A stretch of DNA of 53,939 nt from the IMG/VR virus record IMGVR_UViG_3300027741_000088, positions 1 to 53,939 of that record, one strand, 5' to 3'. The notes beneath the pieces are model-generated. The model did not search any database and was not told the origin of the DNA. It was given only the letters and a program-made list of their open reading frames with translations. The translations under genes were made by a program, and so were the position numbers. The stretch is from a virus. Shown piece after piece: positions 1 to 53,939 of this stretch; within the stretch, counting starts at the first letter, position 1; every line of letters starts with the position of its first letter.

Positions 1-1
1 G

Positions 2-1087
2 ACTTTTATAGGTAAAGGTGAAGCGTTTAAAGCTCTTATAGCTTCAATTGTTGGTGGTGCAGGTCTTGCTGTTGCTCTTAGAGAACTTGCATGGGGTATT
101 GAGCCATGGAAAAACATACCTGAAAATGTAGCTAAAACAGCTGGCATGGCAGTTGCAGGATTAATTGCTTCATTAGGTGCTCTAACCGTTGTGGGCATGG
201 CAGGCCCTCTACCTGCATTATTTGGTGCAGCAGGCTTATTAGCTGCTGAAGGTACGCTCATTTTAGGGTTAAGAGGTATTGCTGAAATGTTTAAAGCTAC
301 TATGGACACTTGGGAAAAGTTGCCTGGCGTATTTAAAAATTATGAGTCTATAGATTTTATTAAAATAACTGAAGTAGCAGGAGCAATTACTCAACTTGCA
401 GGGGCTTTGGCTTTATCTTCTATTTCTGGTGGAGTTAATACAGTTATAAAGACATTTACTGATTTCTGGGGTAAAATTACAGGGCAAGACAATCCAGTTG
501 AAACCATACGTAAGTTTGAATCTCTAAATGCACAAAAATTAGAATCGGTATCAAGCTCTATTGAAAAGATTTTTAATTCTCTAGATAGATCAAAAAATAT
601 TGACTTAGATAAGTTAATTAAAACAGTAGATGCAGCTAAAAAATTAACTGAATTTAATGAAAAGGGCAATATAGTCGCAGTGCCACCATCTCAAAAACCT
701 GGAGTACAAGAAGTACAACCACCCGCACAAGAGAAACCAATAGCTAGAGAGCTACAATCTGTTGTCCCTGCTCAACCAATGGCAAATGACTTTATCTCAC
801 GCCCAGGTCAAACACCCTTAAGATTTAGTGCAGAAGATACAATTATAGGGGTTAAAAATCCAGATAAATTAAATAAAAATCTTCTAAATGAGCTAGTAAA
901 GAAAATAGAAGATATAAGAAAAGAAGATCGCGCAACATTAAGAAAATTAAGCGATTCAATTACCAAACTATCTACCACAACACAAGCAAATAACAATGTA
1001 AACATGGTAAACAACAGCAGAAATGTTACAAGCATTACTATTTCACCCACCACGTCCAAAAGCTACCGTGATAGCAGAACAGTCTAA
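2..1087 (+). CDS. Tail tape-measure-like protein, C-terminal part (cut by window start)
   Basis: The reading frame is open from the first bases, so the true start lies before the window and the ATG at 146 is internal. About 361 residues are visible. The first half holds long hydrophobic, Ala/Gly-rich stretches that could span a membrane, the second half is a charged, Pro/Gln-containing helical region, and the end is Asn/Ser/Thr-rich. Hydrophobic blocks next to helical segments just upstream of baseplate genes are typical of the tape-measure protein, which sets tail length and enters the cell envelope during DNA ejection. No enzymatic motif is seen. The function is inferred from composition and position; another large internal tail protein is possible. 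Confidence 0.55.
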   Translation, partial: TFIGKGEAFKALIASIVGGAGLAVALRELAWGIEPWKNIPENVAKTAGMAVAGLIASLGALTVVGMAGPLPALFGAAGLLAAEGTLILGLRGIAEMFKATMDTWEKLPGVFKNYESIDFIKITEVAGAITQLAGALALSSISGGVNTVIKTFTDFWGKITGQDNPVETIRKFESLNAQKLESVSSSIEKIFNSLDRSKNIDLDKLIKTVDAAKKLTEFNEKGNIVAVPPSQKPGVQEVQPPAQEKPIARELQSVVPAQPMANDFISRPGQTPLRFSAEDTIIGVKNPDKLNKNLLNELVKKIEDIRKEDRATLRKLSDSITKLSTTTQANNNVNMVNNSRNVTSITISPTTSKSYRDSRTV

Positions 1088-1098
1088 TAAGTAATAAT

Positions 1099-2628
1099 AT
1101 GCCAAATAGATTATGGGCATTCAAGTACGATTACACCACTTCTAAAGAAAAGGGCACTAATGTTAGAAGACTAGACAGTGCTGTACCGCTTCTTGTCCCG
1201 CCAACTACTGATGGATACACCAAGAGACCAGATGTTATCGATGCTGTTGCTAATAATATTGTAACAGTAAATGTAGCACGAGATTTTCCCTGGACATACA
1301 CTAAAGCTGGTAATGTAGCTAGAGCTGAAACACCCCGTATATATTTAAAAGAAAAAAGATTAAAAACTAATGCGTTTATTTCATCTATTCTATATTCTTT
1401 CGGTAGTTCCATACAAGGTGCTAGCAAAGTTATTGACACACTCAAAGAAAACTTAGGAGCAGATAATAGCTTCATTACAACTCTCGAGAAACTCAAAGAA
1501 ACAGGCAATCAAGGGCTTATCACAGCTGCAAACTACTTGGGATATCGCACACCCTCTCAACAACCCGGTTCTACAGCAGAAAATATTCCAAATAAAGCAA
1601 AACAACAAAGCATTATAGATACTATTTTAAACTATTTTAATCAAAAAGCGGGTGACACTAACAGTATTCTTGACGACCCACTTTTAACAGCATATAAAAA
1701 TCTCTACCCCTCAGTCAACACAGGCTGGAGATATGTCTTTCCTTACTTTGATGATTATTATAATTCTTCTCAAAATGTTTTTGGTGAAGATTCAGGTACA
1801 CAGAATGTTTTAAATCTAATTACTGCTGGAGCTGAAACTTTGCAGAATATTGCAGGAGTTGCTGGAGCTCTATCAAGACCATTTGGATTCTCTTTTCAAG
1901 AAAAAGCTAAATTTTATAATTTTCCGTCTGAAGGTGAGGAATTCTCATTCACTTTTCCTCTTATTAATACAGGTAGTGTAACTTTTGATGAAGTTGTTAA
2001 AAACTGGCAGTTAATATATCTACTGCTCTATCAAAATAAACCTGCTAGAATAGATAGAAATATAATAGAACCTCCCGTTTTCTACGAAGTCAGTATACCA
2101 GGTCAAAAATTTCATCCGTTTTGCTACATTACAAATATTGCTGTTGACTTCAAAGGATCAAGAAGAGAGCTTAATTTCAATTTAGACTTTCAGAATATTG
2201 ATACAAATGAAGTTTTACCAGTTAAAGATACAAATGCATTTTCAACAACTAATGGCAATGTTAACACACAAACTGAATATGATACATCTACAAAAGACAT
2301 ACAATCTACATCTACATCTACCAACTTTACTGCCATTATACCAGATGCGTATGTAATAAAAATAACACTTAAATCGCTTGTGACAGAAACCAGAAACTTC
2401 ATGGCATACACAGTACTTGGAGGGCAGAATGCTAATACACTTGCATCTATTACTGATCTTGATCAACAATTAGTAGCTACAGTGAACAAATATCTAGGTA
2501 ATTCCTCAATAGTAGGTCAAAATACAAGCAATCAACCAGGAGCAAATACACCAGTCAATTATACTGTAGGTGGTTGGCCTGATACTAACAATACTGGAAA
2601 TATTATTAACCCATCAAACGTAGCCTGA
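1099..2628 (+). CDS. Tail or baseplate structural protein (509 aa)
   Basis: This 509-residue protein lies between the tape-measure-like gene and the gp53-like gene. The N-terminus (residues 1-80) is polar with no signal peptide. The centre has a helical region, and residues about 270-370 form a beta-rich domain around aromatic residues with a WQLIYLLLY segment. The C-terminus is a Thr/Asn/Ser-rich low-complexity tail. In T4-like phages this position is often held by tail-tube initiator or cap proteins (gp48/gp54), but I see no motif that settles it. It starts 11 bases after the previous stop, in the same transcription unit. The product is certainly structural by context; its identity is open. 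Confidence 0.6.
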   Translation: MPNRLWAFKYDYTTSKEKGTNVRRLDSAVPLLVPPTTDGYTKRPDVIDAVANNIVTVNVARDFPWTYTKAGNVARAETPRIYLKEKRLKTNAFISSILYSFGSSIQGASKVIDTLKENLGADNSFITTLEKLKETGNQGLITAANYLGYRTPSQQPGSTAENIPNKAKQQSIIDTILNYFNQKAGDTNSILDDPLLTAYKNLYPSVNTGWRYVFPYFDDYYNSSQNVFGEDSGTQNVLNLITAGAETLQNIAGVAGALSRPFGFSFQEKAKFYNFPSEGEEFSFTFPLINTGSVTFDEVVKNWQLIYLLLYQNKPARIDRNIIEPPVFYEVSIPGQKFHPFCYITNIAVDFKGSRRELNFNLDFQNIDTNEVLPVKDTNAFSTTNGNVNTQTEYDTSTKDIQSTSTSTNFTAIIPDAYVIKITLKSLVTETRNFMAYTVLGGQNANTLASITDLDQQLVATVNKYLGNSSIVGQNTSNQPGANTPVNYTVGGWPDTNNTGNIINPSNVA

Positions 2629-2636
2629 AGATAGCA

Positions 2637-2644
2637 AATAAATA
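2637..2644 (+). promoter_or_regulatory. Late-type promoter motif for the gp53-like gene
   Basis: AATAAATA ends 5 bases before the ATG at 2650. It resembles the T4 late -10 element, and the expected start of transcription is at the start codon itself. Confidence 0.5.
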
Positions 2645-2649
2645 CTAAT

Positions 2650-3030
2650 ATGGATACTGGACAAATTGACACAGGACAATATCAAAACAGTATTACAGAA
2701 TTACCAGTTCTTAATAATTTCAGGTACGAGAATATATTCAAACTTTATAAAAATAATACTAATCAATATTATTACAACATTACTAAAAAGATTATTCTGC
2801 CAAATAACCTTGACCCAACACAATTTGTAATATATCCAATTAAACAGAAAATGCCTTGGACAATGGTGAGTTTTAATATCTACTCTACTATAGAATTGTG
2901 GTGGTTGCTTTGCATTGTAAATAATATACAAAATCCAGTGTTACAGCCTAAAACTGGAACGTATATCAAAGCTATTCGGCCTGATTTAATTGCACCTCTA
3001 ATAAATGGTATTAAATCTCAATTGGTATGA
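2650..3030 (+). CDS. Probable baseplate wedge protein, gp53-like
   Basis: The product is 126 residues. The pattern of an N-terminal Tyr/Asn-rich segment, then a helix with a Trp-Trp pair (ELWWLLCIVNNI, about residues 81-92) followed by an Asn-Pro turn and a short C-terminal beta region, matches the general form of the gp53 family, in which a small protein binds the wedge and ends in a LysM-like fold. A late-type promoter motif sits immediately upstream, and the stop overlaps the next ATG (ATGAGTGA region), so it should be co-translated with the hub-like protein. The match is made by eye and not by alignment; gp53 is the best guess from size and place. Confidence 0.5.
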   Translation: MDTGQIDTGQYQNSITELPVLNNFRYENIFKLYKNNTNQYYYNITKKIILPNNLDPTQFVIYPIKQKMPWTMVSFNIYSTIELWWLLCIVNNIQNPVLQPKTGTYIKAIRPDLIAPLINGIKSQLV

Positions 3031-4610
3031 GTGAGTATTTGCCAGCCACAACAGAATCAAAATTTAGTGACTTTTCTTATTTAATAAATAATAATTTCTA
3101 TGATTTTAGAGTTTTTCTTGGATCATATGATGGCAGATTAAAGCTTCTTTCACCATCTTCCATAAAATCTCTTAATATAGAAGATAGTATTGATAATCCA
3201 TTTCATTCTGGGTTTATTATATTAGATAATAGACAAGACAACTTGGAAAGCAGTTATGATAGTACTATTGATCAATCAAATCCCAAATACTATATGCCTG
3301 GGCAATCTACTGTTAATAGCGTTCAAGAAACTTTTATGTTCAATGGTGATAGTCGAGATATCCTAACTGTTCAAATTCTGCCTAAACTATCACAACAGCC
3401 ATCAACTAATATTACAGATCAAGATGTACTAAAATATTTTTTACTCAAGTTTGATTTTACTATCTATAATACAGAAGAAATAGATGATGGTACAATGGAT
3501 GGTAAGCTCAAAAAACTTTATTTTTGGGAATTAGATTATGAAATTTTAAGAACAAAGAATTCTTACTTCTCAACAACAAACTATATAAATGGAAAAAGAG
3601 AAAATATACAGGATTTAACAGATGAAGAGAGACGCATACCCACAGGTGCTGCACTATCCGCAGCTCTTATGGAAAGTTTACCCAGAAATGAAGGGTTTAC
3701 CACCACAATCAATTCTTTTGATACTGGATCTACATCAATCTTTTTTTCTGCACCAGGTAATTTCAAATGTATTGATACTATAAATTATATTCTTGATAGG
3801 CATGTTAGTGATGCTGCAGGCAACTATAGCCCTGCGCTGCTGCAGCTTGAACGATATCCAAAAACATATTCATTAAAAAGTTTTCAAAAATTGTTTCAAA
3901 ATGCAGTAAAAGTTGATAACAATCAATTTATTGCTGGACCAGATTATTTAGAGACATACAAAATTGCAGGCTATTCAGATAATAAAGCAGATAGATTGCC
4001 TGTGTTTAATATAGAATTTGCACCAGCTTATGCACCTTTTTTTCAAGCAGAAGGCAATCTGGATGTGTATAGTTTTGATAGTGTAGCAGGAATTTATACA
4101 CAAACAGAAATTAATAGTAAGATTGTACACTCATACAATTATACCGGTAAGCAATTTGATATTGAATCAGATAGAAACAGCATGGAAGCATTTGATAAAA
4201 TAGCAAATAAAAATTATGTGTTTCCATTCTCACCTCAAGGAACTAAAACTTTTCAACTAGGCAATTATCGTATGAAAAATATGAACACTAGTAATAGATT
4301 TGCAGCTACTGAATTAGATAAAAATCAGCGCCTATCACTTGGGTTAGCAAAAAATTTAAAAGACTATGTTTATTTAAATAATTTTACTACTTTTAGAGTG
4401 CAAGGAGCCACTCACCGTCAAGCAGGTAAATTTATAGGCATAACAAGAGAGAATAATAAGCAACCCACATTATTTGATAATAAATTTTTAGGCATATACT
4501 TTATATTATCAGTTAAGCATATATTTGAAGATGCTAAGTATGTAAATGAACTATTATGTGTTAAAACATACCTGCCTACTGATATCTTTTTAAATAAAAA
4601 TATATTATGA
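3027..4610 (+). CDS. Probable baseplate hub protein, gp27-like
   Basis: This is a 527-residue beta-rich protein with no signal peptide or membrane segment. It starts inside the stop codon of the preceding gene and its own stop overlaps the next ATG, so it sits inside a tight structural operon. The length, the mixture of beta segments, and a C-terminal stretch around residues 470-500 (GKFIGITREN, then YFILSVKHIF) are like hub proteins of the gp27 or gpD type, which form the trimeric collar at the tail-tube tip and bind the puncturing spike. No lysozyme domain is fused. Hub identity is inferred from order and size rather than a decisive motif. Confidence 0.45.
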   Translation: MSEYLPATTESKFSDFSYLINNNFYDFRVFLGSYDGRLKLLSPSSIKSLNIEDSIDNPFHSGFIILDNRQDNLESSYDSTIDQSNPKYYMPGQSTVNSVQETFMFNGDSRDILTVQILPKLSQQPSTNITDQDVLKYFLLKFDFTIYNTEEIDDGTMDGKLKKLYFWELDYEILRTKNSYFSTTNYINGKRENIQDLTDEERRIPTGAALSAALMESLPRNEGFTTTINSFDTGSTSIFFSAPGNFKCIDTINYILDRHVSDAAGNYSPALLQLERYPKTYSLKSFQKLFQNAVKVDNNQFIAGPDYLETYKIAGYSDNKADRLPVFNIEFAPAYAPFFQAEGNLDVYSFDSVAGIYTQTEINSKIVHSYNYTGKQFDIESDRNSMEAFDKIANKNYVFPFSPQGTKTFQLGNYRMKNMNTSNRFAATELDKNQRLSLGLAKNLKDYVYLNNFTTFRVQGATHRQAGKFIGITRENNKQPTLFDNKFLGIYFILSVKHIFEDAKYVNELLCVKTYLPTDIFLNKNIL

Positions 4611-5863
4611 AAACCTTTACTCAAGAAGAAAAAGACGAATTTGTGCGTCTTGTAAATGAGAAAAAAGCTCAAACTGAACAAAAATATGGTCTTGCTCCAG
4701 GCTCAACTGCTACTCAACCGTCTAAAGTGGATATATCAGACCAGGAGGCAATTGCTGCTATAAAAGCACAACGAGAGCAAGGTTCAACCGGTAACTTATA
4801 TGCAACTTCAATATCCACAGTACAGAATACAGTAGCAAATAACAATACAACTGCTGAATTTACTGCTCAAAATACATCAACTAATGCTTATATTCCTGGA
4901 TATGCAACTAAAAAAACCACAACTCTAGCTTCTACGTACATTGCTAAAACTGCTTTGCCAAAACTTGTGGATGTAAATTATACACAAACAGTTGAACAAT
5001 TAAAATCTGAATCTAGTTTTTTCAATTCTCCAGTAGCAGGATTAGAGAAAGAAACTACTATTAGTTTAAATTATTATTCTGCATTACAAAGTTCTGATAT
5101 TGTTACAAGCTTAACAAGTTTTTATAAAGATTTAAATGAAACATTATCAACACTTAAAAACGATTTTATTGATTTTTGGGTAAAACGTTTTCAACTTACA
5201 CCTGAGCCACTAAAAGCATTAATTTCACAAAATCTTAATACTGGAAATAATTCTTTTTATACTGAGCTCAGTGACTCCATTGGTTTGCTTGTGAATAGTG
5301 GCGCATTAATTGATGATGCTACTACACCCTTCACAGACTATACAACAGGGCTTTATACATCTCCAAATACTATACCTGTGCAAATAAGAAACAAAATATC
5401 AAGCACTTCTTTAGCTGTTGCATATAATCTTAGCAATAATACAACTGTCTTAATGCGCAACAACTTAAAAAAAATAAATATACCTACAAAATATACAAAC
5501 CCCTACACTAATCCTACAACAAACCCTGCACACGGAATGAACTTAATTACAGATATTAATACATATAACATCATTAAAACTAACCTTAATAACTATTACA
5601 CAAAGTTAGGAAATAATTTTAAAACCATATTTTCTTATATACAATACAATTGTAATATTAATAATGCTAATGGTTATAATCCAAGAGCTACAGGTGCTAC
5701 ATTTGGTTCTAATCAGCAACTTATTACAAGAGATTATACGTTTGGTTTAACTGTAGGTAAGTTCACTCAAAATGTTGACTTTTTACTCAGAAAAGTTAAA
5801 AACCTACTATCATATAAAACCAATCAAAATACTATTGGTAACATAACAACAACTAACACTTAA
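4607..5863 (+). CDS. Structural protein of unknown function (418 aa)
   Basis: The protein has a charged helical N-terminus (residues 1-25), a Gln/Thr/Ala-rich low-complexity segment to about residue 100, and then an Asn/Thr/Tyr-rich mainly helical body. It has no Cys-rich motif, signal peptide or catalytic signature that I recognise. The ATG overlaps the stop of the hub-like gene by four bases, so it is probably made in fixed proportion to it. It is likely a virion protein near the baseplate, perhaps a spike or hub accessory. I do not recognise a family. Confidence 0.55.
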   Translation: MKTFTQEEKDEFVRLVNEKKAQTEQKYGLAPGSTATQPSKVDISDQEAIAAIKAQREQGSTGNLYATSISTVQNTVANNNTTAEFTAQNTSTNAYIPGYATKKTTTLASTYIAKTALPKLVDVNYTQTVEQLKSESSFFNSPVAGLEKETTISLNYYSALQSSDIVTSLTSFYKDLNETLSTLKNDFIDFWVKRFQLTPEPLKALISQNLNTGNNSFYTELSDSIGLLVNSGALIDDATTPFTDYTTGLYTSPNTIPVQIRNKISSTSLAVAYNLSNNTTVLMRNNLKKINIPTKYTNPYTNPTTNPAHGMNLITDINTYNIIKTNLNNYYTKLGNNFKTIFSYIQYNCNINNANGYNPRATGATFGSNQQLITRDYTFGLTVGKFTQNVDFLLRKVKNLLSYKTNQNTIGNITTTNT

Positions 5864-5866
5864 ATA
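5861..5866 (+). promoter_or_regulatory. Late-type promoter motif
   Basis: TAAATA overlaps the stop codon of the previous gene and ends 5 bases before the ATG at 5872. Confidence 0.4.
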
Positions 5867-5871
5867 TTTTT

Positions 5872-6579
5872 ATGACCATACCAGCTGATGAAGATTCAGT
5901 ATATAGAGCAGCACAAAATGATTTGTATAGAAATATATCTGCACGAACACTGGATGCAGATACTTTATTACCCATATTTTCCGATGACTTCTTAACACCT
6001 AACGGGCTACCAAGTAATACAACATATTTTAATAAATTAGCTGAATTTACTTTTAATATTGACAGCTTAAAATCACTTTATAATTCTAACGGAATACCTA
6101 TTCCTCTTGATCTGAACAATCTCAACCCTCAACAATTTTTAAATGGAACATTACCAGGTGTTAATGGTCTCGACTTTCAACAATTTTTAAATGGATCAAC
6201 TCCTGGAGCTAACCAGTTTTTAGCCCCTCTTGGCGATTTAAATATTCTTAATGATCTCAATGGATTAAATTCATTTAACACCCTCAATCCATTTTTTAAC
6301 TATTTAGATACAGTTAAGCAAAGCCTTTTAAACTGCGATCTTCCACCGCTGCCTGGTGCAAATTTATTACCCTCACTTCAATCTTTTGATAATTTGATTA
6401 ATATAGATATATTTGATTCTATTCTGAAGAAAATTAGCTCCCTACCCAAATTAGGTGTACCTACAAGCACTAATATTGTTAATGCAATTATTACTATTGT
6501 TGAATCAACTCTTTCCCAAGTTATTGGGCCACTTGCTGGCTATTTAAAGATAATAAGCGCTTGTATAAAGAAGTTTTAA
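5872..6579 (+). CDS. Structural protein with short internal repeats (235 aa)
   Basis: This 235-residue Asn/Leu/Pro-rich protein carries two near-identical copies of a short unit (QQFLNG followed by PG) around residues 84-112. The C-terminal 50 residues are hydrophobic and helical and end in a lone basic patch, so it might contact a membrane or pack inside the tail. It is the last plus-strand gene of the tail block and converges with the next gene, overlapping it by four bases at the 3' ends. I do not recognise a family. Its own late-type promoter motif suggests expression with structural genes. Confidence 0.5.
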   Translation: MTIPADEDSVYRAAQNDLYRNISARTLDADTLLPIFSDDFLTPNGLPSNTTYFNKLAEFTFNIDSLKSLYNSNGIPIPLDLNNLNPQQFLNGTLPGVNGLDFQQFLNGSTPGANQFLAPLGDLNILNDLNGLNSFNTLNPFFNYLDTVKQSLLNCDLPPLPGANLLPSLQSFDNLINIDIFDSILKKISSLPKLGVPTSTNIVNAIITIVESTLSQVIGPLAGYLKIISACIKKF

Positions 6580-7028
6580 GGTATAATTTCTGCATCTATA
6601 ACTTTTGTATTATCAATTAATGCTTTAAATATCTGTTCTCTTGTGGCCAGAAGCTTAACACCTTCTTCATCCTGCTTAAGTTCTTTTCTCGCATCAATAT
6701 CCATTTGCTTTGTCTTAACAACTGTTTCAGCTTTTTTATCATTTACTACTATTTTATTTAAAGTATCAATAGCTGAACTAGCAGCTGCAACAAGACCTGC
6801 AAAAGCATCCACATCTTTTGCTTCAGGTGAAGAAAGAATATAATCTTTTACATTCTTAATCATCTCCAAACTGTCTTCCACTAATCTGCCACCTTTTTCA
6901 ACTACAAACTTTTCTAATTCTTCTTTTTTAAGAGGGTTAGATTCTTTTTCTGCTTCTTTTGCTTTAGTTTGCGCATCACTTAACTGACTCAACAAGTCGC
7001 CTACCATTTCATTTAGCTCTTCGCTCAT
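6576..7028 (-). CDS. Possible small terminase subunit, gp16-like
   Basis: The 150-residue product is acidic and almost wholly helical, with a heptad-rich N-terminus. A central block (SSPEAKDVDAFAGLVAAA, about residues 66-83) followed by helix, linker and a C-terminal patch ending in helix has the same order as T4 gp16, where an SPR...EVF...L block precedes the helical oligomerisation core. Gp16 binds DNA and regulates the packaging ATPase. The gene points opposite to its neighbours and has its own late-type motif. The likeness is by eye only. A chaperone or scaffold of the same shape is an alternative. Confidence 0.35.
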   Translation of the reverse strand: MSEELNEMVGDLLSQLSDAQTKAKEAEKESNPLKKEELEKFVVEKGGRLVEDSLEMIKNVKDYILSSPEAKDVDAFAGLVAAASSAIDTLNKIVVNDKKAETVVKTKQMDIDARKELKQDEEGVKLLATREQIFKALIDNTKVIDAEIIP

Positions 7029-7033
7029 ACTAT

Positions 7034-7039
7034 TATTTA
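7034..7039 (-). promoter_or_regulatory. Late-type promoter motif, reverse strand
   Basis: On the reverse strand TAAATA ends 5 bases before the ATG whose A is at 7028. The divergent neighbour at 7083 has the early-type arrangement instead, so this 54-base gap carries one promoter of each class. Confidence 0.45.
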
Positions 7040-7048
7040 CTGTTATAC

Positions 7049-7076
7049 TTGAATTATTAAAGACTGTACGTATAAT
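7049..7076 (+). promoter_or_regulatory. Early-type promoter of the dUTPase gene
   Basis: TTGAAT (7049-7054), 16 bases, TATAAT (7071-7076). The -10 box ends 6 bases before the ATG at 7083, placing +1 on the start codon. Confidence 0.7.
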
Positions 7077-7082
7077 AGAATT

Positions 7083-7535
7083 ATGAGCTTAGACCCTAAT
7101 TTAACATATATGCCTGTTCTTAAGTTTGAAAAAACACATGAACTAGCTAAACTACCCACAAAAAATCATGAGTCTGACACAGGTTATGATGTGTATTCTA
7201 TTGAAGATAAAGTGATACCAGCTCGTGGCAGTGCAGTTGTGAGTGTTGGTCTTAAATTTGCTGATATACCTGAAGGTTATTGGGTCAAGGTAGAGAGTCG
7301 AAGTGGTTTGGGATTTAAATATGGTATTACTGCTCATCCAGGCATTATTGATAATGGATACAGAGGTGATGCAGGTATTAAACTCTACAACCTAACTGAT
7401 ACAGATTATCAGATCAAAGCTGGAGATAGAATTGCTCAATTTGTTGTATACATGAATTTTGGTATGCAAGTGGAGTGGGGCACAGTGCAAGAGTCTGCTC
7501 GTGGTGAGAAAGGATTTGGATCATCCGGCAAATGA
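7083..7535 (+). CDS. dut: dUTP pyrophosphatase (trimeric dUTPase)
   Basis: The enzyme hydrolyses dUTP to dUMP and pyrophosphate, keeping uracil out of phage DNA and feeding dTMP synthesis. All five dUTPase motifs are present in the 150-residue product: DTGYDVY (32-38), SRSGLG (72-77), GIIDNGYRGD (87-96) with the expected catalytic Asp at 90 and base-binding Tyr at 93, GDRIAQFV (114-121), and the Gly-rich C-terminal arm ending GFGSSGK. The length is usual for homotrimeric dUTPases. Its stop overlaps the ATG of the clamp-loader gene, so the two form an early nucleotide and replication operon. Confidence 0.96.
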   Translation: MSLDPNLTYMPVLKFEKTHELAKLPTKNHESDTGYDVYSIEDKVIPARGSAVVSVGLKFADIPEGYWVKVESRSGLGFKYGITAHPGIIDNGYRGDAGIKLYNLTDTDYQIKAGDRIAQFVVYMNFGMQVEWGTVQESARGEKGFGSSGK

Positions 7536-8488
7536 CTATTAATGATTTTAATAGCCTGTGGTGCGAAAAATACAGACCACGTACCCTAGAAGATTTTGTT
7601 GTCTCTCCAGCAAACCTTGAGATTATTCAATCGTTTACTACTAATAAACAAATACCTAATTTATTATTTTTAGGCACACCTGGTATTGGCAAGACTACTT
7701 TAGCTAAAATTATTGTGAACGATATCCTAGGCTGTCAATATCTCTATATTAATGCTAGTGATGAAAATGGTATCGATACAATTCGTACAAAGGTAACTGG
7801 GTTTGCACAAACTCGAAGCATTGATGGCAATTTAAAAGCAATTATTCTGGATGAGTGTGATGGTCTTACAATGGATGGGCAGCGTGCATTGCGTAATACT
7901 ATGGAAGAGCTTGCAGGGTTCACAAGATTTATATTAACAGCCAATTACAAATATAAAATTATACCAGCATTGCAAAGCAGATGTCAGAGCATGGATTTGA
8001 CACCACCTATTGACTTAGTTGTAAAAAGATGTGCACATATCTTAAAGAATGAAAAGATTGAAATTATCAATAGTCAAAAAACAAAGCTGCTTGAACTAGT
8101 TAAAAAGTTTTATCCAGATATACGTCTTTGCATTAATGAGTTGCAAAAATTCTCTGTATCTAAAAAACTAAACATAAATGAATTCAATCCCAATGATTTC
8201 TTAACCTTGATTTTTAAAGAAATAAAAAGTAAAAATATCAACTCACTGAGAAAAGCATTAATTGAAAACGAAAGTACTTTTAATGCAGATTATGTTTCAT
8301 TATTAAGAAATTTATTTAATTATATAGATGAATACGAAACAGATATAGAATATAAGAAAAAAGCACTACTCATAGCTGCAGAGCATCTATATAGATCTGC
8401 ATTTGTAATAGATCAAGAGATCAACTTCTTTGCTTGTACGATTCTTTTGGCTGATACTCAGCTCTTGGGTAAATACTGCGCAGTATAG
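7532..8488 (+). CDS. Sliding-clamp loader subunit (RFC small subunit / gp44-like AAA+ ATPase)
   Basis: This 318-residue AAA+ protein would open and load the DNA-polymerase sliding clamp at primer ends. Visible motifs are the N-terminal W-x-E-K-Y-R-P box (residues 10-16), Walker A GTPGIGKT (48-55), Walker B with DECD (107-110), sensor 1 TAN (136-138) and the SRC arginine-finger motif (149-151), followed by a helical lid and collar. This is the organisation of T4 gp44 and of archaeal and eukaryotic RFC small subunits, not of bacterial DnaX. No gp62-like partner or clamp is visible in the window. Translation is coupled to dUTPase through an ATGA overlap. Confidence 0.93.
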   Translation: MTINDFNSLWCEKYRPRTLEDFVVSPANLEIIQSFTTNKQIPNLLFLGTPGIGKTTLAKIIVNDILGCQYLYINASDENGIDTIRTKVTGFAQTRSIDGNLKAIILDECDGLTMDGQRALRNTMEELAGFTRFILTANYKYKIIPALQSRCQSMDLTPPIDLVVKRCAHILKNEKIEIINSQKTKLLELVKKFYPDIRLCINELQKFSVSKKLNINEFNPNDFLTLIFKEIKSKNINSLRKALIENESTFNADYVSLLRNLFNYIDEYETDIEYKKKALLIAAEHLYRSAFVIDQEINFFACTILLADTQLLGKYCAV

Positions 8489-9060
8489 GTAGCTGGATCT
8501 CTATTTCCTTCTGCTGGCTTAGAAGGTATTTTTACATTTACATTTTTTAACTCTCTATCACCTTTTTCAAGCTTACCACCAACATCAGACATGTGTGTTT
8601 CAGATCTAGGTGTTAAAAGGGTTTTATCGTCGTTTATTTTAACCTCTTCAGGTTTAATTTGCACTTTATTATCGTACTTTAATTTATCTGGTATAGGAGG
8701 AAGATTAATGCCATCATTTTGATGCACAAGCAAATTAGCAGGTACTGTAACAGCTTTATTAACATCATATGTACCAGGAGCTATTTCAGGGACTATTTCA
8801 ATAGAAAAGCTATAACCATAATCATCAGGGTTTCCAGCACCCATAACAGCTGGCATTGCAGATTTAACATTTCTTACTCTGAGATTTAATCCAGAATTAA
8901 TTAGATCATTAACAGCTGTTTTAACTGATTCTGGCTGATTTTTGAAGAATTCAGTCTTTAATGCATTATCAATAAATCTTACTCTATCACTAGTGAGAAA
9001 CCCACCGCGTGTATATCTAGGCAAAGTTGCTTCATATAACTTATTAAAACGTCTATTCAT
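8458..9060 (-). CDS. Phage protein of unknown function (200 aa), probably structural
   Basis: The reading frame runs against the clamp-loader gene and overlaps its last 31 bases. The protein has a basic, Arg/Tyr-rich N-terminus (RRFNKLYEATLPRYTRGG), a compact alpha/beta region to about residue 115, and a charged, Lys/Pro-rich extended tail. There is no signal peptide or membrane segment. A late-type promoter motif directly precedes the start, and a divergent one serves gp25, so joint expression with the baseplate is likely. I do not recognise a family. Confidence 0.55.
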   Translation of the reverse strand: MNRRFNKLYEATLPRYTRGGFLTSDRVRFIDNALKTEFFKNQPESVKTAVNDLINSGLNLRVRNVKSAMPAVMGAGNPDDYGYSFSIEIVPEIAPGTYDVNKAVTVPANLLVHQNDGINLPPIPDKLKYDNKVQIKPEEVKINDDKTLLTPRSETHMSDVGGKLEKGDRELKNVNVKIPSKPAEGNRDPATYTAQYLPKS

Positions 9061-9066
9061 TTAAAG

Positions 9067-9074
9067 TATTTATT
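9067..9074 (-). promoter_or_regulatory. Late-type promoter motif, reverse strand
   Basis: Reverse-strand AATAAATA ends 6 bases before the ATG whose A is at 9060. It faces away from the late motif at 9108-9115, making a divergent late promoter pair. Confidence 0.5.
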
Positions 9075-9107
9075 TCAACAAGCTTATTATTCCTTCTTTA
9101 TTTTTTT

Positions 9108-9115
9108 CATAAATA
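9108..9115 (+). promoter_or_regulatory. Late-type promoter motif of the gp25-like gene
   Basis: CATAAATA ends 5 bases before the ATG at 9121. A T-rich run lies just upstream. Confidence 0.55.
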
Positions 9116-9120
9116 ATAGT

Positions 9121-9600
9121 ATGGGTAATTTGCAGATTAATACATTAACACCTAAACCTGTAAATACTTCAGGTTTTACTTATTCTGACTTAAAGTTAGA
9201 TTTAACCTTCGATTACACAGTAAATAACGAGTTGCTTAAAAATAAAGAAATAAAAGACTCAGTCAATAGTTTAGATTATGATGCATTGAAAAATAGTATT
9301 GTTAGCTTGTTTACTACAATACCTGGTCAAAAGCTGTTAAACCCATTCTTCGGTCTTAACTTAGCAAAGTATTTATTTGAACCAGTAAACGAAGATGTTG
9401 CAACAACTATAGCTAATGATATTACACAAGGCATAGCCACTTTTGAGCCAAGGCTGCGCATACGCCATTTAAATGTAGGGTTTAGTGCTGAAAAACAACA
9501 ATACGTTATAACGCTTAACCTCAATATACCGCAAATAAATAATAAATCATTTCAACTAGTAGGAACCTTGAGTAACTCAGGGTTCTTTTTAAATAATTAA
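9121..9600 (+). CDS. Baseplate wedge protein, gp25-like
   Basis: At 159 residues this fits the gp25/GpW family, the small wedge component that anchors sheath assembly in contractile tails. The family pattern is visible: a segment around PGQKLLNPFFGLNL (about residues 62-75), FEP, a helical stretch ending in IATFEPRLRI (about residues 101-110), then paired beta strands to the C-terminus. The EPR motif is the conserved core of the family. The gene lies two bases before the gp6-like gene, the usual gp25-gp6 order in contractile phages. Confidence 0.85.
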   Translation: MGNLQINTLTPKPVNTSGFTYSDLKLDLTFDYTVNNELLKNKEIKDSVNSLDYDALKNSIVSLFTTIPGQKLLNPFFGLNLAKYLFEPVNEDVATTIANDITQGIATFEPRLRIRHLNVGFSAEKQQYVITLNLNIPQINNKSFQLVGTLSNSGFFLNN

Positions 9601-9602
9601 AT

Positions 9603-11459
9603 ATGGCGAACCTGAATAATAATTATGATTTGAATATTGATAGTTATGCTGCATTTGATGCATTATCACTCAAAAGCTTAATTATTAACCGTTTAAATAG
9701 CAATACAGTTTTTACTGATCAAAATTTTGAAGGCAGTAATATTTCTGCAGTTATTGATATTATAGCTTATGCATATAATGTTTTGCTTTTTTATCTCAAT
9801 CAAACTGCTACTGAAAGCACATTTAGCACTGCTAGTATTTACGAAAATATTAACAAAATAGTAAAATTGCTTGGCTATAATCCTATTGGATATCAAACTG
9901 CCATTTTACCTTTCAAAGCATATGCTAATTATCAACTTCCAGCTGGTACATACACAGTACCACGCTACACCTACTTTACCATTAATGGTGTTGTGTATAG
10001 TTTTAACAGCGATTCAACTTTTACAAAATCAACCTCCGGTACAGAATATCTTTCTGTATTTAGCGATCAAAATCTATTATACCAAGGCACATACACTGAA
10101 TATCCTACATATGTTGCAACAGGTCAACCTCTTGAGACAATTACCATGGTAATTGTTGACAACAACAATAATAATATTATTATTGATCATTTCAATATTG
10201 ATGTCTATGTAAAAGATAATACTGCAACTACACCCAAGTGGGTCAAATGGGAAACAACACAATCTTTATTTTTAGAGAGATCAAATGCATTAAAATATGA
10301 AATACGTCTAAATGAAAATGGCAGATATGAAATTAAATTTGGAAATAATGTTAATGGCAAGCAACTCAATACAAACGATGAAGTTGCCATATATTATATT
10401 AATTCTAATGGCACCCCTGGACAAGTTGGCCCCAATACATTAAACGGCAATACACCTTTCATATATAACCCAGTAAGGTTTACGCAAATCAAAACAGACA
10501 CAACACCCTCTAATCTCAGATTATTGGATCAACGCGAATTGAATCTATTAAGCTTTGAAAACCCTGATCCTTCTACAAAATTTGTTACTGCTGAATCAGT
10601 AGATAATATAAAAGCAAATTCTACTAATACTTTTAAAAGTCAATATAGATTAATTACAACAGAAGATTTTCAAAATTATATTCTTAAAAATTATAGTAAT
10701 ATCTTAGCATCTGTAAAGGTTGTTAATAACTGGGATTATTTGAGTCAGCATATCAAATACTATTATGATCTAGGGGTAAATAAACCCAGTCTTGAATCAC
10801 GTGTACTGTTGAATCAAGTCAAATTTGCAGATTCTTGCAATTTTAATAACATTTATGTTTATTCTGTACCAAAACTTGAAAAAATTACTTCGCTCTCCAC
10901 AAGAGCAAATTATGTAAACACAGCTCAAAAAAATCTAATCATCAATAATGTTAACAGAACTAAGCTTGCTACTGCTGAAATTGTATTTAATGATCCAGTT
11001 TATGTGCAATTCGATTTAGGATTGAGAGTAGCTAATGAAGTATTAACACCTGAAATTTCAAATAGCTGTTACTTGCAGATAACCAGAGATCTTACAGCTA
11101 AAAGAAACCCCGAATCAATAAGACAATTAGTCGCTAATTTAATTATTAATTATTTTGCTACAACAAAAGATAATTTAGGCAAACTTATTTCTCTAACCGA
11201 TTTATCTAGCGAAATAAATGCTATTGAAGGAATAATAGATGTAAAAACTATTCGTGTTAATGGTACTACAACCTATAGTACACCAGGTATTAATTTTCTC
11301 GCTTTTAATCCTGTGTACCCTTATGATGATATTAATATTATCTCACAAGACACACAGCTACCATTTTTTAAATTTCCATATTTAAATAATCCAGTTAATT
11401 TTATTGATAAAATAACTGTTATAACCCCTTCATTGCAACTTCTTGAGAGAGAGTTTTAA
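9603..11459 (+). CDS. Baseplate wedge protein, gp6 / GpJ-like
   Basis: The 618-residue product matches the baseplate_J class that dimerises into the iris-like core of the contractile baseplate. Near the N-terminus is the helix pair typical of the family ([19 protein letters not shown], about 49-67), followed by the ESTFSTA segment and the KLLGYNP motif about residues 89-95. The C-terminal part has a beta-rich section and then the repeated helical regions expected for gp6. It directly follows gp25 and its stop overlaps the next ATG (TAATG), so wedge and appendage proteins are translated together. Confidence 0.85.
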
Positions 11460-14400
11460 TGACCCCTACAAATTTGTTTTCATATCTTTTTTTTAATATA
11501 AAAGATTTCTCAAATTCTGAGACACTATCAACATATTCTTTAGATATTACACCTTTAACTTTTATACCAGATTTTACAACAGTTAATCTGTTGTCTACTG
11601 CAGGGACTTATGCTAATAAATACGTTCAATGGGATTTTGGTGATGGCACAACCTCTACTCAAATTACTGCAACTCATCACTATAAATGGCCTGGTTCATA
11701 TAAAGTACAGTTAACATTTTTTGATGATCAAGGAAATGCATACAGTGATATATACACACCAACAGTTCAGATTTTTAATTTTGTTGAGGATGATATAATT
11801 TTTAAAGATTACGGTAAATTTATCTACGATGTTCCTGCAAGCAGAATCACTGACCCTTTAGTTATCTTAAGAAGAAACAGCTTTCAAACTTTACAAGCAT
11901 TAACTGGAAATCATTTTACAATTAATTTATATGCTTCAGGTGCACTTGGCAATTATATTAATGCTGAAACATATTATAATGATAAATGGGCTCATTTGAG
12001 GTCTTTATCTCGATTCTATATAAAAGAAAATTTTGGTAAAAATTATAATTATACTATAGTAGATCAAGTCAGTACTATTGACACCAATATATATGCAAGA
12101 ATCAATAACAATGCTTTGGAATTATGTGGTGAAAACGATACTGGCAGTACCTTTGCTGGTACCACTGGATATGCAGAGATTTATTATGTAGATGACCGAA
12201 CTAAAAATTTTACTACCAGAGATTCTCCTATTTTTGTTTTTGCTACACCAGACAATGCATTATATAACGATGCATTTACCTATTCAAATGATCTGTACAA
12301 ATACATACCTCATCCTCCAGAAGGCATGCAGACTATTAAATCTGCTGTTCAGCCCATAATTAAAGTTAGACACAATCCTGCTAATACTCTTTCTATTACA
12401 ACTAATGGCATTGATGGTGAAGGGCCACTTTCTACTACTATATTTCAATTACCAGCAATAAGCTGGCAAAACACAGAAATTCCTTTTGTTATAAAATTAA
12501 AGGATGATCTAGGTTATACAACAAGAACATATCCCCCATTATATTGTTCTTCTATAGATGCAACTACGCCCAGTGCTTCTACTTTTAACTTGCAGATAGA
12601 TCTAATTGCATTGTCTGGAAATAATTATGTACGTACAAAAGATACACTTTATTATAATGATTTTCCTGCAGAAGCACCACAGAGCATTGGTGCTTTTTAT
12701 AAAGGGTATTTTATACCACAATCATCTAACACTACATGCAAATTAACTGCTGGCATGTACATTGTTGATCCAGTTAATTTTCCTAAAGATAGTTTGTTAG
12801 GATGGATTTGTCAACCTGATTACAAATACTTAAAAAGAATATTTAGAACCAGCATATACAACTACTGCTTTGGCACAGCAGAATTTGCGCTTTCAGGGAA
12901 AATTGATAATTTTAGAACACCAAACAGTCCTAATTCTTATTGTTTAGCTGTAGCACCTTCAGGAGCAGGCATAGGCAATGACTACCAAGCTTGGGTAGGT
13001 GATGCTGCAGTTGATAAGATATATAAAGTTGATGTTTTTGGTAATATACTCTCTGCTTTTGCACTATCTTCATATCCAGTTGAATCTTCTTCTGGAATAG
13101 TGTATCAAGATTTACGATCAAATGAATTATCAAGTTCAGCTCCCAATAGCATTGCTCTAGATGGCGCTAGCAACATTTGGATATCACTTTTTGATGCTGT
13201 TTCTTGTATTAAGATCAATAGCAACACTGGTAATGTAATGTCTATTGCTTATCCTAATCTAGTAAATGCAGTATATCTGTTGAGCTCAACATACACATTA
13301 CCTGAATTGTCTGGATTTGCTGGTGAAAATTCTTTATTACCTGCTTCCATTGACACAGATTATGATAACAATTTATGGGTTGCATATACACACCCTGTAT
13401 CAAACTTCTTAATAAAATATGATACATATGGTGACATTTTAACAGCAATTCCTATTGCACCTCTTGTTTCTCCTGTGGAAATAGTAGTTGATAGGGATGA
13501 ATATGTGTGGGTAACTGCTTTAAACAATCTTGTTTCACCTCCAGATATAAACAATAGAAACGATTTTGTATTTAAATATACAAAGTACGGTGATTTAGTT
13601 ACAGGATATCCTATCAGTGGCTTCAAACTTGTAGGCAATATAACAGTGGATGGCAGTCAAAATGCTTATGTTTCCAATTCTACTAATATTATAACTAAAA
13701 TTGATGCAAAAACTGGCCAAACCACTAACTTTATTGCAGGCAGTGCAATAAATATTACCAACTATATTTGTGATATAGGTGGCATTGCTTGTGACACTAG
13801 TGATTACTTGTGGGTTATTAATAATCGCGATAATAAACTATATTATTTTGATATATTGCCAGGTGCCACACCAGCCCTCTCATCAAGCATTTATTTGAAT
13901 CTTGCATTTCCTGCTGATAATGATCCAACTAATCCAGTATCAGCATTTGATGATAGATTATTTCAAGCTTATGGTGATTGGAATGGGTCAAGATGGATCA
14001 ACAAATACATGGTGCCATACACAGTTACAAGATATGTATCAGGAGAATCAAGTGAATTCTCAGTATTTTCCGATAATGGTGTTTATAACATACAAAAAAT
14101 AAATGAAAATTTTGATGCCAATTCTTTTTATGATAATTTAAGATATCAAGAAATTTTATTAGATAAAAGTGTATTTTTTGATGAATTTTTAGGAACAATT
14201 GTGGGCAACTTGAGCGCTCAACCTTATGAATTAGGAAAAACAATATATGAAAAAATAGCAAACTTTACTTCTAATATTGCAGATGTAGACAAGTGCAATT
14301 TATATCAATTGCTTTCTTTCTGCAAAGAACTTGGAATACAGTTTGAACAATACAACTACCCTTTTCCTCCTCAGCTTAGACGCATAGTGGATCTTCTCAG

Positions 14401-16549
14401 CATTAAACAACGCATATTATATGGCAGCCAAAATCAATATATCAGTGATTTCAATAAAAAATTTACTGTCAATCCCAATATTGGCAGAAACTTAGGCAAT
14501 AGAATCTCACCTATTTCAGGCACAATAACATCAGGTAAACCTATTGTTGCTTATGAAAAATTTTCTAATTTGTACACTCTAGTAAACACCAATATATTTC
14601 CTACACCCACACCCACACCCACACCCACACCCACCCCTACTCCCACTCCTACTCCCACATCAACACCAATTCCTGTAACTTTTGTCACTTCAAATGGTCA
14701 AGTAGTAGTGCCCAGTGCAAATAATATTAACCTTAGTGTAAGCAACACAGTTACAAATTTTGTTCTTGGGTTCAATTTAACAGATTATTGCTCAATAAAA
14801 AACAATTTTGATGTAACAAATTACAGCAATTGTTATCTTTCAGGATATAATTTTAATAATGTTTATTTGACTAAAAATCCTATATATGTCACTAATGCTG
14901 CAACATTGTCATCTGCTCCTGCAAATTACTTCTCTATATACTACTACACCACAGGATCTGCTCTTGTAAATGTATTGAGTAGCAAAACTGCTCCTACACC
15001 CACACCCACACCTACTGTCACTCCAACAGTAACACCCACAAGAACACCTACTCCAACACCAACAGTAACACCCACAAGAACACCTACTCCAACACCAACA
15101 GTAACACCAACACCCACAGTAACTTCCACACCTGCACCCACACCTACACCCTCTCCCACCCCAACTATAACACCCACACCTACTGTAACAGTTACTCCCA
15201 CTCCAACTATTACACCTACGCCATCACCCACACCTACTATTACACTTACACCCACACCCACTCCAACTATTACACCCACACCTACGCCTACTGTTACACC
15301 CACGCCTACTGTTACACCAATACCTATAGTATTTGGACGTCTTCCTTTTGTGGCCGGAAGAAATAGTTCTCAAAACACCTTCGGTACAGGTGCTGGAACA
15401 GCAGTTATAACTGCTCTTACTGCCATGTCTGCAGCTACAATGCCTGTACCACAGTATAGCAAATTTGTATTATCAAAGAACTCATCAGGAGTTACAAATT
15501 TTGCGCTTTCCGCTAATACAACCAAATGGTTTGGCTCAGGAGATAATTCTGCTGGACAAATGGGCATAGGCAATACTACATTATACGTAACTTTAACTGC
15601 TATTCCTGGCAATTGGACAGATATTATTGTTAGTAACTTTTATCCCAGCCAATTCACTGTTGCACAGAGTGCAAAACCTGATGGTACACCATCCAACCAA
15701 TGGTATGCAACAGGAACCAATGCTTATGGCCAGTTTGGTGTACCGCAGTATTACACAAATTCATTTAATTCTTTTGTGCCTATTACTGGCTCTTGGTCAA
15801 AAATGCGACCAGGAGATAGTTATACTTTGGCACAAAGTGCAAAGTCTGATGGCACACCATCAACTCAATGGTATGCAGCAGGTAGGAACACAACAAATAA
15901 TATTTTTGGTTTTCAAGCAGGTGGTAGTAATAATTCGTACACTTCTTTCACACGCATCACAGGAGAATGGGTTGATATGATATCACATGATGGTAGTAGA
16001 ACATATGCTTGCACACTGGCTCAAAGTGCTGGCCCCCTTGGCATAGGATCAAACAAATGGTTTGGTGCAGGGTATAATGGCGCAAACAATTTTGGAAATA
16101 GCAATTCTACAAATTCTCAAACATTTACAGCCATGCCAGGTGATTGGTATACCATGTATAATACAACATTTACAACTGTTGCACAGAGTGCAAAGTCTGA
16201 TAGTACACCATCAACCCAATGGTTTGGAACAGGTATTAATTTTTATGGTATGTTTGCTAATAGTAATAATACTAACACTACAGTATTTACAGCCATACCT
16301 GGTGATTTTATAAAAGTAATACCAAATTCATATTATAGCATTGTGACTCTGAGTGCACAAACAACAACACCCAACCCTACAGCTGTTTATGTTGCTGGCA
16401 TAAATGTATGGGGTAATTTTGGCAACGGCAGTAACAATAATACTACAATTTTTACGCTTTCAGCCATACCTCAGCCTCTGCATGAAATTTATTCTGGTGA
16501 TAATAATTCACTCTACGGTATTCTTAGCACATATGTAACAACATACTAA
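11459..16549 (+). CDS. Giant tail appendage protein: PKD, beta-propeller, two Thr-Pro linkers, RCC1-like repeats (1696 aa)
   Basis: This is the longest gene in the window. The N-terminal part has a PKD-type Ig fold at about residues 45-103 (WDFGDGTTS core). Residues about 490-810 hold repeated blade-like units ending in phrases such as NLWVAYT, YVWVTAL and YLWVINN, typical of an NHL or lyase-type beta-propeller. Thr-Pro repeat linkers follow at about 1047-1072 and 1178-1288. The C-terminal 400 residues contain repeats with W[FY]G[ST]G-like and GNFGNG-like units and repeated [12 protein letters not shown] phrases, like RCC1 propellers. It follows gp6, where gp7-, gp8- and gp10-type wedge partners would lie, so the N-terminus probably docks on the baseplate and the rest binds cell surfaces. 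The Thr-Pro tracts might be glycosylated. Confidence 0.8.
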
Positions 16550-16559
16550 TGAATTATGC

Positions 16560-16567
16560 TATAAATA
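16560..16567 (+). promoter_or_regulatory. Late promoter motif with full T4 consensus
   Basis: TATAAATA is the exact T4 late -10 octamer. It ends 10 bases before the ATG at 16578, a longer gap than at other late genes here. Confidence 0.6.
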
Positions 16568-16577
16568 ATATTATCTT

Positions 16578-16889
16578 ATGAGTGAAACCAAACCTTTGAG
16601 CGCTTTTAGTTATGACTGGGGATGGGGATTGGTTGCACCAAAAAATATTTCCGGTGCAGACATAGGCACATTTTATGAATTTTATGAATATGTAGACACA
16701 CCAGAAAATACATATTATAACAATGTTATAGACTGGGAAAATCCCATGACTTATTTAAATGCTGCCAGTTCTTTAGATTATAAATCCTGGGCTGGAACAA
16801 ACGGCATCATGCAAAATTTAATAAGCTATGAATTAACCAAAGGATTAAAATTGTTTACTAGTGCAGCCAACATACAGTACAACAATTAA
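16578..16889 (+). CDS. Small structural protein of unknown function (103 aa)
   Basis: A 103-residue acidic protein rich in Tyr, Trp and Asn, with a WGWG motif near residue 15. No signal peptide, membrane segment or known motif is seen. It has the only perfect T4-type late octamer in the window and is followed after 8 bases by the 1052-residue structural gene, so it may be a connector or chaperone for that protein. This role is inferred from position only. Confidence 0.5.
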   Translation: MSETKPLSAFSYDWGWGLVAPKNISGADIGTFYEFYEYVDTPENTYYNNVIDWENPMTYLNAASSLDYKSWAGTNGIMQNLISYELTKGLKLFTSAANIQYNN

Positions 16890-16892
16890 ATA
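16887..16892 (+). promoter_or_regulatory. Late-type promoter motif
   Basis: TAAATA overlaps the stop codon of the preceding small gene and ends 5 bases before the ATG at 16898. Confidence 0.4.
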
Positions 16893-16897
16893 ATTTA

Positions 16898-19800
16898 ATG
16901 TCCATTACCAATAGATTTATAGATGAGAATTTGCCTAATTCTATAACATCTAATGAAGATGTTGTTTTAGTACTGGACAGAGAGCACCCATTTTCTTTTG
17001 TTAGATGGGTAGAATATAACAAAATAATATACACCAACATTTCTGACTTGCTACAAAGATATAAAAGCTATGTTGCCAATTGGTATGAAAAGAAAAACTT
17101 AATACCAGTTATTGAAACTGTTACAATTACTGATTTGTATAAAAATCTGTTAAGTGAAGTTATTTTAAATTATACCTCTTTAGAAGAAAAAAGATTTTTA
17201 CGCAACATAGATGCCAACAACCCCAGGGATCTTGCAATTGCAGTACCATTTTTTGCAGAAAAAATAAAAGACATATGCAATTATTATGCATCATTAAGAG
17301 ATAAACTGCAGAGTACAGCTGTTGAATACAATCTCAAAGGCAGTATTTACGGTCTTGAAAGTTTAATTTATAATGAAATTTCTAGAGCTTTAGAAGAGCA
17401 AGATCTTGTTGATTTAGTTAACACTTTAAATTTACCTATTTCTACGATCAGAAACAATGTCATAGTAGAATTAGAAGAAAATTATGACCAATATCCTGAC
17501 TATCTTGACATTGGCACCTTGCCTGCTTCAGCATATAATGCGACACAAGGGTTAAGAGCAGAATATTTCAATACAAACACTAATGAAATCAATCCTAATT
17601 TATTCATTGATTTTGATCAAGCCATCATTGATGCCATAAAAAGCTATCCTTTCTATCTTATAGAACTTGGCACAAATAACTTCACTATCAATTTGAATGT
17701 AAATGGTACACAACTTGATTATCTTAAAGATAGTGATTTTATAAACAATATCAATAATCAGAATGCAGATAATCTCTCTCTTAACTTAGAATCAAGCCTG
17801 ACTACCAAGTACATGGGTACAGATTATTATTATATTTCCACTGGTAGCACATCAACATCTTATGTTTCAGGCCTTTTATTTCAAGCAGACAGTCCATTTG
17901 CAAATTTTTTAAATAAAAATACACCTACCATTGCTGCAGTACCAAGTGAATCATTTTTAAGTACCAGTAAGAAATTAGGTTTATTTTTTAAACCTGATAA
18001 AATTGGGTTATTAAATTTTAATAATTTTAGTTTTACTTATGCACTAAGTTCAGAAACTTTATCTGCAAATAGTTTGTACATATTTCCAGATCCTGATGCA
18101 TATGGTAAAGTATCTGGAGGAACAAAGCAAGAACAGTATTCACCTTTAACATTTATTGATAATAGCAATGTATTGAAGTCAGACTATTCAAATAGTTACA
18201 AATATGGTGAAGCAATCAATGACCCTCTCTTGCCTACTTTTAGAGGTTATCAAAGCAGAGAACAATCGCTCAATTATTCTAATCAAGGATTGTCACGTTA
18301 TGTAGACTCTCAAACATTTTTTGATGGCTTAAAAGATAGCAATTGGGCCAATTCTGATGTATTTCCTTTGATTGATAATACTATTTTACCACTTGAAAGC
18401 AGATCAAAGACCCTGTTGCCGTTTATCAACAAGACACTTATACAATATAAATCTGATGTGTATGGCAATGAATATGGGCTTTATAAAATTATTGGCCCTA
18501 CAAAAGATGCACAAGCAAGCATATTGGCATTGCAAAACAGTAAAATAAGCAAATCTTGTTTGATTTTGGATGGTTATGTGTTTAATGATTTGAACAAGGG
18601 CACTGATTTTAACTATACTACAGACATACCTGAAGAAGGATACACATACTCTGGTGTGACTCTAAAAACTACTAACAATATCCCTCCAGGTTCAGGATAC
18701 TTTACACATGGCTCTACATTGACTGCAACTTCTCCTCTGAGCGCTTCAAAATATAACTTGGGCATACCTTCTTACAGTCTTTCAAGCACACCTTTTGCAT
18801 TAAAATCATACACCATGCAGCCAGAAAATTTTTGCTCTGCATACATACAAACAACATTTGATTGCAATGTGCGCGATGGTTTCACTTTTGTTGCACCAAA
18901 TTCTGCTCTTCTTACAGATTACCCTTCTGATGACCCTACTTTTGATCCAGTAAATACTCAAGTTTATTATGATATACTAGCTGATGCTGGTATTAATCCA
19001 CTGGGTCCAGGATATAGAGCTAACTTTGCATACCAAGGAACATTTCTTTTTTCACCACCAAATTCTGCAGCAAAATATTATGGCAATTATTTTGTAGTAA
19101 GCAGTTTTTCAAACCAAGAAACACCCTGTCCACCTGTCTTTACCACTGATACAGGGCTATTTTTAAATAGTTATTTTTATAATGTTTTGGCTCCTGCTTT
19201 TGAAACATCTGCAAATACCACAACATATGAAAATGTAGAAAGAAAAACACTGTATGAAACTAAATTTGAAACTTATGGTGATTTTTATTTTAGAAGTTCC
19301 AACTCTTCTGTTATTGCTCCAGTTTCTTCTGCTCTTTCAGGTGTTTTCTTAAAATATTCTCCAGAAATTATTAATGAAATAAACCAAAAATTAATTAATT
19401 TTGATATTTATTATGATTATTTGCAGTTAGAAACTGAAAACTATGTAATTTTTGATAGAATTGATTTTGATTATGCATTTAATATCATACAGAGTTCTTC
19501 TAGTAATGAATTTTTTATACAAAGAGGACAGTATAAGAATTTTGAAAAAATATCTACTGTTTGGTTCAATGAACTAGAAAATGAATTAATTCTTGCTAAT
19601 ATGAGTCTATCGCCTGTTAATAGCGCAACAAATTTCAAAGCCATATATCCAAACATATACACCTTCAATTTAAATTCTAATAAATTGGTACAAATTTATC
19701 CTAGCAACACACTTTCTGGTCAGGAACTAAGCAATTTTACACTATCAGGTACAAATTTTAACACTGACATCACAAGTATTGACAAACCCATCATGTCTTA

Positions 19801-20056
19801 TAGTAATGAATCAGGCTATTATAGTATAACATACTTGGCTCGTGATGTATCAGACTTGTTTTACCCTGTGATTATATCATTTAAATACTTTAATGGTATT
19901 CTAAGTAATATAAGAAACATCATGTACAAGCCCAACATGGACATTCTGCACAACAATTTTAGTAATCCTTCTGAGTATTTTGACTATAATACATATTCTG
20001 TATTGGGCAGCAGTGCAGGAACAATCATAGGAGACGAATTCGTTTTCGGAGCATAA
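16898..20056 (+). CDS. Large virion protein of unknown function (1052 aa)
   Basis: The first 180 residues are largely helical and charged, suggesting an attachment or coiled domain. The remainder is beta-rich and dominated by Asn, Ser, Thr, Tyr and Phe, as in phage appendage proteins. No Cys-rich cluster, signal peptide or catalytic motif is recognised. It lies between a small late protein and the leucine-rich-repeat protein, separated from the latter by a single base, so it belongs to the same appendage operon. It is likely a baseplate-associated appendage or fibre. I do not recognise a family. Confidence 0.6.
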   Translation: MSITNRFIDENLPNSITSNEDVVLVLDREHPFSFVRWVEYNKIIYTNISDLLQRYKSYVANWYEKKNLIPVIETVTITDLYKNLLSEVILNYTSLEEKRFLRNIDANNPRDLAIAVPFFAEKIKDICNYYASLRDKLQSTAVEYNLKGSIYGLESLIYNEISRALEEQDLVDLVNTLNLPISTIRNNVIVELEENYDQYPDYLDIGTLPASAYNATQGLRAEYFNTNTNEINPNLFIDFDQAIIDAIKSYPFYLIELGTNNFTINLNVNGTQLDYLKDSDFINNINNQNADNLSLNLESSLTTKYMGTDYYYISTGSTSTSYVSGLLFQADSPFANFLNKNTPTIAAVPSESFLSTSKKLGLFFKPDKIGLLNFNNFSFTYALSSETLSANSLYIFPDPDAYGKVSGGTKQEQYSPLTFIDNSNVLKSDYSNSYKYGEAINDPLLPTFRGYQSREQSLNYSNQGLSRYVDSQTFFDGLKDSNWANSDVFPLIDNTILPLESRSKTLLPFINKTLIQYKSDVYGNEYGLYKIIGPTKDAQASILALQNSKISKSCLILDGYVFNDLNKGTDFNYTTDIPEEGYTYSGVTLKTTNNIPPGSGYFTHGSTLTATSPLSASKYNLGIPSYSLSSTPFALKSYTMQPENFCSAYIQTTFDCNVRDGFTFVAPNSALLTDYPSDDPTFDPVNTQVYYDILADAGINPLGPGYRANFAYQGTFLFSPPNSAAKYYGNYFVVSSFSNQETPCPPVFTTDTGLFLNSYFYNVLAPAFETSANTTTYENVERKTLYETKFETYGDFYFRSSNSSVIAPVSSALSGVFLKYSPEIINEINQKLINFDIYYDYLQLETENYVIFDRIDFDYAFNIIQSSSSNEFFIQRGQYKNFEKISTVWFNELENELILANMSLSPVNSATNFKAIYPNIYTFNLNSNKLVQIYPSNTLSGQELSNFTLSGTNFNTDITSIDKPIMSYSNESGYYSITYLARDVSDLFYPVIISFKYFNGILSNIRNIMYKPNMDILHNNFSNPSEYFDYNTYSVLGSSAGTIIGDEFVFGA

Positions 20057-20057
20057 T

Positions 20058-23000
20058 ATGGCATTTGTAACACTAGCAACCACCACAACCACAGGCTTAA
20101 CAGCTCTGACATCATACTTCATACCTTTAGATAATACACAATACTCATCTCAGCCTTATAGTATTGTTAATTTTATTTCTGGTTCTGAGTATTATGTTGA
20201 AGGCAATCAATACACAGCCAATAACGAATTAAAAATAAACAATGCTTCATCAAAATTAAACAATGTTAGATGGATATTGGGTGGCAATATGGGCAGTTAT
20301 TTTTTACCTTGGGTTACAACGGATGCTAAAGCCACTACCATAAATTTTGCACTTTTTCCCAACTTATCAGCTTTAAATTTAGAAGCTAACAATTATTTAA
20401 ACACCATGGATCTGCGTGACTTGCCCATGAAAAGCATTGCCATGTGGGGAGCAGGGCCATTAAGCGCACTCTATATTACCAATATTGAATTCTGGAATGG
20501 GTCTTCAAACAACTGGGGATTTGTAGATATGAGACAATCTGCCTTGAGCACTGTTAGTATATCTGGTTGCAGAATCAACAGCTTGAATCTTTCTGATAAT
20601 AAACTTTCTGCTTTTGATTTTAAATTAGGTGATGATAATAAAGCTGCCCGTGTTACTACTCTTTCTGTAGGTCGTAACCCTTTTAAAAACCTTGCAATTG
20701 ATTTTAAAAATTGTGATACAAGGCTTTTATCTGGTCTTGAAACACTTAAATTTAGCAGATGGAATAATTATTCTCAAGGAATTTTTGATCCACCAAATGC
20801 TGAAGATTTATTCAAACTAAAAAGCATTACTATTGCTGGGCCTCTGAGTTCACTTACTACCTTGGACGTTTCACAAAACAATCTTTCTTCTTTGAATGTG
20901 CCGTTCATACCTAATTTAAGAAATCTTTACATTGGTGAGCATGCTCTGCAATTTGAAACTTCTGCAGATACCCCACAAAGAACACTTTCAGCAAATCAAA
21001 TAGTATTCAATTCTTTAACTGCATTGCAGTACCTCAACATGGCAGGCATTGGACCCATAAGCAAATTGAGTGATATCACTGGCATGGATCAACTTTCCAG
21101 TTTGAATTATCTGGATGCACATAATAACTCATCACTAAACGGTGTATCGTTCACAGATTTAGATCTGAATGTAATACCTGGCCGTCAATTACAGTGGGTT
21201 GGTTTAGCAAATTGTACTGCTTTGACTGGTGTTACGTTTGGCAACCAACCATTTGATCAAAGACCTATATCAAATCCAGGATTTCCAACTTTTCTAAGCC
21301 CAACTTTTGCTCTTTACAACTGTCCGGCTATTTCTTCTGTAGATGCATCATCCTTGAGTGGCATTTTTGATCTTTATTTTGATATTGTCCCTGAATTAAG
21401 AACATTAATCACACCTGTAACGTCTAAAGTAATGGGTGCTATTACTGTTACACAAGCACGTTATTTAAAAGATTTACTGGTACCACAAGTGCTTAGTTAT
21501 TCTTTAAGAATAGAAACTTGCCCTGCATTAACAGGCCTAGTATTAGATAACAACTACAACATGTTAGTTTTAAGAGTAATTGATGTGCCTTCAAATTTAC
21601 AATTTGCTGGATGTTCAGCTTTACGGGACATTTATTTGTATAATACAGATACAAGAGATATTAATTTTTCTAAACTGAGTGCCTGTCAAACATTTACATG
21701 CTATTACAATGCAAATTTAAGCAGCATAAATTTCTCTCCTGGTTTCAATGCATTATACACCATTAATTTTGCAAACAATTCAAAATTACAGTCCATTGAC
21801 TTTCAAGATTACTCTAATTTGAGGAATGTAACGATTTCTGGCAATAAAACATCAACCACCACCATAAAAAATAATATTGCACTATCTGCTGTTACTATTT
21901 ACGATGCACCTGATTCTCCTCTGCCATTGATAACTTGTAACAACAATTTCAATTTGAAGCAATTTTCTTATACTTTTGATGGCATAAACACCAATGTAGT
22001 ATCAAATGTTTCCAGTTTTAATTTCTCCAATTGTTATGCACTCACAGGCATATACCTCAAAGGTGCAAATATAAGACATCTAGATTCAGTAAAACCTCTC
22101 AACTCTTTAACCAATTTAGTTATTGACTCTCTGCCCTTGAGCTCTCTGGATGCATTAAATTACATGCCAAGCTTAACAACATTGAATCTTGCAAACACTT
22201 TGAATATTTCAGGCAATTCTCCTCTTGTAAATCTTGATTCTTATTACAATCCAGGCATTACCTATGCTAGCTTCTCCAACATACCTACATTAACTTCTGC
22301 AGATACATTCATAAGAAACTTGCCACAAGTATGCCAGTATCTTTTATTACAAAATAATCGATTAAAAACACTTGATACTGCTCCTTTTAGCGCTCTCAAT
22401 TTAAAAGTTATTAGTGTAGGATCTAATCAGCTTTCTTCTACACATATTGACTCATTACTCATTGCACTAGCCAACAATCCCAACACACCAAGTGGAACCA
22501 AAAATGTATCATATACAGGCAATATAACTAGTAGGTCTCGTGTTTCCAATGATGCAAGAACTAAACTTCTTGCAAGAGGTTGGGGTGGTACTAGCAGTGC
22601 CGCTATCAGAGCAACACCTGATTTCTATATTACTTCTGTTCCAGAAACAATACAATTTACTCAGACTGCCGATATTTTATCAACAGCAAGCTACTTGGGA
22701 TCTGCAGTACCCACATATGTTACAGTATTAAGTGGCCCGGGAGTAATAATAGGCAATGGCAACACACTTTCTGCCACAGATAGTACCGGTGTAATTACTG
22801 TGGTCATAAGTTCTGCAGATACATTCTATTATCAGCCTGTATCTGCTGTGCGCCACATACCAGCAGTTAGATATGATGTATCACCATTCATTGAATTTAC
22901 TGGGTTAAATAAAGTATATACAAATATTGTTATTGCAGCTTCTGCTTCTGTGCCAAGCTATTCACTATCAGCGCAGTTGTATTATTACCAAAATGGTATT

Positions 23001-23825
23001 TCTGCAATACCTTTGGCAGCAGGGTATTATACTGTAAGTGCAGTAGTTTCTGAGCAAAAATATTATGGCACTGCTACTAATGTGCTCAGTGTTATTAATG
23101 CAGGGGATTTTTATTCCATACCCATTTCTGCCACAAGTTCCATAATTTATTTTCCTAAAACTGTGGATACAGAAAAAGATGTTGTTGTTACATTTGATTA
23201 TGCTTTTTATGGCAGCTATTTATCTGGATCTGAAGGATTTTGCGTTTCATTTACAGATGCAACAACATACGATACTCCAATCAGTGGAGGCGGTCCAGGC
23301 AAAGCATTAAATTATGCAAACTTAACTCTTGTTTCTGAAGATGATGGTTCATTTAGTTATATCAGCTATCCAGGCAAATACAAAGGCAGTTTAGGTATTG
23401 GATTTGATGCAACAGGTAATTTTGCTCTTTCCAGCTTGAATGTCAATGGTTTGCAAGATGCAGTACCAAACACCATTAGCATTCGTGATAGCATGGATAA
23501 TAATTACAATGTTCTGTATCGCAGTGAAACTCTTACTGCATCTTCATTTAAAACTCCTTTTAATCTATATGAGTCAACAGCTGGCATACCAACCTTTAAA
23601 ACTGTGAGAGTGCGTTTAACAAATTTAGGCAAGAAAATACTGGTAGACATGAAACCACTTTCTGCATATGAATTTGTAAATTACCTCACTTATGATTTAC
23701 CTGTCCGTTTGCCAAGTGTAGCAAGTATTGGTTTGAGCTACAGTACCGGTAAGAACAACCCAACATTTAAAATAAAAAACTTTAATTTAAATTGTTTTTT
23801 TAAAACCATAACAGCAAATAGTTAA
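20058..23825 (+). CDS. Leucine-rich-repeat adhesin with Ig-like and lectin-like C-terminal domains (1255 aa)
   Basis: From about residue 90 to 810 the protein repeats units of the form L-x-x-L-x-L-x-x-N or L-x-x-I-x-I-x-x-C/N, for example LNLSDNKLSAF and LDVSQNNLSSLNV, the signature of leucine-rich repeats. Residues about 850-1010 look like bacterial Ig-like or MBG domains. The last 235 residues (FDYAFYGS, GSEGFCVSF, LGIGFDATGNF) resemble an L-type lectin fold. Such modules bind protein or sugar, so this is a good receptor-recognition candidate. A weak ribosome site (GGAG) lies before the ATG. It is coupled to the 1052-residue protein upstream. Domain calls are by eye. Confidence 0.7.
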   Translation: MAFVTLATTTTTGLTALTSYFIPLDNTQYSSQPYSIVNFISGSEYYVEGNQYTANNELKINNASSKLNNVRWILGGNMGSYFLPWVTTDAKATTINFALFPNLSALNLEANNYLNTMDLRDLPMKSIAMWGAGPLSALYITNIEFWNGSSNNWGFVDMRQSALSTVSISGCRINSLNLSDNKLSAFDFKLGDDNKAARVTTLSVGRNPFKNLAIDFKNCDTRLLSGLETLKFSRWNNYSQGIFDPPNAEDLFKLKSITIAGPLSSLTTLDVSQNNLSSLNVPFIPNLRNLYIGEHALQFETSADTPQRTLSANQIVFNSLTALQYLNMAGIGPISKLSDITGMDQLSSLNYLDAHNNSSLNGVSFTDLDLNVIPGRQLQWVGLANCTALTGVTFGNQPFDQRPISNPGFPTFLSPTFALYNCPAISSVDASSLSGIFDLYFDIVPELRTLITPVTSKVMGAITVTQARYLKDLLVPQVLSYSLRIETCPALTGLVLDNNYNMLVLRVIDVPSNLQFAGCSALRDIYLYNTDTRDINFSKLSACQTFTCYYNANLSSINFSPGFNALYTINFANNSKLQSIDFQDYSNLRNVTISGNKTSTTTIKNNIALSAVTIYDAPDSPLPLITCNNNFNLKQFSYTFDGINTNVVSNVSSFNFSNCYALTGIYLKGANIRHLDSVKPLNSLTNLVIDSLPLSSLDALNYMPSLTTLNLANTLNISGNSPLVNLDSYYNPGITYASFSNIPTLTSADTFIRNLPQVCQYLLLQNNRLKTLDTAPFSALNLKVISVGSNQLSSTHIDSLLIALANNPNTPSGTKNVSYTGNITSRSRVSNDARTKLLARGWGGTSSAAIRATPDFYITSVPETIQFTQTADILSTASYLGSAVPTYVTVLSGPGVIIGNGNTLSATDSTGVITVVISSADTFYYQPVSAVRHIPAVRYDVSPFIEFTGLNKVYTNIVIAASASVPSYSLSAQLYYYQNGISAIPLAAGYYTVSAVVSEQKYYGTATNVLSVINAGDFYSIPISATSSIIYFPKTVDTEKDVVVTFDYAFYGSYLSGSEGFCVSFTDATTYDTPISGGGPGKALNYANLTLVSEDDGSFSYISYPGKYKGSLGIGFDATGNFALSSLNVNGLQDAVPNTISIRDSMDNNYNVLYRSETLTASSFKTPFNLYESTAGIPTFKTVRVRLTNLGKKILVDMKPLSAYEFVNYLTYDLPVRLPSVASIGLSYSTGKNNPTFKIKNFNLNCFFKTITANS

Positions 23826-23878
23826 ATTAATAATGCGTGCTTCTTAAACAAAGTAGTATTTAAAATGACTTTCTTCTG

Positions 23879-23884
23879 TAAATA
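23879..23884 (+). promoter_or_regulatory. Late-type promoter motif
   Basis: TAAATA, preceded by G, ends 6 bases before the ATG at 23891. The 65-base gap upstream has no gene. Confidence 0.5.
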
Positions 23885-23890
23885 CTTATA

Positions 23891-26536
23891 ATGCAAATTT
23901 ATAGTCTAGATTCATACAATTTAGTACCTTTATCTAGCAACTATTCTAGTGATAGTAATGTACAATTTCTTAAGAATACTCTGTATACAGAAAATAATAT
24001 ATTTGTAAATTTAGAAAAAATTTCACAAAATATTAACGATTTTAATATTAACAATTATTCTTCATTATCTCTAACTGACAGAAAAACGCTAAATAATGTA
24101 TTAGAATTAACACCATTAGCACCTCTGCAAGATGAAGGATTTTCATCTTATCTTGCAGCTAATGCTTTGTATAGCATAACAGACAGAACAAGATTTTGGG
24201 TTGTTGAAGAACCAGACATCTCTTTTAATACAGCTTCAGTTAAAGTATCCGGTACATCAACTAAAATGAATAATACGTATTATTTTGAAATTATTTTTCT
24301 AGATAGCAATACTTGTAAGATAGCTCATGAAAACGATGGTATCAAAAGATATTTAACTACAGACATAACCAACTCACTTGTTTTTTCCAAAGATGCTTCA
24401 CTGGACAATTTAGGAGAGTACAGCCCACAAATCTTTTTGTATACGTATGACAGGCCAAATGATTTAATTGTATTCTATAAAAATTTATCTGATATTATTT
24501 ACTACGTAGGGTATGATAGCGCCATGCAGGAGCTTACTCTCATTTCTACTATAACTGGAACTAATTTAAATTTTACCAATCAAACTGTTTTTCGCTGTCA
24601 AAAAAGAACAGATGATTCAAATATCACACCGTTAGTAGATCCATGGGTTTCATATGAAAAAAATTCTAACAATACAATTCCCATATACAAAAATCTTAGC
24701 TATAAAAATGTTGAGTCTAATATGCTTCTTAACTCTCAATATTATACAATCTCTGGAGACACATTAGATACAAACATACTTTCATTAAAAAATACTAATA
24801 CCCCTGAAAATTATCAATCTAGAGCAAATCCATTCTTTCAAGAACCTGAAGTGCTCATGAGAGATTACAAAAAATTATTTACTGGATCCAATCAAGAATT
24901 AGGCAATGATAATATAACTTTAGGCTATGAAGCATACACAGTAAACGTGCTACTCAAAAAAGATAAAGTTACATATTTTCATGTGCCGCAAAATTTCTTT
25001 CCTCTTAAAACACTCAATTTAAATGATTCTGCTTTAGCAGAAGCAGGTGCCATAGCTGGTGACCATCCAATTAAAAGCGATAAGATATTTAAAAAGAAAG
25101 CCAATTATAAATTCACCAGCCCTTTCGGCAATACAAAAATTGAAAATACAGGTAGTTTTTTGTGCTCTTGGTTATCAGGAAACTCTAATGCATACTCACG
25201 ACCTGTTTGGATGGATAGATATTATTTTCCTTCTAAAATTTCTTTTCTTGGTGCATTAACTGCAACAGATTTTAATGCAATAGAATACAAATCAAATTAT
25301 GAATGTTTGCAAAGTATATTTCCTTCACAAATACAAGTAGTTGATATTATCTCAAATTCTATATTTGAACCTGGCACATATTATGCCTATCAACATTTAG
25401 GTCCAAATTTTAGTAAAAAATATATAGAATCTAAACAAGACAGATTAATTCAGTTTGGCATAAAAACCAATAACATCTTACAAAAAGAACCACTCACTGC
25501 AGGTAATTTTACTAACAGTAGATTCATTAGTGGTGATGTATTTATACAGCCAGCTACACCCACACCCACTCCCACACCTACTGTAACAGTCACACCCACA
25601 CCTACCATTACACCCACACCTCCTGCACCAACTGTTACACCAACTAGAACACCCACACCCACACCTACTCCAACTGGAGCACCTACCTTTACGCCCACAC
25701 CTACACCTACTATTACACGAACACCCACACCTACACCTACCATTACACGAACACCCACACCTACACCAACACCTACTCAAGTGCCTGAATTTGTGTATGC
25801 AGGGTTACCAGCTACATTAAGTTATAATCTCAATCTGGCTGTGGAGTACAAGAATTTTACAGGCAATGTTATAGGATCTGCACCTAGAAATGTTACATTT
25901 ACACTACTAGGTAGTGCAGGCAGTTTGATTACTACAACAGCAGCTATTGACACAGGCAATGCTTGGCCAGCTGGCTCTACAATTACATTAACTGTGCCAT
26001 CCAATAGTGTTGTGCATGGTGCTGGTGGAAGAGGGGCTTATGCCACATCACCTACAAATATAATCATTGAAACCGGTGGTGATGCTATTACTATAACCAA
26101 CACTGCCAATATAACTTTTAATATCATTAATAATGGCATCATAGGTGGTGGAGGCGGAGGAGGTGGTATAGGCAGATATGATAGCAGCGACAGTGTAAGT
26201 TCACAAGCTTGGATGGGCGGCGGTGGTGGTGCAGGAGATGGCCCAGGAGCTGGTGGTACAGGATATGCAACAGGTTATGCTGGTAGTCTTGCACGTTCTG
26301 GTAATCCAGGAAGCAGTACAGCAGGTGGAGCAGGTGGTTCTTGGTATAATATATATGGTGCTGGTGCAAATGGAGGTGCTGGAGGCGGATTGGGTCAAAA
26401 TGGCTTAACTGGCAGAGGTAATAATTCCTCTGGAACAGGAGATGGCGTTGGCGGTGCTGCTGGTAAAGCAGTTAATAAGAATGGCAAAACAGTCACAGTT
26501 ACTGGTACTGGTACAGTGTTAGGAGCTGTATCATAA
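23891..26536 (+). CDS. Tail fibre with Thr-Pro linker and polyglycine-rich tip (881 aa)
   Basis: Three parts can be seen. Residues 1-550 form an Asn/Tyr/Ser-rich body likely to attach to the baseplate. Residues about 554-631 are a Thr-Pro repeat linker with interspersed Val, Ile and Arg. The C-terminal 250 residues have the arrangement of a phage glycine-rich tip: WPAGSTITL (about 697-705), then HGAGGRG, an [15 protein letters not shown] stretch and several Gly-rich blocks that could form polyglycine II helices, as in the gp38 adhesin of Salmonella phage S16. That design places variable receptor loops between polyglycine strands. It is likely a receptor-binding fibre. The linker may be glycosylated. 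Confidence 0.75.
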
Positions 26537-26549
26537 CAAAATCTTACAG

Positions 26550-26555
26550 TAAATA
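26550..26555 (+). promoter_or_regulatory. Late-type promoter motif
   Basis: TAAATA, preceded by G, ends 5 bases before the ATG at 26561. Confidence 0.5.
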
Positions 26556-26560
26556 ATATT

Positions 26561-28315
26561 ATGGCAAAGTTTTTTGTAAATGAAGAGATTGCATTTGATA
26601 GTTATACATACTGTGTAACTGAAAATCTTTCTTCTATTAATAGCAGCAATCAATTTACCATTATTTTCGATTTGCATAGCGCTGATTGGACCAAACCATT
26701 TGGATATCAATTATTAGGCAACTACACCACAGATGGTTTTGGCATTTTCAATACAAATAAAGTAACACCTACACTTTTTATTAACAGCAACAGTGCAATT
26801 GAAATAACAAATCTCAATTTTGAACATTTGGATACACTGGAGATATCTTCATCTGCAAATGCTATTATAAGAATAGATGACCTTAGTTATTTTTATATCA
26901 TAAATTCATCTGGATATTTTGAAAAATATAACAACAATAATGCTCTTTTATTTAAAATTTATAATGTTGGTTTATCTTTAATATATGATTATGATTATGA
27001 TGATGCGTTTTGCTATGTGTTGTGCTATAATCCCATCTTAGCACAAACACAACTGTTGAAAATATCTCTTGATACGGGTAATATACAAGAAATTCAACCT
27101 GATTTCCCAGGATATAAATTCTATTATTATAATGTACCGTTAAATTCTTTTTATCAAGCAAAAACAGTTAATTACAAAAATAATAATTTTTATTTTACTG
27201 CAGGCGATAAAGCAGAAAGATACAGAGACACTATTTATTTCAGAACTGTGAGTGGCACAGGATATGGCATATACAGTTGGTATATTGCAAATGATCCTAA
27301 CAGCAGTGATGCTATATCTCTTGTGTTATCAGCTTATAATTCTTTAGAAGACTATGATATTGATATTGATGGCAATCTCTGGGCATTGTATGATTACAAT
27401 AAATACGCAAGAATTGATAGCAATCGATTAGTTACTCTATCAGGCACATTACCACTGTCTTCATGCAAATCAACAAACATTGACTTTGGAATTAACTTAA
27501 ATGGCAATGAATTGCAACAGTTTGCCCTCATCTCAACTGTATCACAAGCAAATAAAAATATTACCTACAAGCTTGATAATGCTGGTAATATTATTTCTAC
27601 ATATTATGCAAAATTAAACGGTGCAAACAATACAAGCATTACTCAATCAAGTTTTTTAAGATATTATTATGATGATTTATTTTTAGGCAATAATTTAAAC
27701 TTAAGATTGAAATTAAAAAACTTCATTAATGAATATGATGCTGTAACATTGAATTTAAATTATTCACTATCTTCTTTAGCTCAAGGTTATCACAATTTTG
27801 CTATTCGATTTAATAGTGATGCTGGTACTTTTCATTTAATTGTTGATGGTAAAATAGCATTAGAAAAATATTTTACACCTAAAAAATACAAATTTTCAAA
27901 TTTATTTTATAGACCATTTCTCATAGGAACTGCAACACATACAAATAATATTCCATTATTTGCATATTTAAATGATGTTTCTTTTAATTGCAGGGGCATC
28001 AAATTAAAGAACTTCTATCTATATGATCAAGCATTAAATTATTTTGATATCTTATTTCATAACAAAATTTATCAAAAAGTTGAAGATATGGTTTTTGATT
28101 TGCCTTGTGGCAAGCGTAGTTATTTGGAAGAAATTGAAAGGTATTTTAAATTCAGAACACCAGGCAGCAAATCACCTGTAATAAATATTGTTTTAAAAAA
28201 TAGTGGTATAAATAATCAACAGTTAAAGAATGAAATTGAAAAGAGAATCTATACTTTGATAAAAAATTCAGCACCAGCTTATGTAAAAATTAACCAATTT
28301 AAGTGGAGCAATTAA
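26561..28315 (+). CDS. Tail appendage protein with propeller-like and LamG-like regions (584 aa)
   Basis: Residues about 90-340 contain repeated short strands with motifs such as YDIDIDGNLWALYDY that resemble propeller blades. Residues about 395-490 read like a laminin-G/concanavalin-type sandwich: a HNFAIRFNSDAGTFHLIVDG block and an IKLKNFYLYDQALNYFDILF block, the usual end of LamG domains. The C-terminal 90 residues are helical and basic. Such lectin-like sandwiches commonly bind carbohydrate. The stop codon overlaps the next start (TAATG), so it is translationally coupled with the following propeller protein. Confidence 0.6.
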   Translation: MAKFFVNEEIAFDSYTYCVTENLSSINSSNQFTIIFDLHSADWTKPFGYQLLGNYTTDGFGIFNTNKVTPTLFINSNSAIEITNLNFEHLDTLEISSSANAIIRIDDLSYFYIINSSGYFEKYNNNNALLFKIYNVGLSLIYDYDYDDAFCYVLCYNPILAQTQLLKISLDTGNIQEIQPDFPGYKFYYYNVPLNSFYQAKTVNYKNNNFYFTAGDKAERYRDTIYFRTVSGTGYGIYSWYIANDPNSSDAISLVLSAYNSLEDYDIDIDGNLWALYDYNKYARIDSNRLVTLSGTLPLSSCKSTNIDFGINLNGNELQQFALISTVSQANKNITYKLDNAGNIISTYYAKLNGANNTSITQSSFLRYYYDDLFLGNNLNLRLKLKNFINEYDAVTLNLNYSLSSLAQGYHNFAIRFNSDAGTFHLIVDGKIALEKYFTPKKYKFSNLFYRPFLIGTATHTNNIPLFAYLNDVSFNCRGIKLKNFYLYDQALNYFDILFHNKIYQKVEDMVFDLPCGKRSYLEEIERYFKFRTPGSKSPVINIVLKNSGINNQQLKNEIEKRIYTLIKNSAPAYVKINQFKWSN

Positions 28316-29784
28316 TGAATATCACGCAAGAAATTGATAATTATGGTCTTAACTATGATAGATACCCATCACAAATTTTATCTTTGCCCTATTCTTTAGA
28401 AGAAATAAAAATACAGCCAAACGATACAGTTAGTAATGATGTAATAAATCTTAAACTGCAGCATTTATATGAGAATTTTTTATATATTTATTCGAAAAGT
28501 AAAATTGCTTCAAATATAATACCTATTAGTTCAACTGCAACGCTAGGAATGAGTACTTATTTTACGTACTTGGCATGGAATTACAATCTATCCACTTCAG
28601 AATTTAAACCTGTTACTTGGAGCTTACCTGATAGCTTTAATAATTTAAAAACCATATATGCTCTTCGTTCACCTGATTTGTCTCAATATTCAATATTCGG
28701 TACTAATGGTGATACACTGTTTATTGTCAGGTCTACAGATACAGAAAGTGAAGTTCTTTCCACTTCTGTTATAACCCAGTTTAACACCCCTGCTTTAAAT
28801 AATGTTGCGTTTTCAAATATTGAAGCCATAACAGATGGTCCTGATCAGAGTATTTTAATCTTAGACAAAGGTAATAATGCACTCTATCAATATGAGGCAA
28901 GAGGGTTCACACAAAATAATAATGTATTTTTCAACAGGTTAATTTTTAGAAATTTACTTGGAGGGTATGGGTCAGCTGATGACAAGCTCTCTTTCAATGC
29001 ACCAACAGATGTAATCACTTACAATGAAGATATATTTGTTTTAGATACTGGTAATAGTTGCATTAAGAAGTATGATCAAAACTTAAACTGGATTAGTACA
29101 TTTAGATTGAACCTTGATTTTCTAAACAATTCACCAAAAAAGCTTAAAGTAGATTCTGCTGGTAATTTCTTTTGTTTACTTTCTGGTAATAGATTTAATA
29201 TTTATTCAAATAATTTTCAGCAAAAAACTGAAATTGTTGTAGATTATTTAAATAATACAGAATCCATAACAGATATTGTTTTTTCCAAAACAGATACAAA
29301 CATATATTACATAGTAACAGATCAAAACATATACAAAGGATTGGTAAATAACCCTGGTGATACTATTGGTAAGTATTTGTTCTATCTGTACAAATACAAT
29401 GATCAACAGAATATTAAAGCTTTTGCTTCCATAGGCATTGGCAGCAATGATAAAAACTTAATAGTTTCTAAAAACCCATCCACAAGTGCACAAATAATTG
29501 GTGCATTTTATGATAACATAAATCTGTATGATGTTTTAAGTATTCCAGATTTTGATATATACACAATGAATGAAATTTCTATAAAACTAGAGGAGTATGT
29601 GCAAAGCTGGGTAGTGAATAAATCACTAATTAAACTAATTACTAATCATCTTAGATTCATAGAACAAATTATAGGTAAGTTTCAATTTAAGTTTGATTCA
29701 AGAAGAAATTCTGTATTCCAGTTCACCCGCTATTTAACAGCTAAAGAACAACAGAAATTAACACAACAAGCGGAGATTTTATAA
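28315..29784 (+). CDS. Beta-propeller (NHL-like) tail protein (489 aa)
   Basis: An in-frame ATG lies 12 bases earlier, but the ATG at 28315 is chosen because it overlaps the preceding stop as TAATG. Residues about 120-400 repeat units such as [18 protein letters not shown] and [17 protein letters not shown], characteristic of NHL-type beta-propellers. The C-terminus is helical ([20 protein letters not shown]). The stop overlaps the ATG of the next fibre gene by one base. The protein probably serves as a structural or ligand-binding part of the same appendage as its neighbours. Confidence 0.65.
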
Positions 29785-31160
29785 TGAATCAAGAATTTGA
29801 TAATTACATTGGTCAAAATGAAGTTGTTACTGATTCTTCTATTAACAGATGCTTAGTAAACATATTTAATTTGCAACAAAATCTTATCAGTGCTCTTCAA
29901 GATGAATTGTCACCAGAAGCCCTCAATACACCTATAATTTTGAATATTCCTTGGACCCCCACACCCACACCCACTCCCACACCTACTGTAACACCCACAC
30001 CTACCATCACACCAACTGCTACACCTACTCCAACAATGACTCCGACAAATGCACCTACTTTCACCCCCACACCCACACCTACAAGCACTAATATACCCAC
30101 GCCTACACCCACACCCACACCCACTATTACTCGTACACCCACGCCTACACCTACCATTACACCAACAATTAATCCATATGAGACACTGACTGTCAGAATT
30201 TTTAATTTTGATACAGTCATAGAGTCTTCTATTAATCTTTTTGATTACATGTGTCAAAAGCTTGGCCGTTTGCCTTCCAGCTTTATCAGGCCTCTAGACG
30301 TAACATTTTACAATGCTACTCTAATTGGTTGCAAGAAAGGATATTATTATGCTATACGCACAGGCACTGGGTGGCCTGCTGGCAGCAAAATAACAATATT
30401 CAATCCAAAAGTTACAACTTCAACCAACGCACTGTATGGTTATGATGGTACTTACCCAACAAGTGCAAGACCTAATGTGACAGGCCCTGCAGGTGGTGTT
30501 ATCATGGGCAGAGGTGCAGATGGCATGTGTGGTCCATTGCACACACGTAGTTGTGTTGGTTGGTATCTATGGGCACAAGAATTTAATTGCAATTCTGCAG
30601 AGAGCATATATGGATTGTGTGGAAATGGTTGCAACGGTTCGCCAGGTGATGCAATTTGGATTGATGCAGGTCTCACTATGGTGACCATACAAAATGAAGG
30701 GGTGATTGCAGGTGGTGGAGCAGCTGGCCCATATTTTAATGTTTATAGAGATGGTGGTTCAGGTGGTAGTGCTGATGGCAGAGCAGGTGGTGGTGGATTG
30801 CCAGGTGGCCGTGGAACGTTGCTGTCTTACCCATATAATCGTGTATGTCAAAATACACAGCCTACAGATTGGTATGGAAGTTGGGGTGGTGCTACTGGGT
30901 ATCAACCTGGTTATAATTCTCCTATTAACCCAGCTGGTGGTGCTGGAAATTCAAGTGCTGCTGCGACTTCTCCATGGTGGAGTGCAGGAAATGCAGGAAA
31001 TCCTGCAAGTTATGCCTTAAAAACATTTGGCCACCCTTATACTTGGGAAACTGGTAGCAGTCCATTAGGCAACCCTTATTATCCACCAGTGGGCGGTGGT
31101 GTTGGTCGAAATGATCCATTTAGCCCCAGTGTGCTTCGCAATGGTCTCATAGGACCTTAA
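29784..31160 (+). CDS. Second tail fibre with Thr-Pro linker and glycine-rich tip (458 aa)
   Basis: This is a shorter relative of the 881-residue fibre. Residues 1-55 form a helical attachment part, about 57-128 is a Thr-Pro repeat linker, and the rest is a Cys- and Gly-rich tip. The tip contains [10 protein letters not shown], then [11 protein letters not shown] and an [12 protein letters not shown] block, the same order as in the larger fibre, but with several Cys residues (for example NGCNGSPG and VCQNTQ). Both proteins end in glycine-rich receptor-binding-like domains, so they may offer alternative tips. It ends the operon that starts at the late motif near 26550. Confidence 0.72.
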
Positions 31161-31168
31161 TTTTTTTA
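31143..31168 (+). terminator. Weak candidate terminator after the fibre operon
   Basis: GGTC and GACC can pair around a six-base loop and are followed by TTAATTTTTTT. The stem is only four base pairs, so termination here is uncertain. Confidence 0.25.
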
Positions 31169-31187
31169 TTGTAAATCTATAAGATTA

Positions 31188-31195
31188 AATAAATA
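31188..31195 (+). promoter_or_regulatory. Late-type promoter motif
   Basis: AATAAATA ends 6 bases before the ATG at 31202. Confidence 0.55.
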
Positions 31196-31201
31196 ATTAC
31201 A

Positions 31202-31675
31202 ATGGCTAGTGTTTCCATAGTTAAAATAAAGATAAGAAGAGGTACTGATTCTGAGAGACGTCGCATAGTACTTGATAACGGAGAGTTGGGGTATGTAACA
31301 GACCCAGGTGGCAGAAGGTTATTCATAGGCGATGGCTTGATACCCGGTGGTTACCCTGTTGGTTCCATATTATTTTACAATGTTGATCTTACAGTTGCAG
31401 ATTCATATAAATATGCTCAAGTTGGAGATATTATTTACGACACTGCTTCAACAAAATTATATACTGTTACAAATGTAGATTATAGCAATCCATCTCCTCT
31501 GTATACTTTTAAATTTATTGGACCTTCTGTAGACAACACTTCTGTGCAATACAATATAGCAGGTAATTTGACTGTTAATTTGAGTGGTGTTAACGGCAAT
31601 TCCTTGCCCATTACTAATCCAGGTGCAGGTTCAAAAAAATTATGGAATGATGGGGGCATAGTAAAGGTAGCATAA
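31202..31675 (+). CDS. Short tail-fibre protein with Mtd-N-like domain (157 aa)
   Basis: The N-terminus (VKIKIRRGTDSERRRIVLD, GELGYVTD, RRLFIGDG) is the pattern of the N-terminal domain found in major tropism determinant and many tail-fibre proteins: a basic strand, a glycine turn and a beta hairpin ending in LFIGDG. This domain usually trimerises and attaches the fibre. Here the rest is only about 100 residues of beta structure without a clear tip, so the protein may be an adaptor or a minimal fibre. It is followed one base after its stop by a longer protein with the same N-terminal domain. Confidence 0.7.
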   Translation: MASVSIVKIKIRRGTDSERRRIVLDNGELGYVTDPGGRRLFIGDGLIPGGYPVGSILFYNVDLTVADSYKYAQVGDIIYDTASTKLYTVTNVDYSNPSPLYTFKFIGPSVDNTSVQYNIAGNLTVNLSGVNGNSLPITNPGAGSKKLWNDGGIVKVA

Positions 31676-31676
31676 T

Positions 31677-33539
31677 ATGGCATTTGAAATCACAAGTGAT
31701 ACAGTTGTTAAAATTTTAGTTCGCAGAGGACTAGAGGTTGAACGTCTTGATACACTTTTATCTGAAGGAGAGCTTGGTTTATCAGTGGATTCGCGCAGAC
31801 TCTTCATAGGTGATGGTTACACCTTGGGTGGTACACCAGTTGGTAATATCAATTTTGGTGTTGTTGGCAATGTGAATGATGTGCGGCCATATGCTCAACC
31901 TGGTGACATGGCATTTAGTCAAAATTTAAATTATGTGTTTTATAACAACAACTGGAACGTCACATCACCAGCACTCTACTCTGAACCTCAGATAGGATAC
32001 ACTCTAGAGTATTCACCTGCTCCTGGTAATGCTTTGAGATTTGCTCAAGGTGGCTTAGGTGACGGTCTACTAATTGATTATAGCATAGGCTCAACTGGTG
32101 ACAAAGATTACACAATTCAAAATGTGTATGGTCAATTAAATTTTGATGCTAGATTCTTATCTTTATGTGCTTTTAGATCAGTTTATGCACCCAGTGATGG
32201 CCCACGGGTTGGTAGTTTTTATTTTGGTAATATTTTTACTAGTACCATAAAAGACAACCTTTCAACCACAGTTAATATTGAAAAAAATCTTTCAATTAAT
32301 GATCATGTATCTGCTTATCAACTCAAACTAGATGCAAGAAACCCAGATTATAATAGCAGTTTGATTGGTGCTACTAGTGGCAATTTATTTATTACAAGCA
32401 AGGATTCTATTTATTTGGGCACTGGTACTAATAGTGGCAGTGGACTGGTTGTCAAAGGCAATAATGTTACAGTATTTGGCAATCTTTCAGTATTGGGTGA
32501 TATAGCTTATATTGATTCCATTGTCTCTGTGACCAGTGCATTGTCAGTAGTAAATGCTGGTACTGGACCAGCTCTTGTAGTTAATCAGAAAGGAACACAG
32601 CCTGTTGCTAATTTCCAAGATGATGGAACAACAGCGCTATTTATTGCAGATGGTGGCAATGTGGGCATTGGGACTGCTGGCCCCGCTGAAAAATTAACAG
32701 TAGTAGGTAACATCTCTTCCAATGGCACATTATTTACAACTTCTGTAACAAGCAGAGGCTTAGATCTTATTCATAGCCCTGCTAATGATGGAACTAATCC
32801 TATACTCAGATTTGGTGAATCCACACCAGGCAGTACCACATTGTCTGGTTTCTCTGGTGCATTTGCATCTTATGATGAAATCACCAATGTGTTTGGCATC
32901 AGCAGTGTATTTGCTCCTGCCATGGGAATACCTGCAATTGCAATTGATAGAAATAGTAATATTGGTATAGGTGTTACTGTTCCTGCAGAAAAGCTCACTG
33001 TTTCTGGCAATATTTCTTCCAATGGCACATTGTTCACACAATCTGTAACAAGCAGGGGCTTAGATCTTATTCATACCCCTGCTAATGATGGTTTCAATCC
33101 TATACTCAGATTTGGTGAATCAGATTATGGCACAAATAATAACGGTTTTTCTGGTGTATTCATGTCTTATGATGAATCTACCAATGTGTTTGGCATCAGC
33201 AGTGTATTTGCTCCTGCCATGGGATTGCCTGCTCTATCAATTGATAGGACTGGGTCTGTTACTCTATCTTCTATAACATTATCAGACAGTGCTAATATTA
33301 CTTTAAATACTGCAACTGGTACTAAGATTGGAACAGCAACTACACAGAAGCTTGGCTTCTACAATGCAACACCTGTAATACAACCTTCATCTGTAAATCA
33401 AGCTGCAGTTACAAATACACCGTCACCATCTGCAGGCGGGTTTGGATACACATCAGCTCAAGCAACAGCCATCATTACATTGGTTAATGAAATACGTACC
33501 ACACTTGTTAATCTTGGATTAATGAAGGGGTCAGCTTAA
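31677..33539 (+). CDS. Long tail-fibre protein with Mtd-N-like domain and internal duplication (620 aa)
   Basis: Residues about 8-60 repeat the Mtd-N-like pattern of the previous protein (VKILVRRGLEVERLDTLL, GELGLSVD, RRLFIGDG). The middle is beta-rich. Residues about 265-520 contain GNVGIG.. and AEKLTVSGNISS-type units, seen in intermolecular beta-structured fibres, and a roughly 100-residue block occurs twice (LDLIHSPANDGTNPILRFG, then LDLIHTPANDGFNPILRFG). The same block also occurs in the reverse-strand fibre gene at 42862-44877, including 122 identical bases. No Ser-Asp-type self-cleaving chaperone domain was recognised at the C-terminus. Confidence 0.72.
   Translation: MAFEITSDTVVKILVRRGLEVERLDTLLSEGELGLSVDSRRLFIGDGYTLGGTPVGNINFGVVGNVNDVRPYAQPGDMAFSQNLNYVFYNNNWNVTSPALYSEPQIGYTLEYSPAPGNALRFAQGGLGDGLLIDYSIGSTGDKDYTIQNVYGQLNFDARFLSLCAFRSVYAPSDGPRVGSFYFGNIFTSTIKDNLSTTVNIEKNLSINDHVSAYQLKLDARNPDYNSSLIGATSGNLFITSKDSIYLGTGTNSGSGLVVKGNNVTVFGNLSVLGDIAYIDSIVSVTSALSVVNAGTGPALVVNQKGTQPVANFQDDGTTALFIADGGNVGIGTAGPAEKLTVVGNISSNGTLFTTSVTSRGLDLIHSPANDGTNPILRFGESTPGSTTLSGFSGAFASYDEITNVFGISSVFAPAMGIPAIAIDRNSNIGIGVTVPAEKLTVSGNISSNGTLFTQSVTSRGLDLIHTPANDGFNPILRFGESDYGTNNNGFSGVFMSYDESTNVFGISSVFAPAMGLPALSIDRTGSVTLSSITLSDSANITLNTATGTKIGTATTQKLGFYNATPVIQPSSVNQAAVTNTPSPSAGGFGYTSAQATAIITLVNEIRTTLVNLGLMKGSA
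32690..33240 (+). repeat. Direct duplication inside the long fibre gene
   Basis: Two adjacent copies of roughly 250-300 bases begin near 32690 and 33000. They share long identical stretches, such as the segment around GTGTTTGGCATCAGCAGTGT at about 32889 and 33189. The copies differ in the middle, where the protein sequence changes from STTLSGFSGAF to NNGFSGVF. Confidence 0.8.
32817..32938 (+). repeat. 122-base inverted repeat, copy 1
   Basis: These 122 bases are identical to the reverse complement of 43499-43620. The copies lie in two fibre genes on opposite strands, about 10.6 kb apart. Confidence 0.9.
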
Positions 33540-33545
33540 TAGTAC

Positions 33546-33573
33546 TTGCAAGTTTATTTTATTATACTAATAT
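33546..33573 (+). promoter_or_regulatory. Early-type promoter
   Basis: TTGCAA (33546-33551), 16 bases, TAATAT (33568-33573), ending 6 bases before the ATG at 33580. Confidence 0.55.
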
Positions 33574-33579
33574 AAACAC

Positions 33580-33780
33580 ATGTTCATCGACAAATACACA
33601 TTCCACGTCAGAGACAATACCACTAAGAAAACCTTTAAAATTACTTTGGATGAAGATACTCCACAAGATGCACACAAGAAGATCTACAACAGGCTCAACT
33701 ATTACCAGGATATTGTAAAAATTGAAGATTTTGAAAAAAATACAGTGTTTGATCCAGATCGTGGTTTCATAAATACTTAA
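33580..33780 (+). CDS. Small conserved-looking phage protein (66 aa)
   Basis: The 66-residue charged product begins with alternating strands (TFHVRDNTTKKTFKITLD) and continues as a helix (DAHKKIYNRLNYYQDIVKIED). It looks like a small ubiquitin-like or beta-grasp fold, but that is only an impression from the strand-helix pattern. It has an early-type promoter and is followed without a gap by a Cys-containing small gene. I do not recognise a family. Confidence 0.5.
   Translation: MFIDKYTFHVRDNTTKKTFKITLDEDTPQDAHKKIYNRLNYYQDIVKIEDFEKNTVFDPDRGFINT
33768..33775 (+). promoter_or_regulatory. Late-type promoter motif inside the preceding gene
   Basis: CATAAATA ends 5 bases before the ATG at 33781 and overlaps the 3' end of the preceding gene. 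Confidence 0.4.
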
Positions 33781-33960
33781 ATGATAAGTGACTTCTTTGA
33801 TGACAATAAACCATGTCCTCCAGAGATTCCTAATTGTGAAAAACTCAGACTGGAATACAAACAAGAAATATCAACCATTAATCCCCGTGCATGTTCACCT
33901 TGCATGATCAATGGCATAAAGTCAAAATATCTTAATATAATTACCAACAGCAACCGATGA
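33781..33960 (+). CDS. Small four-Cys protein (59 aa)
   Basis: A 59-residue frame starts directly after the previous stop and overlaps the next ATG as ATGA. It carries CPPEIPNC near residues 13-20 and CSPC near residues 41-44, four cysteines in two pairs that could bind a zinc or iron-sulfur centre. The overlap with the following membrane protein, which itself has a CHFC motif, suggests that the two act together. No known family is recognised. Confidence 0.55.
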   Translation: MISDFFDDNKPCPPEIPNCEKLRLEYKQEISTINPRACSPCMINGIKSKYLNIITNSNR

Positions 33961-34277
33961 TTGCAGCATTAGCAGTATATTTAATTTCACAAGCTGCCAA
34001 CTTAGTTTGGTTTTCATCACCATTGAAACTTTCTTTGTACAGTCTGCTAACTAAAAAGACTACTTTTCGTCATGAAGATTTTGATCTGCTGCTTTTAACA
34101 ACTTCACCCTTGCTCAAAGTGTTTACTTGCCATTTTTGCTTCAGTTTTTGGACCAGCATAATTGTTTCAGCTTTTCTTTTTGATAATCTCACAGGTTTCA
34201 TAGTAAACACAAGCACCAGCATTGTGCTCATTTATCTGTATGAAAATGTAATAAATTTCTTAAAAGGAGTTGATTAA
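33957..34277 (+). CDS. Small membrane protein with a C-x-x-C motif (106 aa), possibly DUF1360-like
   Basis: The product has hydrophobic segments at about residues 1-30, 45-75 and 80-100, consistent with two or three membrane helices. Between them lies CHFCFSFW at about residues 61-68. A C-x-x-C followed by aromatic and Trp residues in a small membrane protein is seen in DUF1360 proteins, but I base this on pattern only. It is coupled to the four-Cys protein by an ATGA overlap, so a shared metal or redox role at the membrane is possible. Confidence 0.5.
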   Translation: MIAALAVYLISQAANLVWFSSPLKLSLYSLLTKKTTFRHEDFDLLLLTTSPLLKVFTCHFCFSFWTSIIVSAFLFDNLTGFIVNTSTSIVLIYLYENVINFLKGVD

Positions 34278-34297
34278 ATAATTTTTTAATTTAATAT
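34270..34297 (+). promoter_or_regulatory. Early-type promoter
   Basis: TTGATT (34270-34275), 16 bases, TAATAT (34292-34297), ending 6 bases before the ATG at 34304. The -35 element overlaps the end of the preceding gene. Confidence 0.55.
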
Positions 34298-34303
34298 ATT
34301 GTT

Positions 34304-34477
34304 ATGCCAGATACAACAACTCAAGAATTACAAACAGAAATAACCATACAGGATTTAAAAATTCTAGCCAATTTGATTGAAGCAGCTTCTGCAAGAGGCG
34401 TTCTCAAAGGAGCCGATCTCACCGTTGTGGGTGGTGTGTACGACAAAATTATTACCGTGATTAATACTTCCAAATAA
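34304..34477 (+). CDS. Small acidic/helical protein (57 aa)
   Basis: This 57-residue frame starts after an early-type promoter and overlaps the next ATG by one base. The sequence reads helix, Ala-rich loop (EAASARGVLKGADL), then a strand and helix. The block resembles small phage proteins that often sit beside other early genes, but I recognise no family. Start choice is supported by the promoter spacing of 6 bases. Confidence 0.5.
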   Translation: MPDTTTQELQTEITIQDLKILANLIEAASARGVLKGADLTVVGGVYDKIITVINTSK

Positions 34478-34695
34478 TGAAAATTGAACTGGTTAATGTT
34501 CAAAACATGCAAACAGGAATGCATGTGAAAGTTTTGGCTGATAGCAAAGAAGTTGGAGTGCTATATTTGAGCAATGAAGAATTAGATGCTTTTTTGGACT
34601 TGATTCGCAAAGGTGTTGCAAAAAGTGACACAGAGTTTGTTAACAGCCTGCATACTGATGACGGGTTAGAAGATTTCGAAGATCAAGACGACTAA
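34477..34695 (+). CDS. Small acidic protein (72 aa)
   Basis: The product has a beta-hairpin-like N-terminus (VNVQNMQTGMHVKVLAD), an alternating strand, a helix (EELDAFLDLIRKGV), and a strongly acidic tail ending DFEDQDD. It starts on the last base of the preceding stop codon, so the two are co-translated. Acidic tails of this kind occur in phage proteins that mimic DNA or bind basic partners, but no function can be given. Confidence 0.5.
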   Translation: MKIELVNVQNMQTGMHVKVLADSKEVGVLYLSNEELDAFLDLIRKGVAKSDTEFVNSLHTDDGLEDFEDQDD

Positions 34696-34712
34696 TACCC
34701 TCTCTTTTTCAT

Positions 34713-34718
34713 TAAATA
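34713..34718 (+). promoter_or_regulatory. Late-type promoter motif
   Basis: TAAATA ends 5 bases before the ATG at 34724. Confidence 0.35.
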
Positions 34719-34723
34719 TTATA

Positions 34724-34939
34724 ATGAAAGAGATTGACTTTATTCAATCTATATGTGAAGAGTTCACTGATATTGTCATCACTGACAAGAAGAAAAACTC
34801 TGTAATCTTTCACCTGCCTGGCAATTATTTTAAAGACCTTAATAAACGCTTGATTGACAAAGGTTTTGAGCTCACATTTAAAAAAGCCATCAGCAAAGGT
34901 CAGTATACTTGTTCCTACACACTCAAAAAAAACAAGTAG
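34724..34939 (+). CDS. Small protein of unknown function (71 aa)
   Basis: The 71-residue product alternates short strands and helices (FTDIVITDKKKNSVIFHLPG, then a basic helix and a final hairpin TCSYTLKKNK). It looks like a compact alpha/beta domain and is Lys-rich, which would allow nucleic-acid binding, but no motif proves it. Its stop overlaps the -35 region of the nuclease promoter. Confidence 0.45.
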   Translation: MKEIDFIQSICEEFTDIVITDKKKNSVIFHLPGNYFKDLNKRLIDKGFELTFKKAISKGQYTCSYTLKKNK

Positions 34940-34964
34940 AATCATTTTAAATTTCCTATATAAT
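34937..34964 (+). promoter_or_regulatory. Early-type promoter of the nuclease and deaminase operon
   Basis: TAGAAT (34937-34942), 16 bases, TATAAT (34959-34964), ending 7 bases before the ATG at 34972. Confidence 0.6.
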
Positions 34965-34971
34965 AGGATTA

Positions 34972-35646
34972 ATGTTAAAGTTTGATAAAGTTAAGCATTG
35001 TTATAGAAATGTGCATACTAATGAGGAGTATACTTCTGCCACAACACTCATTAGCAAGTTTAAAAAGAAGTTTGATGTGGAGTTTTTTGCTAAAAAGACT
35101 GCCGACAAAGAAGGAATTACTGTGGAAGAAGTTAAAGCCAAATGGCAGAAGATCAATGCAGACAGCAAGGTAAGAGGCAGTTGCATTCATAGTGCCATTG
35201 ATGAATACAATAAAACAGGGGAGAAACCCCAAGAATTCAAGGATATCCTGGATTCTCTTGAGTCTCTCAAGTTATATGATAGATCTATTGCCAAATGTGA
35301 AGAACTGGTTTATAACCACAATTACCGTTTGGCTGGTACAGCAGATTGTATTGAAGATTTAGGATCCACATTCAATGTGTATGATTACAAGACCAACAAG
35401 AAGTTTAATCTGTATTCTCAATACAATTCTTTCTTTCTGGATCCCATCTCTCACTTGAGTGATTGTGAATACAATGCATATTCATTGCAGCTCTCCTTGT
35501 ATGCTTACATGTACCAAAGCATGACTGGCAAAAGAGTAGGCAAATTAGGCATAGCATATCTGGATAGTGAGAACAAATTCAATGTGTACTACTCTCCTTA
35601 TTTGCTCACAGATGTTCAGAAGATATTGAACCATGTCAAGAATTAA
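34972..35646 (+). CDS. PD-(D/E)XK superfamily nuclease (RecB/Cas4-like fold)
   Basis: The 224-residue product has the ordered core of the PD-(D/E)XK exonuclease group: His73 in GSCIHSAID, Glu near 109-111, Asp125 in AGTADCI, Asp138 and Lys140 in VYDYKTNK, and the helix motif QLSLYAYMY with Gln173 and Tyr177. These metal-binding and catalytic positions match phage RecB-like exonucleases that act in DNA degradation, recombination or end processing. Cysteines of a Cas4-type iron-sulfur cluster are not obvious. The gene overlaps the dCMP deaminase gene by 14 bases, giving an early DNA-metabolism operon. Confidence 0.85.
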   Translation: MLKFDKVKHCYRNVHTNEEYTSATTLISKFKKKFDVEFFAKKTADKEGITVEEVKAKWQKINADSKVRGSCIHSAIDEYNKTGEKPQEFKDILDSLESLKLYDRSIAKCEELVYNHNYRLAGTADCIEDLGSTFNVYDYKTNKKFNLYSQYNSFFLDPISHLSDCEYNAYSLQLSLYAYMYQSMTGKRVGKLGIAYLDSENKFNVYYSPYLLTDVQKILNHVKN

Positions 35647-36076
35647 TTGGGAAGAGCATGCTCTTTTAATTGCTTGGGCTGCTACTCTGCGTTCAGAAGA
35701 TCCCTACATGAAGGTAGGAGCATGTGCATTGGGTCATCAGAAACAAGTGCTGGGTGTTGCATACAATGGCTTGGCTCCTGGCAAAATAGTATCACAAGAT
35801 TTCTGGTCTGATAGGCATAAACGCAGACCATTCATGATTCATGCTGAAGCGAATTTATTGGCAAGGATCAGCAAAGATGAAGCACATACTGTGGGAGTAA
35901 CTCTGCAGCCTTGCAGTTGTTGTGCACAATCCATGGTAGCACATGGAGTCAAAAAAGTAGTATACACAGAGAAGTATGACTTCGACAAAGGTGGTTTGGA
36001 TATTTTAAAATTCTATGGAGTTGAATTGATTTGCATTCCCAAAGAGCACATATTAAATAAACTAAAATCATTATGA
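35633..36076 (+). CDS. Deoxycytidylate (dCMP) deaminase family protein
   Basis: The enzyme would turn dCMP into dUMP, the precursor of dTMP, and acts in the same route as the dUTPase at 7083. The zinc-deaminase signature is present: HAE at 70-72 with the catalytic Glu72, and PCSCC at 93-97 giving the two Cys ligands (94 and 97). The 147-residue length fits. The ATG lies within the end of the nuclease gene, and the stop overlaps the next ATG as ATGA. A related cytidine or riboflavin-type deaminase is a minor alternative. Confidence 0.88.
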   Translation: MSRINWEEHALLIAWAATLRSEDPYMKVGACALGHQKQVLGVAYNGLAPGKIVSQDFWSDRHKRRPFMIHAEANLLARISKDEAHTVGVTLQPCSCCAQSMVAHGVKKVVYTEKYDFDKGGLDILKFYGVELICIPKEHILNKLKSL

Positions 36077-36513
36077 GATTCCTGGATGTAATCATAGAAA
36101 ATTCCCCTGTTAAAGAAGCCAAGCTTTATAGCCCTGCTCAAAAAGCAGCAGAAAAACCTGACAATGGAGTCACAATTCAAAACCCTGCTGCATATCATGT
36201 TATTCAAGATTGTGCCAAGATGACAGTTAGCTTTCTTCCATTTTATGTTTTTGGTTTGTATGCTCATCCTTTTGATGACTTGAAGGGTAAATTTAATTTT
36301 AAAGATATCAAAGAATTTGTGGATGCAGCTTTTAGTGATGTGACGTTGAACCAACTGTTAATTCTCATTTTAGATAAGATTAAGAAGTTACCTTACACAC
36401 CTGCTCAAAGTGCCAATGATCCATATGGTGATTATGAAAGCTATGAAGGGGTGAACGAAAAAGATGTGGTATCGCTTTTGTGCAAAGCTTTTAATGTTCC
36501 TGTCTTGAAATAA
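36073..36513 (+). CDS. Protein of unknown function (146 aa) in the deaminase operon
   Basis: The product is a soluble mixed alpha/beta protein with a hydrophobic helix at about residues 95-110 (LNQLLILILDKIKK) and an acidic, Tyr-rich segment near 120-132 (DPYGDYESYEG). No family motif is recognised. Its start overlaps the stop of the deaminase gene by four bases, so translation is coupled and it may act in nucleotide metabolism. It converges with the next gene with no gap. Confidence 0.5.
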   Translation: MRFLDVIIENSPVKEAKLYSPAQKAAEKPDNGVTIQNPAAYHVIQDCAKMTVSFLPFYVFGLYAHPFDDLKGKFNFKDIKEFVDAAFSDVTLNQLLILILDKIKKLPYTPAQSANDPYGDYESYEGVNEKDVVSLLCKAFNVPVLK

Positions 36514-36813
36514 TTACACTAGTTGTTTAGCGTAACTAACAGGACGCAGATTCAGATTCAATTTGAAGCTATTAACTGGCAATCCATTATCAAATCTCTT
36601 GATAAAGGCTGCTGTTGATTTGGTTAATGTAGCTTTGAATGCTGATGTTTTCTTGTTCTTTTTGACAACAAGATAAACACTATCAGGAAAAACTCCAACC
36701 TTGTCCAGGTTATGAATCTTATCCTTTAGAGCTCTGGCGATGGCGCAATTTTGTGGATTGGCCTTCTCACCGAACTGAATATGCTTATCTTTAATGCCTA
36801 AGCTTATTTTCAT
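36514..36813 (-). CDS. Basic protein of unknown function (99 aa)
   Basis: This Lys-rich 99-residue product has an N-terminal block (QFGEKANPQNCAIARALKD) and then alternating strands (VYLVVKKNKKTSAFKATL). The composition suggests a small nucleic-acid-binding or virion protein. It has no membrane or catalytic signature. It has its own reverse-strand late-type motif and is divergent from the ferritin-like gene across only 32 bases that hold both promoters. Confidence 0.5.
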   Translation of the reverse strand: MKISLGIKDKHIQFGEKANPQNCAIARALKDKIHNLDKVGVFPDSVYLVVKKNKKTSAFKATLTKSTAAFIKRFDNGLPVNSFKLNLNLRPVSYAKQLV

Positions 36814-36818
36814 GTAAT

Positions 36819-36824
36819 TATTTA
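36819..36824 (-). promoter_or_regulatory. Late-type promoter motif, reverse strand
   Basis: Reverse-strand TAAATA ends 5 bases before the ATG whose A is at 36813. It lies 8 bases from the divergent motif at 36832-36839. Confidence 0.4.
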
Positions 36825-36831
36825 GTCATAG

Positions 36832-36839
36832 AATAAATA
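36832..36839 (+). promoter_or_regulatory. Late-type promoter motif
   Basis: AATAAATA ends 6 bases before the ATG at 36846. An almost identical stretch (TAGAATAAATACTTTT) recurs before the holin candidate near 39443. Confidence 0.55.
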
Positions 36840-36845
36840 CTTTTA

Positions 36846-37205
36846 ATGAAACTAATAGCCCCATTTGTTACATTACAAGAGCAATTGCGCATATTTCATT
36901 GGCAATCTGACACTTATGCACAGCACAAAGCATTTGGCAAAGCATATGATAATCTTGGAGATCTAATAGACACCTTTGTGGAAGTGTATTCTGGCAAATA
37001 TGGTAAACCCAGAGCCAAATTAAAATATAGCTTGAATCTGAGTAACTTTGATGGTGATTATGCAGAGTTTATTGACAGTAGTATTAGCTTTTTAGATGGG
37101 TTCAATGCAGAGTTTGATGCTGATAAAGACAGTGATCTCCTCAATATAAGAGATGAAATGAAAGCTGTTTTGAACAGATTGAAGTATCTACTAACATTAA
37201 AATAA
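36846..37205 (+). CDS. Ferritin-like four-helix protein (DUF5856-like, 119 aa)
   Basis: The 119-residue product begins with a helix carrying LRIFHWQSDTYAQHKAFG (about residues 14-31), the H-W-Q...H-K-A-F pattern of small phage ferritin-like proteins related to DPS and DUF5856, then AYDNLGDLIDTFVEVYSGKYG, an acidic helix, and a final Lys-rich helix. His and Asp/Glu in helices 1 and 2 could form a di-metal site. It may protect DNA or be a virion component. The late-type promoter favours a virion or packaging role. The stop abuts the convergent methyltransferase gene. Confidence 0.55.
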   Translation: MKLIAPFVTLQEQLRIFHWQSDTYAQHKAFGKAYDNLGDLIDTFVEVYSGKYGKPRAKLKYSLNLSNFDGDYAEFIDSSISFLDGFNAEFDADKDSDLLNIRDEMKAVLNRLKYLLTLK

Positions 37206-37718
37206 TCACTTTATCCAATGCCAAGCATTGGTATGAAATGGTATAACGGTTTTTCCTACTTCAAGAGCAAACTGATCCACTGCTTTGACAACATCAGGTA
37301 TTTGAGGACCATAATCATGGCCTGAATAAACACCACCAGTTTTTAGTTTAGAATAATAGTTTCTACAATCTTTTAAAACTTGTTCATATGTGTGAAGACC
37401 ATCAATAAAAATAAAGTCAAAATATGCATCTTGAAAATCATTCAAAGCATCATCAGATGTTTTTCTATGTAAAATAAATCTTGATCCAAACTTTTCAAGC
37501 CGGTTTTGAGCTTCTAATTCAACTCTACTGTCTTTATGAAATACCGAGCCACACCAATCTTTATACTCCGAGTATGGATCAACTCCATGAAGTGTTAGGG
37601 TTGGTAATTTAGATAGCAAGTTCTCTGCACCTACACCTTGCATTGTTCCTATCTCAAGGCCTATAAGAGGGGTAGTTGTGTTCAAATAATATTCAGTTAA
37701 CCCTCTTGTGGATGGCAT
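37206..37718 (-). CDS. Class I SAM-dependent methyltransferase (170 aa)
   Basis: The ATG at 37718 is chosen because an early-type promoter would otherwise lie inside the gene; an upstream in-frame ATG at 37754 exists. The N-terminal glycine motif GLEIGTMQGVGAENLL (20-35 from the chosen start) is the SAM-binding loop, DPYS follows, and FDFIFIDGLHTYEQV with GGVYSGHDYG marks the Methyltransf_24 group that often modifies sugars. It may add methyl groups to glycans made by the sugar-transfer genes elsewhere in the window, but the substrate is unknown. Confidence 0.75.
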   Translation of the reverse strand: MPSTRGLTEYYLNTTTPLIGLEIGTMQGVGAENLLSKLPTLTLHGVDPYSEYKDWCGSVFHKDSRVELEAQNRLEKFGSRFILHRKTSDDALNDFQDAYFDFIFIDGLHTYEQVLKDCRNYYSKLKTGGVYSGHDYGPQIPDVVKAVDQFALEVGKTVIPFHTNAWHWIK

Positions 37719-37726
37719 ATAATAAT

Positions 37727-37754
37727 ATATTATACTGTTGCTGTTCTTTATCAA
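37727..37754 (-). promoter_or_regulatory. Early-type promoter of the methyltransferase gene, reverse strand
   Basis: Reverse-strand TTGATA (37754-37749), 16 bases, TAATAT (37732-37727), ending 8 bases before the ATG whose A is at 37718. Confidence 0.5.
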
Positions 37755-37789
37755 TGTATTAAAATAATGATTAGTTCTTTTACAGATTT

Positions 37790-37865
37790 GCTAGGTGGAC
37801 GTTTTAGCACTTTCCTTGTCCTTTAGAGCAACCGAAGAGAGAAGTGCGTCAGGTTGTTCACTAGC
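37790..37865 (+). ncRNA. Candidate structured RNA of unknown class
   Basis: Outside the tRNAs, a 76-base stretch can fold with a closing stem GCTAG(G)TGGAC (37790-37800) against GTTCACTAGC (37856-37865), one bulge and one wobble, enclosing a second stem GCACTT (37807-37812) with AAGTGC (37842-37847). It has no T-arm or anticodon arm at tRNA spacing. It starts 79 bases before the first tRNA and may be a processed leader RNA. Stem pairing is what I see; existence as an RNA is inferred. Confidence 0.3.
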
Positions 37866-37868
37866 ATT

Positions 37869-37951
37869 GGGTAGATACCGAAGTGGCCAAACGGGGTGGA
37901 CTGTAAATCCGCTGGCTTACGCCTTCAGTGGTTCGAATCCACTTCTGCCCA
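37869..37951 (+). tRNA. tRNA-Tyr (anticodon GTA)
   Basis: The acceptor stem GGGTAGA pairs with TCTGCCC, the T-arm is AGTGG-TTCGAAT-CCACT, and the anticodon loop reads CTGTAAA. The long extra arm is as expected for bacterial tRNA-Tyr. The CCA end is not encoded. It is the first of four tRNAs in a 313-base array. Confidence 0.95.
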
Positions 37952-37958
37952 AGTTTTT

Positions 37959-38030
37959 TGTTCGGTAGCTCAGCGGTAGAGCGGTGCACTGTTAATGCAT
38001 TGGTCGTAGGTTCGATCCTTACCCGGACAG
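37959..38030 (+). tRNA. tRNA-Asn (anticodon GTT)
   Basis: The acceptor stem TGTTCGG pairs with CCGGACA with G as the discriminator, the D-arm carries GCTCAGCGGTAGAGC, and the anticodon loop reads CTGTTAA. The T-arm is GTAGG-TTCGATC-CTTAC. No CCA is encoded. AAC/AAT are common codons in these Asn-rich virion genes. Confidence 0.95.
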
Positions 38031-38032
38031 AT

Positions 38033-38104
38033 GCCTGAGTAGCTCAGTGGTAGAGCAACGGTTTTGTAAACCGTCGGTCGCTGGTTCAATCCCAGTCTCA
38101 GGCT
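38033..38104 (+). tRNA. tRNA-Thr (anticodon TGT)
   Basis: The acceptor stem GCCTGAG pairs with CTCAGGC with T as the discriminator, the D-arm reads GCTCAGTGGTAGAGC, and the anticodon loop reads TTTGTAA. The T-arm is GCTGG-TTCAATC-CCAGT. It reads ACA, a codon used heavily in the Thr-Pro linkers of the tail proteins. Confidence 0.95.
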
Positions 38105-38110
38105 CATATT

Positions 38111-38181
38111 TGCCTTGTGGTGTAATGGTAACACAGCGGTCTCTGAAGCCGCTTTTCTACGTTCAAGTCGTAGCAAGGCAA
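38111..38181 (+). tRNA. tRNA-Gln (anticodon CTG)
   Basis: The acceptor stem TGCCTTG pairs with CAAGGCA, with discriminator A. The anticodon arm is GCGGT-CTCTGAA-GCCGC, giving anticodon CTG for CAG. The T-arm is CTACG-TTCAAGT-CGTAG. CCA is not encoded. The next promoter begins three bases after this tRNA. Confidence 0.88.
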
Positions 38182-38183
38182 AG

Positions 38184-38211
38184 TTGATAATTAATTAAAT
38201 TAAAGTATAAT
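38184..38211 (+). promoter_or_regulatory. Early-type promoter of the GDP-mannose epimerase gene
   Basis: TTGATA (38184-38189), 16 bases, TATAAT (38206-38211), ending 6 bases before the ATG at 38218. Confidence 0.7.
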
Positions 38212-38217
38212 ACTCTC

Positions 38218-39192
38218 ATGAAACATTGCTTGGTTCTTGGTGCAGGTGGATTTATTGGCAATCACCTAGTCAATAAGCTGGTTGAGCAAGGTCATTGGGT
38301 CAGAGGGGTAGACATCAAGACCCCTGAATACAGCAAAACCAAAGCTAATGAATTTTTAACGTTTGATCTAAGAAAAAACAAACTAGTAACAGAATCTTTT
38401 GATTGCTGCCCCAACGGTGAAGGGTTTGATGAAGTGTATCAATTGGCAGCTGACATGGGTGGTGCAGGTTACATATTTTCTGGTGATCATGATGCTGATG
38501 TGATGCACAATTCAGCTCTTATTAATCTGCATGTGTGTGAGAATGCTGTTCAATTTAAAGCCAAGAAAGTATTTTACTCTTCTTCTGCTTGCATGTACCC
38601 AGAACACAATCAATTGGATCCTAATAATCCCAATTGTGAAGAGAGTTCTGCTTACCCTGCAAATCCTGACAGTGAATATGGATGGGAAAAGCTTTTTAGT
38701 GAAAGATTATACTTAGCATTTAACCGCAATCACAATCTGGATGTAAGAATTGCCAGGTTTCACAATATCTTTGGACCTTATGGGTCTTGGAACAATGGCA
38801 AAGAAAAAGCCCCAGCTGCAGTATGCAGAAAAGTAGCACAAGCAGAAGATAGTGGTGAAGTTGAAATTTGGGGTGATGGTAAACAGACACGAAGCTTTCT
38901 TTATATTGATGAATGCTTAGAAGCAGTTGAGAGGTTAATGAATTCAGATTTCAAAGGCCCTGTAAATATCGGGTCTGAAGAAATGATCACCATCAATCAG
39001 TTAGTAGACAAAGTGAGTAAAATTGCTGGTAAATCATTGATCAAAAAGCACATACCTGGACCATTGGGTGTTCGAGGCCGCAATTCTGACAATAAACTTA
39101 TTAAAGAAAAACTTGGATGGTGCCCTTCTTTGCCTGTAGAATATGGGCTGCAGAAAACTTATGCATGGATAAATGCACAGGTGCACAAATAA
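38218..39192 (+). CDS. GDP-mannose 3,5-epimerase (GME-like)
   Basis: The 324-residue product is an extended SDR enzyme that converts GDP-D-mannose to GDP-L-galactose (and GDP-L-gulose). The NAD-binding loop is GAGGFIG (8-14), followed by YQLAADMGGAGYI (74-86), SSSACMYP (121-128) and the catalytic Tyr154 and Lys158 in YGWEK. Downstream are RFHNIFGP, EKAPAAVCRK, DGKQTRSF and GVRGRNSDN, which closely follow the plant-type GME sequence as I remember it and separate it from general UDP-glucose epimerases. It has its own early promoter, directly after the tRNA array. It would supply an L-sugar donor for the glycosyltransferase cluster. Confidence 0.9.
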   Translation: MKHCLVLGAGGFIGNHLVNKLVEQGHWVRGVDIKTPEYSKTKANEFLTFDLRKNKLVTESFDCCPNGEGFDEVYQLAADMGGAGYIFSGDHDADVMHNSALINLHVCENAVQFKAKKVFYSSSACMYPEHNQLDPNNPNCEESSAYPANPDSEYGWEKLFSERLYLAFNRNHNLDVRIARFHNIFGPYGSWNNGKEKAPAAVCRKVAQAEDSGEVEIWGDGKQTRSFLYIDECLEAVERLMNSDFKGPVNIGSEEMITINQLVDKVSKIAGKSLIKKHIPGPLGVRGRNSDNKLIKEKLGWCPSLPVEYGLQKTYAWINAQVHK

Positions 39193-39194
39193 CC

Positions 39195-39270
39195 GCTCCT
39201 GTATTGGCACTGTCTTCTAAACAGTTAGCGCATAATTGGATTAATGCAGGTTCGATCCCTGCCAGGAGCG
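39195..39270 (+). tRNA. Non-canonical tRNA-Arg-like gene (anticodon TCT) with displaced D-arm
   Basis: Acceptor GCTCCTG pairs perfectly with CAGGAGC, the T-arm GCAGG-TTCGATC-CCTGC is perfect, and the anticodon arm ACTGT-CTTCTAA-ACAGT gives TCT. However, only seven bases (TATTGGC) separate the acceptor from the anticodon stem, where a D-arm should be. A D-arm-like hairpin (GCAT-AATTGGATTA-ATGC) lies after the anticodon arm, in the variable region, and partly overlaps the T-stem. Total length is a normal 76 bases. It may be an unusual functional tRNA, a rearranged pseudo-tRNA or a tRNA-like RNA. It starts three bases after the epimerase stop. Confidence 0.6.
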
Positions 39271-39444
39271 GGCAATATTTCTATATAGCATTTTAAAGAA
39301 CGTTTTCTAGCTCTTTCTATTAATTTAAGATATACGCTTTTATACTTCATTAAATTATTTAACTTACCAGTAACCTTTAATTTAGAACTTGTCAGGTGCA
39401 CTTGATTAATATTTTTTACAAATAAATTATAGCATGAACAATAG

Positions 39445-39452
39445 AATAAATA
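39445..39452 (+). promoter_or_regulatory. Late-type promoter motif of the lysis cassette
   Basis: AATAAATA ends 5 bases before the ATG at 39458. The 174 bases before it, after the tRNA-like gene, contain no gene that I can support. Confidence 0.55.
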
Positions 39453-39457
39453 CTTTT

Positions 39458-39700
39458 ATGAAAGATTGTGCTTGGTTTAGAGCGTTTCTATATTTCTCTA
39501 TTGCTGCATTGCCCGCATTAATTACAGATTTTGGCAAATATAAAGCATTTTCAGACATTTCTTCTGTATCACTTACCATTATTATTTCTAATATGCTTTT
39601 ACAAGGGTTTATTGCTGTTAGAGCGTATTTGGACCAGTCCATAACAAGAATCCAAAAGGATAAAAAAGACGGTAAAAAGGTTGATCTAATAAATGAATAA
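39458..39700 (+). CDS. Holin-like small membrane protein (80 aa)
   Basis: The start at 39458 is preferred over the in-frame ATG at 39434 because a late-type promoter lies 5 bases upstream. The product has two hydrophobic segments, about residues 6-25 (AFLYFSIAALPALI) and 38-57 (VSLTIIISNMLLQGFIAV), then a charged Lys/Asp-rich tail. Two membrane helices with a basic tail, upstream of an endolysin, fit a class II-type holin that times membrane opening. Its end overlaps the next gene by 8 bases. The assignment is by topology and context. Confidence 0.6.
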   Translation: MKDCAWFRAFLYFSIAALPALITDFGKYKAFSDISSVSLTIIISNMLLQGFIAVRAYLDQSITRIQKDKKDGKKVDLINE

Positions 39701-40160
39701 CCTAAGTAATTACATGAAAAACTTACTGCCTTTAATTTTTATTCCATTGCTTGTGGCTGGTTGTGCAACCACAGGAAATCATACTCCTAATGATCCAGCA
39801 CAGACTGTGGAGAATGCATTGCCTTACATTGCCCCTGCAGTCACCCTCACTTGCACTGTAGTATTGGATCAAGCTGTTTCAGATAGCGATAGGACTGAGA
39901 AAGCCAAAATGATTAATAATGTGGCTACCATAGTGGAAGGATTGACACGTGGCGCTACACCCACACCTGAGCAATTGCAAAAAGCTCTTACTGATTATCT
40001 GCCTGTGGAGAAAACTCACTGGGCCAAGTATGTTGTAGCTATTAAAGATCTATATGCTACCCAATTTAATAAAGTGGGTGGTAATGCTAAACTTGCAGTG
40101 GATGTTCTCAATGCCATTGCCAAAGGCTGTAAAGACGCCACAGAGTCTTACGTAGACTAA
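39693..40160 (+). CDS. Lipoprotein in the lysis cassette (155 aa)
   Basis: The N-terminus has a signal sequence with a lipobox: hydrophobic LLPLIFIPLLVAGC with the Cys at residue 24. After processing, a roughly 130-residue helical domain faces the periplasm or envelope space. Lipoproteins in lysis cassettes often act as outer spanins, but this product is longer than typical and I see no partner inner spanin for certain. The gene lies between the holin-like and the short 66-residue gene, with a four-base stop/start overlap downstream. Confidence 0.7.
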   Translation: MNNLSNYMKNLLPLIFIPLLVAGCATTGNHTPNDPAQTVENALPYIAPAVTLTCTVVLDQAVSDSDRTEKAKMINNVATIVEGLTRGATPTPEQLQKALTDYLPVEKTHWAKYVVAIKDLYATQFNKVGGNAKLAVDVLNAIAKGCKDATESYVD

Positions 40161-40360
40161 TGCCCACTGGAATTATACAAGCGTTACTGAGTGCCATTTC
40201 TGGAATATTTGGTGCTATCAACAATGTGTTTGGCGCTAAGAACACACCAGAGATGAAAAAAGCTCAAGAACAACAGAAAGAAGCCAACTTCAATGATGAA
40301 GTAGAAAAAGCCATAAAGGACAAAGATGTTAAAAAAATTCGCGATATTCTCTCTGAGTAG
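40160..40360 (+). CDS. Small amphipathic protein of the lysis cassette (66 aa)
   Basis: The start overlaps the preceding stop (TAATG). Residues about 4-26 are hydrophobic (IIQALLSAISGIFGAINNVFG) and may enter the membrane, followed by a strongly charged Lys/Glu/Asp/Gln helix. A single N-terminal hydrophobic helix with a charged coiled-coil-like body is the layout of inner spanins, so it could be the partner of one of the flanking lipoproteins. This is inference from topology alone. The next gene begins inside its 3' end. Confidence 0.55.
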   Translation: MPTGIIQALLSAISGIFGAINNVFGAKNTPEMKKAQEQQKEANFNDEVEKAIKDKDVKKIRDILSE

Positions 40361-40745
40361 TTTTCTGTTATGTGCGTGTACAACTGTTACACCCAACAAA
40401 GTAACAGATGAAATAGCCTCTTATGATGCAACAACACCCAATGGATATGATGTACAAAACTCTGGCTTTATTGGCTTTACTGATGACGGCCGGGGTCTTA
40501 TTACTCAGTTTGGTCTTCTCCGCTACAACACCCTCATCAAAGCGTACAAGATACGGTTCAAGAGTTTCAAGGGTGTTGATTTGAATGAGAATGCAGGTAT
40601 AACTGAGTATACTGATAAATTAAACAATAAACTCTTCATCATAGACCAGCAGCATTTGGTTTATTATGCTATTTTAAATAGCTGGCGCAAAGATGGTAAA
40701 GAACCAGATTCTATCTGGGACAAAGCTAAAGATTTAGTTAAATAA
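40326..40745 (+). CDS. Second lipoprotein in the lysis cassette (139 aa)
   Basis: A Shine-Dalgarno-like AAAGGAC precedes the ATG inside the end of the previous gene. The signal sequence ends in a lipobox-like LLCAC with Cys at residue 18, so the product is predicted to be a secreted lipoprotein. The rest is a mainly alpha/beta domain with an FIGFTDDGRGLIT segment and a charged C-terminus. Together with the first lipoprotein it makes an unusual pair of lysis-cassette lipoproteins. Outer spanin or envelope-modifying activity is possible. Confidence 0.65.
   Translation: MLKKFAIFSLSSFLLCACTTVTPNKVTDEIASYDATTPNGYDVQNSGFIGFTDDGRGLITQFGLLRYNTLIKAYKIRFKSFKGVDLNENAGITEYTDKLNNKLFIIDQQHLVYYAILNSWRKDGKEPDSIWDKAKDLVK
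40739..40744 (+). promoter_or_regulatory. Late-type promoter motif before the endolysin
   Basis: TAAATA, within the stop of the preceding gene, ends 7 bases before the ATG at 40752. Confidence 0.35.
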
Positions 40746-40751
40746 TATTAA

Positions 40752-41246
40752 ATGAGAGATCGGTTTGATTGGATAATTAAGTTTGTTTTAGATGCTGAAG
40801 GTGGTTATACCAATGATCCAGACGACCCTGGTGGCGAAACAAACTTCGGTATTGATAAAAGAAGCCACTCAGATGTGGATATCAAAAATCTCACAGTAGA
40901 GCAAGCCAAAGACATTTATTTTAATGAATATTGGACAAAATATAGTTGCTGGTTATATGCAGCACCTCTTGGTGAAGTTTACTTTGATTGTTGTGTAAAC
41001 ACTGGTGCTAAGCAATCCAACAAGTTCTTACAAAGAGCTGTTGGTGTCACCCCTGATGGTATTGTTGGTCCTAAAACACTGGAAGCCATAGCCAATAGAG
41101 ATGCTCATAAGACTGCTCTAGAAGTTATCAATCAACGACAAAAATTTTATGAAAACTTGGCCTATAATAAATTAAGTTTAAAGAAGTTCTTAAAAGGATG
41201 GACCAACAGAAACAATAACTTAAGAAAGTATATCAATGAAGTTTAA
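40752..41246 (+). CDS. Endolysin: GH108 muramidase with a C-terminal peptidoglycan-binding domain
   Basis: The 164-residue product cuts the glycan strands of peptidoglycan to release progeny. The catalytic block EGGYTNDPDDPGGETN (16-31) contains the proposed catalytic Glu16 and the conserved Gly-rich loop followed by FGI, the GH108 signature. A short connector with several Trp and Cys follows, then the PG_binding_3 block GVTPDGIVGPKTLEAI. No signal peptide is present, so it depends on the holin for access to the wall. Its last codons overlap a small Lys-rich gene. Confidence 0.95.
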   Translation: MRDRFDWIIKFVLDAEGGYTNDPDDPGGETNFGIDKRSHSDVDIKNLTVEQAKDIYFNEYWTKYSCWLYAAPLGEVYFDCCVNTGAKQSNKFLQRAVGVTPDGIVGPKTLEAIANRDAHKTALEVINQRQKFYENLAYNKLSLKKFLKGWTNRNNNLRKYINEV

Positions 41247-41385
41247 AGATTTTTACAATAAAATTAAAAAGAAGAAAAAAGACAAGTTGCCTCAAGCAAA
41301 CAATGTGCACACAGACACTTCTAACATGCCAAATACTGCTGCTTTGCCTGCTGCTAATGCCGGCAATCAACCCAGATTGTCTTAA
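41236..41385 (+). CDS. Small Lys-rich protein overlapping the endolysin end (49 aa)
   Basis: A 49-codon frame begins at 41236 within the last codons of the endolysin in a different frame. It starts MKFKDFYNKIKKKKKDKL, a strongly basic helix, then continues with an Asn/Ala/Pro-rich tail. Its close coupling with the lysis cassette and the absence of a better reading frame in the 150 bases favour a real gene. A role in lysis or packaging is only a guess. Confidence 0.4.
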   Translation: MKFKDFYNKIKKKKKDKLPQANNVHTDTSNMPNTAALPAANAGNQPRLS

Positions 41386-41388
41386 CAG

Positions 41389-41417
41389 TTGAATTAATAA
41401 AAATACGACGCTAATAT
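41389..41417 (+). promoter_or_regulatory. Early-type promoter of the dTDP-glucose dehydratase gene
   Basis: TTGAAT (41389-41394), 17 bases, TAATAT (41412-41417), ending 6 bases before the ATG at 41424. Confidence 0.6.
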
Positions 41418-41423
41418 TATTAT

Positions 41424-42392
41424 ATGCCGAAAATACTTGTCACAGGTGGCTATGGATTCATAGGCACACATTTTCTCATACGTCTGTTAGAAGATACAGA
41501 TTTTGTTGTGTACAACATAGATTGTGAATCATATGCAGCCAATAAAGATAACATAAAAATGTATCTTAAGGACAACAAACAATACCGCAGAAGACTCAAA
41601 TTGTTTAAAAAAAACATATCTAATAAGAAACTATTGGATGCATTGTTTGCAAAAATTAAGCCTGACTTTGTGGTTAATATTGCAGCTGAATCTCATGTGG
41701 ATAACAGCATCACAGGCCCTGCTCCTTTTATTCATTCTAACATTGTGGGTACATTCAATCTTCTGGAATGTTCCAGAAAATATGATGTGAGCAAATACAT
41801 TCAAGTGAGCACAGATGAAGTTTATGGGCAACTACATGATTTAAATGATGCTTATTTCAAAGAGACAGATAACTTGCATCCTAGCTCTGTGTATTCAGCT
41901 TCCAAAGCTTCTGCAGATTTATTAGCTTTGTCTTATTTCAAGACATTCAAGCTCAATGTGTGTGTTACTCGTTGTTGCAATAATTATGGTCCTCATCAGC
42001 ACAAAGAGAAACTATTGCCCAAGACCATTCTCAATGCTTTGGGCAATTTACCAATTCCTGTGTATAGCAAAGGTGAGAACATGAGAGAGTGGATACATGT
42101 ACAAGACCATTGCAGAGGTATTCTTGCTGTTCTGAATCAAGGCGCACCAGGTGAAATATACAACATTGGTACTGGTACAGTTTTAACAAATATTAAGCTT
42201 GTTAAAATGGTAATTGAGTTGGTAGAAAGAAAAGAAGATCTAATTGAATTTGTTGAAGACAGAAAAGGACATGATTTTATATATGCTACCAACAGTGACA
42301 AGATTGCCAGTGAATTGAAATGGCTACCCAAGATTGATTTTCAGGAGGGATTGAAGCAAACAATTGCATGGTATAAAAAACAGTTGAATTAA
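41424..42392 (+). CDS. dTDP-glucose 4,6-dehydratase (RmlB-like)
   Basis: The 322-residue extended SDR enzyme would make the dTDP-4-keto-6-deoxy-glucose intermediate used for rhamnose and other deoxysugars. NAD-binding GGYGFIG is at 8-14, NIAAESHVDNSI at 85-96, the active-site Thr130-Asp131-Glu132 in STDEVYG, and the catalytic Tyr157 and Lys161 in YSASK. The substrate region (RCCNNYGPHQ) and the C-terminal helix follow the RmlB family. No RmlC- or RmlD-like gene is visible, so the product may be used by other enzymes outside the window. It is the last gene before the tmRNA. Confidence 0.93.
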   Translation: MPKILVTGGYGFIGTHFLIRLLEDTDFVVYNIDCESYAANKDNIKMYLKDNKQYRRRLKLFKKNISNKKLLDALFAKIKPDFVVNIAAESHVDNSITGPAPFIHSNIVGTFNLLECSRKYDVSKYIQVSTDEVYGQLHDLNDAYFKETDNLHPSSVYSASKASADLLALSYFKTFKLNVCVTRCCNNYGPHQHKEKLLPKTILNALGNLPIPVYSKGENMREWIHVQDHCRGILAVLNQGAPGEIYNIGTGTVLTNIKLVKMVIELVERKEDLIEFVEDRKGHDFIYATNSDKIASELKWLPKIDFQEGLKQTIAWYKKQLN

Positions 42393-42413
42393 TTAACTAT
42401 ACATGCATAATTA
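42384..42413 (+). promoter_or_regulatory. Candidate promoter of the tmRNA
   Basis: TTGAAT (42384-42389) and TATACA (42408-42413) are 18 bases apart, overlapping the dehydratase end. Transcription would start about 14 bases before the mature tmRNA 5' end. Confidence 0.35.
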
Positions 42414-42433
42414 TTTATAGTTCATTAACAACT

Positions 42434-42844
42434 GGGGGCGTAATGGTATCGATTGAATGATGGAATACACAAGTGCAGGTACTGGGGCATGCCAGTTTAA
42501 TAATAGCAAAACAACATTAAATGCCGAAGACAACTTCGACATGGCCATGAGTCTCGAAGAAGCTGATGCAATCCTTGCAGCAGCAGGCTTTGTGGACGCA
42601 GAAGCCACACTCGAGCTAGTTTAACTGCTCGATCGTTCCATGGTAGATTGAGACCTGTAACATGGAGCGTGTAACTGGTCTTCGTATAAATTGGGTTATA
42701 ACAATTAATAATTTATATGTACAAAATTGTTATCAGTAAGGGCTTTTTGTTTAGTTTAATCCTTATGAAAATTCAACTAAGACAAACTTGTAGTGCTTGT
42801 GAGTGAAATTATTCAAGACGCGGGTTCGATTCCCGCCGCTTCCA
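42434..42844 (+). ncRNA. ssrA: Phage tmRNA (transfer-messenger RNA) with a 33-codon tag
   Basis: The 5' GGGGGCG (42434-42440) pairs with CGCTTCC near the 3' end with two G-U pairs, and the T-arm GCGGG-TTCGATT-CCCGC with preceding GAC is the conserved tmRNA end. A is the discriminator at 42844; CCA is not encoded. The tag frame opens GCC GAA GAC AAC (Ala-Glu-Asp-Asn) at about 42523 and runs 33 codons to TAA near 42624, with residues including LAAAG in the middle and LELV at the end. A 9-pair hairpin with one wobble (CGTTCCATG / CATGGAGCG) follows the stop, as expected for helix 5. It would rescue stalled ribosomes on mRNA lacking stops and tag the product for proteolysis. Confidence 0.92.
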
Positions 42845-42861
42845 GTTTTTAAAATAAAAAT

Positions 42862-44877
42862 TTAAGGAACAATTCTTACGTAACCAGCACACAATGCCAT
42901 TCCTATAGATGTGCCAACTGTTCCTGAGTTATTAAATCCCACTCTCCAGTATAAAGTATCACCAGGTGCATATGGGTAATTAATTGTATTAGAACCTGAT
43001 CCACCATAAGGAGTTGTTGAATTATAAGCTGGCATTACAATGTAATTATTTCCAATATTTGTACCAATCACAGGACGAAATATTGATCTAGTATTATCAC
43101 CGGCTGTTCTAAGATATACAGCTGATAGAGTATTAGTAAATACTTCATTTTTTGCTATTTCAATATACCATTGTGCAAGATTAGTATTCTCACTTTTTTC
43201 AAAAAGAAAATTACCTTCAATGGTACCTTGCCCATTTTTTAACCTGGATGACAGTTCATTAGCTGGCATTACACCTGATAATGCTCTAGGATAAACACTT
43301 GCAGTTCCAACTTGTGACTGCAAAGCCCCGCTTCCCATTATACCAGCTGAACAAAAAGGCCCAATTGCAAGGTAATACGATGTGTTGGTAACATTTCCTG
43401 CTGTAATTGTTCCAGAAGCAGAAATATTTCCAAAAACAGTTAATTTTTCATTTGGTGTTGTGGTGCCCATGCCTACATTACCATTTCTATCAATAGACAT
43501 TGCAGGTATTCCCATGGCAGGAGCAAATACACTGCTGATGCCAAACACATTGGTGATTTCATCATAAGATGCAAATGCACCAGAGAAACCAGACAATGTG
43601 GTACTGCCTGGTGTGGATTCTCCTATGCGTAGCGAAGGATTGGTACCATCATTAGCTGGACTGTGAATTAAATCTAGATTGCGACCAGTGGAAGAATAGA
43701 AAAATAAATTACCAGAAGCTGAAATATTACCTTGCACAGTTAAAGCATTGGCAACACTATCAGTACCAATGCCCACATTGCCTGGGAAGAATATGCCACC
43801 TGCTGCACTCACCAGGAACTGGTCTGTTCTGGTGGTTGAAACGGTATCAGTATTAGTATCACCTTTCCATATCCAGGTTCTGTCATATGCTGCTTCTGCA
43901 TAACCGCCAGCTGCATGGCTATTTTCACCTCTAGCCACCGTGAAGATACCTTCTGCATGGCCATATGCTCCAAGAGCAGACACACTATATCCTTGAGTAT
44001 GGCTATAATTACCTACAGCACCAGTGCGGCTACCTTCAGCATGTGCACGGCTACCTGAAGCAATGTTAAAGGTACCTTCCGCATGACTGCGGGTACCTGA
44101 TGCTGTATTATTTGTACCTTCTGCATGACTATAATTACCTGAAGCAATATTATAAGATCCTTCTACATGACTATGTAACCCTGAAGCAACATTGGAATTA
44201 CCTTCTGCATGGCTAGCATTCCCTGAAGCAATATTGCTTTCACCCTCTGCATGAGCATAAAATCCAGTAGCGGAAGTGTAATACCCTTCTGCATGAGAAT
44301 AAATCTGTGAAGCCAATGTAGCACCGCCTTCTGCATGGCTACCATAACCTGAAGCTACACTCTCAGTGTTCTCTGCATGGCTATAATCACCTGAAGCTAA
44401 TGTACCGCTACCTTCTGCATGACTGGCAACACCTGAAGCTGTTGTACCTGTACCCTCAGCTAGAGCATAGCTATTAGTTGCTTGGCTGCTAAAAAACTCT
44501 GCTCTTAAGCCATTCTTTAGCTGAAAAGCTGCAACATTATCATCAAGAAATACTGCAATAGGCTGCGTACCATTTTGTTGCACAGTAAAAGCAGGGCCTG
44601 TGCCATTATTAATTACACTCAATGCACTAGTAACTGTAACAATTGTATCAACTACAGAGAAGTCACCCAATGCTGACAAATTGCCTCTTATTAATGTGTT
44701 GCCACCAATGGTCAAATTGCCTGTGGCAGAAAGAGCACCAATGACATGAAAATCGCCTCTGAATGGTTCTTGAGGAGAAGCTATAGGATCTGCACCAGAA
44801 TCAGGATAACCTGCTGAAGGCAATGTGTGGTGATTTCTTCTGTGATATTTGTTATGAAATCGTGCATTACTGGCCAT
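42862..44877 (-). CDS. Tail fibre with YadA-like head repeats (671 aa)
   Basis: Residues about 135-330 consist of about 13 repeats of the form x-x-A-S-G-x-x-S-H-A-E-G, the left-handed beta-roll of YadA head domains. N-terminal to these are a short His-rich segment and a GNLTIGG/SALGDF part. After them come GNVGIG..., two NxLTV-G-NIS-type units and a block shared with the plus-strand long fibre gene (IHSPANDGTNPSLRIGES). The C-terminal 180 residues form a separate beta domain. Such trimeric rods project receptor-binding tips. It has its own reverse late-type motif. Confidence 0.8.
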   Translation of the reverse strand: MASNARFHNKYHRRNHHTLPSAGYPDSGADPIASPQEPFRGDFHVIGALSATGNLTIGGNTLIRGNLSALGDFSVVDTIVTVTSALSVINNGTGPAFTVQQNGTQPIAVFLDDNVAAFQLKNGLRAEFFSSQATNSYALAEGTGTTASGVASHAEGSGTLASGDYSHAENTESVASGYGSHAEGGATLASQIYSHAEGYYTSATGFYAHAEGESNIASGNASHAEGNSNVASGLHSHVEGSYNIASGNYSHAEGTNNTASGTRSHAEGTFNIASGSRAHAEGSRTGAVGNYSHTQGYSVSALGAYGHAEGIFTVARGENSHAAGGYAEAAYDRTWIWKGDTNTDTVSTTRTDQFLVSAAGGIFFPGNVGIGTDSVANALTVQGNISASGNLFFYSSTGRNLDLIHSPANDGTNPSLRIGESTPGSTTLSGFSGAFASYDEITNVFGISSVFAPAMGIPAMSIDRNGNVGMGTTTPNEKLTVFGNISASGTITAGNVTNTSYYLAIGPFCSAGIMGSGALQSQVGTASVYPRALSGVMPANELSSRLKNGQGTIEGNFLFEKSENTNLAQWYIEIAKNEVFTNTLSAVYLRTAGDNTRSIFRPVIGTNIGNNYIVMPAYNSTTPYGGSGSNTINYPYAPGDTLYWRVGFNNSGTVGTSIGMALCAGYVRIVP
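43499..43620 (-). repeat. 122-base inverted repeat, copy 2
   Basis: These bases are the exact reverse complement of 32817-32938. Their translation is the same block of residues in the same orientation within each fibre gene. Confidence 0.9.
43925..44475 (-). repeat. Tandem codon repeats encoding the beta-roll
   Basis: About 13 imperfect tandem repeats of around 42 bases encode the SHAEG units of the fibre. The repeat spells mostly A-S-G-x-x-S-H-A-E-G-x-x-x-x, so copy number could change by recombination. Confidence 0.8.
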
Positions 44878-44882
44878 ATGAT

Positions 44883-44890
44883 TATTTATT
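44883..44890 (-). promoter_or_regulatory. Late-type promoter motif of the fibre gene, reverse strand
   Basis: Reverse-strand AATAAATA ends 5 bases before the ATG whose A is at 44877. Confidence 0.55.
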
Positions 44891-44902
44891 TAATTCTGCA
44901 AG

Positions 44903-46015
44903 TTAATACCCTGAATAGGTTTTCTTAAACATGAATTTTTTTATATCTTCATTGGGTTTTGCCAGTCTTATCAAAGGTTGTTCTTCTTTTTCATACCGAA
45001 TAACATAAACAATCACAATATCACCAATTTCCATGAGAAATGCTAACAAAAGGCAAACCCATGCTGTAATTTCAAAATTAAACAGCGCAGAGAATGACAA
45101 TTTAATAATATTATCAGAACCTATAATTTCTGCAGATTTATACTCCACATTAAGTTTTGAAGCAATAGTAGAAAGTGTGCCATTCACATCAATAAGAGCA
45201 TTCTCCAATTCTTTGAATGTTTTGCATGAATTAACTTCTTTTTTTAACACTATAAACTTTTCATCCAATAGTTTGTTTGCCATTTTTAATTTGTTGAGAT
45301 CATCTTTGGTTTGATCTTTTATTAAATTGGCTTCTCTGTCTATGCTCTGTTCATTGGCTTTGTTTTCTAATTCAGCCTCACTTTGCAGTCTTCTCACTTC
45401 TGCTTGTAATTCTTTGGCTCTGGGACCATTGCCTTCTTTGCCAGAACTATAATCAGCTCTGACTCCTGACTTTTCATCAATGACTCTTTGATTGGCTTCA
45501 TTGATTAGTTTTAGTTTTTCTGTTTTTTTCTTGGAAAGTTTTTCTTCTATATCTGATAATTTCTGTCTTTCTTGTTCTTTAATAGACTGTTCATCTTCTG
45601 TGGCCTTCTTTTTGCTATTGATTTCAAATTCATTGATCTGTTCTGTAACTTTAATCTTACTCAACTTGACACTGTCTTGCAGACCTGTTTCTGCATAAAA
45701 ACCTGAAAAGTCAAATATGGTGGGCAATAAACTCAAAAATACACAAAGCAGAGCAGCTTTTCTGGGAAACTTGTCCCTGCCAAACAATATGATTTTAACA
45801 CAATATGGTAGTCCCACCACTCCCAAACTGGCCAATCCAACCAAGAACCAGTTCCATGTTACCAAGATGAGATTCAAGGCATGAAATGCAAAACAGTAGG
45901 CAACACCAATGATGATCCAATAGACCACATCAATGGCTTGAGCAGAGATCTTGTGTGAAGTATCAAAGCCAAAGATAGTAGGGTAGTTAAATTTGGTCTG
46001 TGCCAAATTTTTCAC
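44903..46015 (-). CDS. Membrane protein with a long coiled coil, DUF4407-like (370 aa)
   Basis: Three membrane segments are likely at about residues 27-49, 52-74 and 86-104, then a charged coiled coil from about 115 to 260 (many Lys/Glu heptads) and a final membrane helix near 313-340 (WVCLLLAFLMEIGDIVIVYVI). The layout of N-terminal helices, a long coiled coil and a C-terminal helix matches DUF4407 bacterial membrane proteins. It might change host membrane function or form a phage-made envelope structure. It overlaps the following Lys-tailed gene by four bases on the reverse strand. Confidence 0.6.
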   Translation of the reverse strand: MKNLAQTKFNYPTIFGFDTSHKISAQAIDVVYWIIIGVAYCFAFHALNLILVTWNWFLVGLASLGVVGLPYCVKIILFGRDKFPRKAALLCVFLSLLPTIFDFSGFYAETGLQDSVKLSKIKVTEQINEFEINSKKKATEDEQSIKEQERQKLSDIEEKLSKKKTEKLKLINEANQRVIDEKSGVRADYSSGKEGNGPRAKELQAEVRRLQSEAELENKANEQSIDREANLIKDQTKDDLNKLKMANKLLDEKFIVLKKEVNSCKTFKELENALIDVNGTLSTIASKLNVEYKSAEIIGSDNIIKLSFSALFNFEITAWVCLLLAFLMEIGDIVIVYVIRYEKEEQPLIRLAKPNEDIKKFMFKKTYSGY

Positions 46016-46227
46016 TTCTTCTTCTTTTTGGCTTTTGCTTTTTTTTTCTTTTTAGGTTTTACAGGCTCTTCAATATCAAATGTATCATCAACACCTGAAT
46101 TTTCATCTTTGTAGCCTTTAACACCATCGACTATGTCAGACACTCTGAATTTAATAGAATCAATTGTATCTTCTATTTTGAATCTGATATCATAGTATGC
46201 ATCTAGTACCTTGTCAAATAGGTTCAT
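46012..46227 (-). CDS. Small protein with a poly-Lys tail (71 aa)
   Basis: The N-terminal half is an acidic/helical segment (YYDIRFKIEDTIDSIKFRVSD), the middle acidic, and the last 20 residues are almost all Lys and Ala (KPKKKKKAKAKKKKK). Such tails bind nucleic acid or membranes. It precedes the DUF4407-like gene and overlaps its ATG, so the two are co-translated. No family is recognised. Confidence 0.5.
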   Translation of the reverse strand: MNLFDKVLDAYYDIRFKIEDTIDSIKFRVSDIVDGVKGYKDENSGVDDTFDIEEPVKPKKKKKAKAKKKKK

Positions 46228-46236
46228 ATGTAATTA

Positions 46237-46244
46237 TATTTATT
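46237..46244 (-). promoter_or_regulatory. Late-type promoter motif, reverse strand
   Basis: Reverse-strand AATAAATA ends 9 bases before the ATG whose A is at 46227. Confidence 0.4.
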
Positions 46245-46270
46245 CTATAATTACAAAGAGAAATGAATTT

Positions 46271-46768
46271 TTATCGTTTATTCTTATTGGCGCATTGACA
46301 ATGTTCCACATAAGGACAAGGAGAACACCTGGGCTCCTTGGTATATTCATTGTCAAAATAAATATCAGGCCGGATACAAGTGCCACCATAAGGAACTTGG
46401 CACCCATCTTTGCCACCAGTCATTTCTTCCACATATGCCTTGAAAGTATCATATTGTTTAGGCTCTGTAGGTGTAAAGACCAAATTGCTGTTAGCTTTGG
46501 TTCTCTCAACTCTGGGTCTTTTCAATAGCTTGAGTCTTGCAAGCACTTGCAAATCAATGCTGAATGGTCTTTTACCTGTAGGAAGCAATTGCATTTGAAC
46601 TTGTTCAGGCTGAATGCGGTTCTTTAATAATTGCCTGGCTTCTCTGCACACATAATGACTTTCAAATTGTTCTTCATTGCCAAACTTAACTGCCATTTTG
46701 GCAATAGTTGGTCCGGACACACGTTTTTCAATACCAGATACTATGCAGCTAATTACTTTTGACTTCAT
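46271..46768 (-). CDS. Protein with a C-terminal cysteine cluster (165 aa)
   Basis: The first 110 residues are basic and helical with VSGPTIAKMAVKFGNEEQF and ARQLLKNRIQPEQVQMQLLP blocks, reminiscent of DNA-binding domains but without a clear helix-turn-helix. The last 50 residues contain six cysteines (GCQVPYGGTC, CSPCPYVEHCQC), a possible metal-binding or iron-sulfur site. It has an early-type promoter that nearly coincides with that of the divergent gene at 46833. A regulator or nucleic-acid enzyme is possible. I do not recognise it. Confidence 0.55.
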   Translation of the reverse strand: MKSKVISCIVSGIEKRVSGPTIAKMAVKFGNEEQFESHYVCREARQLLKNRIQPEQVQMQLLPTGKRPFSIDLQVLARLKLLKRPRVERTKANSNLVFTPTEPKQYDTFKAYVEEMTGGKDGCQVPYGGTCIRPDIYFDNEYTKEPRCSPCPYVEHCQCANKNKR

Positions 46769-46775
46769 TAATCTT

Positions 46776-46803
46776 ATTATACATGAAATAAATTTGCTTT
46801 CAA
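46776..46803 (-). promoter_or_regulatory. Early-type promoter, reverse strand
   Basis: Reverse-strand TTGAAA (46803-46798), 16 bases, TATAAT (46781-46776), ending 7 bases before the ATG whose A is at 46768. Its -35 shares bases with the divergent promoter. Confidence 0.6.
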
Positions 46804-46826
46804 TTCTTTTTTGTTTATACTATACT
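46799..46826 (+). promoter_or_regulatory. Early-type promoter, divergent
   Basis: TTCAAT (46799-46804), 16 bases, TATACT (46821-46826), ending 6 bases before the ATG at 46833. The -35 overlaps that of the reverse promoter, so the two should compete for polymerase. Confidence 0.45.
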
Positions 46827-46832
46827 ATTAAT

Positions 46833-47150
46833 ATGGACAATTTAGAAGCAGTGTTGCTAGAGCTACACAGCATCTCTGAGGATACTGGTCGTGACATTTT
46901 TATTGATACAGACATATATGATCAAGAAGGCTTCTATATTGTGGTCAGTGAATCTGGCAAGATAGGTGCTTTTGGATTTGTGTTGCAAGATAACGATACA
47001 CAAGAAATAACATTTCTTGTTTTGGATCATAACAAAATAAAATATCTTCATGATGAAGGGTTCAAACTTAATGATTTTTATAAAGTCATGGGTGAGAAGC
47101 TGTTCCGTAAACTGGATAAAGAAACTTTCTTGTCAGAAATGTCTGAATAA
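46833..47150 (+). CDS. Small acidic protein (105 aa)
   Basis: The ATG at 46833 is preferred over upstream in-frame starts inside the divergent gene because the -10 box ends 6 bases before it. The product is acidic, with strands and helices (DIFIDTDIYDQEGFYIVV, ITFLVLDHNKIKYL) like a small alpha/beta fold. No known motif or membrane segment is seen. It ends 7 bases before the strong promoter of the next gene. Confidence 0.5.
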   Translation: MDNLEAVLLELHSISEDTGRDIFIDTDIYDQEGFYIVVSESGKIGAFGFVLQDNDTQEITFLVLDHNKIKYLHDEGFKLNDFYKVMGEKLFRKLDKETFLSEMSE

Positions 47151-47157
47151 AAAAACC

Positions 47158-47185
47158 TTGATATTAACGTAATATAACGTATAAT
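47158..47185 (+). promoter_or_regulatory. Strong sigma70-like promoter of the codon-shifted gene
   Basis: TTGATA (47158-47163), 16 bases, perfect TATAAT (47180-47185). Unlike other promoters here it gives a leader of about 20 bases before the chosen ATG. Confidence 0.7.
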
Positions 47186-47198
47186 TTAACAATATGAG

Positions 47199-47204
47199 AG
47201 GAGG
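47199..47204 (+). promoter_or_regulatory. Consensus Shine-Dalgarno site deciding the start
   Basis: AGGAGG lies 7 bases before the ATG at 47212. It lies inside the reading frame of an alternative ATG at 47194, which argues against that start. It is the strongest ribosome site I see in the window. Confidence 0.85.
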
Positions 47205-47211
47205 TAAACAA

Positions 47212-47412
47212 ATGAACATTGATTATTCTAACAAGGATCTTCGCCCGAAGACCTTTTTTGCAAAGATCGAGCGCAGCCGTAACGGTACTTTCACCGTTAA
47301 GCGTGTTAAGGTACTCGAGCAGGCTAACCAGCATGCTCGTTCCATCCGTCGCACCGACGCTCGCGACTTCACTCGTGCCGTCAACCGTGCTGGCGCGTTG
47401 AACGTCGCCTAA
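47212..47412 (+). CDS. Small basic protein with host-like, G+C-shifted codons, probably very abundant (66 aa)
   Basis: The 66-residue product reads MNIDYSNKDLRPKTFF, then a Lys/Arg-rich strand (KIERSRNGTFTVKRVKVLE) and an Arg/Ala helix (HARSIRRTDARDFTRAVNRAG). The composition is that of a small nucleic-acid-binding protein. Its codons (CGC, CGT, GTT, GCT, AAG, CTC, ACC) differ sharply from the A/T-ending codons of neighbours and look optimised for high expression. A perfect -10 box, a consensus Shine-Dalgarno site and a strong terminator flank it. No family is recognised. DNA-binding or ribosome-associated roles are guesses from charge. Confidence 0.75.
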   Translation: MNIDYSNKDLRPKTFFAKIERSRNGTFTVKRVKVLEQANQHARSIRRTDARDFTRAVNRAGALNVA

Positions 47413-47425
47413 TTTCGAAATTAGG
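47408..47425 (+). promoter_or_regulatory. Perfect 18-base palindrome overlapping the stop codon
   Basis: CCTAATTTCGAAATTAGG is a perfect inverted repeat containing the stop codon TAA. It could be an operator or an RNA hairpin at the mRNA end. Confidence 0.5.
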
Positions 47426-47436
47426 TGATTCTAAGG

Positions 47437-47472
47437 AGCCCTGCAGCTAATACCTGCAGGGCTTCTTTTTTC
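47437..47472 (+). terminator. Strong intrinsic terminator
   Basis: AGCCCTGCAG (47437-47446) pairs perfectly with CTGCAGGGCT (47454-47463) around a 7-base loop, followed by a T-rich run. It is the clearest Rho-independent terminator in the window. Confidence 0.92.
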
Positions 47473-47516
47473 TGTAAGTAGTTAAGTCGCAACACCATAA
47501 AGTCAACTTTTTTTGC

Positions 47517-47544
47517 TTGTGCATTTTTTGTTTTCATATATAAT
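47517..47544 (+). promoter_or_regulatory. Early-type promoter
   Basis: TTGTGC (47517-47522), 16 bases, TATAAT (47539-47544), ending 6 bases before the ATG at 47551. An ATG at 47545 abuts the -10 box and would lie upstream of +1. Confidence 0.55.
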
Positions 47545-47550
47545 ATGCAC

Positions 47551-47772
47551 ATGATTAAAAACCCTCCGTTTCCTGTAGGCTTAAAAACTCAGATGAAAGT
47601 AATCTATAACAATCCAGAGAAAAATCGCAACCGGTATGGCAGAATGGTGTATGGCCATAAAACTGCTGGTGCCATTGAGATCATGACCAAAGATTGCTGG
47701 GATAATAACAAGAAGTACTTTGAACCCATTGGTGCTCGTAGCTGTGTGAAGAACTTCTCCAAAAGCACATGA
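47551..47772 (+). CDS. Small basic protein (73 aa)
   Basis: The start at 47551 is chosen from the promoter spacing; an in-frame ATG lies two codons earlier. The product has a strand-rich pattern (TQMKVIYNNPEKNRNRYGRMVYGHKTAGAIEIMT split by basic loops) and ends with a Lys/Ser tail, so a nucleic-acid-binding beta fold is possible. Its stop overlaps the next ATG as ATGA. No family is recognised. Confidence 0.5.
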   Translation: MIKNPPFPVGLKTQMKVIYNNPEKNRNRYGRMVYGHKTAGAIEIMTKDCWDNNKKYFEPIGARSCVKNFSKST

Positions 47773-48032
47773 AGATTATTAAGAAAGATTTTGATAATGT
47801 GATCAATGACTGTGCTTCAGTCAATATTGCCAGAACTCGTGGTGGCACAGTGTTTGAATTATCTTTTAAGCCTCATGCTGGTATGAAAGAAGGCCATAAG
47901 ATATACATCACAAAAAAAGAAGTGAATTCTTTGATTACCAACCTTAAATCTACTATGGAAGCATACGATTGTATGTACAATTCATATGGATACTATCACA
48001 AGAAGACAACAGCTGCTGGAGAAGCTGACTGA
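47769..48032 (+). CDS. Small protein of unknown function (87 aa)
   Basis: The product has an alternating strand-helix pattern with a central VFELSFKPHAGMKEGHKIYIT segment, a Leu/Ile helix, and a Tyr-rich part near residues 65-78. It is co-translated with its upstream neighbour through an ATGA overlap and overlaps the next gene by 47 bases. No known motif is visible. Confidence 0.45.
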   Translation: MKIIKKDFDNVINDCASVNIARTRGGTVFELSFKPHAGMKEGHKIYITKKEVNSLITNLKSTMEAYDCMYNSYGYYHKKTTAAGEAD

Positions 48033-48252
48033 TTTAACTACTGACGAGATAGAGACCAGAATTCATGAATTGGACCTGTATTTTTACACAGGCATTTCTC
48101 CCATGTGGGCCATGTGCAAGGTCAAAGACTTCATGGATGTGGATTACTTGGATGAGAGATTTTTACAGCACTATTATCACATGTGCAATTATGAATTGTT
48201 GGGCAGATGCAAAAGCTTCACTCTGGTGCCACATTTAAAGTTTAAGCTTTAA
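47986..48252 (+). CDS. Small Cys/Tyr-containing protein (88 aa)
   Basis: The frame starts 47 bases before the end of its neighbour. The product has an N-terminal helix (LEKLTDLTTDEIETRIHEL) followed by aromatic-rich helices with YTGISPMWAMCKV and YYHMCNYELLGRC. Three Cys could bind metal, but spacing gives no known motif. Its start is less certain than its reading frame, because a shorter start would avoid the overlap. Confidence 0.4.
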   Translation: MDTITRRQQLLEKLTDLTTDEIETRIHELDLYFYTGISPMWAMCKVKDFMDVDYLDERFLQHYYHMCNYELLGRCKSFTLVPHLKFKL

Positions 48253-48285
48253 ACAACTACAATCAGTTTAATTATTAATAGAGAG

Positions 48286-48293
48286 CATAAATA
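48286..48293 (+). promoter_or_regulatory. Late-type promoter motif
   Basis: CATAAATA ends 6 bases before the ATG at 48300. Confidence 0.5.
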
Positions 48294-48299
48294 TATTAT

Positions 48300-48560
48300 A
48301 TGGCCGATAATATCACATACACTTATGTTGACAGCATTCAAACACGTTTTTTCAATAGTTTTGTTAATTTAACTAAAGCTAATCCTACTGCTTATCCTGC
48401 CATTTCTTCTGTAAGATATGAGTATAATGATACATCAGTTGGTGGTTCCAATGTACCTGTTCTAACTGCAGTATATATATTTGATCAGTGGGCTTTTAGA
48501 GTAGCTTCACTATCTGGTTTTAGTACCACTGGTGGCTTACAGACACCTTTTGGCCCATAA
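48300..48560 (+). CDS. Small late protein (86 aa), probably structural
   Basis: The product is a Tyr/Thr/Ser-rich strand-forming protein (NITYTYVDSIQTRFF, PVLTAVYIFDQWAFRVAS) ending in a Gly-rich tail. Composition and its late-type motif resemble minor virion proteins. No signal peptide or known family is seen. It stands alone between early-type genes. Confidence 0.5.
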   Translation: MADNITYTYVDSIQTRFFNSFVNLTKANPTAYPAISSVRYEYNDTSVGGSNVPVLTAVYIFDQWAFRVASLSGFSTTGGLQTPFGP

Positions 48561-48561
48561 G

Positions 48562-48589
48562 TTGCATTTTAAAGTTTTTATAATATAAT
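48562..48589 (+). promoter_or_regulatory. Early-type promoter
   Basis: TTGCAT (48562-48567), 16 bases, TATAAT (48584-48589), ending 6 bases before the ATG at 48596. Confidence 0.6.
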
Positions 48590-48595
48590 AAAAAC

Positions 48596-48742
48596 ATGGC
48601 AGGCAAAGGATCAAGACCAAGACCCGTAAAAAAGAAAACATTCGATAATAATTTTGATCAAATTAATTGGGCTGCAGTTCAAGACCAAGAGATCAGAAAT
48701 TATAGAGTTAAAAAAGGTAAAAAGATTTACAAATATCCTTGA
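48596..48742 (+). CDS. Small very basic protein (48 aa)
   Basis: The 48-codon frame begins MAGKGSRPRPVKKKTF and ends in a Lys/Tyr stretch (YRVKKGKKIYKYP). It has the consistent early-type promoter, which supports a real gene. High Lys/Arg and a central acidic/aromatic helix suggest nucleic-acid binding. Its stop overlaps the -35 box of the next gene. Confidence 0.5.
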   Translation: MAGKGSRPRPVKKKTFDNNFDQINWAAVQDQEIRNYRVKKGKKIYKYP

Positions 48743-48767
48743 CTGCCTACATAGTTTCAAGTATACT
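48739..48767 (+). promoter_or_regulatory. Early-type promoter
   Basis: TTGACT (48739-48744), 17 bases, TATACT (48762-48767), ending 7 bases before the ATG at 48775. It supports that ATG over the earlier TTG. Confidence 0.55.
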
Positions 48768-48774
48768 AGATAGC

Positions 48775-49074
48775 ATGAAACTTACAGCAGAAGCAGAACA
48801 TCTCATTGATCAGCTTGGCCTTATTTCTTCTCAATTTGAGTTTTATGAGAAAGAATGTTACAAGCTTGATAAAGAAGCACAACAAATTCAAGAACTAGGT
48901 GAAGATATCACTGCAGAAGACACAGACAAGCTAGATGTTATTATCAAAAAACTTGATGAGCTTTATGCTCGTTATCAAAGGGACAGAGATACATACAGTA
49001 AGCTCATTATGCAGACAAACAACTATTTCAAAACTAAATATGGCATGAATTTTAATCTTGATAAGATGATCTGA
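48775..49074 (+). CDS. Helical protein of unknown function (99 aa)
   Basis: The start at 48775 is chosen from the promoter spacing; a TTG at 48739 would extend it by 12 residues. The product is almost entirely helical and charged (ECYKLDKEAQQIQELGEDIT, then IIKKLDELYARYQRDRDTY), with coiled-coil character. It may be a small accessory or dimerising factor. Its stop overlaps the next ATG by one base. Confidence 0.5.
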   Translation: MKLTAEAEHLIDQLGLISSQFEFYEKECYKLDKEAQQIQELGEDITAEDTDKLDVIIKKLDELYARYQRDRDTYSKLIMQTNNYFKTKYGMNFNLDKMI

Positions 49075-49439
49075 TGTATCATCGTAAAAAAAGAAAAGGT
49101 CTTCCCTACACATTTCAAGAATTTGCATTCTTTTCTCCTAAACAATTTGATGCACTAGTCCCTGTGGAAGAAAAGGATATGCTATTCAAGCTCAAGATAT
49201 GTACCAACTCTAACAGAGTTTTCTCAGGTCCTTTTTTTATGGAAAGTGCTGTTCAACATGAGGTTACAGAGAAAGAACTTAAGAAAATGCTCAAGATTGT
49301 GAATGAAACACCAGGTCTTATCATATATGGTGAAGAATATACTATTACAGATGATTACAATGGTCTTTGGAAGTATTATGGAAAAGAAGGAGAAATACCT
49401 TTGGCTAATATTATTACAGAAGAACTGTTGGCCCAGTAG
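49074..49439 (+). CDS. Protein of unknown function (121 aa) with tRNA embedded in its end
   Basis: The product has a basic N-terminus (MYHRKKRKG), a middle alpha/beta region (FKLKICTNSNRVFSGPFF) and an acidic helical end. Its last ten bases, including the TAG stop, form the 5' acceptor of the following tRNA, so maturation of the tRNA would cut this mRNA. No family is recognised. Confidence 0.5.
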   Translation: MYHRKKRKGLPYTFQEFAFFSPKQFDALVPVEEKDMLFKLKICTNSNRVFSGPFFMESAVQHEVTEKELKKMLKIVNETPGLIIYGEEYTITDDYNGLWKYYGKEGEIPLANIITEELLAQ

Positions 49440-49502
49440 CCCAATGGCAGAGGCAAACGACTTAAAATCGTTCAAGTGTCAGTTCGAGTCTGACCCGGGC
49501 CA
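49430..49502 (+). tRNA. tRNA with Leu anticodon TAA but a short variable loop
   Basis: The acceptor GGCCCAG pairs with CCGGGCC except for one A-C mismatch, the T-arm is GTCAG-TTCGAGT-CTGAC and the anticodon arm AACGA-CTTAAAA-TCGTT gives TAA for TTA. The variable region is only five bases (CAAGT), whereas bacterial tRNA-Leu normally carries a long extra arm. The tRNA starts inside the stop codon region of the preceding gene. CCA is not encoded. Confidence 0.8.
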
Positions 49503-49524
49503 TAAAATATCCAAGAAGATAATA

Positions 49525-49552
49525 TTGACCTTGCAAAATAATCATATATAAT
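49525..49552 (+). promoter_or_regulatory. Early-type promoter, near consensus
   Basis: TTGACC (49525-49530), 16 bases, TATAAT (49547-49552), ending 7 bases before the ATG at 49560. Confidence 0.7.
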
Positions 49553-49559
49553 CATTTCT

Positions 49560-49757
49560 ATGAAACGTACAGATCTTATTGATAAAAAGGTTTTGTTTTT
49601 ACATTACCCAGTTTCTAAATTTAATGTACTTGAAGGCAAGGTAAAAGAGTACTCGCCATCAAACAACTTTATTAAAATTAATACTGATTGGTATTTGTTA
49701 GAAAATATTAGAATTTTAGAAATGTTCCCTGAAGAAAAGAAAACATTAGGCTTTTAA
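49560..49757 (+). CDS. Small SH3-like or KOW-like protein (65 aa)
   Basis: The short strand-rich pattern (KKVLFLHYPVSKFNVLEGKVKEY split by a loop, then NFIKINTDWYLLENIRILEM) looks like a five-strand SH3-type barrel, often used for RNA or protein contact. It ends with a charged tail overlapping the GT11 gene by 12 bases on the opposite strand. The fold is a guess from strand order. No family is recognised. Confidence 0.45.
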   Translation: MKRTDLIDKKVLFLHYPVSKFNVLEGKVKEYSPSNNFIKINTDWYLLENIRILEMFPEEKKTLGF

Positions 49758-50579
49758 TTTAATTTCACCATTGTCCCAATAGGTTGGTACTTTGATCCAA
49801 CCATCTGCATAGATGTCGTGCTCATAATAGCCCCTACCATGCACTCCAGGACCAAACCAAGTATCTGGACTAACAACAACTTTACCAGGCAATTTACTCA
49901 AGTAAGCACCCCACCAAGAAAATGTGGAATTAGAGATAACAAAATTTTTACACAAGCTCAATAACCACAGCGCATCAAGCTCTTTGTATTCAACAAATGT
50001 TATTTTATCAGTTTTTATATTGTCCTTGCACCATGGTATGTCGTCACTAACAACATAAATAAACTCTTTATTAGGAATGCGTTCTAGTGCGTCATATATA
50101 AATTCCTTGGTAATTACAGGATGATTCTCTGGTTGAGTTAAATAATCGCCTCTTCTTACATTTATGGCAGTAACATTATTAGATGCAAGTTCTGGATAAG
50201 CTTTAAAGCATTTATTTATAAACTCTTGTGAAGGTGAAAATAAATCAATTATAGTATTCTTATTGTTTAAAAAATATTTTTCACTTTGATAATAACCATT
50301 AAATATAGTAATTTTATCTTTTACTGGTAAAACTTCAGAAAAATGAAAAGGAGCATAGACATTTTCTGAATTGAGTATATTATCTGTTTTGTCAATTAAA
50401 AAATCTATATTTTTAAAAATATTATCCATATATGGAGCTACAGGCACTTCAAATTTAGGAGCTACAAATTGTTTTCTATGAGTCAATGCTTGGGAATAAC
50501 CATGAGCTATTTGAAACATTTGATTGCCTAGCCTGCCTATCATGCGACAAGTAATAAAATCTGAAGTTAAACAATTCAT
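49746..50579 (-). CDS. GT11-family fucosyltransferase-like enzyme (277 aa)
   Basis: The product carries IGRLGNQMFQIAHG (14-27), the substrate-binding motif of alpha-1,2-fucosyltransferases, the NVRRGDYL block near residue 140 (GDP-sugar binding), and the SNSTFSWWGAYL block near 214-225. All three are characteristic of GT11. The usual reaction moves L-fucose from GDP-fucose to galactose. Since the window encodes a GDP-L-galactose-forming epimerase and no GDP-fucose synthase is seen, the donor may be GDP-L-galactose, which some fucosyltransferases accept. Its start overlaps the GT25 stop (ATGA). Confidence 0.88.
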   Translation of the reverse strand: MNCLTSDFITCRMIGRLGNQMFQIAHGYSQALTHRKQFVAPKFEVPVAPYMDNIFKNIDFLIDKTDNILNSENVYAPFHFSEVLPVKDKITIFNGYYQSEKYFLNNKNTIIDLFSPSQEFINKCFKAYPELASNNVTAINVRRGDYLTQPENHPVITKEFIYDALERIPNKEFIYVVSDDIPWCKDNIKTDKITFVEYKELDALWLLSLCKNFVISNSTFSWWGAYLSKLPGKVVVSPDTWFGPGVHGRGYYEHDIYADGWIKVPTYWDNGEIKLKA

Positions 50580-51244
50580 GAAATATCTATTATAGTTTTG
50601 TTAAAAGTGTGTATAAAGGGAAATATTCCCATAGATTTTCCATGAGCATCACAATCACTATAGCCTTCAGTCTGAGGGACAGATACAGGGTAAACGATAT
50701 ATTTAATTATTTCATTTCTTGCGCTTAACCATCCATCAAGTGTGCTATCTAAATGAGGATTAAATTTATTTAAAATAAAGTCATAAATTGTATTATTGAA
50801 TGCATATGCATGTGTTGTTAAAATAGAATTAGCTTTTAAAAGATTTTTTGATACTTTTTTTAATTCTGAATCTATAACAAGACCACCAAGATGAAATACA
50901 TGCCAATCATTAAATTTCTGCAAGTCATCTAATGCTGCTTCCACAATATCAATTCCTCTATATGTATCAGAATTGTAAAAAAATGCATCATCTTCAAATA
51001 TAAGAATATTTTTAAGATTCTTTTCTTTTGCTAGTTTTATTAAGTTGTAGTGACTTAATGAACATGCTCTTAACCTGCTGTAGTCATCAAGAGGTGTATG
51101 TGTTGCATCCATGGATGCTGAAAATCTCTGTACAAAGTTATTTAAGTTGTATTTGCTTAGCTCTTTTTCAAAAGACTCTCTTCTATCAGCTCTTTTATCC
51201 AAATTTATATAATACGCTTCACTAAAATAATCTTGTAGTTTCAT
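50576..51244 (-). CDS. GT25-family glycosyltransferase (222 aa)
   Basis: The N-terminus has YYINLDKRADRRESFEKEL (11-29), SLSHYNLIKLA near 64-74, and ILIFEDDAFFY near 81-91, where the EDD is the metal-binding acidic motif. These match the glycosyltransferase family 25 of lipooligosaccharide biosynthesis enzymes, which add galactose or a similar sugar. It overlaps the GT11 gene downstream and has a T4-like TATAAATT before the start. It could act on lipid-linked oligosaccharides or on protein glycans. Confidence 0.85.
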   Translation of the reverse strand: MKLQDYFSEAYYINLDKRADRRESFEKELSKYNLNNFVQRFSASMDATHTPLDDYSRLRACSLSHYNLIKLAKEKNLKNILIFEDDAFFYNSDTYRGIDIVEAALDDLQKFNDWHVFHLGGLVIDSELKKVSKNLLKANSILTTHAYAFNNTIYDFILNKFNPHLDSTLDGWLSARNEIIKYIVYPVSVPQTEGYSDCDAHGKSMGIFPFIHTFNKTIIDIS

Positions 51245-51251
51245 ACTAATA

Positions 51252-51259
51252 AATTTATA
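51252..51259 (-). promoter_or_regulatory. Possible late-type promoter motif, reverse strand
   Basis: Reverse-strand TATAAATT ends 7 bases before the ATG whose A is at 51244. A second AATAAATA lies further upstream (51258-51265). Neither is as clear as the others. Confidence 0.25.
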
Positions 51260-51307
51260 TTTATTAACTTACAAAATTTAACATTTTCATAGTTAACTAA
51301 CTTAGAA

Positions 51308-52057
51308 TTATTTAGGTAAAAATAGCCAGTCAGAAATTCCTACTTGCTCTAATGAATATCCTATATCTGTTAACATTTTAAACTCTTTTGCAGTATGTTC
51401 TATACTGGTTTGACCAAAGTGATTTGACCAGCATTCTAAAGTTATAATAGGTTTAAATTTTTTAATAGTCTCTAAACCACCATTTATTGCTCTTGGTTCA
51501 TAACCTTCTACATCTAATTTAATAAAATCCAGCTTGTCGAGATTTAAAAAATCTATACTAACTGTTTTAATTGGGTAGCATTCATTAGAGGTTACTGTCA
51601 TGTGGTCATATGGAGGAGCTCCCATGGGGTTGCTCTCTAGCCCTGAACCCCCTAAATTATAAAACGGCATCCAATCAAATTTTGATATACTCTGATTATC
51701 AGACAATGCATCACTAAGAACGATGGTATTCAAACAGTTATTTCTGATCACATTTCTTCTAAGCAATTCATTAGATTCTCTTAAAGGCTCAAAACAATAA
51801 AGCCTCTTTGCTAATTTAGATAGTTTGACACTGTGTGAACCAATATGACAGCCACCCTCAAGCACAACAGAATCATTAGTTACATATTTTTCAAAAATTT
51901 TATGCAAATGAGGTTCCCAAATTTTATTTTGTTTTAATTCCACACCTATAAAATCATGACGGAACACATAAAAAAAAGCAGATTCTGCATTGTGATAGTT
52001 CTGAACTTCAAATTCATTAGGTTCAACATCATATTTCTGTAATAACATTTCATCCAT
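51308..52057 (-). CDS. FkbM-family methyltransferase (249 aa)
   Basis: The product contains VVLEGGCHIGSHSVKLSKLA (the SAM-binding glycine motif), YCFEPLRESNELL and, later, FIKLDVEGYEPRAI, the three parts that define FkbM methyltransferases. These enzymes O-methylate sugars or glycans in natural products and surface polysaccharides. Its position between glycosyltransferases supports glycan O-methylation. An early-type promoter with perfect spacing lies inside the end of the upstream gene, so it can be expressed separately. Confidence 0.9.
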   Translation of the reverse strand: MDEMLLQKYDVEPNEFEVQNYHNAESAFFYVFRHDFIGVELKQNKIWEPHLHKIFEKYVTNDSVVLEGGCHIGSHSVKLSKLAKRLYCFEPLRESNELLRRNVIRNNCLNTIVLSDALSDNQSISKFDWMPFYNLGGSGLESNPMGAPPYDHMTVTSNECYPIKTVSIDFLNLDKLDFIKLDVEGYEPRAINGGLETIKKFKPIITLECWSNHFGQTSIEHTAKEFKMLTDIGYSLEQVGISDWLFLPK

Positions 52058-52061
52058 AAAC

Positions 52062-53240
52062 TTATATTACTAAATCATTTATTAAATTCAACCACATTTC
52101 ACCTACTTTTTGAATATTAAAATTTTCTAAAATGTAGTCTGAACCTGATGTTTGCAGAGCTTGTTTCAAAGCAGAGTTTGATTCGATTTCATTAAATTTA
52201 TTAACAATATTTGAAGTTATTTTAAAATGACCATCTACATCTTTTGATAAAGGCTCTTTTTGCATATTTTCAAAAGAAATACCTGGAGGTTCATTTAACC
52301 AAGCGCAATAATTTTTAAAAACATCAGGTAGAGCACCCAAAGGATAGGTAATAACTATAACACCTAAAGCAATTGCTTCAGCTACAACACAAGAAAATGT
52401 ATCTTTATGTACATCTTGGTAAGGCGTATACAGAGGGTATATAAAATACTCGCTTTCCGCTAAATGTTTAAATAAAGTTTTCTTATCTACACTGTCGTGT
52501 CTATGAAAAAATTCATCCTTGTGGTCATGTATTACCATCAAATAATCAAATGCATGAAATTCTTTTTCAGGTATATTTATATTTCTTACAGCATCTACAG
52601 AAATATCGCCTCCTCGAGGCCAAGAAGCATGAAATATAAACTTTCCTTTCTTTTTTGTATAGTTCTTTGCTTTGATTTCATTAATAATTTCGTCAAAAAT
52701 AGGATTAGGTATTTGTTTTTTTATTGATTTAGGTATTTTAGCTTGTATATACGGAAAAGTCCCTTCATTCATTTTTTCTTCCCAGTCTGATATATGAACT
52801 AACCCGATTGATAAATTATGTTTTTCAGCATATTCAACAAACTTATATGTACCGTAAACCCATTGCATATGTGACCAATAGATAAGACTTTTAGTTACTT
52901 TTATTGGTAAATTTTCATAATCTTCAAACCATAACATGCTAATAAGAACATCAAACGTTTTATCTTCTATACCATCAAAATTAAGATTGGTGTACTTTAC
53001 ACCATAAAATGCTTCACCTGGTGTGTAGGACCTACCCATATTTTTATAGGATTCATTTAAAGGAGCATCTATTATATCTGATGCAAAAACAACTTCATGC
53101 CCATTTTTAGCTAAAAACTCAGCCACCAGTATTGCGCTTGTATCTGTACCAGATCCACCAGCTCCATCGTGTCTTAAAGTATGACCATTTAAAAAATTGC
53201 TTCTTCTGCTATTTCCTATAACCACAAAAGCTATTCTCAT
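52062..53240 (-). CDS. GT4-like glycosyltransferase (392 aa)
   Basis: The N-terminus has GGSGTDTSAILVAEFLAKNG followed by HEVVFASD, the nucleotide-sugar binding pattern of GT-B folds. The C-terminal half has FIFHASWPRGG..., then EAIALGVIVITYPLGALPDVFKN, the donor-binding E-x-x-x-x-G segment of GT4-like enzymes. The acceptor sugar cannot be predicted. Its start overlaps the preceding GT60-like gene by four bases, so translation is coupled. Confidence 0.82.
   Translation of the reverse strand: MRIAFVVIGNSRRSNFLNGHTLRHDGAGGSGTDTSAILVAEFLAKNGHEVVFASDIIDAPLNESYKNMGRSYTPGEAFYGVKYTNLNFDGIEDKTFDVLISMLWFEDYENLPIKVTKSLIYWSHMQWVYGTYKFVEYAEKHNLSIGLVHISDWEEKMNEGTFPYIQAKIPKSIKKQIPNPIFDEIINEIKAKNYTKKKGKFIFHASWPRGGDISVDAVRNINIPEKEFHAFDYLMVIHDHKDEFFHRHDSVDKKTLFKHLAESEYFIYPLYTPYQDVHKDTFSCVVAEAIALGVIVITYPLGALPDVFKNYCAWLNEPPGISFENMQKEPLSKDVDGHFKITSNIVNKFNEIESNSALKQALQTSGSDYILENFNIQKVGEMWLNLINDLVI
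52064..52091 (-). promoter_or_regulatory. Early-type promoter of the FkbM gene, reverse strand
   Basis: Reverse-strand TTGAAT (52091-52086), 16 bases, TAATAT (52069-52064), ending 6 bases before the ATG whose A is at 52057. It lies inside the coding end of the GT4-like gene. Confidence 0.55.
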
Positions 53241-53938
53241 AAATCACCATCCTGTCTCTCACCAAAGCTATTCGACTCTTCGTAAAATGGATGCATGATC
53301 CATTTTGCAGGTTTATCTTCTGATTCAAACTCAAGCTTAAGAATATTATTATTAAGAGCAAAACATTCAGGAGCATCTTTTTCAAAATAATCTTTTCTAT
53401 AAATCTCTTGATTAAACTTACTGTGTACACCTAAAGCAATAAACTTAAGTTTTTGTTTTTTATCAATCTTACTCAAGTTAATAGGAACAGAAAGATTGTA
53501 TTTTTCTTTTCTAATGTCATCTTCCCAGCTGATAGGATTTGGTGGCTCTTTAGCTGCTAGTGTGTAGTTTTGAATGCGGCACTTCTTAAAATCAAACCCA
53601 CCAAACTCTTCATAGTCTTTCAAAGTGCGCGCCGTTCCAAGCCCATATATACCAATATCTATATTGTGCTGCTCTTGTTCAAATAACTGCCTGGTTTTAT
53701 TTCTTGCATAGATATCTCTTTCATAGCTTGCTTTTTTACCATGCTCATTTTTCCCATGATCATCCCAATGCTTTCTTCTATAGTTTCTCGTATATTCATG
53801 CCAGATATATTGTCTATATGGACTATAAAAATCATAACCACACGTATATGCTCTAACTGACATTGTTGTCTCTTCTACATAACCACCAAAATAGATGTCT
53901 GGATCATAGGGTACTTCTTCAATAAACTTACCATCTAC
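53237..53938 (-). CDS. GT60-like GlcNAc transferase, C-terminal part (5' end beyond the window)
   Basis: The frame remains open past the ATG at 53863 to the window edge, and its upstream codons read IEEVPYDPDIYFGGYVEETT, continuing into MSVRAYTCGYDFYSP and IWHEYTRNYRRKHWDD. The order D-P-x-x-x-F-G-G-x-x-E-E, then R-x-Y-T-x-G-Y-D-F-Y-S-P and a H-x-Y-T-R motif, is the C-terminal part of the GlcNAc-transferase family PF11397 (GT60), which in eukaryotes puts GlcNAc on Thr or hydroxyproline. About 234 codons are visible; the N-terminal half, including the DxD region, is missing. The stop overlaps the GT4-like start. Confidence 0.8.
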   Translation of the reverse strand, partial: VDGKFIEEVPYDPDIYFGGYVEETTMSVRAYTCGYDFYSPYRQYIWHEYTRNYRRKHWDDHGKNEHGKKASYERDIYARNKTRQLFEQEQHNIDIGIYGLGTARTLKDYEEFGGFDFKKCRIQNYTLAAKEPPNPISWEDDIRKEKYNLSVPINLSKIDKKQKLKFIALGVHSKFNQEIYRKDYFEKDAPECFALNNNILKLEFESEDKPAKWIMHPFYEESNSFGERQDGDL

Positions 53939-53939
53939 T

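What the first reader, a model, noticed from the sequence alone, without database searches (positions are those of the whole stretch)
49746..53939. Thr-Pro mucin-like fibre linkers together with a phage glycosyltransferase cluster suggest self-glycosylated tail fibres
Three tail proteins (11459-16549, 23891-26536, 29784-31160) contain long Thr-Pro repeats, which are the usual acceptors of clustered O-glycans in mucins. The same phage carries GT11, GT25, GT4 and GT60-like glycosyltransferases, two methyltransferases and two sugar-nucleotide enzymes. GT60 members are known to attach GlcNAc to Thr or hydroxyproline. The linker and enzyme sequences are seen; their link is inference. Alternatives are changing the host surface glycan or DNA modification.
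Basis: partly seen in the sequence, partly recalled or inferred. Interest (0 to 1): 0.85.

Follow-up and report, generated by a model that had tools for sequence, protein, structure and literature searches.

The report
Phage mucin-type glycosylation cassette for fibres
This phage carries a set of sugar-adding enzymes, led by one built like the enzymes that start mucin glycans in animals and protozoa, and across many unrelated phages that enzyme gene lies beside or in the same genome as genes for threonine-proline-rich particle proteins, so these phages probably sugar-coat their own tail fibres.

Summary
Three tail proteins carry Thr-Pro (TP) linkers. The minus-strand cluster at 49746-53939 encodes GT11, GT25, an FkbM methyltransferase, a GT4-type enzyme and the C-terminal half of a GT60; the record ends inside the GT60 gene. 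I found one methyltransferase, not two. The two sugar-nucleotide enzymes are GDP-mannose-3,5-epimerase-like and RmlB-like and lie 7-11 kb away.

The inferred link gains strong comparative support. GT60-GT4-(GT25)-GT11 is a conserved phage cassette. Of 80 GT60 contigs, at least 57 carry TP repeats, against 1 of 45 random viral contigs. In 23 of 49 dereplicated cases a TP-rich gene lies within 1 kb on the same strand. In the reverse direction, 9 of 44 TP contigs encode GT60, against 0 of 45. A phage GT60 model most resembles mucin-initiating ppGalNAc-transferases and keeps their DxH motif. A 162-kb relative of this phage carries both TP fibres and GT60-GT4. Isolated phage XacN1 has a GT60 and a TP-rich protein, and its published proteomic analysis reports at least two glycoproteins.

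No biochemistry shows that TP is the acceptor, and in this window the cluster is not adjacent to the TP genes. Verdict: probably self-glycosylated fibres, a mucin-type variant of known phage virion glycosylation.

The parts
11459..16549 (+). 1696-aa baseplate-proximal fibre-like protein: PKD domain, two TP-rich linker regions, RCC1-like C-terminal part
   Evidence: follows a baseplate wedge gene at 9603-11459
14594..14680 (+). TP linker 1a (10 TP in 29 aa)
14987..15331 (+). TP linker 1b (more than 30 TP)
23891..26536 (+). 881-aa fibre protein: anchor, TP linker, gp38-type adhesin tip
   Evidence: PF05268 E 1.7e-10, phrog_11439 tail fibre 7.6e-18
25547..25777 (+). TP linker 2
29784..31160 (+). 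458-aa fibre-like protein: short N-terminal anchor, TP linker, Gly-rich tip
29955..30170 (+). TP linker 3
53237..53938 (-). GT60 (PF11397) polypeptide HexNAc-transferase-like protein, C-terminal half only (record ends inside the gene); proposed initiating enzyme
   Evidence: E 2.4e-21; 53-61% identical to full-length phage GT60s
52062..53240 (-). GT4-type (GT-B fold) glycosyltransferase, conserved directly downstream of GT60
   Evidence: AlphaFold pLDDT 86.8 with PDB matches BshA, PglA
51308..52057 (-). FkbM-family methyltransferase, proposed sugar O-methylation
   Evidence: PF05050 1.2e-11, TIGR01444 above cut-off
50576..51244 (-). GT25 glycosyltransferase
   Evidence: PF01755 4.1e-10; present in 30/49 cassettes
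49746..50579 (-). GT11 (alpha-1,2-fucosyltransferase family)
   Evidence: PF01531 3.5e-28; present in 22/49 cassettes
38218..39192 (+). GDP-mannose-3,5-epimerase-like sugar-nucleotide enzyme, possible GDP-L-galactose supply
   Evidence: PDB 2c59 E 8.6e-93 over the full length
41424..42392 (+). RmlB, dTDP-glucose 4,6-dehydratase
   Evidence: TIGR01181 390.9 bits vs cut-off 365.1; PDB 2hun E 8.9e-89

Best explanation
The cluster is a phage-borne mucin-type O-glycosylation cassette for the phage's own fibre proteins. Late in infection the soluble GT60 enzyme puts a first alpha-linked HexNAc (GlcNAc or GalNAc; donor unknown) on threonines of the TP linkers. The GT4 enzyme next to it, then GT25 and GT11, extend the chain, and FkbM may O-methylate it. 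The epimerase and RmlB probably supply unusual GDP- and dTDP-sugars, and GT11 may add L-fucose or L-galactose. The product would be stiff, hydrated, protease-resistant bottle-brush linkers that hold receptor-binding tips away from the baseplate and shield the fibre shaft. Shown here: the linkers, the enzymes, the conserved cassette order, the statistical and positional linkage to TP-rich genes in many phages, and the ppGalNAc-T-like fold of the enzyme family. Inferred: that TP threonines are the acceptor, the sugars used, the order of addition, and the benefit to the phage.
For: Cassette: in 49 dereplicated GT60 loci GT4 is adjacent in 39, GT25 present in 30, GT11 in 22, in the window's order. 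TP repeats in 42/80 GT60 loci vs 0/120 random loci and in at least 57/80 records vs 1/45. Nearest TP ORF on the same strand in 26 of 27 dereplicated loci, within 1 kb in 23 of 49. The gene directly upstream of GT60 is TP-rich in 18/47, expected 3.8. Reverse test: GT60 in 8/120 TP loci vs 0/120, often a neighbouring gene, and 9/44 vs 0/45 records. All 8 records of at least 47 kb in the window's own GT60 subclade carry TP. G038, a 162-kb relative with 31-83% identical structural and replication genes in the same order, has both TP fibres and GT60-GT4. DxH motif, shared by GT60 and GT27 (PMC7185993), in 89/92 relatives. AlphaFold model (pLDDT 92.5): nearly all of the top 50 PDB hits are ppGalNAc-Ts. 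T. cruzi GT60 makes GlcNAc-alpha-Thr in mucins (PMC9472816). XacN1: GT60 (ORF334), a TP-rich protein (ORF350), and at least two glycoproteins by proteomic analysis (PMC5852040).
Against: No enzyme activity or glycan has been measured. In this window the cassette lies about 19 kb from the nearest TP gene and on the other strand; in its GT60 subclade local adjacency is rare. The window's GT60 lacks the half with the DxH motif. 35 of 44 TP records show no GT60, though most are fragments. TP records also have more GT2 enzymes (16/44 vs 4/45), so part of the signal could be general glycosyltransferase richness. The 80 GT60 loci were ranked by similarity to a TP-adjacent query. At 70% clustering only 8 clusters remain and the adjacency excess is not significant. 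Adjacency to fibre genes could also mark a receptor-modification module. XacN1's glycoproteins were not identified in the text I could read.
Confidence: 0.75

Rival explanations
1. The cluster remodels the host cell surface (LPS, capsule or glycolipid) to block superinfection or free progeny, and sits near fibre genes only because both belong to the host-interaction module. The TP repeats are bare spacers.
For: GT11, GT25, GT4, FkbM and RmlB families are common in O-antigen and capsule loci (established knowledge). TP contigs are generally richer in glycosyltransferases. UDP-galactopyranose mutase or GDP-mannose dehydratase sits upstream of GT60 in some loci.
Against: GT60 members with known activity modify polypeptides (PMC7185993, PMC9472816, PMC6939170). 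The model's nearest PDB folds are ppGalNAc-Ts. No initiating phosphoglycosyltransferase, flippase or polymerase was seen among the window genes scanned, and GT11, GT25, FkbM and GT60 show no membrane segment. A host-surface role does not predict adjacency to TP-rich genes specifically.
Confidence: 0.15
2. The enzymes glycosylate virion proteins other than the TP linkers, such as the capsid, as in mycobacteriophages Che8 and Rita. TP linkers co-occur because large aquatic phages have both.
For: Capsid glycosylation by phages is documented (cited in PMC11256854). TP linkers occur without a visible GT60 in most TP records.
Against: Close same-strand adjacency to TP-rich ORFs recurs across deep GT60 clades. 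Mucin-type enzymes prefer Thr near Pro (established knowledge).
Confidence: 0.07
3. The enzymes glycosylate phage DNA to evade restriction, as in T4.
For: The phage is T4-like (gp25, gp6, clamp loader) with a dCMP deaminase.
Against: No match to DNA glucosyltransferases and no pyrimidine hydroxymethylase among the genes scanned. FkbM and GT60 act on sugars and polypeptides.
Confidence: 0.02

Closest known systems
GT60 polypeptide alpha-GlcNAc-transferases (T. cruzi TcOGNT1; Dictyostelium and Toxoplasma Gnt1)
   Same: PF11397 family, DxH motif in relatives, Thr/Pro-rich proposed acceptor as in T. cruzi mucins; co-occurring fucosyl- or Galf-type genes resemble the Skp1 and T. cruzi mucin glycans (PMC9472816, PMC6939170)
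   Different: Phage-encoded, with an extra C-terminal beta-rich region (about residues 325-416 in the model), in an operon-like cassette with GT4, GT25 and GT11; activity unknown
GT27 ppGalNAc-transferases (mucin-type O-glycosylation in animals and Toxoplasma)
   Same: Closest solved folds, DxH metal motif, TP-type acceptors
   Different: Different CAZy family, no detectable sequence match even with a profile, donor sugar untested
Virion glycosylation by mycobacteriophages (Che8, Rita; Freeman et al. 2023, as cited in PMC11256854)
   Same: Phage glycosyltransferases proposed to decorate the phage's own virion
   Different: Capsid targets there; here TP fibre linkers and a mucin-type initiating enzyme
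Xanthomonas phage XacN1
   Same: GT60 (ORF334, 34-38% identical), TP-rich protein (ORF350), at least two glycoproteins by proteomic analysis (PMC5852040)
   Different: Jumbo phage without the GT4-GT25-GT11 cassette annotated next to GT60; which proteins are glycosylated is not stated in the text read

Membership tests
GT60 (PF11397) | Profile match above the curated cut-off | tested here: met
   77 bits vs cut-off 21 for the window fragment; 205 bits for the full-length relative L171
GT60 (PF11397) | DxH motif (PMC7185993) | tested here: inconclusive
   Missing from the window because the gene is cut; present in 89/92 relatives
GT60 (PF11397) | GT-A fold like GT27 | tested here: met
   Relative L171: pLDDT 92.5, top PDB hit 6nqt E 8.2e-11
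GT60 (PF11397) | Transfers alpha-GlcNAc to Thr or hydroxyproline of a polypeptide | not testable with these tools
   Needs an enzyme assay
Phage virion self-glycosylation | Glycosyltransferases encoded by the phage | tested here: met
Phage virion self-glycosylation | Glycans on virion proteins | not testable with these tools
   Only indirect: XacN1 glycoproteins (PMC5852040)
Serotype conversion / host LPS modification (Gtr-type) | Membrane flippase and membrane-anchored transferase | tested here: not met
   No membrane segment in GT11, GT25, FkbM or GT60; GT4 shows one hydrophobic peak inside its GT-B fold; no flippase among scanned ORFs
T4-type DNA glucosylation | DNA glucosyltransferase plus pyrimidine hydroxymethylase | tested here: not met
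   None among scanned ORFs of this partial genome

The most novel reading that the evidence does not exclude
A widespread group of tailed phages carries a transferable mucin-type O-glycosylation system of its own: a GT60 enzyme structurally akin to animal ppGalNAc-transferases, with dedicated extending enzymes, acting on TP-rich fibre proteins with up to about 165 TP motifs, so that virions bear true bottle-brush mucin domains made in a bacterial cytosol.
Probability: 0.6. Interest if true: 0.9.

Novelty: new variant of a known kind. Interest (0 to 1): 0.8.

Why it matters
Known phage virion glycosylation is rare and centred on capsids. A conserved cassette with a mucin-type initiating enzyme, coupled to TP-rich fibre proteins, would explain why TP repeats recur in environmental phage fibres, give a bacterial-cytosol system for making mucin-like glycoproteins, and raise a direct evolutionary question about GT60/GT27 enzymes shared by phages, giant viruses and protists. 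Isolated phages (XacN1, RAS14, CM1) make it testable now.

Tried and rejected
Phage-database search with the TP fibre gave nothing, so isolates related to the window phage were not found. A degenerate pattern for near-identical GT60 genes gave no contig extending past the window's right end, so the gene upstream of the window's GT60 is unknown. Closer relatives G001, G002, G014, G016 and G017 carry TP fibres but no GT60 on their records; G001, G002, G016 and G017 do not cover the window's right end, so they neither support nor refute. Reading the epimerase pair as a GDP-fucose pathway was rejected: 38218-39192 matches GDP-mannose-3,5-epimerase and 41424-42392 matches RmlB. A second methyltransferase was sought and not found. 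A profile search of PDB sequences with the phage GT60 alignment gave nothing; only fold comparison shows the ppGalNAc-T kinship. Adjacency at 70% clustering was uninformative (8 clusters). Literature searches found no paper linking phage GT60 or TP repeats to virion glycosylation other than the XacN1 remark.
Full report
What was checked. The three TP-linker proteins are real and not a composition artefact (mixed synonymous codons). The first follows the gp25 and gp6-like baseplate wedge genes, the second ends in a gp38-type adhesin (PF05268), and the third ends in a Gly-rich tip. Between the window and contig L003 the anchor of the second fibre is 85% identical while the tips are less conserved (70% over 96 aa, and 53% for the third protein), so TP linkers separate conserved anchors from faster-changing tips.

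The cluster. On the minus strand, in likely transcription order: GT60 (5' part beyond the record end), GT4-type, FkbM, GT25, GT11. Only one methyltransferase was found. The sugar-nucleotide genes at 38218-39192 and 41424-42392 are GDP-mannose-3,5-epimerase-like and RmlB. The window is a whole IMG/VR record of 53,939 bases, classed linear.

A conserved cassette. Window GT60 relatives were retrieved from IMG/VR, then a deep search found 575 coding stretches, of which the best 80 were kept; the same type of search found 5 in 84,980 bacterial and archaeal genomes. In 49 clusters dereplicated at 90% identity, GT4 is adjacent in 39, GT25 present in 30 and GT11 in 22, in the window's order. One of these contigs, the 184-kb G005, shares only the cassette with the window and none of its structural genes in the 180 kb compared, so the cassette occurs in unrelated phages.

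Link to TP-rich proteins. Controls were 120 loci picked by a random 14-mer. TP repeats occur in 42/80 GT60 loci and 0/120 controls; on whole records at least 57/80 against 1/45 (Fisher p about 1e-15, not corrected for relatedness or record length). After dereplication 27/49 loci have a TP-rich ORF, 23 of them within 1 kb on the same strand, and strands agree 26 to 1. The gene directly upstream of GT60 is TP-rich in 18/47 against 3.8 expected from shuffling within loci. The reverse test, anchored on TP repeats alone, is free of the ranking bias of the GT60 set: GT60 in 8/120 loci against 0/120, in several cases as a neighbouring gene, and 9/44 records against 0/45. TP records are also richer in GT2 enzymes (16/44 vs 4/45), so some of the signal may be general.

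Phylogeny. On the GT60 tree TP-adjacency is scattered over all deep viral clades and needs at least 8 changes, so it is not one inherited accident. The window groups with L205 (98*) in a subclade where TP genes are rarely adjacent; yet all 8 of its records of at least 47 kb carry TP repeats elsewhere, as the window does. L205 lies in G038, a 162-kb relative of the window phage (gp25 64%, gp6-like 69%, clamp loader 66% identical, same order) that has TP fibres, GT60 (57%) and GT4 (56%) together, with a GDP-mannose 4,6-dehydratase directly upstream of GT60.

Enzyme identity. The DxH motif that marks GT27 and GT60 (PMC7185993) is present in 89/92 relatives. The AlphaFold model of a full-length relative (pLDDT 92.5) matches ppGalNAc-transferases at nearly all of the top 50 PDB ranks (best 6nqt, E 8.2e-11), although sequence profiles find no PDB relative. 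The GT4-type enzyme of the window folds as a GT-B transferase. Characterised GT60 enzymes act on Thr in T. cruzi mucins (PMC9472816) or on hydroxyproline in Skp1 (PMC6939170).

Isolates. Only three deposited phages match the GT60 (XacN1, RAS14, CM1). XacN1 ORF350 is heavily TP-rich and RAS14 has a TP-rich large protein in the same region. The XacN1 paper reports at least two glycoproteins by proteomic analysis and suggests phage-encoded transferases (PMC5852040); which proteins these are was not in the text read.

Judgement. Self-glycosylation of TP fibre proteins is the best explanation (0.75). The acceptor, the sugars and the benefit are inferred. Virion glycosylation by phages is already known in mycobacteriophages (cited in PMC11256854); the mucin-type initiating enzyme and its TP-fibre coupling are the new part.

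Noticed in passing
window 20058-23825: 1255-aa fibre-like protein with leucine-rich repeats and an MBG domain, unusual for a phage tail protein.
   Followed up: no
window 31202-31675 and 31677-33539: Two genes with Mtd_N (major tropism determinant N-terminal) domains (the second just below the cut-off). No search was made for a diversity-generating retroelement.
   Followed up: no
window 42862-44877 (-): 671-aa protein with about fourteen-residue SHAEG-type repeats (42-nt tandem period) and a weak beta-roll match, likely a trimeric fibre or head decoration.
   Followed up: no
L200:8854-9963, L216:9000-9986, L205:747-1754: UDP-galactopyranose mutase (two loci) or GDP-mannose 4,6-dehydratase lies directly upstream of phage GT60, suggesting Galf- or fucose-containing glycans like those of T. 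cruzi mucins or Skp1.
   Followed up: partly
window 37868-38182 and 49429-49503: Five tRNA genes (Tyr, Asn, Thr-UGU, Gln-CUG, Leu-UAA). Thr-UGU reads ACA, the commonest Thr codon of the TP linkers.
   Followed up: no
L248-L252: The only bacterial contigs retrieved with this GT60 subfamily are five proteobacterial MAG contigs, four titled Deltaproteobacteria or delta proteobacterium, with a 621-aa ORF and no TP-rich ORF nearby.
   Followed up: no
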